From assembly GCA_022616475.1 (NCBI GenBank), contig JAKEEP010000240.1, positions 1 to 38,301 of the forward strand: a stretch of DNA of 38,301 nt, read 5' to 3'. The position numbers were made by a program, and so were the translations under genes. How positions within the stretch are numbered: position 1 is the stretch's first letter; every line of letters starts with the position of its first letter. This DNA comes from Phycisphaerales bacterium. Its GTDB lineage: Bacteria; Planctomycetota; Phycisphaerae; Phycisphaerales; SM1A02. The notes below the pieces were generated by a model. It was not told the origin of the DNA and did not search any database. It saw only the letters and a program-made list of their open reading frames with translations. Of this stretch, positions 1 through 38,301 are shown piece after piece.

Positions 1-1
1 C

Positions 2-1498
2 ACGCCGCGGCTGGTGGTTAACGATTACCCGGAGAACCTCGACGCGATCGCGGCTCTGTTGGGCAACCTGGACACCCCGCCCTCGCAAGTTTTGGTTGAG
101 GCGACTGTGCTTCAGACCGCGGTTGACGAGAGCGACGCCTGGGGCGTTGACTTCACCCTGCTGGGCGACATCGACTTCATCGATTTCCACACACCGCTGG
201 GCGCGGTGAACAACCTGCTGGACGGCGACGATCCGCGCACGGGCGTGCAGCCGGCCGACAATCGCGCACACGTCGGCACCACCAGCGTGGGCAACACCGG
301 CGGCGCGGGCGGACTCAAGATCGGCGTGATCTCCAACGACATCGCCGTCTTCCTTCGAGTTCTGGACGAAGTCGTCGATTCACAGGTTCTGGCCCGGCCC
401 AAGATCATGGCTCTCAACCGCCAGCGCGCTGAAGTTCTGGTCGGTGCACGAATCGGTTACCTCTCGACCACGTCGACCGAGACCACGACCACGCAAAGCG
501 TGCAGTTCCTGGATACCGGTATCCAACTGGTCTTCCGTCCATTCATTTCCAAGGACGGCATGATCCGCATGGAGCTCAAGCCCTCGGTCTCTGAAGCCAG
601 CTTGCGCAGCGTCACCGACGCCACCGGCTCAGTCGTCACCATTCCCGACGAGCTGACCAATCAGGTCACCACCAACGTTCGCATCCAGGATGGCCAGACG
701 CTGGTCCTCGGCGGCCTGTTCAAGGATCAAACCTCAACCACTCGCCGAAACATCCCCATCCTCGGAGACCTCCCGCTCATCGGCCCGGTTTTCTCCGGTC
801 AGGACGATCGTATCGAGCGCTCGGAAGTGATCTTCCTCATCACGCCTTCGATCGTTCACGACGAGAAGCTCTGGGCCGCCGGCGAAGAGCATCTGGCGAC
901 CGTCGATTCACTTCGAGTTGGCGCTCGCGCGGGCTTGTTGCCCTGGAGCAAGGACAAGGTGACCTCCAGCTATAACCAGAAGGCCGTCGACGCCTACAAC
1001 GCCGGCCAGAACGACGAGGCCCTGCACCACATCAACAAGTCGCTCAACGTTTCGCCCAACCAGCCGGAGATGATCCGTCTGCGCGAAACCATCACCGGCG
1101 AGAAGATCAGCTTCCACGAGCGCAGCCTCATGCAGCGCGCGTTCCGCAAGCAAATCGGCTCGGCCGCCATGGGCGACGTCCCATCGTGGACTCCGACGTT
1201 CGAGAACTTCGAGAGCAACTCCGGCAGTGGACAGGGCTCGTTTGGCAACTTCAACAACAGCTCCCGCAACGCGACCTCAGACGCAAGCAATGCTGGTTCG
1301 ATGGAATGGCCCAGCGAGCCTGCGGCGAACGAGGAGCCAGCCGCCCCCGAGTCGTTTGACTTCGAGAACTGGGAGAGCGATTCGGAGCCTCAATCCAACG
1401 CGAATCAGGTCCTGAACGATCTGTACACGGCATTGGGTTTGCCCAGCCATGCGGGCGCTAGCGGCGCGCGCACGCAGATTGCGGCGATTGTGAAGTGA
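2..1498 (+). CDS. Secretin, C-terminal part (GspD/PilQ-like), 5' truncated by window edge
   Basis: Outer-membrane secretin of a type II secretion or type IV pilus-like machine; secretins form the multimeric export channel. The reading frame is open from base 2 and the first residues (TPRLVVNDYPENL) already look like an N-domain, so the gene begins upstream; the GTG at 14 is not a credible start. The sequence shows the end of an N-domain (ILVEA-type stretch VLVEATVLQTAVDE), the secretin core with VLARPKIMALNRQRAEVLVG, the late-core motif RIQDGQTLVLGGLFKD, IPILGDLPLIGPVFSG, and VIFLITPSIV near the end of the barrel. After the core comes an unusual extension of roughly 200 residues: a TPR-like helix pair (YNAGQNDEALHHINKSLNVS) followed by a Ser/Asn/Glu-rich, low-complexity tail. 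It is followed by a strong hairpin terminator and then by a TPR lipoprotein gene; GspE and GspF homologues lie downstream on the same strand. Confidence 0.93.
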   Translation, partial: TPRLVVNDYPENLDAIAALLGNLDTPPSQVLVEATVLQTAVDESDAWGVDFTLLGDIDFIDFHTPLGAVNNLLDGDDPRTGVQPADNRAHVGTTSVGNTGGAGGLKIGVISNDIAVFLRVLDEVVDSQVLARPKIMALNRQRAEVLVGARIGYLSTTSTETTTTQSVQFLDTGIQLVFRPFISKDGMIRMELKPSVSEASLRSVTDATGSVVTIPDELTNQVTTNVRIQDGQTLVLGGLFKDQTSTTRRNIPILGDLPLIGPVFSGQDDRIERSEVIFLITPSIVHDEKLWAAGEEHLATVDSLRVGARAGLLPWSKDKVTSSYNQKAVDAYNAGQNDEALHHINKSLNVSPNQPEMIRLRETITGEKISFHERSLMQRAFRKQIGSAAMGDVPSWTPTFENFESNSGSGQGSFGNFNNSSRNATSDASNAGSMEWPSEPAANEEPAAPESFDFENWESDSEPQSNANQVLNDLYTALGLPSHAGASGARTQIAAIVK

Positions 1499-1507
1499 TG
1501 TGTGATC

Positions 1508-1537
1508 AATGCGGCGGCGCTACCGCGCCGCCGCATT
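1508..1537 (+). terminator. GC-rich hairpin terminator after the secretin gene
   Basis: A perfect 13-bp inverted repeat (AATGCGGCGGCGC, loop TACC, and its complement) starts 9 bases after the secretin stop codon and is followed by a moderately T-rich CTTGTTCGCTTT. It looks like an intrinsic terminator or attenuator. The T-tract is imperfect, so read-through into the downstream cluster is possible. Confidence 0.75.
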
Positions 1538-1684
1538 CTTGTTCGCTTTCCCGAACGGCAGAACGCATCGGGCGCCAGGCATGGGACATCAGGGTGCGGG
1601 GTTCACGGTCGCTGCGGCGACACCCTGCGCCTCGATGTGTGATGCCTGGCGTTTCTTGTCATTGTCCTGAAAGGAATCACCGAC

Positions 1685-2908
1685 ATGTCCATCCGAGCGA
1701 TCGTCGTCCTGCCCGTGCTCATGGTTTCCACTCTGCTCTGGGGCTGCAATGGCCCGACCAAGGAGGGAATAAAGGCTCGCAGCGAGGCCGCACAACGCAT
1801 GAACTTCGTCAGCGCTCAGATCCACTTCGATCAAGCGCGACAAGCCTTCAACACGGGCCAGTTCGACCGTGCCATTCGTGAAATCACCTACGCGATTCAA
1901 GTCAATCCCAAGTCGGCCGAATACGACGTGCTGAAGGGCCGCATCTACCTTGAGACCCACAAGCTGGAAGCCGCGATCGAGTCCTTCAACAACGCGCTGA
2001 CCAAAGACGCCAAGCTCGCTGAAGCGCATTATTACTCCGGAATCGTGTATCAGCGCTGGTCCAACGATGAGAAGGCCTACGAAAGCTATTCCAAGGCCCA
2101 CGAGATCGAGCCCGCGAACGCTCAATACATGCTGGCGTCGGCCGAGTCGCTGATCACGCTGGGCAAGATTGATGAGGCGTGGGAAATGACCGAATTGAAG
2201 CTCAAGTACTTCGAGCACAACGCCGCGCTGCGCCAGCTTCAAGGTCAGATTGCCCTGTTGCAGGGGGACCCGGCCCGGGCCGCCGAGTTGCTTGGTCAGG
2301 CCAGATTGCTGAATCCCGACGACGACTTGTTGCTGGAGGAGTTGATGTGGGCGCAATTTGCCGGCCAGAAGTACGGCGCCTGTCACGAGTCGGCGAAGCA
2401 GTTGCAGGGCCGCCTGAAGGAGGAGCGTCCGGATTTGTTTCATCTTGAGGCGCGCTGCCTGGCCTTGATGAACCGGGGCCCCGAAGCTCGCGAGCACTAC
2501 CTGAAGCTCTCGCGCCTGCGGCCGGCCGATCCGACCGTGTGGTCGGAGCTTGGCGCGCTCACCTGGGACCTTGGCGATTATCGCGGGCTCTTGGAGTGCA
2601 GCACGCGGCTGATCTCGCTGGCTCCCGATCGTCACGAGGGATACATGCTGCGTGGGATCTACGAGCGTCATCAGGGCAAGAGCGACGACGCCCGGAAGTA
2701 CTTTGAGCTGGCCTCGCAACGGGCATCCGATACTGCCCTGCCGCACATGCTCCTGGGGCAATTGATGGAAGAGGCCGGCGATCGATCCGGGGCAGCGGTG
2801 GCCTATAACAAGGCGCTCAGTGCGGAGCCCGACAGCGACCAAGCCCGCGACCTTTTGAGCCGATTGAATGGGGTGGCGGCTGTACCCACGAATGCGCCCG
2901 CGAATTGA
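1685..2908 (+). CDS. TPR-repeat lipoprotein (407 aa)
   Basis: Predicted outer- or inner-membrane lipoprotein: the first 20 residues form a signal peptide ending in a lipobox-like LLWGC, with Cys21 as the acylated residue. The rest is a helical repeat protein with many tetratricopeptide units, for example FNTGQFDRAIREITYAIQVN, AAIESFNNALTKDAKLAEAH and later copies through the C-terminus (SGAAVAYNKALSAEPDSDQA). Such proteins act as assembly scaffolds; in pilus and secretion systems PilF/PilW-type TPR lipoproteins help the secretin to multimerise. Its place directly after a secretin gene fits that role, but this is inference from position. The start is supported by AAGGA at 1671-1675, nine bases before the ATG. 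The stop overlaps a TTG that could open the next frame, but the next gene more likely starts at 2995. Confidence 0.85.
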   Translation: MSIRAIVVLPVLMVSTLLWGCNGPTKEGIKARSEAAQRMNFVSAQIHFDQARQAFNTGQFDRAIREITYAIQVNPKSAEYDVLKGRIYLETHKLEAAIESFNNALTKDAKLAEAHYYSGIVYQRWSNDEKAYESYSKAHEIEPANAQYMLASAESLITLGKIDEAWEMTELKLKYFEHNAALRQLQGQIALLQGDPARAAELLGQARLLNPDDDLLLEELMWAQFAGQKYGACHESAKQLQGRLKEERPDLFHLEARCLALMNRGPEAREHYLKLSRLRPADPTVWSELGALTWDLGDYRGLLECSTRLISLAPDRHEGYMLRGIYERHQGKSDDARKYFELASQRASDTALPHMLLGQLMEEAGDRSGAAVAYNKALSAEPDSDQARDLLSRLNGVAAVPTNAPAN

Positions 2909-2918
2909 CCGATGCGGC

Positions 2919-2945
2919 GGCAGACGGGCTTGAAGCCCGTCTGCC
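2919..2945. repeat. 27-bp palindromic repeat (GGCAGACGGGCTT family)
   Basis: A perfect palindrome with 13-bp arms around a single central G (GGCAGACGGGCTT / AAGCCCGTCTGCC). It lies between the TPR lipoprotein stop and the probable kinase start at 2995. A degenerate copy occurs at 37332-37358, so this is a dispersed element rather than a site private to this gene. Confidence 0.8.
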
Positions 2946-2994
2946 CGCGGGGGGCCAAAGCAAGCGCGCAGTCTGGCAGATCCAAGGAGTGATC

Positions 2995-4473
2995 GTGCAG
3001 GCGGGAAAGATCGCGAGCTTGATACTGGTGCTGCTCGTCACGGCGGTGGCGACGCTCCTGCGTGTCTTTGCTCTGTGGGCTTGGGAATTGGACGCCGCGC
3101 CGGCCACGACTCGTGTTTGGATGTTTGCCGCCATCGTTGGGGCCGTCTCAGCCACGGTCTTGATTCCGATGGGCGGAATCCTTGATCGGTCGATCACCAA
3201 ACTTCGCAAGCAGATCGAGAACGCCGCGACCAGCAGTCAACCCATCATCCTGGATGGGCTGAGCTGGTTGCAGCCCATCAGCCGCGCGTTCATTGGAGCG
3301 GTCGATCAGTTCCAGCAGCGCGAGCGAGCCTTGCGCAATCAGCTGGGCGATTTGGAAATCCGGCACCGCGTTTCCGAGGCCGAGCGACGCCAGGTCGAGG
3401 CGGTGCTGCACGCACTGCGCGACGCGGTCGTCGTGACCGACGCGTTCAATGAAGTGGTGATGGCGAATCAGACCGCCGCCGCCGTGCTGGGATTCGACCT
3501 CAAAGCAGCTCTTCACAAGCCCATCGACGACGTCATTCACGATCAGGCCCTGCGCCAGTTGATTCGCGACACCCGCGATACCGCGAACTTCACCGATACG
3601 CGCCACGTCGAGCAAGCCGTGAGCGGCGGCAAGCCGGCCGACGGCGGCACCAGTGAGTCGCGGGTGTTCGACATCACGCTCTCGTGCGTGGAGAACCACA
3701 AGCACGAGGTGGGCGGAGTGGTGACGATTCTTCATGACTTGACCAGAGAGCGCGAAATCTCGCAGATGAAGTCTGATTTCGTGTCCAAGGCCAGCCACGA
3801 ATTGCGCACGCCGCTCAGTTCGATTCGCGCCTATGTCGAGATGCTGGTGGATGGCGAGGCTACCGACGAGGCGAGCCGCGCCGAATGCTACCGGATCATG
3901 CAGAACGAGACCGAGCGACTGGGGCGGCTGATCGACAATATGTTGAACATCAGCCGCATCGAGGCCGGGATCGTGCAGATCGATCGCGAGAATGTGGACA
4001 TGAAGGGGCTGGTGAAGCGAGCGCTGCACACGCTGGAGCCGCAGGCCAAGGAAAAGAAAATGGCGCTGCACACCAGGCTCGCGGCGATCGACCTTTGCGT
4101 CGAGGGCGATGCCGACATGCTCTATCAGGTGGTGTTGAATTTGGTGAGCAATGGGGTCAAGTACACGCCTGAAGGCGGTCGGGTGACGATCGCTGCCGAC
4201 TCCGACAACTTGACGCGCAGCGTCTTGGTGACGGTTTCGGACACCGGCTTGGGCATTCCGCCAGATGCATTGCCCAAGCTGTTTGACAAGTTCTATCGAG
4301 TGGAGAACTACAAGCGCGTGGCCAAGGGCACGGGGTTGGGGCTCAGCTTGTGCAAGCACATTGTCGAGACGGTCCACCACGGTCAAATCGGCGTGGAGAG
4401 CAAGCTGGGAATGGGTTCGAAGTTCTGGTTTTCGATTCCGATGCGGTATGCGGGATCGAAAGCCGCCGCTTAG
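2995..4473 (+). CDS. Membrane PAS-type sensor histidine kinase
   Basis: Sensor kinase of a two-component system. Two N-terminal hydrophobic segments (about residues 5-25 and 40-60) enclose only a short periplasmic loop, so sensing is probably in the membrane or through the PAS domain that follows (about 130-255). Next come HisKA with phosphoacceptor His268 in SHELRTPLSS and the HATPase domain with the N box (NLVSNGVKYTPEGG), G1 (DTGLGIP) and G2 (GTGLGLSL). All catalytic motifs are intact. The frame is open upstream to a TTG at 2905, but that stretch is occupied by a perfect palindromic repeat; the GTG at 2995 has AAGGAG at 2984-2989, so it is the better start. A response regulator gene follows 98 bases downstream and is the obvious partner. 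Confidence 0.9.
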   Translation: MQAGKIASLILVLLVTAVATLLRVFALWAWELDAAPATTRVWMFAAIVGAVSATVLIPMGGILDRSITKLRKQIENAATSSQPIILDGLSWLQPISRAFIGAVDQFQQRERALRNQLGDLEIRHRVSEAERRQVEAVLHALRDAVVVTDAFNEVVMANQTAAAVLGFDLKAALHKPIDDVIHDQALRQLIRDTRDTANFTDTRHVEQAVSGGKPADGGTSESRVFDITLSCVENHKHEVGGVVTILHDLTREREISQMKSDFVSKASHELRTPLSSIRAYVEMLVDGEATDEASRAECYRIMQNETERLGRLIDNMLNISRIEAGIVQIDRENVDMKGLVKRALHTLEPQAKEKKMALHTRLAAIDLCVEGDADMLYQVVLNLVSNGVKYTPEGGRVTIAADSDNLTRSVLVTVSDTGLGIPPDALPKLFDKFYRVENYKRVAKGTGLGLSLCKHIVETVHHGQIGVESKLGMGSKFWFSIPMRYAGSKAAA

Positions 4474-4493
4474 AGGGATCTCCGGACGGCCAC

Positions 4494-4517
4494 TTCGGGT
4501 TTTGGTCAAAACCCGAA
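4494..4517. repeat. Perfect inverted repeat between kinase and regulator genes
   Basis: TTCGGGTTTTG and its exact complement CAAAACCCGAA are separated by two bases, in the 98-base gap between the kinase and regulator genes. It is followed by ATAGGGGG rather than a T-run, so it looks more like an intergenic palindromic element, mRNA-stability hairpin or attenuator than a classic terminator. Confidence 0.7.
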
Positions 4518-4571
4518 ATAGGGGGTTCACGTGTGATCGAGGTCGCCGCGGCGACAACGCGAGTGTTAGCG

Positions 4572-5033
4572 ATGATGAAGTTCGAGTCACAACCCGATGC
4601 TGCCAGCCAAAGTGCCAGCCCGACCAGTCGGCAGCGCATTTTGGTCGTCGATGATGAAGCGCACATCGTTCAAGTGCTTTCGCTCAAACTGCGCAACGCC
4701 GGGTACGACGTCCTGACCGCCATCGATGGCGAGGAAGGCTTTGAGCTGGCTGTTCAACATCGGCCCAACTTGATCATCACTGATTTTCAGATGCCATACA
4801 TGACCGGGCTCGAGCTTTGCCGCGAGCTCGCCGCCAATCCCGAGACGGCCGGGATTCCGGTGGTGATCTTGACCGCGCGGGGATATGCGCTTGATCCGGA
4901 GGATCTGACGATCGGCAATATCAAAAACGTCTTGAGCAAGCCCTTCAGTCCGCGCGCGATCATGGAATTGATCCAGCGGCTGCTGCAGAGCCAGCCTGGA
5001 GCACAAGCAGGCAATCGTTCGGAGGTGGCGTGA
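4572..5033 (+). CDS. Response regulator (single receiver domain)
   Basis: A stand-alone CheY-like receiver of about 153 residues with no output domain. Key residues are present: the acidic pair in ILVVDDEAHI, phosphoacceptor Asp71 in IITDFQMPYMTG, the Thr in VVILTARG and the Lys in VLSKPFSP. The first 20 or so residues before the receiver are a polar, probably disordered linker. Two adjacent ATG codons (4572, 4575) are possible starts; neither has a strong ribosome binding site. The gene sits between the sensor kinase and an HD-GYP gene whose GTG start overlaps this stop codon (GTGA), which indicates translational coupling. The likely flow is kinase to this regulator to the HD-GYP protein, but a direct interaction is inference. 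Confidence 0.88.
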   Translation: MMKFESQPDAASQSASPTSRQRILVVDDEAHIVQVLSLKLRNAGYDVLTAIDGEEGFELAVQHRPNLIITDFQMPYMTGLELCRELAANPETAGIPVVILTARGYALDPEDLTIGNIKNVLSKPFSPRAIMELIQRLLQSQPGAQAGNRSEVA

Positions 5034-6697
5034 ACACCGGGGATACACAACGCGAGTTGATTCAGTCGGCGATCAGTGGACACTCCGCCTTGCGGCCGGC
5101 CCTGCGCCAAGTCGGGATCGTGCTCATTGCGTGCGCTGAATCGGGCGAGTTGTTGGCCAAGGCGCCGCAGGGGGAAGATTGGCTGGCCGATCTGCTTTGT
5201 GCATCGAACATCTTTCGTTCGCTGCTGCAGAGCCTCGCTCCCGGTTGGTCGGGGGAATCCGAGCCTCGAGAGGTTGAACCGATTCCGGGACTCTGGTTGG
5301 TTCCGATGCCGCTGCTGCATCGCCGGCGCCGCGCCGGATACGCGATCGCCCTCATTCCGACCAAGGAGTTTCTGCATGCCGAGCAGCTTGCCGCGATGTG
5401 CCAGGCTTCGCAGGCCGACTTGGAGTTGAGCCGGCTCACGCTCATGAAACTGAGTTTGCCCGGCCCTTCCGACGTGCCTCGACTGGCAACGCTCGTGCGA
5501 ATGGCGCATGAAGACCGCATGATGCTGGCTTCCAACGAACAGGCGATCGAGAGCGTTGGCAAACAGCTGGCCGAGTCGTACGAAGAGATGAACCTGCTCT
5601 ACACGATCATCCAATCGATGACAGTTCAGGAGCGGCCGGAGCGGTTCGTCGCGCTGGCGTGCAAGGAGTTGCTCGCCACCCTTCCGTATGCCTGGATCGG
5701 CATTCAACTTCTGGATGACCGGCAGCGGCTCAAGGCCCTGAGCGGGCGCCTCATCATTGCCGGCGACCCCGGCCACTCGCCGGCGGTTCTGCGCAACGCC
5801 ACCAGAAATCTCGGCGCGCACATCCAACATGACAAAACCACTGTTCTGGAGCCCGGATCCAATCCCGATCATTTGCGATTCGCCGTGCTCGGCAAGACCG
5901 TTCTGGTGCAGCCGGTGAGCAGCGACACCAACGTCATCGGGCTGCTGATCGCCGGCGACAAGCGCGGGCCCGACACGGCGGCCTCGTCGGTTGACATGAA
6001 ATTGCTGGCCGCGACCGCCACGCACATGGCCATCTTCCTTGAGAACGCCGCGCTCTACGAAGACCTCAACGCCATGTTCCTGGGCACGCTTGAAGCGCTG
6101 ACGGCTTCGATCGACGCCAAAGACCGCTACACCTGCGGTCACTCCCGGCGCGTCGCGCTGCTGACGGCGCAACTCGGACAGGCCATCGGACTCGACGAGC
6201 ACACCGTGGGGCGCGTGCACATTGCGGGCCTGGTTCACGATGTGGGCAAGATCGGCGTGCCCGAAGCGGTGCTGCTGAAGCCGGGCAAATTGAGCCCGAA
6301 GGAGTTCGCTTGGATTCGCAAGCATCCTGAGATTGGCTACCGGATTCTCAAAGACATTCCGCAGCTCACCGACATTCTGCCCGGCGTACTGCATCACCAC
6401 GAGCGATGGGATGGGGGCGGATATCCCCAAGGGCTTGCCGGTGAGGGCATTCCCCTGGTGGCGCGGCTGATTGCACTGGCCGATTCCTTTGACGCGATGA
6501 GTTCGACGCGGACCTACCGCTCAGCGCTCTCGCGCAGCCAGGTCCTCGATGAGATCGATCGATGCGTCGGCACTCAATTTGATCCGGTGCTGGCCAAAGC
6601 CTTTGTGGAGCTTGATTTCTCGCAGTTCGATCAGCTTGTGCGTCAGCATCGTGAAACGGAGCGTGCGCTTCCAGGAGCCAGGGGGGAAGCCGCTTGA
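5030..6697 (+). CDS. GAF/HD-GYP domain c-di-GMP phosphodiesterase
   Basis: Predicted cytoplasmic enzyme that hydrolyses cyclic di-GMP. The first 170 residues have no domain I recognise and end in a helical, coiled-coil-like linker; a GAF domain covers about 195-345; the HD-GYP domain covers about 355-540. The catalytic signatures are complete: the HD pair at His403-Asp404 in HDVGKIGVP, then HHHERWDGGGYP, which carries the GYP motif, and LADSFDAMSS. The enzyme should therefore be active. GGAGG at 5021-5025 precedes the GTG start, which overlaps the response regulator stop by four bases. HD-GYP proteins commonly control motility, pili and biofilm. Location inside a secretion/pilus cluster suggests that local c-di-GMP controls the machine. 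Confidence 0.92.
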   Translation: MNTGDTQRELIQSAISGHSALRPALRQVGIVLIACAESGELLAKAPQGEDWLADLLCASNIFRSLLQSLAPGWSGESEPREVEPIPGLWLVPMPLLHRRRRAGYAIALIPTKEFLHAEQLAAMCQASQADLELSRLTLMKLSLPGPSDVPRLATLVRMAHEDRMMLASNEQAIESVGKQLAESYEEMNLLYTIIQSMTVQERPERFVALACKELLATLPYAWIGIQLLDDRQRLKALSGRLIIAGDPGHSPAVLRNATRNLGAHIQHDKTTVLEPGSNPDHLRFAVLGKTVLVQPVSSDTNVIGLLIAGDKRGPDTAASSVDMKLLAATATHMAIFLENAALYEDLNAMFLGTLEALTASIDAKDRYTCGHSRRVALLTAQLGQAIGLDEHTVGRVHIAGLVHDVGKIGVPEAVLLKPGKLSPKEFAWIRKHPEIGYRILKDIPQLTDILPGVLHHHERWDGGGYPQGLAGEGIPLVARLIALADSFDAMSSTRTYRSALSRSQVLDEIDRCVGTQFDPVLAKAFVELDFSQFDQLVRQHRETERALPGARGEAA

Positions 6698-6722
6698 AAC
6701 ACCCAGACCAGAGTGGATCGAG

Positions 6723-7058
6723 ATGAAACTCAGCTACGAAGATCACAATACCGTCACCGTGCTGACCATGAGCGGCGAGCTGACCGCCGATCAGAGCGAC
6801 GCCTTTCGCCGGGCCTGTCAGGAGCGATTGAATGCAGGGATTCGCGATGTCGTCCTGGATATGGAATACCTCACGCTGATCGATTCAGCCGGGCTTGAGC
6901 TGTTGTTGTGGCTGGTCGATGAGGTCGCCGATCGCAACGGACAGGTTCGCCTCGTGAATCCGGATGAGACGGTTCGGAAGATTTTTCAGCTCACTCGGTT
7001 GGATAAGCGCTTCAACGTTCACACAAGCATCGAATCGGCGGCAAAGAGCCTGCGCTGA
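6723..7058 (+). CDS. STAS-domain anti-sigma factor antagonist-like protein
   Basis: A 111-residue single-domain STAS protein of the SpoIIAA/RsbV type. These small proteins bind an anti-sigma factor or serine kinase and are switched by phosphorylation of a serine. The expected site is present as Ser55 in LTLIDSAGLELL, and the domain is complete, from the N-terminal strands (TVLTMSGELTA) to the last helix. The ATG at 6723 is chosen because it gives the normal family length; the frame is open further upstream inside the HD-GYP gene. It begins 25 bases after the HD-GYP stop, in the same direction. No RsbW/SpoIIAB-type kinase or PP2C phosphatase is visible here, so its partner is unknown. It may act with the two-component and c-di-GMP genes before it. 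Confidence 0.88.
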   Translation: MKLSYEDHNTVTVLTMSGELTADQSDAFRRACQERLNAGIRDVVLDMEYLTLIDSAGLELLLWLVDEVADRNGQVRLVNPDETVRKIFQLTRLDKRFNVHTSIESAAKSLR

Positions 7059-7088
7059 CCCACACTCTCGACTTGACCCAGCATCATC

Positions 7089-8822
7089 ATGATTCGCGCT
7101 GCTGAAACAACCTCGACCTTCGATACCACCACTCGCATGCCGCTTGGCGAGATGCTGGTGGCGCGGGGCATCATCAATCACGACCAGCTCAAGCAGGCTC
7201 TGGAGCACCAGGCCCATCGCGGGCACAAGAAGCTTCTGGGCGAGGTCTTGGTCGAGCTCAATTTCGCCACCGATCAGCAGGTTCTGGAAGTGCTGGCCGA
7301 GGGATATGGCGTCCCCTTTGCCACCCAAACCGCGCGCATCGCCGATCCCAAGGTCGTCGAACTCCTTCCCCGCGATTTTGTGGAAGACCACAAAGTGTTG
7401 CCACTCTTCCTGGTGCGGGGCGTGTTCACCGTCGCTGTTTCCGAACCGACCAACCTATTCCTGATCGAGGAAATCCAGCGGCTCACCGGGTATCAGGTTC
7501 AGATCGTCGCCGTGACCGCCTCGGAAATCGACGCTTCGCTCCGCGCCTACCTTCCCGCGGCGAACGTCTTCGTCATTGATGACATCTACGAAGACATCGA
7601 TGACGCCGATTTCAGCGTGATTGAAAGGACGGTCACCGAGCTTTCAGACCTCGAAGAGGTCGCCGGCCACAGCCCGGTGGTGAAGCTGGTCAACTACCTG
7701 ATCTACTCGGCGGTGCAGGACGGCGCCTCTGACATCCACATCGAGCCGGGCGATCACTACCTCCGCGTTCGGTACCGGATCGATGGCCGCCTGTTCGAGA
7801 AGCTCTCGCCGCCGCATCAGATGGCGCCCGCGCTCACCAGCCGCATCAAGATCATGAGCAATCTCGATATCTCCGAGCGGCGGGTCCCGCAGGACGGCGA
7901 CATCCACGTGCGCATGGAAGGCCGGCCCATCGACTTGCGCGTCTCGACCATGCCCGGCAAGTACGGCGAGAAAGTCGCCATCCGCATCATCGACAACCGC
8001 ACCAGCCACGTCTCGCTCGACAAACTTGGCTTCTCGGCGCACATGCTCGAAACCTGGAAAACGGTCATCAACAATCCAAACGGGGTTGTGCTGGTGACCG
8101 GCCCCACCGGCTCAGGCAAGACCACCACGCTCTATTCGGCGCTGAACCTGATCAACACCGAAGATCTGAACATTTCGACCGTCGAAGACCCGATTGAATC
8201 GAGCATGCCGGGCGTCAATCAGTTTCAGGTGAATGAGAAGGCCGGCTTTACCTTCTCCAATGCTCTGCGCGCGCTGTTGCGCCAGGATCCCGACATCATG
8301 ATGGTGGGCGAGGTTCGTGACGCCGAAACCGCCGCGATCGTCACCCAGGCCGCGCTCACCGGGCACCTGGTGTTCTCGACGCTGCACACCAATGATGCGC
8401 CCAGCGCGGTCACGCGGCTGGTGAATATCGGCATCGAGCCATACCTGGTGGCGGCCACGCTTCGGGGCGTTCTGGCCCAGCGATTGGTTCGCAAGATTTG
8501 CCCGCACTGCAAAGAGGCGTACGAGCCCGACCCGGTCATCAGGAAGGCGGTTGAGGATGCATGCGGGCCCTTCGAGTCGCTGTATCGCGGCCCCGGTTGC
8601 AGCCGATGCCGCGGCACTGGTTTTGCCGGCCGAATCGGCATCTTCGAACTGCTCATTCCCGACGAAGGGATCCTGGCCGCGATCGCCAATGGCGCACACT
8701 TGCAAGAACTGCGCGAGATTCTGGGCAAGTCGCCTTTCACCACGCTCCGCGCCGACGGCATGGAGAAGGTTCGCGGCGGGCTTACCACCGCCGAAGAGGT
8801 GTTTTACGTCACCAGCATGTAA
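7089..8822 (+). CDS. Type II secretion / type IV pilus assembly ATPase (GspE/PilB family)
   Basis: Cytoplasmic hexameric ATPase that powers pseudopilus or pilus assembly. The 577 residues contain an N-terminal MshEN/GspE-N domain (about 15-150, opening with MPLGEMLVARGIIN), followed by the catalytic domain. Visible motifs are Walker A GPTGSGKTTT at 338-347 with Lys344, the Asp box and Walker B (LRQDPDIMMVGEVRDAETA), the His box (TGHLVFSTLHTND) and a four-cysteine zinc site (CPHC and CSRC). MshEN domains are known to bind c-di-GMP, which makes the adjoining HD-GYP gene notable. The ATG at 7089 lacks a clear ribosome binding site; the Met at 7137 is an alternative start. GspF/PilC follows after 9 bases. 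GspE and PilB cannot be separated by sequence alone. Confidence 0.94.
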   Translation: MIRAAETTSTFDTTTRMPLGEMLVARGIINHDQLKQALEHQAHRGHKKLLGEVLVELNFATDQQVLEVLAEGYGVPFATQTARIADPKVVELLPRDFVEDHKVLPLFLVRGVFTVAVSEPTNLFLIEEIQRLTGYQVQIVAVTASEIDASLRAYLPAANVFVIDDIYEDIDDADFSVIERTVTELSDLEEVAGHSPVVKLVNYLIYSAVQDGASDIHIEPGDHYLRVRYRIDGRLFEKLSPPHQMAPALTSRIKIMSNLDISERRVPQDGDIHVRMEGRPIDLRVSTMPGKYGEKVAIRIIDNRTSHVSLDKLGFSAHMLETWKTVINNPNGVVLVTGPTGSGKTTTLYSALNLINTEDLNISTVEDPIESSMPGVNQFQVNEKAGFTFSNALRALLRQDPDIMMVGEVRDAETAAIVTQAALTGHLVFSTLHTNDAPSAVTRLVNIGIEPYLVAATLRGVLAQRLVRKICPHCKEAYEPDPVIRKAVEDACGPFESLYRGPGCSRCRGTGFAGRIGIFELLIPDEGILAAIANGAHLQELREILGKSPFTTLRADGMEKVRGGLTTAEEVFYVTSM

Positions 8823-8831
8823 GGACACCGC

Positions 8832-10076
8832 ATGCCAGCACAGAGCACATACGCCTTTCGAGCGCGCGACTCCAACGGCTCTGTCGTTAGCGGCTCGTTG
8901 GTCGCGACCAGCGCCGAAGAGGTCGGGGCCCGGCTTCGCGCTGAGGGCAAGTACGTTCTCTCGGTGCAGGATAACGCGCTGCGAGTCACGATGGCCCTCG
9001 ATGAGAAGCAGATTCGGCGCAATGAAGCTGCCAAGCGGGTCAAGCGCGATGACGTTATTTCGTTCTGCCAGCAGCTTTCAGTGATGCTCCAAACCGGCGT
9101 GCCGCTCTCGGAGGGCCTCGACGCCATGTGCCAGCAGGTCGCCCAAAAGGAGTTTCGCGATGTGCTGGTGGTGTTGCGAGACGACATCTACGGCGGCGAG
9201 AAATTCTCGGTCGCCATGGCCAAGTGGCCTCGCGTCTTCCCCAGCATGATCGTCAGCCTCATGAAAGCCTCGGAAGCCTCCGGCACGATGTCGATGATGC
9301 TCGGCCGGATCGCCAAGTACCTGTCCAAGGAACGCCGCACCGCCAAGCAGATCAAGGGAGCGATGGGCTACCCGGCTTTCATGATGATCACAGGCTTGAC
9401 CATGACTGTCTTCCTGATGGCGTTTGTTCTTCCAAAATTCGCCAAGATCTACGAGATGCGCTCGGCCACGCTGCCAACCCCGACTCGATTGTTGCTGAGC
9501 ATTAGTGAATTCATCACCACGCAATACCTGGTCTATCTGCCGATCGCGGCGACTCTGGCCATGGCGGCGATGATCTTTCTCCGGCGGCCGGCGGGCCGTC
9601 GCATGTGCGACTGGCTCCGGCTCCAGTGCCCGGTCATCCGGAAAATGTACGGTCAGTTGTACATCACTCGCACGGCACGCACCATGGCCACGCTGCTGGC
9701 CTCGGGCGTCAACCTGCTCGACATCATCGCCATCTGCCGCGGCGTGACCAACAATCACTACTACGACATTCTCTGGCGCAAGATGGAGCAGGGCGTCCGC
9801 GACGGCAAGCAGATCAGCGACGCCGTGTTCGAATCGTCGCTCATTCCGCGGAGCATCGCGTCGATGATCAACTCCGGCGAACGTTCGGGCAAGCTCGCCG
9901 ACGTCATGGAATCAATCGCCGAGTTCAGCGAAGAGGAGCTTGATGCGGCGGTCAGGCAAGTCACGTCGTACATCGAGCCAATCATGATCATCTTCATGGG
10001 CCTGGTGGTCGGCGGGGTAGCCATGGCTCTTCTGCTGCCGATTTTCAGCATGGGCAGCGTCATGAGCGGCGCGTAA
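8832..10076 (+). CDS. Type II secretion / type IV pilus inner-membrane platform protein (GspF/PilC family)
   Basis: Polytopic inner-membrane protein that couples the assembly ATPase to pilin polymerisation. It is 414 residues long, a normal family length. The N-terminus has the typical short domain (YAFRARDSNGSVVSGSL), followed by two homologous cytoplasmic T2SSF domains (about 70-195 and 275-395). Membrane segments are near 170-200, 220-245 and at the C-terminus (IMIIFMGLVVGGVAMALLLP). AAGGA overlaps the GspE stop codon and lies six bases before the ATG. It is the last gene of the plus-strand cluster; no major pseudopilin (GspG/PilA) or prepilin peptidase is present in the window. Confidence 0.93.
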   Translation: MPAQSTYAFRARDSNGSVVSGSLVATSAEEVGARLRAEGKYVLSVQDNALRVTMALDEKQIRRNEAAKRVKRDDVISFCQQLSVMLQTGVPLSEGLDAMCQQVAQKEFRDVLVVLRDDIYGGEKFSVAMAKWPRVFPSMIVSLMKASEASGTMSMMLGRIAKYLSKERRTAKQIKGAMGYPAFMMITGLTMTVFLMAFVLPKFAKIYEMRSATLPTPTRLLLSISEFITTQYLVYLPIAATLAMAAMIFLRRPAGRRMCDWLRLQCPVIRKMYGQLYITRTARTMATLLASGVNLLDIIAICRGVTNNHYYDILWRKMEQGVRDGKQISDAVFESSLIPRSIASMINSGERSGKLADVMESIAEFSEEELDAAVRQVTSYIEPIMIIFMGLVVGGVAMALLLPIFSMGSVMSGA

Positions 10077-10106
10077 TCGGGCGTTTGCACGGTCGCGCGT
10101 CCGTCA

Positions 10107-10403
10107 TTAGTTCGCCGCCTGAAGGAATTTGAGTATCGCCCGATGCTCTTGGCCGGTGAGGTTGGTCTGAATCCGCATGTGCAGCATCGCCACGTCCCAT
10201 TCGACATCGTTGTACCAGCGCGGGCCGCGCATGTAATGGCATCGCGCGCAGTTCTGCTCCCAGAGCTGGGAGCCGCTGAGTTCCGAGGAAGCCACAATCG
10301 GCGTCGAATGCTCCATCGAGCCTTCCGCCCCGGTGCGTTGATCCGAGCAACCTGCCGTCCAAGCCACGAATCCGATCATCCATGTCAATCGAGTCCCTTG
10401 CAC
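10107..10403 (-). CDS. Small cytochrome c lipoprotein
   Basis: A 98-residue monoheme cytochrome c predicted to be lipid-anchored on the periplasmic side. A short hydrophobic N-terminus ends in a lipobox-like WTAGC (Cys19). One heme-binding motif CARCH lies at 52-56, with Met73 or Met76 as possible axial ligand, and the C-terminal helix reads HRAILKFLQAAN. The start is a GTG at 10403 preceded by AGGAAGGAG on the minus strand, a strong ribosome binding site. It is the last gene of a three-gene minus-strand operon and follows the porin gene after 33 bases. The probable role is electron transfer to or from a partner at the membrane; the redox partner is not identifiable from sequence. Confidence 0.85.
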   Translation of the reverse strand: MQGTRLTWMIGFVAWTAGCSDQRTGAEGSMEHSTPIVASSELSGSQLWEQNCARCHYMRGPRWYNDVEWDVAMLHMRIQTNLTGQEHRAILKFLQAAN

Positions 10404-10436
10404 GGTTGACTCCTTCCTGCCAATTCGTTGGCCAAC

Positions 10437-11654
10437 TCAGAAACCCATGCCGAGTTGAAAGAGAACTGCGTGATCCGACTCCCGCTGACCCGTGGGATCA
10501 TCGATATCGCTGAACTGATATGCGACCTTCAACACCGTCGTCGGGGCGACCCAATAGTTCAATCCAACGGTGTAGCGCTGCTGATCCTGGGGCTGGGGAG
10601 CATCGCTGGATTGATTCAGAAAATCCCACCGAAACACGCCTTCAAGATCGCGCATGATTGATCCCAAATGCGTCGGGCGGTACGCCACCTGCGCATATCC
10701 CCCGGTTCGATCGTTGTTGAACGGGCCGGCGCCCAAGTCGATCAGGCCATCGAAGTCGGCGAAGTCGAACTCGGCGCGAGCATCCAGCCGTCCCTTCAGC
10801 CAATCGTCCTCGGTTAGATAGTTCACCGCGAACGAGTGCAGCAGCACGTTGGTGTCATCAATTGTGCCGCTGTCGGGCGCGACATCGGCGAACTGAATGC
10901 CGTACACAAATTCAAGATTCGCGACGGGCAGCCAGCCAACCTGCGCGCCGATCGCCTTGCTGTCGTTGACGTCCGAGAAATTGCGAAAATCGAATTGGCC
11001 CGCGCTGGGTCCCGAGGTTTCAAGCGCCGGCCCGTTGGCGATGTACGCCGAATACGTCACCTTGGTCGATCCAATCGGCGCTGCGCCGCGAAGCTCGAAT
11101 CCGAGGCTCGACTCGGGAATAATCTGGCCCCGGCCGGTCGCGAAGATCGGCTTGTCGGGCAGCTTATTGATCGCGGCCGGGTACAACTGCTCCTGAAAGT
11201 AGCTCAAGGGCGTCAAGAACAGGCCGCCTCGCAAGGTCAGGTTATCGCTGAGCACGAGCGAAAGATTTGCCCACTGCAGCTCGACGTCGCTGTCATCGTC
11301 GGCGGCACGCAGCTCAAACGATGTTCCGGCCAGCAGCTGATCCGACAGCTTCCACAGCAGCACCGGGTTCAATCGAGCCGTAAAGGTTGATTCATCGTGC
11401 TCGCGCGCGGTGAAGTTCACCGACGCCCGGCCGGTCACCAGGAAACGCGTGTACCCGGGCTCAAGAGCATTCATTTGGCGCTTCAGTTCTTCCAATTCCT
11501 GCTGAATCTGTTCAAGGTGGAGTTGGAGCTCCTCATCCGAAGCCGGCGCTGCATCGTCCTGCGCCGTGGCCGATGACGACAAGCCCACAAACAGACCGGC
11601 GACCCCCCCGGCCCGCCCAAGCGCCGTGACAAGTTGTTTGGGGAGCCGCTTCAC
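10437..11654 (-). CDS. Outer-membrane porin-like beta-barrel protein
   Basis: Predicted outer-membrane protein of 405 residues. From the GTG at 11654 the product has a signal peptide ending about residue 30 (SSSATAQDD), a short coiled coil (LHLEQIQQELEELKRQ) like those of OprO/OprP- or DcaP-type porins, then alternating polar/hydrophobic strands to the end, closing with FQLGMGF and the C-terminal Phe expected of BAM substrates. The start is chosen because GTG overlaps the upstream gene stop (GTGA), giving translational coupling, and because it places the signal peptide at the N-terminus; the frame itself stays open further upstream. It lies between two cytochrome c genes. Whether it simply conducts anions or takes part in a redox complex is not decided by the sequence. 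Confidence 0.85.
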   Translation of the reverse strand: MKRLPKQLVTALGRAGGVAGLFVGLSSSATAQDDAAPASDEELQLHLEQIQQELEELKRQMNALEPGYTRFLVTGRASVNFTAREHDESTFTARLNPVLLWKLSDQLLAGTSFELRAADDDSDVELQWANLSLVLSDNLTLRGGLFLTPLSYFQEQLYPAAINKLPDKPIFATGRGQIIPESSLGFELRGAAPIGSTKVTYSAYIANGPALETSGPSAGQFDFRNFSDVNDSKAIGAQVGWLPVANLEFVYGIQFADVAPDSGTIDDTNVLLHSFAVNYLTEDDWLKGRLDARAEFDFADFDGLIDLGAGPFNNDRTGGYAQVAYRPTHLGSIMRDLEGVFRWDFLNQSSDAPQPQDQQRYTVGLNYWVAPTTVLKVAYQFSDIDDPTGQRESDHAVLFQLGMGF

Positions 11655-12610
11655 TTCACACGTGCAGCGCCGCTGGATCGGATGCGCGCGAAACGATTGC
11701 ACGGCATATCGGGCGCCGGCGCGCCTCGGCCGTACGGATTCTCGGCCGGCCCAAAGGCCTGAAGCCACATCTTTGAATTCGCGCCTTGCCCAACTTCGTA
11801 GGCCAGCACCGGCGATGCTTCAGCATGGCCGAAGTGGCGGAGCGCCTGCGCCAGAGATGCAGACAAGTCCCGGAACGCCGATCGCAATGAAACAAGATCG
11901 CTTGACGAATCAGAGACGGCCGCCTGAGCCTTCTGAATCGCCTCGACGTCGGATTTCCAGGCGGCGCGCCGGGCCTCATCAAGCGCGCTCTGGGCTTGTG
12001 CTAGTTCGCTGAGTGTTGAAGCGAACGAGCCGCAGCAGTTCTGCGCCGTGTTCAGATCGGATCTCACCAGCGCCCCGTGCAAATCCAAATAGCGGTGGAC
12101 CACAGACGACAACGCCTCGCCGCATGCCGGCGGCGCTTCAAATTCCGGCTCCTTGGCGGGCGGCCGCGGCGCCAGGCTTCGCATGTAGTTGAGCACATGC
12201 CAGCGCTCGGCGTCGGTCAGCAACTCTTTGTGGCCAGGCATGTCGCCGCGGCCTTCAGTGATCTTCCAGAACATCGCCCCGTCGCTCTGATCCCACAAGC
12301 TCGGCTCAGTCAAATTCGTCGGGCGCGGTTCCAGATCGATGCCCGCCTTGCCATCGCCTCGGCCCGCCGCGCCATGGCATGATCGACACTCGCGAACATA
12401 CAGCTGTTGACCCAGCGTCAGCGACTTTTCATCGGCCGCGACCGGGTTCTTTTTCTGCGCGGCTCGCGCCGGCACGATCCAGGGCTTAACCGCGCCGCCG
12501 CCTCCCTCCCCATAAGCCGCGCTCATGCTCATCCACACAAGTGATCCGCCCGCCAACGTCGTCACGATCACGCATGTCCGAGTCGCGGCAACGGCTGAGA
12601 TCGTTCTCAT
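11651..12610 (-). CDS. Cytochrome c fused to a DUF3347-like domain
   Basis: Exported protein of about 319 residues. An N-terminal hydrophobic segment (about 10-32) is followed by a class I cytochrome c domain with heme motif CRSCH at 75-79, the downstream pattern GRGDGKAGIDLEPRPTNL, a probable axial Met124 in RGDMPGHKELLTD and the helix WHVLNYMRSL. The C-terminal half (about 165-300) resembles DUF3347: a helical stretch (VVHRYLDLHGALVRSDL) and the ending ENPYGRGAPAPDMPC, close to the usual NPY-G-M-CG pattern. DUF3347 is often found in copper-handling proteins, so metal binding is possible. The ATG at 12610 has GGAG six bases upstream; in-frame ATGs at 12613 and 12637 are alternatives. The next gene (porin) overlaps its stop by four bases. 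Confidence 0.82.
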   Translation of the reverse strand: MRTISAVAATRTCVIVTTLAGGSLVWMSMSAAYGEGGGGAVKPWIVPARAAQKKNPVAADEKSLTLGQQLYVRECRSCHGAAGRGDGKAGIDLEPRPTNLTEPSLWDQSDGAMFWKITEGRGDMPGHKELLTDAERWHVLNYMRSLAPRPPAKEPEFEAPPACGEALSSVVHRYLDLHGALVRSDLNTAQNCCGSFASTLSELAQAQSALDEARRAAWKSDVEAIQKAQAAVSDSSSDLVSLRSAFRDLSASLAQALRHFGHAEASPVLAYEVGQGANSKMWLQAFGPAENPYGRGAPAPDMPCNRFARIRSSGAARVK

Positions 12611-12848
12611 CATCGGCTCCAAGCAATCGGTCGCCATGGGCGCGCACCATCCCCCTACGACCTGTGCCGGCCGCAGAAAACCGCGTTCCAACACCGGCCG
12701 CTCGTCGCATCGAGCAACCTGTCGGGAAGATCAATTCACTATGTCCATCGCTTTTCACAGCCTTGCAAGGCGGAGATAATTTGTGTCTGCTAAGCACCAA
12801 CCGATCTGTCTCCACAATGCTGTTTTGGGCCGATGAGTGAACGATTCC

Positions 12849-13334
12849 ATGAACCGTCGAAAGCAGCAGTACGATGCAATGGTCAAAGAACTGGCGACGA
12901 GAGCCAGGCAATCGACTCCGATCGCACGCATGCGCATCGTCGTTGATTCCATCTGGGAATCGCTGCATGCGCTGGGCGTTTCCTGGGTGGGCTTCTACAT
13001 CGATCGGCCCGATCATCGCGATGACCAGCGCCTCGTGCTTGGTCCCTGCCGCGACAAACCTGCCTGCTCGCCCATCGGATTGCACGGTGTGTGCGGCAAA
13101 GCGCTCACGAGTCGCCGGCCCCAGATCGTCGAGGACGTGCGCGAGCTCGGCTCAAACTACATCGCCTGCGATCCGCGCGATCGATCTGAATTGGTGATCC
13201 CCCTGATCGATGCCGCCGATTGCTGCTGGGGCGTGCTTGACGTCGATTCATGGGAGCCCCAGGCGTTCGATGAGCATGACGCACTCGGCATGGAACGGGT
13301 GCTGCGCGCCGGCGGGGTGATCGCCGCAGCGTGA
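12849..13334 (+). CDS. msrC: Free methionine-(R)-sulfoxide reductase (fRMsr, GAF fold)
   Basis: Cytoplasmic repair enzyme that reduces free methionine-(R)-sulfoxide, as does E. coli YebR. It is a single GAF domain of about 161 residues. The three cysteines used by the family are conserved in the right contexts: Cys73 (PACSPIG), Cys82 (HGVCGKAL) and Cys107 (NYIACDPRDRSELVIPL), followed by GVLDVDS. These separate it from signalling GAF domains. The ATG at 12849 gives the family-like N-terminus (MNRRKQQYDAMVKEL); an in-frame GTG at 12837 is possible. It is transcribed divergently from the cytochrome/porin operon, with about 240 bases between them. Oxidative-stress repair next to periplasmic redox genes is suggestive only. 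Confidence 0.88.
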   Translation: MNRRKQQYDAMVKELATRARQSTPIARMRIVVDSIWESLHALGVSWVGFYIDRPDHRDDQRLVLGPCRDKPACSPIGLHGVCGKALTSRRPQIVEDVRELGSNYIACDPRDRSELVIPLIDAADCCWGVLDVDSWEPQAFDEHDALGMERVLRAGGVIAAA

Positions 13335-13373
13335 TTGTCGGACCCGGTTGAGCATCGCGATGCCACCAAACGA

Positions 13374-13403
13374 CAACGCCTCGATTCTTGAATCGAGGCG
13401 TTG
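13374..13403. terminator. Bidirectional hairpin terminator
   Basis: A perfect 14-bp stem (CAACGCCTCGATTC, loop TT, exact complement) lies between two convergent genes, the fRMsr gene (+) and a PEP-CTERM-like gene (-). It is flanked by GGAAAAGAG on one side and ACGA/TCGT on the other. The convergent position and stem length support termination in both directions. Confidence 0.8.
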
Positions 13404-13425
13404 GAAAAGAGTGTTTCGAGTGCGA

Positions 13426-14157
13426 TCAGCGGCGGCGCCTGCGCCCCATGATTCCAGCCAGGCCCAACAAAGCCAGCGCGCCGGGGGCCGGAATGAATTG
13501 GAAGTTGCCGGTAAAGTTGGCGATCTCGCCTGGCGAAAGATCGAACACCAGCCGAATCCCAAGCTGAGTGATGACCGTGCTGATTGGAGTGGCGGGAATG
13601 GCGGCCGAGTCGGAGTTGGTCACGCCATTAGCGCTAAGGGTGTAATCAGCGTTAAACAATGTCGCAAAATCAGAGCCGTTCACGGAGTACGTCCACATGG
13701 CAAGGTCGGCGCCGAACGCATCAGTTGTGCTGAGCGTGCCGTCCGAGGCCCCCGGATTCAGCGTCATGGCGGCATTGGCGGTATACGACAACGCCGTTGA
13801 GGGCCCAAGATCAAATGTGATCAAGATCGAGAACTGCAAGTTCGTTGCCAGATTGTTCGTGACGGTGAAGCCAGCTCCCAAGATGCCCGCGTCGTTGGCC
13901 GGGTCGTCCTGCGAGAGGAAGCTGTAGGTCAACGTCCAATCGGGCGACGGCGCGGGTACGGTGCCGCTGTAAAAGGTCAGCGTTGGGTCGATCGGCGAGC
14001 CGGCATCAGAGAATATCTGAGAGCCGCCCCCGCCAATGACATCAATGTCAAAATCGACAACGGTGCCAGCTTGAACTGGGATCGCCAGCAATCCACAACT
14101 TGCCGCGATCATCGCAACCCATACGGAGCGACGGATGCACCCTGAAAACCCAGGCAT
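13426..14157 (-). CDS. Exported protein with PEP-CTERM-like C-terminal tail (243 aa)
   Basis: Secreted or surface protein of unknown function. The N-terminus is a signal peptide (RRSVWVAMIAASCGLL to VQAGT), the middle is a Ser/Thr/Asp-rich all-beta region, and the C-terminus has the tripartite form of a PEP-CTERM sorting signal: a short Pro-containing motif (IPAPGAL), a hydrophobic helix (ALLGLAGIMG) and a basic cluster RRRRR. PAPG replaces the classic PEP. Such tails are known to be processed by exosortases, none of which is encoded in this window. The ATG at 14157 is preceded by GGAGGAGAAGG on the minus strand, so longer readings of the frame are not needed. It follows the multiheme cytochrome gene in the same direction, about 240 bases away. 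Confidence 0.82.
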   Translation of the reverse strand: MPGFSGCIRRSVWVAMIAASCGLLAIPVQAGTVVDFDIDVIGGGGSQIFSDAGSPIDPTLTFYSGTVPAPSPDWTLTYSFLSQDDPANDAGILGAGFTVTNNLATNLQFSILITFDLGPSTALSYTANAAMTLNPGASDGTLSTTDAFGADLAMWTYSVNGSDFATLFNADYTLSANGVTNSDSAAIPATPISTVITQLGIRLVFDLSPGEIANFTGNFQFIPAPGALALLGLAGIMGRRRRR

Positions 14158-14400
14158 ACCTTCTCCTCCTATAGTCCTCTCGTCTCCAGACCTCAAATCG
14201 AAGCACCAAGAAGTTGATGCTGCGTTCGCATCACCCCCAGTGTTTATGCGGACTATAACACACCCCATTCCCTCACGCAACTAATTTCTTGACGAATCGT
14301 CGCCTTGATTTGGAGGGCACCCAACATAGTCCGACCCTCCGACGGTAGTCACCAAAAGGCGGGAATCTTGGGGGCTTGGGTCGCAGGAATCGATCCGGCG

Positions 14401-16383
14401 TCAGCATGGTCCCCAATCCTCGACGACCCCCAAAAGATCGGTGATATTGACCAAACCATCGCCGTTTAGATCGCCCAGGCATGGCAGGGGCGGCGGCGGG
14501 TTGCACACACCCCAGTTGCCGATCACGCCCAGCAAATCGCTGACGTCAACTGTGCCGTCTTCATTGACGTCGGCTGCCTTATAGATCGGTACTTCAGCCA
14601 GGTCCATGAGGACTGGCGCGCTCTTGCCGTACTCCACCCACAGGTCGTACACGACTTGCCCTCGATTGTCGGTGGTGTTGGCGTCGCGCATAAACTCAAT
14701 GAACTCCCTGGAAGTGAGCTGGTAATACACCGCCACCACGGTCTTGGTCGTTCCCTCAGGCATGGCGTAGATCGTGTCGTCCCAGTTTTGCCCGTTCAGG
14801 TACGTCGCGCCCACCGAGGCCGTCTGGTTCTGCTGCGCGAGCACATTCGAAAACCCGGCCGGCGGGATGCGATTGTCCTTGAGGATCTTGTTGGCCAGGA
14901 TGAAGTGAAACGTCTCGCCCTCGGGGTGCCCGACCAGCGCGGCGTATTCGGCGCCATCGATGCCCAGGCGCATCTCATAAACTCGAGTGGTCAGAGGATC
15001 GAGTGTGGCGGTCTCGAAGTCGTAGGCCCCGTCCTCGAGAAGAATCTGATCGTTGCAATCCATGAACTTTATGTTGATCCAGATTCGCCGGCCGTCGGGG
15101 AAGCCGGTCGGAAGCTTGTGGCCGGTCTTGTTGAGCACGCGAACCTTGATGTCCTGGTTCTGGCGCGTCACAGTGAGGGTTGATGCCCGCTGAAGGAAGT
15201 CGGTATTGCGCACAACGGCGCCCGCGACCAATTCGTCGTCCAAGCCTGAATCCGGGTAATCAGGCAAGCCATCCTGATTGAAATCGACCGTCTGAATCGC
15301 ACTGAGCACCCAGGTGTTAGAGCCAACGAAGCTGTGCTGTGGAATGTCCGGCCGCTCAAAGAAGGGGCCCACAACACTGCAGCCAAACCCCTGCATATCA
15401 GGCATGTGGCAATCCTGGCACACCTTCATGATTCCGGTTGGATGGTTGCCGCCGAACAGGCCGTCATGGTCCACGCCAACGGAGCTGTAATAACTGTTCT
15501 TCCATTCGGAGTACGTGCGATGCAGCGGAAACATATCGCGCTGGTCTTGTGTGGGATGCGGCTGATCAAGGGCGCCTAGTGCATAGCTGCCATCGGGCTG
15601 CTTTGTCATCAGAGCGTTGCTCACGCCATGACAGTTCCAGCAAAATTCAGAGCTGCTGTGAAACGGTGAGTAGAGGATGTCTGGTTGCTGTCCCGGGGGC
15701 ACGGCGGGGTGAACGTTTAGGAGAGGATCGTCGGCGATGTCTGCGAACGGGCCACGGCGCGTGTCGGTTGGATCGACGACAAACCGGCTGTTGTTGCTTT
15801 CGGGGGCCAGCAGCCCGCTCGCTGCAAGATCGTTCAGAATGGCCTCGTCCTCCGACGGGCTGATTCCAGGTTTGTAGGCCGGGTCAACCAGCCGATGGCA
15901 GAAGTTACACTGCACGCCGTTCATGTCAGCGCTATCGAACGCTGTGCCGTCTGGTGGTGAGAAGTGGTCCGCGAGATAGGCGACCGGCACGTGGCAGCGA
16001 ATGCAATATTCGCCGGCGCCTGCCGCATCCTGATTGGCGATCGTCAACCCCGCGTAGAAGAGCGGATCGCGCGCCGACTGACCCATCATGCTGGTTTGCC
16101 ATGTTGTGAACGGATCATGCATGAAGAACGGATCGGTCCCGGTCTCGTAGTCGTGGCAAAAATTGCACTGATTTGCTTCCAGGATTGGCGTGAACTTCCC
16201 TGGCAAGCCCGCGCCCAGCGGCTGCGTGCCCGGTTGGAAGAAATCCTGGTTGGTCGTTGGCAGCGTGGTCGAACCGCCGCCCACTGCGTCTTCCTCACCG
16301 ATACACGCGACCCCCACGCCGACGGCGAACATCAAACGGACAACAGAATGGCGCTGCAACTTTGTGGCTCGGGCGGCAAACAT
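14401..16383 (-). CDS. Five-heme cytochrome c with C-terminal dockerin-like repeats
   Basis: Large exported multiheme cytochrome of 660 residues. Five CxxCH motifs lie at residues 73-77 (CNFCH), 127-131 (CIRCH), 159-163 (CNFCH), 248-252 (CWNCH) and 322-326 (CQDCH); additional His residues could give bis-His coordination. The second half (about 340-600) lacks heme motifs and looks beta-rich, with KTGHKLPTGFPDGRR as a notable conserved-looking patch. The last 55 residues hold two EF-hand-like dockerin repeats, DVNEDGTVDVSDLLGVIGNW and DLNGDGLVNITDLLGVVEDW. The N-terminus is hydrophobic (MFAVGVGVACIG) and serves as signal peptide; Cys27 could be lipidated but the lipobox is weak. The ATG at 16383 follows GAGGAG on the minus strand. 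Neighbours are PEP-CTERM-like genes. Electron donor and acceptor are unknown. Confidence 0.9.
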   Translation of the reverse strand: MFAARATKLQRHSVVRLMFAVGVGVACIGEEDAVGGGSTTLPTTNQDFFQPGTQPLGAGLPGKFTPILEANQCNFCHDYETGTDPFFMHDPFTTWQTSMMGQSARDPLFYAGLTIANQDAAGAGEYCIRCHVPVAYLADHFSPPDGTAFDSADMNGVQCNFCHRLVDPAYKPGISPSEDEAILNDLAASGLLAPESNNSRFVVDPTDTRRGPFADIADDPLLNVHPAVPPGQQPDILYSPFHSSSEFCWNCHGVSNALMTKQPDGSYALGALDQPHPTQDQRDMFPLHRTYSEWKNSYYSSVGVDHDGLFGGNHPTGIMKVCQDCHMPDMQGFGCSVVGPFFERPDIPQHSFVGSNTWVLSAIQTVDFNQDGLPDYPDSGLDDELVAGAVVRNTDFLQRASTLTVTRQNQDIKVRVLNKTGHKLPTGFPDGRRIWINIKFMDCNDQILLEDGAYDFETATLDPLTTRVYEMRLGIDGAEYAALVGHPEGETFHFILANKILKDNRIPPAGFSNVLAQQNQTASVGATYLNGQNWDDTIYAMPEGTTKTVVAVYYQLTSREFIEFMRDANTTDNRGQVVYDLWVEYGKSAPVLMDLAEVPIYKAADVNEDGTVDVSDLLGVIGNWGVCNPPPPLPCLGDLNGDGLVNITDLLGVVEDWGPC

Positions 16384-16434
16384 CCTCGCTTCTCCTCGCT
16401 CGCAGTTCCCAAAAACGACTTTCACTACGTAGAC

Positions 16435-16461
16435 GCGGCTCGCAGGGTTGCTGCGAGCCGC
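16435..16461. terminator. Hairpin between PEP-CTERM-like and cytochrome genes
   Basis: GCGGCTCGCAG, loop GGTTG and the exact complement CTGCGAGCCGC form an 11-bp stem. It lies 50 bases after the stop of the upstream minus-strand gene. On the minus strand, GTCGTTTTTGGG follows some 25 bases later, so the T-run is not immediate. A terminator for the PEP-CTERM-like gene is likely. Confidence 0.65.
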
Positions 16462-16510
16462 ACCGTCTGATCTTTCTCACAACGCTCGCCGCTTGGGGCG
16501 AGAATCGGAC

Positions 16511-17326
16511 TTATCGGCGGCGACGGCGGCCCGCGGTCAACGCGCCAAACAGTGCGAGGACCGACAATCCAGCCGGGCCAGGAACTGCCTCAACCTGAAA
16601 GATGCCCGTTACCGAAACCGAGTCAAGCCCCGACAAACTGAATTGGAGTCGCAACGCAATTTCGGCCAACACCGCGGGCCCAAGAATGGGCGCGAACGAA
16701 TCATTATTATTCGAGGCCGTCGGGGTTGTGAACGATGTCGGATGCGGCCAGAGGGTGGCCACCGCTTCGCTCGCCGGCGGACCGCCAGGCGGTGGAAGAC
16801 TGGGATCGATGAACGCTTGATAGATCGCGTCGCCGTTCGAACTCAAGATCGCATCAGGCGAGAACGGAAACGCCGTATTGCTCAGCGCTGCGCTCACCGA
16901 CCCATTCATGAACGATGCGGGCCCTACTGGTACCACCGGCAAATTCATATAGTTGGAGAAACTCTGTGTGACCGTCAGGTTGTTGGTAACCTGAATGTTG
17001 GCTACCACAAATGGATCTTCGTTGACGATGCAATCCCACTCCAAAGTCCACGCCGCGTTGACGATCTGGCCAATGTAGCGCCACCCGGTGTACGAGACGC
17101 CATCAACCACAAACGTGCCATACTGTGTCTCCTGCGTGGCGTGATCGTTGGGGTCGTAGTGATCGGCCCCGATCGCGTCGCCATCGGCATCCCAGGTCAT
17201 CATGAACGCCGGCATGCCGCCTGAGCCGTCATCTGCCAGCGCGCCGGACACCGCCAGACCCAATGCAGTCAATGCAGCCAAGCCCGCCGAGCGGAAACTA
17301 TTGACATTTCTCCAGATAGCAGCCAT
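16511..17326 (-). CDS. Exported protein with PEP-CTERM-like C-terminal tail (271 aa)
   Basis: Secreted or surface protein of unknown function. A signal peptide runs to about residue 32 (GLAALTALGLAVSGALAD). The body is beta-rich with many Asn, Thr and Asp (QVTNNLTVTQSFSNYMNLP). The C-terminus has a PEP-CTERM-like signal: VPGPAGL, a hydrophobic helix (SVLALFGALTAG) and RRRRR. The tail matches in design, though not in sequence, the one in the protein at 13426-14157; the two bodies also share the phrase TVTNNLAT/QVTNNLTV, hinting at a related fold. The ATG at 17326 is preceded by AGGAGGAAAAGAGG on the minus strand. It is the first gene upstream of the five-heme cytochrome on this strand, with a hairpin between them. 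Confidence 0.8.
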   Translation of the reverse strand: MAAIWRNVNSFRSAGLAALTALGLAVSGALADDGSGGMPAFMMTWDADGDAIGADHYDPNDHATQETQYGTFVVDGVSYTGWRYIGQIVNAAWTLEWDCIVNEDPFVVANIQVTNNLTVTQSFSNYMNLPVVPVGPASFMNGSVSAALSNTAFPFSPDAILSSNGDAIYQAFIDPSLPPPGGPPASEAVATLWPHPTSFTTPTASNNNDSFAPILGPAVLAEIALRLQFSLSGLDSVSVTGIFQVEAVPGPAGLSVLALFGALTAGRRRRR

Positions 17327-17417
17327 AGCCTCTTTTCCTCCTGAGGTCTCTCTGCTTCTCTGGAATGACTGGCCCACCTCAAGCGCTGCGTCGGCGCTCA
17401 ACCCCCCTTGATGTTGG

Positions 17418-18509
17418 CTAAATTACCACCGGATCGCAATCGACACAAGACAGAAATCGATAAGTTTTCTCATTTTTTTGCACCGGCGATAGACAGCATT
17501 CCTGCCGAACGGCCGCATTGTTGCGGTCGTTGGATCGGTTCTGCCATTGATCGAGTGCTTGCCGGACCTCCCTGGCTGATTGGGCCAATCGGATCGACTC
17601 CTTCAATGGCTTGATGTGACCCATTGTCTTGCCATACCAACTCACCCGCCGGTTCATCGACAGCACCGCTTCGCGCTCGGTCAAATGCTCCATGAGGAGC
17701 TCGAAATGCCTCGAAATGATGCGAATTTTCTCGTCATGATCCGGTTCTGGTCCCGGCTCGCCCAGTTGCAGAAGAGCCTGAGCCTGGCGAAAAATCCACG
17801 GTGCTCGGATGGCCCCCCGCGCGATCATCACAGCGCGGCAACCGGTCAAATCCATCATATTTGTCACATCCTCGGGCTCAGTGATGTCGCCGTTGCCGAT
17901 TACTGGAATCTTGCGCACAGCGGAAACCACCTCACTTATCCCCAAGTAATCCACATTTCCCTTGAAGAACTGATCGGTGGTGCGGCCGTGAACGGTGATC
18001 GCTGCAATCCCAACGTTCTCCAATTTCACAGCCAGTTGCGGGGCGACGATTCGCGTGCGGTCCCAGCCCAATCGCACCTTTGCGGTTACGGGGACGCCAG
18101 TCCTGTGAATCGCCTGGACGATTCTCTCAGCCAGGCGAACGGTTGAATCGACATCGCACAAGAGCAATGAACCGCCGTTTTTCTTGGCAACCTTGTCGAC
18201 CGGGCAGCCCATGTTGATGTCGATGACCGCTGCGCCGTGATCAACAGCCCATTTTGCCGCCTCCGGCAATGGGTCGCTGCTGTTGCCGTAGAGCTGCATG
18301 CACAGCGGTTGGTCCTCTCGATTGGTTGCGGCCAGTTTGAGTGCGGTTGGTCTGCCGCGCAGTATTGAATGGCAGTTCAACAGGTCGGTTGATGCCAGGC
18401 CGACACCGCCAAGCTCGCGGCAAAGAAGCCGGAATGGCAGATCGCAGTAACCCGCCATGGGCGCCAGCAACAGCTGGGTCTTCAACTGTACCGAGCCGAT
18501 CCTGAACAT
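17418..18509 (-). CDS. dus: tRNA-dihydrouridine synthase
   Basis: Flavoenzyme that reduces uridines in the tRNA D-loop using NADPH. The TIM-barrel shows the family signatures: [15 protein letters not shown] near the N-terminus, MQLYGN, the catalytic Cys102 in [17 protein letters not shown], the KVRLGW strand, [13 protein letters not shown] and the phosphate-binding IGNGDI and [13 protein letters not shown]. The length of 363 residues is normal, with a C-terminal helical domain (residues 260-335) and about 30 extra polar residues at the end. The ATG at 18509 is chosen; the frame opens further upstream only through a TTG. It is transcribed divergently from the TPR/beta-lactamase-like gene. The exact Dus subfamily cannot be fixed from motifs alone. 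Confidence 0.93.
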
Positions 18510-18730
18510 CTCCGATCCTAGGTGAGTTCCGGGTGCAAATTCCGGGGCCAAGTTCTGGGGGCAGGCTTCGGAAGCGATTGAGGAGGATTTCGTGGCGCGC
18601 TACGACGGTGTTTTCTGTCATTTTGCCGGAAAATGACGGTTCAAGGTGTGTTGTGCATCGAATAAGGGTGCTCGTGGAACCACGCTCTGAGTAAACTCAG
18701 GAGCGGTTGTGCAGTTGTTGAAGGTCGCCC

Positions 18731-20221
18731 ATGCGATCAATGTTGACCCCTCGAAAACGAACGCTCGGACTTCTAGCCCTCCTGATCGCCGCTGCGCCGC
18801 TTGCGGCAGCCCCGACGGCGCCCGTGCGCAGCGAGCAGCCCCACGGCACGATCAATCCGCCGCAAACCACAAACCCCATCTACTACCCGATCTCGACTGC
18901 GGCTACGGCCGGAGCTGAGACTGTGGCGCCCGAAGTGCTTCTGCGGCGGTTCATGGAGCGTCACACGGCCATGGACTATCCGGCGGCGGTGGAGTTGGCT
19001 ATGCGCCTGGTCGCCGCCGCGCCTGATCGACCCGAGGGACACTACAACCTCGCCTGCGCGCTGAGCAAGCTGCACCGGCTCGATGAAGCGGCATCGGCGC
19101 TGGATCAGGCAATCGTTTGCGGTTGGCGCGATTTGGCGCACCTGACACTTGATCCGGATCTGGCCAACCTTCGACGGACCGAAAGCTACACTCGCGCTGT
19201 CGCCAAGCTCAAGGGCGCCATCGAGTCCGAACGCATTGTCCCGGCGCCGGTGCGGAACGATCCCTGGCTGAACATCGTGAAGGATCTGACCAGTCAAACT
19301 CCAGCATTGCTGAATCGCTATCACGTGCCGGGCGCGACGATGGCGCTCGTGCACGACGGAGAGATTGTCTGGACATCGTCGTTCGGCGTGCGCGATCGAC
19401 GGCAGACCGCCCCGTTGAAGGACGATGATCAGTTTCGTCTCAGAGCGCCCATGCATCTGCTGGCGGTACTGGGCTGTCAGCGGCAGGAAGACCAAGGAAA
19501 GACGCAGCTGGCGCAGTTGTTGCTCGACGGCGCCCAGTTGGATCAGGGGTCCGATCGCGGCGCGCGGCGCAGCGACCCGGATCGCGATCGCACGGTGGCG
19601 ACTGTCGGAATGCGCGATGCGGCACGCCGGCCGAAGGCACCCGCGGCTCATTCGTCAAGCAGCGTCTATGGCTACTTGCGTCTTGCCATTGAACTGGCCG
19701 CGCAAAGGAGTTTCTCTGCCTATTGCTGCCAAGAGATTCTCGAGCCCATGAAGATGATGCAAACGGGGTTTAGTCCTGCTGCGGCTCCCGTCGACGCCGC
19801 CGAATCAGCCACCTCGGATCCGATTGGACTGGTCATTGGCCACAGTCTGCTTGGCAGTCCGATGCAGCCGGACCCGGCGTCGGATGACCTGGCTCCCGGG
19901 CATCGCCTTTATAGCACGGCCCAAGACCTGGCCCGGCTGATCGCTAGCGCGATGGCGGTCGATGACAATACGTTTGCACATCGCGCATTAGAGGCTGTGA
20001 AAAAGGTCGACGGCGCCGTTCCAGGCGGTTTGCGGCTCGCGATCGATTTCAAGCGCGTGGAAGGCGAGACGCGCGTTCAAGTTTCCGATACGTCGGCGGG
20101 CATGGGATGCCTCATGCGCTGGTATCCGGCATCGCGCGATGGCATCGTGATTCTCTACAACTCCGCGACTGGCGCTGATGCGGCCGATCGAATCGCACAC
20201 ATCGCGCTTGGCGGCGAGTAG
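18731..20221 (+). CDS. TPR plus degenerate beta-lactamase-like domain protein (probable pseudoenzyme)
   Basis: Exported protein of 496 residues. After a signal peptide (to about residue 27) comes a short helical repeat region of TPR type (about 65-165, HYNLACALSKLHRLDEAASA), then a serine beta-lactamase/penicillin-binding-like domain (about 180-495). Family landmarks remain recognisable: VPGATMALVHDGEIVWTSSF, the helix after QFRL, SFSAYCCQEILEPMKMMQTG and GHRLYSTAQDLARLIASAM. The catalytic motifs are lost, however. The SxxK position reads APMH (239-242), the YxN position reads SSV (310-312) and the HxG region reads SDTSAG. It is therefore probably a binding or scaffold protein, not a hydrolase. 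AAGG lies about seven bases before the ATG at 18731; ATG 18740 is also possible. Confidence 0.8.
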   Translation: MRSMLTPRKRTLGLLALLIAAAPLAAAPTAPVRSEQPHGTINPPQTTNPIYYPISTAATAGAETVAPEVLLRRFMERHTAMDYPAAVELAMRLVAAAPDRPEGHYNLACALSKLHRLDEAASALDQAIVCGWRDLAHLTLDPDLANLRRTESYTRAVAKLKGAIESERIVPAPVRNDPWLNIVKDLTSQTPALLNRYHVPGATMALVHDGEIVWTSSFGVRDRRQTAPLKDDDQFRLRAPMHLLAVLGCQRQEDQGKTQLAQLLLDGAQLDQGSDRGARRSDPDRDRTVATVGMRDAARRPKAPAAHSSSSVYGYLRLAIELAAQRSFSAYCCQEILEPMKMMQTGFSPAAAPVDAAESATSDPIGLVIGHSLLGSPMQPDPASDDLAPGHRLYSTAQDLARLIASAMAVDDNTFAHRALEAVKKVDGAVPGGLRLAIDFKRVEGETRVQVSDTSAGMGCLMRWYPASRDGIVILYNSATGADAADRIAHIALGGE

Positions 20222-20238
20222 ATCTTGCACGTTTGAAC

Positions 20239-20841
20239 TCATGCCGCCATTGCATGCGCGTAGCGGCACAACTCATCTTCAACCAACTCCGCGCTTGATT
20301 CGTCGAGCGTGGCCAGCAAATCCTTCACAGGAATTGCTTTGCGGAACGCCTCGACATCCCCCAATTGCCAAAGGGCGATCGCCCAGCCGGCGCCGAACGC
20401 CGCGTTCTTCGCCGAGTGAAGTACGTACAGATGGCGGAGCGCATCGAGTCCGTGCGCGACAGCGCGGTTTGCTGATCGAGCAAGGCCGTTATGATTGCCG
20501 CGATCCGCCGCGGCCCACATCATGAGCCCGCGCAAGGCCGCGGCCGATGCACCAATCAGGGCATCGTCGACTGGCTGATCACTTTGACCCAACAGCCCAT
20601 CGTCGCGCTGCATGTCCAAGAGCCTGCAGACCAATCGGTCAGTTGCACCCGAGTGTTGATACTCGATCTCGCCCAGCCGCTGAAGCGCCAGACCAAGCGA
20701 GGCGACCGGCGCTGCGTGTGGGCTGGTCAAGACCCGGCGCGCCATTTCGCTCCGACAGCGGCCGTTGGCCAGTACTCGGACCACAAGTTGGCGATGCTCC
20801 TGGGCTTCGACAAGTCGCAGAATCTGGTTTTGGCTGATCAT
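20239..20841 (-). CDS. Hypothetical all-helical protein (200 aa)
   Basis: I do not recognise this protein. It has no signal peptide or membrane segment and is almost entirely predicted helix, with repeated Ala/Leu-rich helical hairpins (SLGLALQRLGEIEYQHSG, ALIGASAAALRGLMMWAAAD, GAGWAIALWQLGDVEAFRKA). The spacing of the hairpins and phrases such as MQRDDGLLG are loosely like alpha/alpha-toroid or squalene-cyclase/prenyltransferase repeat proteins, but this is weak. The ATG at 20841 has GGAG six bases upstream on the minus strand and is preferred over the in-frame ATG at 20853. The gene converges on the TPR/beta-lactamase-like gene, with only 17 bases between the two stops, and diverges from dnaK. 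Confidence 0.65.
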   Translation of the reverse strand: MISQNQILRLVEAQEHRQLVVRVLANGRCRSEMARRVLTSPHAAPVASLGLALQRLGEIEYQHSGATDRLVCRLLDMQRDDGLLGQSDQPVDDALIGASAAALRGLMMWAAADRGNHNGLARSANRAVAHGLDALRHLYVLHSAKNAAFGAGWAIALWQLGDVEAFRKAIPVKDLLATLDESSAELVEDELCRYAHAMAA

Positions 20842-21146
20842 CTGGAACTCCATGCTTGGCTGGAGGGTGAAGGAAACGGATGGCAAGCGTGTTCGGTATT
20901 TGTTATATATCGAGCCAACGCCGCTGTCCAGTCCTTTGTTTGGATTTTTATAGGTGAATCGAGGGGGTATTCGCGGAGCGTTGACCGCGAAACGCCAAAC
21001 TGGCAGGGTGACGGCCCCTCAGCGTCAAACGGGCTCATCTACCAGTCTCCAGGCGGCAATGAGGGCACTTCCCGACTGGCATCAATCTTGCAAACCCTAT
21101 GATCGCAAAGAGCGAGAAGCCCGTCTTGAAAAACGAGGATTGACTC
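20842..21146. other. Intergenic region upstream of dnaK, no gene recognised
   Basis: About 305 bases between the divergent hypothetical gene and dnaK. Part of it is AT-richer than its surroundings (TATTTGTTATATAT near 20897-20910 and GTTTGGATTTTTATAGG near 20939-20955), which is where promoters would be expected. No CIRCE inverted repeat (TTAGCACTC with spacer) was found, so regulation by an HrcA-type repressor is not supported here. The dnaK ribosome binding site region, ACGAGG, is at 21132-21137. Confidence 0.5.
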
Positions 21147-23096
21147 ATGTCCAAAATCATCGGAATCGATCTTGGAACCACCAACTCGGTTGTTGCCGTC
21201 ATGGAAGGCGATCTGCCGAAGGTGCTCATTAACTCGACTGGCAACCGAATCACGCCCTCGGTTGTCGGTTTCACCGAGAAGGGTGAGCGCCTGGTTGGCC
21301 AGCCCGCCAAGCACCAGCAAGTCACCAATCCCAAGAACACGGTCTTCTCCATCAAGCGATTCATGGGCCGTCGTGCCAATGAGGTTGAATCGGAGAAGAA
21401 GCTTGTGCCGTACGAGGTCGTGGGAACGGGCGATGACCTGGTGAAGGTGCGCATTCGCGGCAAGGAATACACGCCGCAGGAAATCAGCGCGATGATTCTG
21501 GGCGATCTGAAGAAGACCGCCGAGAGCTATCTGGGAGAGAAGGTTGATCGCGCCGTGATCACGGTGCCGGCGTATTTCAACGACTCGCAGCGTCATGCCA
21601 CCAAAGAAGCGGGCGAGATCGCCGGACTCAAAGTCGAGCGCATCATCAACGAGCCGACGGCGGCCGCGCTCGCCTATGGGCTTGAGAAGAAAAAGAGCGC
21701 CAAGATCGCGGTGTTCGACCTCGGCGGCGGCACGTTTGACATTTCGATTCTCGACATCGGCGACGGCGTGTTCGAGGTGATCTCCACCAACGGCGACGGC
21801 CACTTGGGCGGCGACGACTGGGATCAGCGCATCATCGATTACGTCGCCGAGGAGTTCCGCAAGCGCGAAGGCATCGATGTGCGCAAGGATCCAATGGCCC
21901 TGCAACGCCTTAAAGAGGGCGCCGAGAAGGCCAAGATCGAGCTATCCACGCAAATTGAAACGACAATCAATCTCCCGTTCATCACGGCTGATCAGAATGG
22001 CCCCAAGCACCTGCAGCAGACCATCACGCGAAGCAAGTTCGAATCGCTGAGCGATGATCTGTTCAACCGCCTGCGCGAGCCGTGCAAGGTGGCGCTGCGC
22101 GATGCCAAGCTCTCGGCCAAAGACATTCAGGAAGTGGTGATGGTCGGCGGCGCGACGCGCATGCCCAAGGCGCAGCAAATCGCCAAGGAGATTTTCCAGA
22201 CCGACAAGCTCGATCTTTCGATCAATCCCGATGAAGTCGTGGCAGTCGGCGCGGCCATCCAGGGCGGCGTGCTTACGGGGGACGTGAAGGACGTGCTGCT
22301 GCTGGATGTGACGCCGCTGTCGTTGGGAGTGGAAACGCTCGGTGGGGTGATGACCAAGCTCATCGAGAAGAACACGACCATTCCGACCTCCCGGAAAGAG
22401 ACGTTCTCCACCGCGGCCGACAACCAGACCAGCGTGACGATCCACGTGCTGCAAGGCGAGCGCGAGTTCGCGCGCGACAACCGCACGCTGGGTCGGTTTG
22501 ACTTGTCGGACATTCCATCGGCCCCGCGCGGCTTGCCGCAGATTGAGGTCGAGTTCAACATCGACGCCAACGGCATTCTGCATGTTTCGGCCACCGACAA
22601 GGCCACCGGCAAGAGCCAGCGCATCGAGATCAAGGGCTCTTCGGGCCTCTCAAAGGAAGAGGTCGAGAAGATGCGGCGCGATGCCGAGGCTCACGCGGCC
22701 GAGGACAAGACTCGCCGCGAGCTGGTCGATCTGCGCAACCAGGGCGAGCAGGTGGTCTACAGCACCCGCAAGCAGCTTGAGGAGCACGGCGCCAAGGTCT
22801 CGGCCGATGTGCGCAGTAACATCGAGTCGGCGATTTCAAACCTGGAGGACAAGCTCAAGGGCGACGACAAGCGGGCGATCGAAGCCGCGCTCAAGCAGCT
22901 CAACGATGCATCGATCGAGCTAGGCAAGGCGGTCTACCAGGCGACGGCCGGGGCTGGGGCTGGGGCCGGCGGACGCCCGACCGGCAATGGCGGCGGCGCC
23001 CGCGAAGCCGCTTCCGGCACCGGTGGCGCTCGTGGCGGCTCGGGTGGCGGCGATGATGTGATCGACGCCGAGTATGAAGTGAAGGACGAGCGCTAA
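21147..23096 (+). CDS. dnaK: Chaperone protein DnaK (Hsp70)
   Basis: Cytoplasmic ATP-dependent chaperone of 649 residues. The nucleotide-binding domain has all signatures: [17 protein letters not shown] at the N-terminus, [50 protein letters not shown] and [15 protein letters not shown]. The linker [18 protein letters not shown] leads to the substrate-binding domain ([37 protein letters not shown]) and a helical lid. The tail is Gly-rich and ends in [14 protein letters not shown], the usual DnaK ending. No grpE or dnaJ gene adjoins it; the gene is monocistronic, with a promoter region upstream and a strong terminator 24 bases after the stop. Confidence 0.98.
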
Positions 23097-23119
23097 GCAG
23101 GTCGTACATTCGACAAATC

Positions 23120-23148
23120 AAAGCCCAGGGTGATCCACCCTGGGCTTT
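23120..23148 (+). terminator. Rho-independent terminator after dnaK
   Basis: A perfect 13-bp stem (AAAGCCCAGGGTG, loop ATC, CACCCTGGGCTTT) followed by TCTC, 24 bases after the dnaK stop. It also rules out the in-frame GTG at 23130 as start of the next gene, because that codon lies inside the stem. Confidence 0.88.
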
Positions 23149-23174
23149 TCTCATTGAGCATGTACACTGGATGG

Positions 23175-23873
23175 ATGGCAACCACAACAGCGAAGATCTG
23201 TGGGCTATGCGGGGCCGATTGCTCCGATCGCCCGCGGATCAAAGACAAGAATGGAAAGTACTTTTGCAAGACGTGCCACGATGAGGCGCGTGCACGGAGC
23301 AGGCGTACGAACGAAAGTCGCGCCGAGGCGCCTACGAACGACTTCGCGATGCTGAATGTCCTAGCGGACTCCATTGAGACATCGCGCGCATCGGCACGTG
23401 AGCAATTGACGACGCTGCCGGCTCGAGCGTCGATCGAACGCGCCCGCAAGCGAGGCGCCGCGGGATCGAAAGCCCTTGGCGAGTGGCGGGGCCCCATCAT
23501 CTTTGGAAGCATCGTAAGTTTGCTCTTTATCCCGCTCGGCATCTTGGCATGGGTCTCTGCGAACATGTTTGGCGTTTTTGCGCTTGCCGCAACTCTCTGG
23601 TTTTTGGCTTACCTCTACTGGCTCGTCCGTGTTGCGGGCAAGGAAAGCACTCTCATCGCTTTGTTGTGTTTATTGGTGCCTCTCTATTTTCTGTACTTTG
23701 TCTATGGCCGCTCCACCAATCGATATCTCAAGATCGGCACGATCGTTTATGGGATTGTGGTCGCCCTGCTTGTGTTACGGTCTCTTGGGGCAGAACCGGC
23801 GTTCAAGAGAAACGACTTGAGGGAGTACGACGAACGTCAATCCCCGCTTGAGCACGAAGGGCTCAGACCATGA
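23175..23873 (+). CDS. Zinc-ribbon membrane protein of unknown function
   Basis: About 232 residues with an N-terminal zinc-ribbon-like module: Cys9 and Cys12 (CGLC), then Cys31 and Cys34 (CKTCH), with Cys16 extra. A basic, polar linker of about 85 residues follows. The C-terminal half holds about four transmembrane helices: IIFGSIVSLLFIPLGILAWV, FALAATLWFLAYLYWLV, LIALLCLLVPLYFLYFVYG and IGTIVYGIVVALLVL. The topology is a cytoplasmic zinc ribbon tethered to a membrane bundle; I cannot assign a function. The frame opens upstream, but its earliest part lies in the dnaK terminator, so ATG 23175 (or 23160) is the realistic start; neither has a strong ribosome binding site. Base composition is slightly less GC-rich than its neighbours. 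Confidence 0.72.
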   Translation: MATTTAKICGLCGADCSDRPRIKDKNGKYFCKTCHDEARARSRRTNESRAEAPTNDFAMLNVLADSIETSRASAREQLTTLPARASIERARKRGAAGSKALGEWRGPIIFGSIVSLLFIPLGILAWVSANMFGVFALAATLWFLAYLYWLVRVAGKESTLIALLCLLVPLYFLYFVYGRSTNRYLKIGTIVYGIVVALLVLRSLGAEPAFKRNDLREYDERQSPLEHEGLRP

Positions 23874-23928
23874 TTGTCGCTCCGTAGCGCGAAGCTCTGA
23901 GCGACCTTGACGGTACAATCGCACCATC

Positions 23929-25332
23929 ATGACCACCTTCGCAGAACCCAAAATCACTCCATCCAAGCCCACCCATTCATCGCCCGCGCCTGCAGCGATC
24001 ACTCCCGAACTTCTTGCATCATTCCGCCGGGATTTTCAATCGAAGTCGGGGTATGCCCTGGCCCAAAACGCGGTCACGCAAGTCATGGTTGACGATGTCG
24101 CGCTGAATCGATCGGTCATCACCAACACCGATCACACCTTCAGCCACCTGCTCGACGACTGGGCGTGCACGAATCAGAAGAAATCGGGCCGCTGCTGGTG
24201 CTTCGCTGGGCTCAATCTCTTTCGGGCCGGCGCGCTCAAGAAGATGAACCTCAAGGAGTTCGAGTTCAGCCAGAACTACACGCTGTTCTGGGACAAGTTC
24301 GAGCGCGCCAACTATTTCCTCGAAGCGATCATCGAAACCGCTGATCGGCCGGTCGATGATCGCACGGTGGCGTTCCTGCTCGACAAACCGCTCGAAGACG
24401 GCGGGCAGTGGAATATGTTCGTGAACATCGTGAAAAAGCACGGCCTGGCGCCCAAGAGCGCGATGCCGGAATCCCAAAGCTCATCCGACACGCAGCGAAT
24501 GAACAGCATTCTGTTGCACAAGCTGCGAGATGGCGCCAAGACTCTGCGCGATCTGCGCGGCCACAGCGCGCCGATGGAAGCGCTCCGCGCCGCCAAGCTC
24601 GACATCCTCAAAGTGATTCATCGCATCCTGTGCATTCATCTCGGCACGCCGCCCGCCAAGTTCGACTGGCAATGGAACGACAAAGACAAAGCCTTTCATC
24701 GCGATGGCGAGATGACTCCGCAGGAGTTCGCCAATAAATACGTTGAGCTGAAGCTGGATGAGTACGTCTGCCTGGTGAACGATCCGCGGAAATCAAGTCC
24801 GGTCAATCGCACGTTCACCGTCGATTACCTGGGAAACGTCGTCGGCGGCGATCGGGTCATTTACCTGAACGTCGAGATTGGGCTGATGAAAGAGATCGCC
24901 AAGCGCACGATCATGGAAGGCGAGCCGGTGTGGTTCGGCTGCGATGTGGGCAAGATGATGCGCCGCGATCTAGGCGTGTGGGACAAGAAGCTCTTCGACT
25001 TCGACACGCTCTATGACACCGAATTCAACCTCACCAAAGCAGATCGATTGGTGTATCACCAAACGCTGATGACGCACGCGATGGTGTTCACCGGCGTCGA
25101 TGTGGTGAGCGATCCAACGGAGCGCGCGCGCCGCTGGCGCGTGGAGAACAGCTGGGGCGAGGAAAACAGCGGCCGCAAGGGCTTCTACGTGATGAACGAC
25201 TCGTGGTTTGACGAGTACATGTTCGAGATCGCCGCCAAGAAGGCGCATCTGCCGCCGGAGTTGCTGACGGCGTTGGACCAGGAGCCGATCGTGTTGCCGG
25301 CTTGGGATCCGATGGGGGCGCTCGCGGTTTAA
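23929..25332 (+). CDS. pepC: Aminopeptidase C / bleomycin hydrolase-like cysteine peptidase (family C1B)
   Basis: Cytoplasmic papain-fold aminopeptidase of 467 residues, a normal length for the hexameric PepC/bleomycin hydrolase family. The catalytic elements are visible: oxyanion Gln83 and nucleophile Cys89 in NQKKSGRCWCFAGLN, the His in THAMVFTGVD (about residue 384) and the Asn in WRVENSWGEE (about residue 407). The insert between Cys and His (SGRCW to FNLTKADRLVYHQTLMTHAM) matches the long insertion of C1B peptidases compared with papain. The first 25 residues are Pro/Ser-rich and probably disordered; no signal peptide is present. In the family the C-terminal tail occupies the active-site cleft and makes the enzyme an exopeptidase; here the end is PMGALAV. 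Monocistronic, convergent with the AsmA-like gene. Confidence 0.95.
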   Translation: MTTFAEPKITPSKPTHSSPAPAAITPELLASFRRDFQSKSGYALAQNAVTQVMVDDVALNRSVITNTDHTFSHLLDDWACTNQKKSGRCWCFAGLNLFRAGALKKMNLKEFEFSQNYTLFWDKFERANYFLEAIIETADRPVDDRTVAFLLDKPLEDGGQWNMFVNIVKKHGLAPKSAMPESQSSSDTQRMNSILLHKLRDGAKTLRDLRGHSAPMEALRAAKLDILKVIHRILCIHLGTPPAKFDWQWNDKDKAFHRDGEMTPQEFANKYVELKLDEYVCLVNDPRKSSPVNRTFTVDYLGNVVGGDRVIYLNVEIGLMKEIAKRTIMEGEPVWFGCDVGKMMRRDLGVWDKKLFDFDTLYDTEFNLTKADRLVYHQTLMTHAMVFTGVDVVSDPTERARRWRVENSWGEENSGRKGFYVMNDSWFDEYMFEIAAKKAHLPPELLTALDQEPIVLPAWDPMGALAV

Positions 25333-25334
25333 GA

Positions 25335-25368
25335 GTGCCACGACTCTGCCCGAAGGGCGAATCGTGCG
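25335..25368. repeat. Palindromic repeat, CACGACTC family, copy 1
   Basis: AGTGCCACGACTCTGCCCG followed by AAGGGCGAATCGTGCG forms an imperfect hairpin (CACGACTC/GAATCGTG arms, GCCC/GGGC inner stem). It lies just after the PepC stop and between two convergent genes, so it can also terminate transcription. Copies 2 and 3 are at 31736 and 36641. Confidence 0.8.
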
Positions 25369-25386
25369 TCGCGCCGGCGATTCACC

Positions 25387-26235
25387 TCATGGGTTCTTCT
25401 TCTTGTCTCCGAACAAGTCACCGATCGTCTTGTCGAGCGTTTCCTTGGTCTTGTCGCCGATGCCCTTGGCTGCATCGCCGACCTCGCCCACCGTCTTGAC
25501 GCCAAAGTCGGCCAGCTCACCGATCTGGGCAACCTCCGCAAGGCTGGACAGCTCGCCGAGCGCCTTGCCCAGTTCGCTGTTGATGTCTGCTGGAATCAGT
25601 TGACCGCCCTTGTCAAGCACGGCCGCGAAGACCGCCTTCAGAATGACGCCCATGAGGTCTGAAATCCGCACGGGCTTGCCGCCCGATCCCACATCGTGAA
25701 GCTCGATGACGTCGACCGGCACATTGACCTTGGTCAGGTCGCCGCCGCCCATCAAATCCACGTGTACGTTGACGTCCTTGATCAACAGTTTGCGCACCAC
25801 GAACTTCTTGCCATCTTCGGCGGGCTTGGTCTCCTTCGACTCAAAGCGCTTGAGGTTTTGCAGAATGACTTTGTAGTTGGCGGCGCCGTCCTTCTTCTCG
25901 AGGTTCATGTCGATGCCGCTGAGCGTGAGGGTGGGCAGCTCGATGGTGTCGGCCATCAGCGAGCTGGTCGCCAAGGCCACATCCCCCTGTTGAAGCGTCA
26001 TGAAGTGATCGGTCTTGAAGCCCTCAGGATTAGAGACGGTAAACCCGGACATCGCGAACTCCCCGCCAAGGATGCGCACATCGGCGCTGTCGAGCCGCGC
26101 GGGAACGCCCAGGGCGTAGGTCGAGCCTCGCTCGACAGCCACCTTGGCGATTCGGTCGACCCAGACCACCAGCGCGACCGCCGCCACGATCAACAACACA
26201 ACGAGCACGGCCACTAATCGAAAGAGCTTGCGCAT
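25387..26235 (-). CDS. AsmA-like / DUF748-like membrane-anchored protein (282 aa)
   Basis: Predicted inner-membrane-anchored periplasmic protein. One N-terminal transmembrane helix (residues 5-27, LVAVLVVLLIVAAVALVVWV) is followed by a beta-rich region typical of the N-terminus of AsmA-family and DUF748 proteins: GVPARLDSADVRILGGEFAMSG, FTVSNPEGF, IELPTLTLSGIDMNLEKKDG. The C-terminal third is helical and amphipathic (GKALGELSSLAEVAQIGELA, TKETLDKTIGDLFGDKK). AsmA-like proteins have been linked to lipid transport and envelope assembly, but this one is short and I only infer a similar role. The ATG at 26235 has GGAG six bases upstream. It follows the UbiA-family gene by 45 bases on the same strand, probably one transcript. 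Confidence 0.72.
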   Translation of the reverse strand: MRKLFRLVAVLVVLLIVAAVALVVWVDRIAKVAVERGSTYALGVPARLDSADVRILGGEFAMSGFTVSNPEGFKTDHFMTLQQGDVALATSSLMADTIELPTLTLSGIDMNLEKKDGAANYKVILQNLKRFESKETKPAEDGKKFVVRKLLIKDVNVHVDLMGGGDLTKVNVPVDVIELHDVGSGGKPVRISDLMGVILKAVFAAVLDKGGQLIPADINSELGKALGELSSLAEVAQIGELADFGVKTVGEVGDAAKGIGDKTKETLDKTIGDLFGDKKKNP

Positions 26236-26280
26236 CGATCACTCCAATTGAACCGACGGTGAGAGCCGCCTTGGCCCCAA

Positions 26281-27219
26281 TCATACCAGCAGGTCGGCAA
26301 CGCCCAGCGCGCCCAGCACGCAACTGATCATCCCATTGAGTGTGAAGAACGCCAGAGCGATTTTCGTTGTGCCCCAGCGCGCGACGGTGGCATGCTCGTA
26401 GATCAGAAGCGCAGCGACAACCAGCACGCCCAGTCCAAAGAGGGCGCCCAGGCGCGGGTCGACCAAGAGAGACGCGACCAGGGATGCCAGGGCGAGGGCG
26501 TGGAGCCCGCGGCTGATCCATCGAGCGTGCTGCAGACCCAGACGACTGGGGATTGAGTGCAATCCCTGCGCGCGATCGATTTCAACATCCTGCAGGGCGT
26601 AGATAATGTCGAAGCCTGCGACCCAGCACAGCACCATCGCGCTCAGCAGCCAAAGCGAGGGTTGATTGCCAAGCGAGGCTGGATCGATCGCAATCGCCGC
26701 CGCCAGTGGGCTGATTGCCAGGCTCGAGCCCAGGTACAGGTGACACATCGCGGTGAATCGTTTCAGCAGTGGGTACGCGCTGATCCAAGCCAGCACTGCC
26801 GGGCCCAGAACCAACGGCCACCAGTTTTCAAAGAGCCAGCCGAACAGCGCGCAGACCAGCAGAAAACAGGCGACCGCGGTCGCTATCCCGCCGAGCGCAG
26901 AGGTCACTGAGAGGCGTTCGCTCGGCAGCGCGCGGTTCGCCGTGCGCGGGTTGGCGGCATCGATCTGGCGATCGAGCAATCGGTTCGCCAACATTGCCGT
27001 CGTTCGGGCAAAGACCATCGCGAGCACGATCAGGGCCAGCTGTTGCCCGAATCGCTTCCAGGCCACCAACGCCTGAGACTCGCCAACTGCCGCCATGAAG
27101 GCGGCCAGCAATGCAAACGGCAGCGCGAAGACGCTGTGCGCGATCTTGATATCGCCGGCGATCACCCGGGCAGTTCGCAAAGGCGAGCTTTTCAATTCGA
27201 TTGGCGGGGCCAGCGACAT
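26281..27219 (-). CDS. UbiA-family prenyltransferase (MqnP/UbiA-like)
   Basis: Polytopic inner-membrane enzyme that attaches a polyprenyl chain to an aromatic quinone precursor. The 312 residues include eight or nine hydrophobic helices and both Asp-rich motifs: NRLLDRQID (Asn79, Asp83, Asp87), which binds magnesium and prenyl diphosphate, and DVEIDRAQG in the second half. The opening phrase IKIAHSVFALPFALLAAFMA is close to that of MqnP enzymes of the futalosine menaquinone pathway, in my recollection, so MqnP is a reasonable alternative to UbiA. The ATG at 27219 has AAGGA about eight bases upstream; the longer frame uses only a TTG. An AsmA-like gene follows. Confidence 0.88.
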   Translation of the reverse strand: MSLAPPIELKSSPLRTARVIAGDIKIAHSVFALPFALLAAFMAAVGESQALVAWKRFGQQLALIVLAMVFARTTAMLANRLLDRQIDAANPRTANRALPSERLSVTSALGGIATAVACFLLVCALFGWLFENWWPLVLGPAVLAWISAYPLLKRFTAMCHLYLGSSLAISPLAAAIAIDPASLGNQPSLWLLSAMVLCWVAGFDIIYALQDVEIDRAQGLHSIPSRLGLQHARWISRGLHALALASLVASLLVDPRLGALFGLGVLVVAALLIYEHATVARWGTTKIALAFFTLNGMISCVLGALGVADLLV

Positions 27220-27301
27220 GACGTTGATCCTTCGATCATCCAAACGAGCTCAGCATGAGTTCTTTCGACTTGCAGTTGGTGAGAAGTTCGTTTCCGTTCC
27301 C

Positions 27302-27318
27302 TTCAGCCTAGGGCTGAA
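27302..27318. repeat. Short hairpin upstream of the UbiA-family gene
   Basis: TTCAGCC, loop TAG and GGCTGAA form a 7-bp stem in the 249-base gap between the divergent UbiA-family gene and the next plus-strand gene. It could be a regulatory site or a small palindromic element. No other feature was recognised in this gap. Confidence 0.4.
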
Positions 27319-27468
27319 TTCCTATTCGCTCGGTTGTGATGCGTAAGGCTAAGGCCCGTCGCGATAGAAGCATAGGGTACTTTTCCATCGGTCTTGATCC
27401 GCCGATGCAAGCTATAGGGAGGCTGATTTTTGAAAGGCACCAGCCGAGTCATCACCTGGCAAGGATAC

Positions 27469-27948
27469 ATGTGCAAGTATTCGAGCGCCGAGATTTGTCT
27501 GGGCTTGGCGCCGGGTCTGGAGGATGCAACCCTTCGCTCTCAGTTGGGAGTCGATGGGTTGGCGCTCGATTTGAGCCGCACGATTCCAATCACACTCCAC
27601 AACGGCTCTGAGCACACGCTTGCGCTGCGGCTTTATTCGCTTCGCGAGCCCCGCGCTTGCATCGTCGAAATTCTCGAGAACGAATCGGATATCGAGGGAT
27701 TCAAGCGTGTGAAGCTGGTGTTCAACCCAACGGCCAGTTCGCCGCGCGCTGCGCCGGTCGACAAGCAGGCGCCTGAGCCGACGCCGGCCGTGGTGGGGTT
27801 CCTCATCGCCCTCGGCTTGTCGCCAGCACAAGAGCCGCATTTCTTCAAGACCGTGATTCCGGAATTCTTGAAGCACTCCTGGTCGAGCTTCCCGCAACTG
27901 CTTCGCGAGGTTGGCTGCGCCGATCCCGAACCTTCTCAAGCGGCGTAA
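27469..27948 (+). CDS. Hypothetical protein (159 aa)
   Basis: I do not recognise this protein. It has no signal peptide or membrane helix. The first half (about 1-90) looks like a mixed alpha/beta domain with strands such as ALDLSRTIPITLHNG and HTLALRLYSLREPRACIVEI. A Pro/Ala-rich linker (APVDKQAPEPTPAVV) leads to a short helical C-terminal segment (GFLIALGLSPAQEPHFFKTV, EFLKHSWSSFPQLLREVG). The ATG at 27469 is preceded by AAGGA and is preferred over an upstream TTG. Codon use resembles the neighbouring genes, so I consider it real. Its last 104 bases overlap, on the opposite strand, the end of the phytanoyl-CoA dioxygenase-like gene. Confidence 0.62.
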   Translation: MCKYSSAEICLGLAPGLEDATLRSQLGVDGLALDLSRTIPITLHNGSEHTLALRLYSLREPRACIVEILENESDIEGFKRVKLVFNPTASSPRAAPVDKQAPEPTPAVVGFLIALGLSPAQEPHFFKTVIPEFLKHSWSSFPQLLREVGCADPEPSQAA

Positions 27949-28663
27949 CCGGGGTCGTCCATTCCAACCCTTGAAGCGTGCAGCTCGCAAACTCAAGATG
28001 TACGACTCGGCGGCGGGCCGGGGCCGCGGCCGGCGCGGAAGCATGAAGCAGCAGCGGCCGCATCAGTAGAACTCCGCCGCGGGCAACTTCACACACCGAA
28101 GGTTCTTCCTTCAGCCGACAATCTTCGATCGCCTGCGGACTGAGGCTACCGGAGCGATGTGTCCCCGGCAGCACGTGCAGCGCCCCGTTTTGTGCTGGAC
28201 AATCATCCAAATGCACTCGTGCTGTGAGCATGCTCTGCAACACTTGGACCGGCGGCCGCACGTGCGCGACGCCCGCCTTGACAGACCAGGGTCCGAAGCC
28301 TGGCACATCCTTGCGCTGCCGAACCGCGATGGTTGTGTCCTGATGCCAGCCGACGGTCCAATTGGCGTCGGGCCGCTTGTCGAACAGGATCGCTCGAACC
28401 AATTGTGCGTCGGCGCCCAGGACCACACGAATCAGTTCTTGCACGGCACTCAGATTCGCCAACTCTGGGACCACTTCCAGCAGGTTTCGGATGGCGTAAG
28501 TCGAGCCTCGGCGTTGTCGAACGCCAAAGGCAGGAGCGGCGCGGTCGATAGCCAGGGTCACCACATCCACCAGAGCCGGCGGCACGACATCCTCGACGAC
28601 GACAAACCCGTCTCGTTCGATGGCGGAGCGCACCAAACTCTCATCAAGTGCGGGCATCATCAT
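27845..28663 (-). CDS. Phytanoyl-CoA dioxygenase family protein
   Basis: Predicted Fe(II)/2-oxoglutarate-dependent hydroxylase of the PhyH family, 272 residues. The iron-binding triad is present: His107 and Asp109 in TVGWHQDTTI, and distal His207 in RPLLLHASAP, followed by Arg218 in the position that usually binds 2-oxoglutarate. The start (RDGFVVVEDVVPP) and the stretch NGALHVLPGTHRSG are typical of the family. The substrate cannot be told from sequence; members act on phytanoyl-CoA, ectoine and diverse small molecules. The last 35 residues beyond LEWTTPVTP are basic and low in complexity, and they overlap the convergent gene at 27469-27948. Met codons 1-3 are adjacent; no strong ribosome binding site is evident. 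Confidence 0.85.
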   Translation of the reverse strand: MMMPALDESLVRSAIERDGFVVVEDVVPPALVDVVTLAIDRAAPAFGVRQRRGSTYAIRNLLEVVPELANLSAVQELIRVVLGADAQLVRAILFDKRPDANWTVGWHQDTTIAVRQRKDVPGFGPWSVKAGVAHVRPPVQVLQSMLTARVHLDDCPAQNGALHVLPGTHRSGSLSPQAIEDCRLKEEPSVCEVARGGVLLMRPLLLHASAPAAAPARRRVVHLEFASCTLQGLEWTTPVTPLEKVRDRRSQPREAVAGSSTRSASRIPESRS

Positions 28664-28851
28664 CGCAGCATACTACGAGTCACGGTTCTTCAGCGCCGGT
28701 CATCATCAGTCGAGCCGCGGTGGGGGGCATCAACAAAATAGATATTCAATTCTTGGAAAGGCGGTCTGGGCCGAGGTACATTGATTGATTACGTTTCCCT
28801 GCGCGCCTGCGAACTCCGTCGCGCCTCCCCATCCCTGGAGTCCAATCCATC

Positions 28852-30057
28852 ATGTCTTCAACTCGCATTCCGTTGACCCACCGTCTCAATCTCGCAATCA
28901 GCTTGAGCACCGCAACGATGTTGGCAAGCGTGTTGGTATCCGACGCAGGTTACGCACAGGTTCTGTACACCGTCGAAGAGTTGACGGCGTTCAACGGACC
29001 GGTCAACGAAGCGTATGACATCTCGCCCGATGGTCAGGCGGTCGGGCGCGTGCTCGATCCTTTCTTGGTTGCCAAGGCCACATCTTGGGAGCGGGGTGTC
29101 GTCACCAATCTGGGGACAAATGGCGAAGCGCGCGGAATCTCTTCCAACGGTCTTATTGCCGGATCAATCGGAAGCCTGGGTCAAATCTGGACCAATGGCG
29201 TGCCCACCGCTCTCAACGTCCTACCCAATCACATTGGCACCCGCGGTTGGGATGTGAACTCTGGCGGCCTTGTCGCTGGATGGTCCGTCAACAACGTTGG
29301 CGATCCGACAGCGGCAACCTGGCTGAACGGTGTTGTGACAGCGCTCGATGTGAACCACAGTTGGGCGTTCAGAATCAACGATGCCGGCCAGATCGTCGGA
29401 CGTCGGGATGTCTCAACCGGTCGCGAAGCAAGACTCTGGCACAACGGCACCGGCGTGACGCTCGAACACTTCGGCAACAACTACGCATCCGCCACGAACA
29501 TCACGCCGCGCGGCATCATCACCGGCGGAGCGTGCCAGCCCGTGGGGCCGCCCGGCGTCTGCCAGCCGCGCGAAGTGATATGGCTTGGGCCCGATCACGA
29601 TCTCCAAGTACTGCCCATGTTCCCCAGCGCGCTTCTGGAAGCGCTGTGGAACGCGAACGATCGAGGCGTGTTTGTGGGCGAGTACGCGTTTGACATCGAT
29701 GGCGCTACGCTTCGCGCCTTGATCTGGCGGTGGCCCGACTTTGAGCCGATCGATCTGAACACGCTTATCGCGCCCGAGTCGGGGTGGATTCTTCAGAGTG
29801 CGCAATCGATCAATCATGACGGCACGATCGCTGGCTATGGGATTCGTCCGGGGTTGAGCGGTCGGCGTGCGTTCCTGCTGCAGCCGATCAACACCGCCGA
29901 CGTCACGGATGACGCCGTGGTCAACGTGGCTGATTTGCTGGCGGTCATCAGCGCCTGGGGCCAGTGCGCCGATGCCATCCCGTGCCCGGCGGACTTGAGC
30001 GGCGATGGCATGGTCAACGTGGTTGATCTGCTTGAGCTCATCAGCCAGTGGGGGTGA
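28852..30057 (+). CDS. Extracellular HAF-repeat protein with dockerin-like C-terminus
   Basis: Exported protein of 401 residues. The signal peptide ends near residue 35 (SDAGYAQ). The body is made of HAF-type repeats in which a phrase like AxxWxNGVVTxL alternates with INxxGQIVG: ATSWERGVVTNLG, AATWLNGVVTALD, INDAGQIVGRRDV, INHDGTIAGYG. These repeats occur in predicted extracellular beta-propeller-like proteins of unknown function. The C-terminal 60 residues carry two dockerin-like repeats: a degenerate DVTDDAVVNVADLLAVISAW and an intact DLSGDGMVNVVDLLELISQW. The same tail design is found on the five-heme cytochrome at 14401-16383. A GGAG lies 11 bases before the ATG, rather far. The gene is divergent from the PhyH gene and followed by proS. 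Confidence 0.85.
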   Translation: MSSTRIPLTHRLNLAISLSTATMLASVLVSDAGYAQVLYTVEELTAFNGPVNEAYDISPDGQAVGRVLDPFLVAKATSWERGVVTNLGTNGEARGISSNGLIAGSIGSLGQIWTNGVPTALNVLPNHIGTRGWDVNSGGLVAGWSVNNVGDPTAATWLNGVVTALDVNHSWAFRINDAGQIVGRRDVSTGREARLWHNGTGVTLEHFGNNYASATNITPRGIITGGACQPVGPPGVCQPREVIWLGPDHDLQVLPMFPSALLEALWNANDRGVFVGEYAFDIDGATLRALIWRWPDFEPIDLNTLIAPESGWILQSAQSINHDGTIAGYGIRPGLSGRRAFLLQPINTADVTDDAVVNVADLLAVISAWGQCADAIPCPADLSGDGMVNVVDLLELISQWG

Positions 30058-30137
30058 ACCGCGTGGCAGCCGCGGCCATTGGCGCGCGATAGCGGCCCAT
30101 AGCCGCGTAGGTGCAGTGGCCATATGCTGTTGGCCTC

Positions 30138-31706
30138 ATGCCTCAAGCCTCAACCTCCAAGCCACAAGCCTCAGTGCCCGCCAAAACCGCGATCTCGCCC
30201 ACGCGCCAAGAGAACTACCCGGAGTGGTACCAGCAGGTTGTGCGCGCCGCTGACCTGGCCGAGAACTCCCCCGTTCGCGGGTGCATGGTCATCAAGCCCT
30301 GGGGCTACGCGCTCTGGGAAAACATGCAGCGGACCCTCGATGGCATGTTCAAGGCCACGGGGCACAAGAACGCTTACTTCCCCCTGTTCATTCCGCTCAG
30401 CTTTCTCGAAAAGGAAGCTTCGCACGTCGAAGGCTTCGCCAAGGAATGCGCTGTCGTTACACATCACCGGCTTGTGCACGGTCCGCAGGGCGGTTTGATT
30501 CCCGACCCCGAATCCACTCTCGAAGAACCACTGGTCGTCCGCCCCACCTCAGAAACCATCATCGGCGCCATGTTCGCCAAGTGGGTGCAGAGCTATCGCG
30601 ACCTGCCGCTGCTGATCAATCAATGGGCCAACGTCGTCCGCTGGGAGATGCGCACGCGCCTCTTCCTGCGCACCACTGAGTTCCTCTGGCAGGAAGGGCA
30701 CACCGTTCACGCCACCGCCGAAGAAGCGATGGAAGAAACCCTGCGCATGCTCGATGTCTACGCCGACTTCGCCGAGAACTGGATGGCCGTGCCCGTGATC
30801 AAGGGCGAGAAAACCGCCGGCGAGCGCTTCCCCGGCGCGATCAACACCTACAGCATCGAAGCCATGATGCAGGACCGCAAGGCGCTCCAGGCCGGCACAT
30901 CGCACTTCCTGGGCCAGAATTTCTCCAAGGCTTCCGAGATCAAATATCTCAGCGCCGCTGGCAACCTCGAATACGCCTGGACTACTTCGTGGGGCGTCTC
31001 CACGCGCCTGATCGGCGCAATGGTCATGGCCCACGGCGATGATGATGGCCTCATTCTTCCGCCGCGCTTGGCGCCCGCGCACGTGGTCATCTTGCCGATC
31101 ACCATGAAAGCCGATGATGGCGGCGCCGCGATCATGAACTACTGCCACAAGCTTGCCGACGATCTGCGCGTCGTTCCATTCCACGGCAGGCGCATCGAAG
31201 TCGAGATCGACAATCGCGAGATGCGCGGCGGCGACAAGGTCTGGTCGTGGATCAAGGCCGGCGTGCCCATTCGCCTGGAGATCGGCCCGCGCGACATGGC
31301 CGCCGACAGTGTTTTCATGGCGCGGCGCGACAAAGATCACAAGGAGAAAACGGCCCTCAAGCGCGCCGACTTTGTCGCCAATGCTTCCAAAACACTCGAC
31401 GAAATTCAATCAGGTCTGCTCGCTCGCGCCCAGCGCTTCCGCGATCAGCACACGCGCAAGATCGATTCCAAGGACGAGTTCTACGCCTTCTTCACGCCCA
31501 AGAGCAAGGACGCTGAGCAGCCGGAGATCCACGGCGGCTTCGCCCTCAGCCACTTCTGCGGCGAGCCGGCGGTCGAAGCAAAAGTCAAAGACGAACTTGG
31601 CGTCACCGTGCGCTGCATTCCACTCACCGGCGACAAAACCCCCGGCAACTGCATCATCACCGGCAAGCCCAGCCCGCAACGCGTCGTGTGGGCCAAAGCC
31701 TATTGA
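30138..31706 (+). CDS. proS: Prolyl-tRNA synthetase, archaeal/eukaryotic-type (ProS type 3)
   Basis: Class II aminoacyl-tRNA synthetase that charges tRNA-Pro; about 522 residues. The sequence has the eukaryote/archaeon-like architecture without the inserted INS/YbaK editing domain of the usual bacterial enzyme: GCMVIKPWGYALWENMQ, TGHKNAYFPLFIPLSFLEKE, motif 2 in VVRWEMRTRLFLRTTEFLWQ, GTSHFLGQNFSKA, motif 3 in MVMAHGDDDGLILPPRLAP, then an anticodon-binding domain and a C-terminal zinc-binding-like domain ending in VVWAKAY. The ATG at 30138 is the first reasonable start; the frame reaches a little further upstream. The preceding gap of 80 bases has no recognised feature. It is followed by a palindromic repeat. 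Confidence 0.95.
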   Translation: MPQASTSKPQASVPAKTAISPTRQENYPEWYQQVVRAADLAENSPVRGCMVIKPWGYALWENMQRTLDGMFKATGHKNAYFPLFIPLSFLEKEASHVEGFAKECAVVTHHRLVHGPQGGLIPDPESTLEEPLVVRPTSETIIGAMFAKWVQSYRDLPLLINQWANVVRWEMRTRLFLRTTEFLWQEGHTVHATAEEAMEETLRMLDVYADFAENWMAVPVIKGEKTAGERFPGAINTYSIEAMMQDRKALQAGTSHFLGQNFSKASEIKYLSAAGNLEYAWTTSWGVSTRLIGAMVMAHGDDDGLILPPRLAPAHVVILPITMKADDGGAAIMNYCHKLADDLRVVPFHGRRIEVEIDNREMRGGDKVWSWIKAGVPIRLEIGPRDMAADSVFMARRDKDHKEKTALKRADFVANASKTLDEIQSGLLARAQRFRDQHTRKIDSKDEFYAFFTPKSKDAEQPEIHGGFALSHFCGEPAVEAKVKDELGVTVRCIPLTGDKTPGNCIITGKPSPQRVVWAKAY

Positions 31707-31735
31707 CGCTTCGTGCCAAGGGCCGATTTCTTCTC

Positions 31736-31772
31736 GGTGCCACGACTCGTCCCGTTAGGGCGAGTCGTGCCC
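31736..31772. repeat. Palindromic repeat, CACGACTC family, copy 2
   Basis: GGTGCCACGACTCGTCCC, then GTTA, then GGGCGAGTCGTGCC. The arms CACGACTCG/CGAGTCGTG pair perfectly over 9 bp, with an unpaired T and a CCC/GGG inner stem. This is the best preserved of the three copies. It lies after the proS stop, between convergent genes. Confidence 0.85.
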
Positions 31773-31827
31773 GATCAACGTAAACCTGCCGCTCGGGGTG
31801 CCATACATCGTCCCGGCGCGCGATTGG

Positions 31828-32100
31828 TCACGCCCTCACATCCAGATTGCGCCCGATCGCAAGGCTCACCGCCGCCTCCACGCGATCCGCCGCGCGCGTG
31901 TACAACTGAAACACGCCCGCCGCCGCGCTGCTCTCCTGCACGCGCACATCAAACCCGCGCACGGCCTCAAAGCTCACCGGCTGGCGCACCGTGGCCGCGA
32001 CAATCGATCCCGCCACCGCTGAAACCGGTGGTCTGATCGAATACGCATGCGCCAGTTGAATCGCAAGATGGTTCCCGCAGCCGGCGATTTCCATGCCCAC
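31828..32100 (-). CDS. Small hypothetical protein (90 aa)
   Basis: Unrecognised short open frame with third-position GC preference like its neighbours, which is the main reason for listing it. The product has no signal peptide; the first half is Gly/Ala-rich with strand-like segments (MEIAGCGNHLAIQLAHAYSI, VSAVAGSIVAATVRQ), the second half is mixed (VSFEAVRGFDVRVQESSAAA, VFQLYTRAADRVEAAVSLAI). It begins 47 bases after the anti-sigma factor stop on the same strand and could be the third gene of the sigma/anti-sigma operon. There is a second in-frame ATG two codons downstream, and the ribosome binding site is weak. Confidence 0.5.
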   Translation of the reverse strand: MGMEIAGCGNHLAIQLAHAYSIRPPVSAVAGSIVAATVRQPVSFEAVRGFDVRVQESSAAAGVFQLYTRAADRVEAAVSLAIGRNLDVRA

Positions 32101-32147
32101 ACTCTAGTGCGCGCAATCGCTTGGGCAAAGCCGGCTACTTATCGGCC

Positions 32148-33044
32148 TTACAGCGATGCCGCCGCAAACCACCGGTCGCTGATCGCCTGCACGTGCGCCG
32201 CCAGCTCCAGCGACTTTACGGTCTCGCGCAGCATCGTCAAATCTCCCAGGCTCAGCGGCCCGTTGACGATCCGCAGCAAAACCGACTCCGCCGCCAGCAC
32301 CACCGCGCGATCCTGCGCGCTCAACCGCTCTCGCACGCTCTCCAATCGCTCCAGAATCTCATCGTACTCGGCAATCTGCCGAACCCGCTCGGCATCCGCA
32401 AAGCTGCTTGCATCGGCTCGGCTCAGCATCGTCAGCAGATTGGAAGCCGCATACAGCGTGTCGGCGTCATCCTGAGAGAGATTCTGGCTCGAGAAATCGA
32501 CTTCCAAGGCAGCCGGTTGATATCGCGCCAACTGCTCATCGATTGCCGCGTTGGTCTGCTCATCCTGCGCGCTAGCCCCCGGAAGCGGACCATCGAACGT
32601 CCACGAACGCGTCAGGTGGCTCGAACCGCGAGTCCCCTGCAACCCTGGTGGCAACGGATCCGCCCCGCGCGGCCCGCCGGCAATCAGTGATCCGCCACCC
32701 TGATTCAGCACCCAGATCGAAAGCGAAAGCAGTAAGCACGCGGCCGCCGCCACCCAACCCAACCAGCTCGTCCATCGCCGCCCGGCAAAGTTGTACGCCT
32801 CCGCGTACACCGTCTGGCCCAGCACCGCCTCCGCAAAACCCGCCGGCAATCCCGCCGGCGACAGGGCGCGCTCCGCCTCCATCGCCAACATCTGGTTGAT
32901 CGATTCCGCCTCATTCACAAGCTCCCGGCAGCCCGGGCAATCGGCCAAATGCCGCTCCGCCGCATGACGAGTGTCACGATCAACCTCATCATCAACCAGC
33001 CCCGAAAGCATCGCCTTAATATCTTTGCAATCAAGATTCGTCAT
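32148..33044 (-). CDS. Zinc-finger anti-sigma factor, membrane-anchored
   Basis: Predicted partner of the ECF sigma factor encoded just upstream. About 298 residues: the N-terminal ZAS/zf-HC2 domain has the His-Cys-Cys site in HAAERHLADCPGCREL and the surrounding MLSGLVDDEVD; a single transmembrane helix (WLGWVAAAACLLLSLSIWVL) follows at about 95-115; the remaining extracytoplasmic part is Gly/Pro-rich and then helical. ZAS proteins bind and hold ECF sigma factors at the membrane until a signal releases them. ATG 33044 is preferred; a GTG six codons upstream (33062) is the alternative. A heptamer repeat tract (33067-33105) occupies the gap between this gene and the sigma gene. Confidence 0.87.
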   Translation of the reverse strand: MTNLDCKDIKAMLSGLVDDEVDRDTRHAAERHLADCPGCRELVNEAESINQMLAMEAERALSPAGLPAGFAEAVLGQTVYAEAYNFAGRRWTSWLGWVAAAACLLLSLSIWVLNQGGGSLIAGGPRGADPLPPGLQGTRGSSHLTRSWTFDGPLPGASAQDEQTNAAIDEQLARYQPAALEVDFSSQNLSQDDADTLYAASNLLTMLSRADASSFADAERVRQIAEYDEILERLESVRERLSAQDRAVVLAAESVLLRIVNGPLSLGDLTMLRETVKSLELAAHVQAISDRWFAAASL

Positions 33045-33066
33045 AGTTCGCCATCGATTCACTATT

Positions 33067-33105
33067 CAACTGACAACTGACAACTGACAACTGACAACTG
33101 ACAAC
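33067..33105. repeat. Heptamer tandem repeat (TGACAAC)x5
   Basis: Five perfect copies of TGACAAC plus a partial CAAC at the left end, in the 70-base gap between the sigma and anti-sigma genes. Related 7-base tracts occur at 36729 and 38165; all have CTGA every seven bases. Confidence 0.95.
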
Positions 33106-33114
33106 TCTCACCAC

Positions 33115-33681
33115 TCACGCCTGTTTGTACTTGCGGAACTCAAACACCAAAGGCTCATCCTCGGCATGTTTGAGGTCCTTCTTCATCTCGTCCAACAGCG
33201 CCGCGCGAGCACGGTTCAACCGGCTCATTACCGTGCCCACCGGCACGCCCAAATGCACGGCAATATCTTCGTAGCTCAACTGTTCCTGCGCTCGCAACAT
33301 CAGAATCGCGCGCTTGGAATCATCCAGCCGATCCATCGCCGCGCGTACGCGATCCAAACTCTCCGCGATATCGCACTCCTCATCGGATCGCCGCGATGAT
33401 CGCAGCGCCGGATCATCCGAGTACTCGGGCAAGGTCGCAGGCCGCTTGGTGCGCTGAAGCGAGTTGATCGACAGATTCGTGACCACCCGCCGCATCCACG
33501 ACGGGTACACCACCTCGCCGCCATCGGGCGGGCTCTTCCACAGCTTGATGAACGCCTCCTGCACGATTTCCTCGGCGCGATGGCGGTCGCGGCAAATGCC
33601 GGCACTGAGCGCGATCAATCGCGGACCGAGCTCTTGCATCCAGCTTCGCAGTTTGGCTTCGCTCATACAGGCCGACGCCAT
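33115..33681 (-). CDS. ECF-type RNA polymerase sigma factor
   Basis: Sigma-70 family factor of the extracytoplasmic function group, about 188 residues. Region 2 (about 15-80) contains CRDRHRAEEIVQEAFIKLWK and the DNA-melting part WMRRVVTNLSINSLQR; region 4 (about 115-170) contains LDDSKRAILMLRAQEQLSYEDIA and the helix-turn-helix VHLGVPVGTVMSRLNRARAAL. The frame stays open to 33741, but ATG 33681 has GGGAG eight bases upstream and gives a normal ECF length, so I prefer it. The anti-sigma factor gene follows on the same strand. ECF operons are usually autoregulated; I could not pin a promoter motif in the 98-base-plus region before it. Confidence 0.92.
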   Translation of the reverse strand: MASACMSEAKLRSWMQELGPRLIALSAGICRDRHRAEEIVQEAFIKLWKSPPDGGEVVYPSWMRRVVTNLSINSLQRTKRPATLPEYSDDPALRSSRRSDEECDIAESLDRVRAAMDRLDDSKRAILMLRAQEQLSYEDIAVHLGVPVGTVMSRLNRARAALLDEMKKDLKHAEDEPLVFEFRKYKQA

Positions 33682-33839
33682 GGCTTGATCTCCCAGGCTC
33701 ATCGTCGTTGCCGCCGCGGCGGCCGAAAACGACGATGCCATCTAATAGACCGCCTCAGCCCCTCAGCCATTCCACAAAAAGCCTCGCTCGTTCTCACGTC
33801 GCAACAGGAACCTTCAAAACAGGCCGTCCGCAACCGGTT

Positions 33840-35078
33840 TTATTGGGTCGTCGCCCCAAAACCCGCCACCTGCCGATTCCAGGCCTTGCCCTTGGCGTCC
33901 AGTTCGGGGTCAACATCCATCACTTGCACGGCTTGCGACTCACCGGGAAGCTGGCTCATCATCCTGGTCACTTCGGCGGCGTCCTGGCCCGACCACCAGA
34001 CGTTCTGCTCCATGACGAACTTCGTGGTGTCGGCTCCGGGCCCGGTCTCGGCTAGGAACTTCAACGTGCCGGGCTCCCAGACGCTGATGTTCAAGCCAAA
34101 AATGTTGCGCAGTCCCGGGCTGAATCGCGGGTCGTTGGGGTGCTCGTTGAACAGCGCCATCACGCTGCGCGTTGGACTGATGATCGTGTTGTTGCGAGCC
34201 AGCGAATCATCGGCATTGATGAACACGATCGCCGATTCGCTGCCGTAGATCACACACTGCTCCACGCGAACGTGGGCCGCTTCCGTTGCGCGTCCCGGGG
34301 GCGCATTGGCCGCCAATGGCGGTTGAAACGCGCTCAACTCACTCACACCCCCAATGCTGATGGCCCGTTCGCCCGAGTTGATGAAGCGGCATCCCTCGAT
34401 CTGAATCCGGTCGCTGCCGGCACGGACGCGAATCCCCCCGTTCTTCTGTTCGTGATCGATCAGCCCGGTGAATTGGCACCGCAAGATCGTCGCATCCCTG
34501 CAGCTAATCAGCTCCATCCCCGATCCGCCCCAGCCCTCGATGCGGCAGTCCTCGATCTGCACATTGCTCATGCCCGTGATGATGAGGCCGTGACGCTGCC
34601 CCTTCGGGCCAACTCTCGAGATCGACACATTGCGGATCGTGATCGAACTACCCATGGTCTCCGGGTTGCCGTTTTCATCCACCGCTTTGGGGTTGACCGG
34701 CGCCCCGGTGATCGTGACCCCGCAGATCGTTCCCCCGACAATGTTGACATCGCGGATCACCACGTGAGAGCAATTCTTGATGCGAATGGCTTCGCGATCG
34801 CGCTCAGCCACAATGTCGGTCGGTTTTCGTGGATCTGCCCCTCGGATGATGATGGGTTTCTGCGCCGTGCCCATCAGAGATTCGAACGAGGCCTTGCGAT
34901 GGCGGCCGGGCATGAGGATGATTTCGTCGCCGGCTCGCACCTTCGACGCCAGTTGCTCCCAATTCTGCGACTCGTTCACCAAGTGCTGCACCGCCGCAGC
35001 GCGCGGGCTGATCGCCAGCGCCGCCGCGATCGCGCCCGCCCCCGAGAACATCCACATTCGGCGGCTATTGGGCACCAT
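33840..35078 (-). CDS. Exported right-handed beta-helix (pectate-lyase-like) protein
   Basis: Predicted secreted parallel beta-helix protein of 412 residues. A signal peptide ends near residue 29 (ISPRAAAVQ). The opening LASKVRAGDEIILMPGRHR is the usual capping motif of polysaccharide lyase-type beta-helix proteins, and the following coils repeat with a rhythm of about 22-25 residues (AIRIKNCSHVVIRDVNIVGG, GLIITGMSNVQIEDCRIEGW, GIRVRAGSDRIQIEGCRFIN). No catalytic set can be assigned, so it may be a polysaccharide lyase, a hydrolase or a structural or adhesive protein. The ATG at 35078 directly follows the stop codon of the mannose-6-phosphate isomerase gene (TGAATG), so the two are translationally coupled; GAAAGGA lies 12 bases upstream. 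Confidence 0.83.
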   Translation of the reverse strand: MVPNSRRMWMFSGAGAIAAALAISPRAAAVQHLVNESQNWEQLASKVRAGDEIILMPGRHRKASFESLMGTAQKPIIIRGADPRKPTDIVAERDREAIRIKNCSHVVIRDVNIVGGTICGVTITGAPVNPKAVDENGNPETMGSSITIRNVSISRVGPKGQRHGLIITGMSNVQIEDCRIEGWGGSGMELISCRDATILRCQFTGLIDHEQKNGGIRVRAGSDRIQIEGCRFINSGERAISIGGVSELSAFQPPLAANAPPGRATEAAHVRVEQCVIYGSESAIVFINADDSLARNNTIISPTRSVMALFNEHPNDPRFSPGLRNIFGLNISVWEPGTLKFLAETGPGADTTKFVMEQNVWWSGQDAAEVTRMMSQLPGESQAVQVMDVDPELDAKGKAWNRQVAGFGATTQ

Positions 35079-36113
35079 TCAGGCGATCATTCCTTTCAAT
35101 GGTGAGGATAGCTTCACCCTCAACATCCACGCGCTTCGCGCCAGCATCGCCATCCACTCATCTCCCAACCCCGCTGGAATCAATGCGGTCGTCCCTGGAT
35201 GCAGATCGATCGCCGGCCCGTTCTGCGCCTGAATGCGCCCCGCTCCGCTGATCATCATCCACACTTCCGGGCGCCCCGAAGTCACAACTCGAAAACGCGC
35301 CATCGATAGCGCATCGACCCGTTCGATGTGAAAGAATTCCGTGGTGACCAGCTCCGTCGTGCGCACCCCGCTTGCTTCAATCGACCTGGCGGGTTTGGAG
35401 GGTTTCTCCTGAGTTTGCCGCCCGAAGTCGATGCACTCCAGCGCCTGCTCAATATGTAGCTCGCGGCTCGCCACTGTCCCGGGCGCTTCCTTGCGCCCCC
35501 AGTCGTACACGCGGAACGTCGTGTCGCTTGGAGTCTGAATCTCCGCCACCACAATCCCAGCACCCAAAGCATGGCACGTCCCACTCGGCAGGTAGTGCCA
35601 GTCGCCGGCCTTCACCGGCACCGCGATCAAATCGTCAACCACCTGATCGGTCCGAATGTGCTCAGCGAACTCTTCCGCCGTCACATCCGGCTTCACCCCC
35701 TTGTAAATCACCGACCCAGGCTCCGCGCTGATCACCACCCATGCCTCTGACTTCACGTGCGCCTCCGGGTGCCGCGCTGCATACTCGGCGTCCGGGTGAA
35801 CCTGTACCGACAAGTTCTCGCCCGCATCCAAATATTTGATCAGCAGCGGAAAGCCCCCCTCCGCCGATGTGTCGGCGTCACCCATGATCTCCTCATGGTG
35901 GCTCGCCATCGCTTGCCGCAGAGTCTGCCCTTCCCATTCTCCATTGGCAATCACCGACTGCCCGTCAGCCACCGAGCGCGGCAGATCGGCGATCTCCCAC
36001 GATTCGCCGATCGGAATCTTGGGCGGCAGCTTCTTGCCCAGAGCAGCCAGCGACCGGCCGCCCCAGACCTTGGGCTTCAGAATCGGCTCAAACAGCAACG
36101 GGTATGGCTCCAT
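35079..36113 (-). CDS. manA: Mannose-6-phosphate isomerase, class I
   Basis: Cytoplasmic zinc enzyme that interconverts mannose-6-phosphate and fructose-6-phosphate, feeding GDP-mannose and exopolysaccharide synthesis. It is 344 residues long, the short Bacillus-like class I form. The zinc ligands are visible: Gln104 and His106 in SVQVHPD, Glu123 in KSEAWVV and His181 in SGTCHALGAG. The N-terminus has LKPKVWGGRSL and the cupin core continues with VAEIQTPSDTTFRVYDWGR; the C-terminal cupin-like domain has LHPGTTALIPAG. The ATG at 36113 is the natural start. The coupled downstream beta-helix gene suggests a shared role in polysaccharide metabolism, which is inference. Confidence 0.94.
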   Translation of the reverse strand: MEPYPLLFEPILKPKVWGGRSLAALGKKLPPKIPIGESWEIADLPRSVADGQSVIANGEWEGQTLRQAMASHHEEIMGDADTSAEGGFPLLIKYLDAGENLSVQVHPDAEYAARHPEAHVKSEAWVVISAEPGSVIYKGVKPDVTAEEFAEHIRTDQVVDDLIAVPVKAGDWHYLPSGTCHALGAGIVVAEIQTPSDTTFRVYDWGRKEAPGTVASRELHIEQALECIDFGRQTQEKPSKPARSIEASGVRTTELVTTEFFHIERVDALSMARFRVVTSGRPEVWMMISGAGRIQAQNGPAIDLHPGTTALIPAGLGDEWMAMLARSAWMLRVKLSSPLKGMIA

Positions 36114-36250
36114 GGCGGCTCAGTTTGGTCGAGCACTCAAAATTATCGGCGATTTTGCGACTTTCCTGCGCCGGCGGCGCATCGGAATACCATAGAGCGC
36201 CTGCCGAGTTGTTCTAATCGGAGGTCGCCACGACATTGGGGTGTTCACCC

Positions 36251-36616
36251 ATGACGATTGTTCGATCAATGTGGTTTGCAACGGTTGTCGCGATTGTCTG
36301 CCTCGCCGCAATGGTCCGCGTTGCTCAGGCCCAAGTCGTCCTGAATATGCCTCCGCCAAAGCCCACTGCGAACCACCGAGCAAATCCCGCAGAGAATGAT
36401 TCCCCGGACGTCGGCTCCCTCGCCTTGCAGCGCTACGCCCGCGCGCGAACCGGAACTTACGACAACTACGGCATCGATTATCGGCGCCGGTACTATGACG
36501 ACTGGTGGTGGGACAACAACTGGTTCTTCGGCTTCCCATTCTTTGTCGGGCACCATCATCACCCCGGCGCGCCATGCAAACCCTCCGGCATGCACGTCAA
36601 AGCCGTCTTTCACTAA
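36251..36616 (+). CDS. Small exported Tyr/Trp/His-rich protein (121 aa)
   Basis: I do not recognise this protein. A clear signal peptide covers residues 1-28 (MWFATVVAIVCLAAMVRVAQ, cleavage near AQA-QV). The mature part is a Pro/Asn-rich, probably disordered stretch, then an aromatic-rich block (YDNYGIDYRRRYYDDWWWDN, FFGFPFF) and HHHHPG before the end. Such composition suggests a surface or matrix component, possibly metal binding through the His cluster. The ATG at 36251 gives the signal peptide at the N-terminus; an earlier in-frame start at 36236 would only add five residues. It is divergent from manA. A palindromic repeat and a heptamer tract follow. Confidence 0.7.
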   Translation: MTIVRSMWFATVVAIVCLAAMVRVAQAQVVLNMPPPKPTANHRANPAENDSPDVGSLALQRYARARTGTYDNYGIDYRRRYYDDWWWDNNWFFGFPFFVGHHHHPGAPCKPSGMHVKAVFH

Positions 36617-36640
36617 CCCACGATCACAAATCGCGAAGTC

Positions 36641-36681
36641 GGTGCCACGATTTCGTGTCGCCCCCGGCGACCGAGTCGTGC
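36641..36681. repeat. Palindromic repeat, CACGACTC family, diverged copy 3
   Basis: GGTGCCACGATTTCGTGTCGCC, loop CCC, then GGCGACCGAGTCGTGC. The outer arms (CACGA/TCGTG) match copies 1 and 2, while the inner stem is a new GTCGCC/GGCGAC. It lies between the convergent Tyr-rich and FabZ-like genes. Confidence 0.7.
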
Positions 36682-36728
36682 GGTTGGAAGCCGCGCACCC
36701 AGACACCCGCCAGCCCGCCCCTCACACC

Positions 36729-36756
36729 TGACCACTGACCACTGACCACTGACCAC
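36729..36756. repeat. Heptamer tandem repeat (TGACCAC)x4
   Basis: Four perfect copies of TGACCAC, a one-base variant of the TGACAAC unit at 33067-33105. It ends nine bases before the stop of the convergent FabZ-like gene. Confidence 0.95.
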
Positions 36757-36764
36757 TGCCTCTC

Positions 36765-37238
36765 TCACACCGCCATCCCCGCGATCTCCGCTTCGAACAC
36801 CAGCTTCCCTTCTACAACTCCTTGAACCTTGCTCGAAAACCGTCGCGCCGCAAACACCACCTCGCTGCCAAGCAGATACAGCGTGTCGCCCGGCGCCACC
36901 ATCCCGCGAAATACCACCTTGTCGCAACGCGTGAACCCGATGAAGTGCAGGTTCCCCGTCTTCTTCTTATACAGAACCGAGCACAGCTGCGCCCCAGCCT
37001 CGATCATCAGCACACCGGGAAACAACGGCCGCCCCGGAATATGCCCCGCAATCCAAAACTCATCGTGCCTCACCTTCTTCAACCCCAGTGCCAACGATTG
37101 ATCGTCGTTGAACCAAATGACGTGATCGAGCTGCCTCATTGGCCCGCGGTGAGGGTTCAGTCGCCCGACCTCTTCGCTTGAAATCGCGACGGCGTCCAAA
37201 TCAATTGTCGATAGATCAAAAAGCAGCGGCGATGCCAC
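36765..37238 (-). CDS. FabZ-like 3-hydroxyacyl-ACP dehydratase (hotdog fold)
   Basis: Hotdog-fold dehydratase of 157 residues. The family signatures are present: LNPHRGPMRQLDHVI near residue 30 (in place of LPHRYPFLLVD), the catalytic His66 in AGHIPGRPLFPGVLMIEA and Glu80 in the same motif, followed by GFTRCDKVVFRGMVAPGD. FabZ removes water from 3-hydroxyacyl-ACP in fatty-acid elongation. The N-terminal 25 residues are longer than in standard FabZ, and no other fab or lpx genes adjoin it, so a paralogue with a different acyl substrate is equally possible. The ATG at 37238 gives a plausible length; no strong ribosome binding site was seen. Confidence 0.85.
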   Translation of the reverse strand: MASPLLFDLSTIDLDAVAISSEEVGRLNPHRGPMRQLDHVIWFNDDQSLALGLKKVRHDEFWIAGHIPGRPLFPGVLMIEAGAQLCSVLYKKKTGNLHFIGFTRCDKVVFRGMVAPGDTLYLLGSEVVFAARRFSSKVQGVVEGKLVFEAEIAGMAV

Positions 37239-37562
37239 ACGGTTTCCCTTGGCTCAACCGCCGAAAGCCAACCCAAGGCCCCGGCGGGGGGCCGACAGGA
37301 TAACCGAATCCCACCCCGCACGCCCCAACGCGGCAGACGCGCTTCAAGCCCGTCTGAACAACACCACCAAGCGAGCCGGGGCGTCTCCCAGAGTCGCCGC
37401 GGAGACCCTCGCCCCGGTTGCCGAACAGCCAGCCGGAGCGGTCGGGCGCCATGGGCAAGCGACAGCTTACCCGTGCCGCGATTCATGTATATCCCATTGG
37501 CCAAAACGCCGGCTGCCGTCAGCGAAGCCGCAGCGTCCTCACCCCGCCGCTCTCGAACCCCG
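37239..37562. other. Intergenic stretch, GC-rich, no convincing gene
   Basis: About 324 bases between the FabZ-like gene and the histone-like gene, both on the minus strand. It contains a degenerate palindromic repeat (37332-37358). Open frames here (for example 37249-37629, +) have unusual composition and cross the repeat, so I do not call them. Confidence 0.5.
37332..37358. repeat. Degenerate copy of the GGCAGACGGGCTT palindrome
   Basis: GGCAGACGCGCTT, C, AAGCCCGTCTGAA matches the perfect palindrome at 2919-2945 at 23 of 27 positions. The arms still pair over most of their length. Confidence 0.75.
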
Positions 37563-37757
37563 CTACTGCCCCGGCGTCGAGGGCGTCTCGCTCCCTCGCG
37601 AGGCCAGAATCCCAACCCTCACCTCCTGAGCCGTAGCCTTGATCTGCTGCATCTGCTTGCGCACACGCGTGCCCGCGGCCTTGTTGCCGCCCTCGGCCTT
37701 CTGAATGTCATCCGCGGCATCTTGCACGAGCTTGATCAGACGGTCGTACGCTTCCAT
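37563..37757 (-). CDS. Histone H1-like protein (Hc1 family, 64 aa)
   Basis: Small DNA-binding protein resembling chlamydial Hc1 and planctomycete/verrucomicrobial relatives. The helical core LIKLVQDAADDIQKAEGGNK and AAGTRVRKQMQQIKATAQEV has the typical KAE-GNKAA-R-R pattern, but the long Lys/Ala-rich tail of classic Hc1 is replaced by a short ASRGSETPSTPGQ. Known members compact DNA; a nucleoid role is likely by family. The ATG at 37757 is chosen because GAGGT lies five bases upstream and because the frame upstream (to 38000) has a non-protein-like composition rich in Trp, Gly and Cys. It is monocistronic. Confidence 0.82.
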   Translation of the reverse strand: MEAYDRLIKLVQDAADDIQKAEGGNKAAGTRVRKQMQQIKATAQEVRVGILASRGSETPSTPGQ

Positions 37758-38132
37758 GTTGACCTCATTCCTGTAGCAAAAAACGTGGATCCAGCCACGT
37801 TGCATCATCGGCACAGCGCCACAGCTGGATTCAGCCCAGCGCCAGCGACCGCCAATTATGACCCCGATAATGCGGCCCGGACAAGGACCGCCCCCCCTCA
37901 AAAACCAACATTTCAGGTGCCTGTACGGGTTATTCGACCCTATTTTTTCACTTTTCCGCCAGCTTGACCAGCTCCAGGGCACACATGCGGCCCAGTGCAC
38001 TGCCTGCTGAAGCTCTGGCCTGTGACTCCTGATTCATCCGGATTTGATGGATATTGCTCTTTTTGGCGGAGGTTTTTTGGGAGGAGGAGGCCAGCGGGCC
38101 AGGGCGGCTTGGCTGGGAGCTGATCGCTGAGA

Positions 38133-38155
38133 CTCCTCGTGCGTACGCGAGGAGG
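38133..38155. repeat. CGTACG-centred hairpin repeat, copy 1
   Basis: CTCCTCG, TGCGTACG and CGAGGAG form a 7-bp stem. The 20-base sequence CTCGTGCGTACGCGAGGAGG (38136-38155) recurs exactly at 38218-38237. Confidence 0.85.
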
Positions 38156-38164
38156 GGGCGAGAG

Positions 38165-38206
38165 GGCTGAGGGCTGAGTGCTGAGTGGTGAGTGCTGGGG
38201 GCTGAG
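38165..38206. repeat. Degenerate heptamer repeat (GGCTGAG/TGCTGAG)x6
   Basis: Six consecutive heptamers: GGCTGAG, GGCTGAG, TGCTGAG, TGGTGAG, TGCTGGG, GGCTGAG. They share the CTGA-every-seven design with the tracts at 33067 and 36729 and lie between the two CGTACG hairpins. Confidence 0.85.
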
Positions 38207-38217
38207 AGCTACGGTTT

Positions 38218-38237
38218 CTCGTGCGTACGCGAGGAGG
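38218..38237. repeat. CGTACG-centred hairpin repeat, copy 2
   Basis: Exact 20-base copy of 38136-38155, 82 bases downstream in the same orientation, with the heptamer tract between the two. Confidence 0.85.
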
Positions 38238-38281
38238 GTTTCAACACCGAGGCCACAGAGGTCCACGGAGAGGGGCGGGGG

Positions 38282-38301
38282 CAAACGCAGAAACGCAGAA
38301 A
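38282..38301. repeat. Short tandem repeat (ACGCAGAA) at window end
   Basis: AAACGCAGAAACGCAGAAA is two copies of an 8-base unit and runs off the window edge, so its full length is unknown. Confidence 0.7.

Follow-up and report, generated by a model that had tools for sequence, protein, structure and literature searches.

Dockerins that occur without cohesins are usually noted and then passed over. Those of cellulosomes (Pfam Dockerin_1; structure 2y3n_B) resemble the module described here: two F-hand calcium loops form a twofold repeat that is mostly C-terminal and carries lineage-specific, recognition-like positions. Cellulosomal specificity resides at positions 10, 11, 17, 18, and 22, and calcium at positions 1, 3, 5, 9, and 12 (PMC5748583). 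Non-cellulosomal dockerin proteins also occur in Planctomycetota, where a cohesin/dockerin "planctosome" has been proposed for a freshwater family (PMC6461901). As far as the accessible portions of two reports on ANME and syntrophic SRB extend (PMC9012536, PMC10553843), dockerins lie there amid multiheme cytochromes of extracellular electron transfer, ANME genomes hold cohesin scaffoldin-like proteins, and a pentaheme cytochrome-dockerin fusion is not described. NCBIfam NF041540, "GC-type dockerin domain-anchored protein", likewise defines a C-terminal dockerin-like anchor domain; a literature search on GC-type dockerin returned no papers. On the heme side, Geobacter ExtKL, Gsu2801, and cable-bacteria proteins make up the pentaheme cytochrome (PHC) family, which has an immunoglobulin-like domain, resembles c552, and is related to an archaeal cytochrome nanowire (PMC11976967).

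The window analyzed here, a 38,301-nucleotide stretch from a Phycisphaerales genome, encodes a secreted pentaheme cytochrome ending in a dockerin-like tail. Neither the dockerin fold nor the concept of a dockerin serving as anchor domain (NF041540) is new. Within the mainly open-access literature compared here, the new elements are a cytochrome as cargo, a cohesin that is apparently lacking, a coordinated lineage code, and tag replacement. Unlike cellulosomal dockerins, these tails come without any cohesin or scaffoldin match, show two short helices in their model, sit on many unrelated protein types, and mostly end after a W-G that follows position 19. Whereas the planctosome model comprises cohesins and peptidases, here no cohesin was found in the source genome, and cytochromes join many other enzymes as cargo.

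Architecture of the pentaheme cytochrome

The cytochrome ORF occupies 14401-16383 on the minus strand, starts with ATG, and encodes 660 aa; an alternative GTG start extends it to 14401-16425, which is also open. Its parts are as follows.

14401..16383, minus: secreted pentaheme cytochrome with C-terminal dockerin-like tail (sequence, Pfam, orthologue alignment)
16282..16383, minus: signal-peptide-like N-terminus (sequence; a hydrophobic stretch in most aligned orthologues too)
16153..16167, minus: heme motif 1, CNFCH (C73-H77), invariant in 30-31 orthologues
15991..16005, minus: heme motif 2, CIRCH (C127-H131), invariant in orthologues
15895..15909, minus: heme motif 3, CNFCH (C159-H163), invariant in orthologues
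15628..15642, minus: heme motif 4, CWNCH (C248-H252), invariant in orthologues
15406..15420, minus: heme motif 5, CQDCH (C322-H326), invariant in orthologues
14584..15186, minus: beta-rich C-terminal domain, residues ~400-600, with conserved GHKLPTGxPxGRR (model; local similarity to ExtKL NF040886)
14512..14571, minus: dockerin F-hand repeat 1 (D605-W624), positions 10/14/17 = V/L/I
14413..14472, minus: dockerin F-hand repeat 2 (D638-W657), positions 10/14/17 = I/L/V

Shuffling the protein 20,000 times yielded a mean of 0.009 CxxCH motifs and a maximum of 2, against the five observed. Together with a Dockerin_1 match above cut-off, this confirms the initial annotation, which had placed five CxxCH motifs and two calcium-loop repeats in one protein.

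An AlphaFold model built on 30 orthologues (pLDDT 80, pTM 0.84; pLDDT mostly >90 in the beta-rich domain) matched one solved structure well, the pentaheme c552 of Thermochromatium tepidum (Foldseek, 5ze8, E 2e-13, TMt 0.62). A sequence search of the PDB with the cytochrome body alone gave no match; profile and fold searches did reach 5ze8. The NCBIfam ExtKL model NF040886 scores 24.5-24.6 bits in the cytochrome region, below its equivalog cut-off of 250. With five CxxCH in one chain and, in the model, a c552/ExtKL-like fold plus a C-terminal beta domain, the protein is PHC-like, and the ExtKL name is not used. Like ExtKL, Gsu2801, T. tepidum c552, and the cable-bacteria sPHC/lPHC, it has five CxxCH and a beta-rich (immunoglobulin-like) domain after the heme part, but it carries an extra C-terminal dockerin module and is a stand-alone gene without an ext cluster or conserved neighborhood. 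Besides the CxxCH histidines, H242, H276, H350, and H422 are invariant in the orthologue alignment and H225 is nearly so, making these five residues candidate distal heme ligands by sequence. The protein would act in electron transfer and might be catalytic.

Predicted fold of the C-terminal tail

The two F-hand repeats, DVNEDGTVDVSDLLGVIGNWG and DLNGDGLVNITDLLGVVEDWG, stop 2 aa short of the stop codon, and the protein ends in ...GDLNGDGLVNITDLLGVVEDWGPC. Pfam Dockerin_1 (PF00404) scores the tail at 25.9 bits (gathering cut-off 22.9). Both loops have D or N at positions 1, 3, 5, 9, and 12, conservative choices aside, and the tail is expected to bind calcium. A model derived from 45 tail copies of the source genome (pLDDT 91) contains two short helices, and its best structural matches are dockerins, led by the type II dockerin 2y3n_B (TM 0.78-0.80, rmsd 1.6 Å, prob 1.00), with an E value of 0.014 on this short chain. 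At the sequence level too, 2y3n_B is matched by a profile of the tails (6.9e-9).

A second gene of the window carries the same tail class.

28852..30057, plus: HAF-repeat secreted protein, second tail-bearing gene of the window
29890..30054, plus: its dockerin-like tail, ending WG-stop

This tail scores 26.0 bits with Dockerin_1 and 23.8 bits with TIGR02913 (cut-off 22.65) and is 51% identical to the cytochrome tail, which bears out the earlier assignment of one tail type to both proteins. The window tails differ in sequence type from NF041540: the HAF-repeat protein reaches 19.5 bits against a cut-off of 29, and the cytochrome is not among the matches.

Conservation of the fusion

Almost every genome in the planctomycete family of the window (Phycisphaerae-like) has the cytochrome; 40 of 61 relatives match the cytochrome query, a few of them through the tail only. 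Named relatives that hold it are Phycisphaerae, Phycisphaerales, and other Planctomycetota MAGs. Each of the 31 aligned family copies has five hemes and the tail, with the second repeat ending a few residues from the stop codon in nearly all, and a contig search found five CxxCH in 78 of 79 Planctomycetota relatives. The source genome holds a second copy (G000:C259) at 50% identity. The fusion, previously called unusual, is thus a conserved feature of the family. Across the 79 relatives, no neighbor of the window cytochrome is conserved beside its orthologues; since window and relatives share no common neighborhood, the cytochrome appears to have no operon partner.

Tail-bearing proteins across the genome

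A search of the 3.66-Mb source genome for other tail-bearing proteins, as initially suggested, returned ~150 places similar to the cytochrome tail and 78 Pfam Dockerin_1 matches. We surveyed 60 regions covering 538 kb, selected for holding tails, and found the paired F-hand tail on 67 ORFs. In 62 of these, 21-30 aa separate the start of the second repeat from the stop codon and the end is fixed, either WG-stop or WG plus a few residues. The paired pattern occurs in 66 reading frames, compared with 1 in reversed frames and 0 in five shuffles. Of the 67 tail-bearing frames, 59 contain a signal-peptide-like stretch.

The bodies are unrelated and include di-haem oxidoreductase (DHOR), CCP_MauG-like, sugar dehydrogenase, haloperoxidase-like, esterase, subtilase, and FG-GAP proteins, with proteases among the cargo; at least two CxxCH motifs are found in 4 of the 67. 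Two more redox proteins with the same tail are a CCP_MauG/lactonase-like protein (L067:6655-9678) and a DHOR protein (L082:5801-7594). In two proteins, one hydrolase-like and one polysaccharide-lyase-like (L113:1601-3832, L071:17766-18857), the module is N-terminal, directly after the signal peptide, and in one other it is internal. The tail is therefore a module and more than an end signal.

A lineage code at F-hand positions 10, 14, and 17

We compared 142 tails with a W end from six genomes. Tail identity is 0.57-0.71 within a genome and 0.40-0.60 between genomes. The genome signal is located at F-hand positions 10, 14, and 17 of both repeats (mutual information z 29-43 vs label shuffles), whereas calcium-loop positions 1, 5, and 12 are shared by the six genomes and the variable positions 4, 7, and 19 show hardly any genome signal or none. 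The codes at 10-14-17 are I/V-L-I in the source genome, G-A-L in G014, T-L-F in G011, G-G-L in G026 (position 14 mixed with A), G-A-L in G002, and F-L-L in G018. In 49 source-genome tails picked by Pfam alone, repeat 1 has I/V at position 10 in 46, L at position 14 in all 49, and I/V at position 17 in 48; the code thus holds free of the bias of searching with the window tail. Positions 10 and 17 overlap with the cellulosomal specificity positions, which is suggestive only.

Orthologous cytochromes follow the code of their own genome: the true assignment of cytochrome tails to genomes ranks 2 of 720 permutations, with the source-genome row represented by the paralogue L080 rather than the window copy. 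The permutation that equals or betters it swaps G026 and G002, which have nearly identical codes. The V/L/I and I/L/V of the window cytochrome also match the source-genome code.

Recent copying or gene conversion of tails was considered and rejected. The synonymous codon match (observed/expected 0.494/0.476, 0.458/0.428, 0.384/0.374, and 0.599/0.576) shows at most a slight excess, so the likeness of the tails does not stem from recent copying.

Tag replacement on orthologous cytochromes

In 49 of 79 Planctomycetota relatives, the cytochrome bears the plain F-hand pair at a distance of 21-29 aa from the stop codon (in L033, a TGA within the frame, close to the end of the tail, reflects read-through by the search only). 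Most of the remaining relatives carry other twofold tails or a different C-terminal domain. The other twofold tails comprise the GC type (NF041540, above cut-off on L261, L262, and L279), the 'YANCDGSTTPPVLNVNDF' type, and the 'PWPDCG' type, the last closing the cytochromes of three genomes (L284, L285, L287) as 'LNISDVxxxLNALF...PWPDCGxDPTPDFLRCYxYSCP'. In the 3.6-Mb genome of L279 (G101), the tail type of that cytochrome, 'YANCDGSTTPPVLNVNDFxCFLNxFAAGDPYANCDG...GCP', which has an altered calcium loop, occurs at least 150 times; this type has 0 copies in the source genome (G000) and 7 in another. L294 carries a different C-terminal domain seen only twice in its genome, so the rule that the cytochrome bears the mass tag is not universal.

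In tail-poor genomes (Dockerin_1 matches: 1 in G008, 5 in G047, 3 in G051), the cytochrome ends straight after the beta domain. G031 is an exception, bearing tails yet holding a distant cytochrome copy without one. That the tail serves only as a fold cap, a possibility the initial annotation had raised, is made unlikely by these tail-less cytochromes together with the two proteins in which the module follows the signal peptide. The cytochrome acts as a fixed marker, a conserved body fitted with whichever tag the lineage uses in bulk, which suggests that the tag determines location rather than forming part of the enzyme.

Proposed docking to a shared receptor and alternative explanations

The reading we lean toward makes the tail a general-purpose docking tag: a single receptor, common to the tagged proteins and evolving with them, would bind it without being a recognizable cohesin. 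We infer both the receptor and the binding. A receptor or sorting system yet to be discovered probably exists, since the tag occurs at >100 places, comes in lineage-own versions, and has no recognizable cohesin to meet. The cytochrome would be exported by Sec and its calcium-loaded module captured by the receptor at the cell surface, in the periplasm, or in the matrix (surface or matrix most likely), as one cargo among many. The receptor would read the stripe formed by positions 10, 14, and 17 in either repeat, and because well over 60 proteins would share it, receptor and tags would change together, lineage by lineage. Reading of the code by the receptor, location of the tail, and electron transfer to outside acceptors are likewise what we infer. 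Extended to the proteome of planctomycetes of this group, this becomes a tentative, possible picture in which a dockerin-fold tag for a single non-cohesin receptor sits on dozens to hundreds of secreted proteins of unrelated kinds, pentaheme cytochromes among them, the 10/14/17 code turns over between genera, and 60-150 tags change with the receptor. If true, docking would explain how >100 secreted proteins find their place, some of them redox proteins that might feed outside acceptors, and it supplies a testable recognition code.

Two explanations compete most closely with this one: a cohesin that escaped detection, and a founder effect in which packing locks the positions. A true cohesin-dockerin system, with the cytochrome docked as in a cellulosome or planctosome and the cohesin anchor or adaptor unassembled or too diverged, seems unlikely to us. 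It accords with the predicted dockerin fold, the planctosome proposal (PMC6461901), and a MAG that is 88% complete and so might lack the one receptor gene; yet the cohesin scaffold initially proposed as partner has 0 matches in that MAG, both with PF00963 and with a planctomycete cohesin profile (A2) built from cohesins of six relatives. Among relatives, PF00963 matches 10 of 101 genomes (7 above cut-off) and leaves 91 without a match, and A2 matches 7 of 41 and leaves 34 without, although most family genomes use the tag. Given so wide an absence, a missing contig is unlikely as a general answer. Several of the matching proteins (L059, L062, and L063, in few relatives only) combine HYR-like parts with canonical F-hands at the C-terminal end, which would suit a cohesin system, but the cellulosomal specificity positions 10, 11, 17, 18, and 22 (PMC5748583) are only partly those found here. 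The earlier suggestion of a shared, cohesin-like partner or sorting pathway therefore stands in part: the common tail class and the genome-specific code speak indirectly for a shared partner or pathway, and its cohesin-like nature is what fell away. Where the absence of a cohesin or other binder had been named as counting against docking, the cohesin half of that absence is what we find.

Under a lineage founder effect, which we also consider improbable, the module would have proliferated within each lineage as a stabilizing cap or calcium-dependent fold helper with a packing-locked core and no common partner. Hydrophobic or small residues predominate at positions 10, 14, and 17, and their sizes vary together (G goes with A/G, and I/V with L and I), as packing could produce; an ancient spread with a locked core would likewise leave a genome-wide signature. 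However, silent sites carry little trace of recent spread, the cytochrome body stands without a tail in tail-poor genomes, orthologous cytochromes bear the local tag type, and a common capping need is not expected because the tagged bodies are unrelated. Rather less credible still is a cleaved C-terminal sorting signal, removed at the surface like PEP-CTERM or T9SS signals. The strict C-terminal place and fixed end in 62 of 67 proteins would fit, as would the PEP-CTERM-like proteins and exosortases of the source genome, but the N-terminal and internal modules would be forbidden to a strictly C-terminal signal, and the tail lacks a hydrophobic helix and basic end. PEP_CTERM gave no match on the cytochrome, whose tail ends in ...EDWGPC, so it does not qualify as a PEP-CTERM substrate. 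The T9SS marker SprA had no match in 37 genomes, nor in the control genomes.

Neighboring genes in the window

The cytochrome is flanked on the same strand, with gaps of ~120 bases, by two PEP-CTERM-like paralogues (13426-14280 and 16511-17401, minus) that share 28% identity over 185 aa (E 7e-11). With exosortases present in the source genome, two sorting tags thus lie side by side. A cytochrome c domain is fused to DUF3347 at 11654-12694 (minus). A type II secretion/type IV pilus-like run occupies 14-10076 and is composed of a secretin, a TPR protein, a PAS histidine kinase, an HD-GYP protein, a GspE-like ATPase with MshEN, and GspF.
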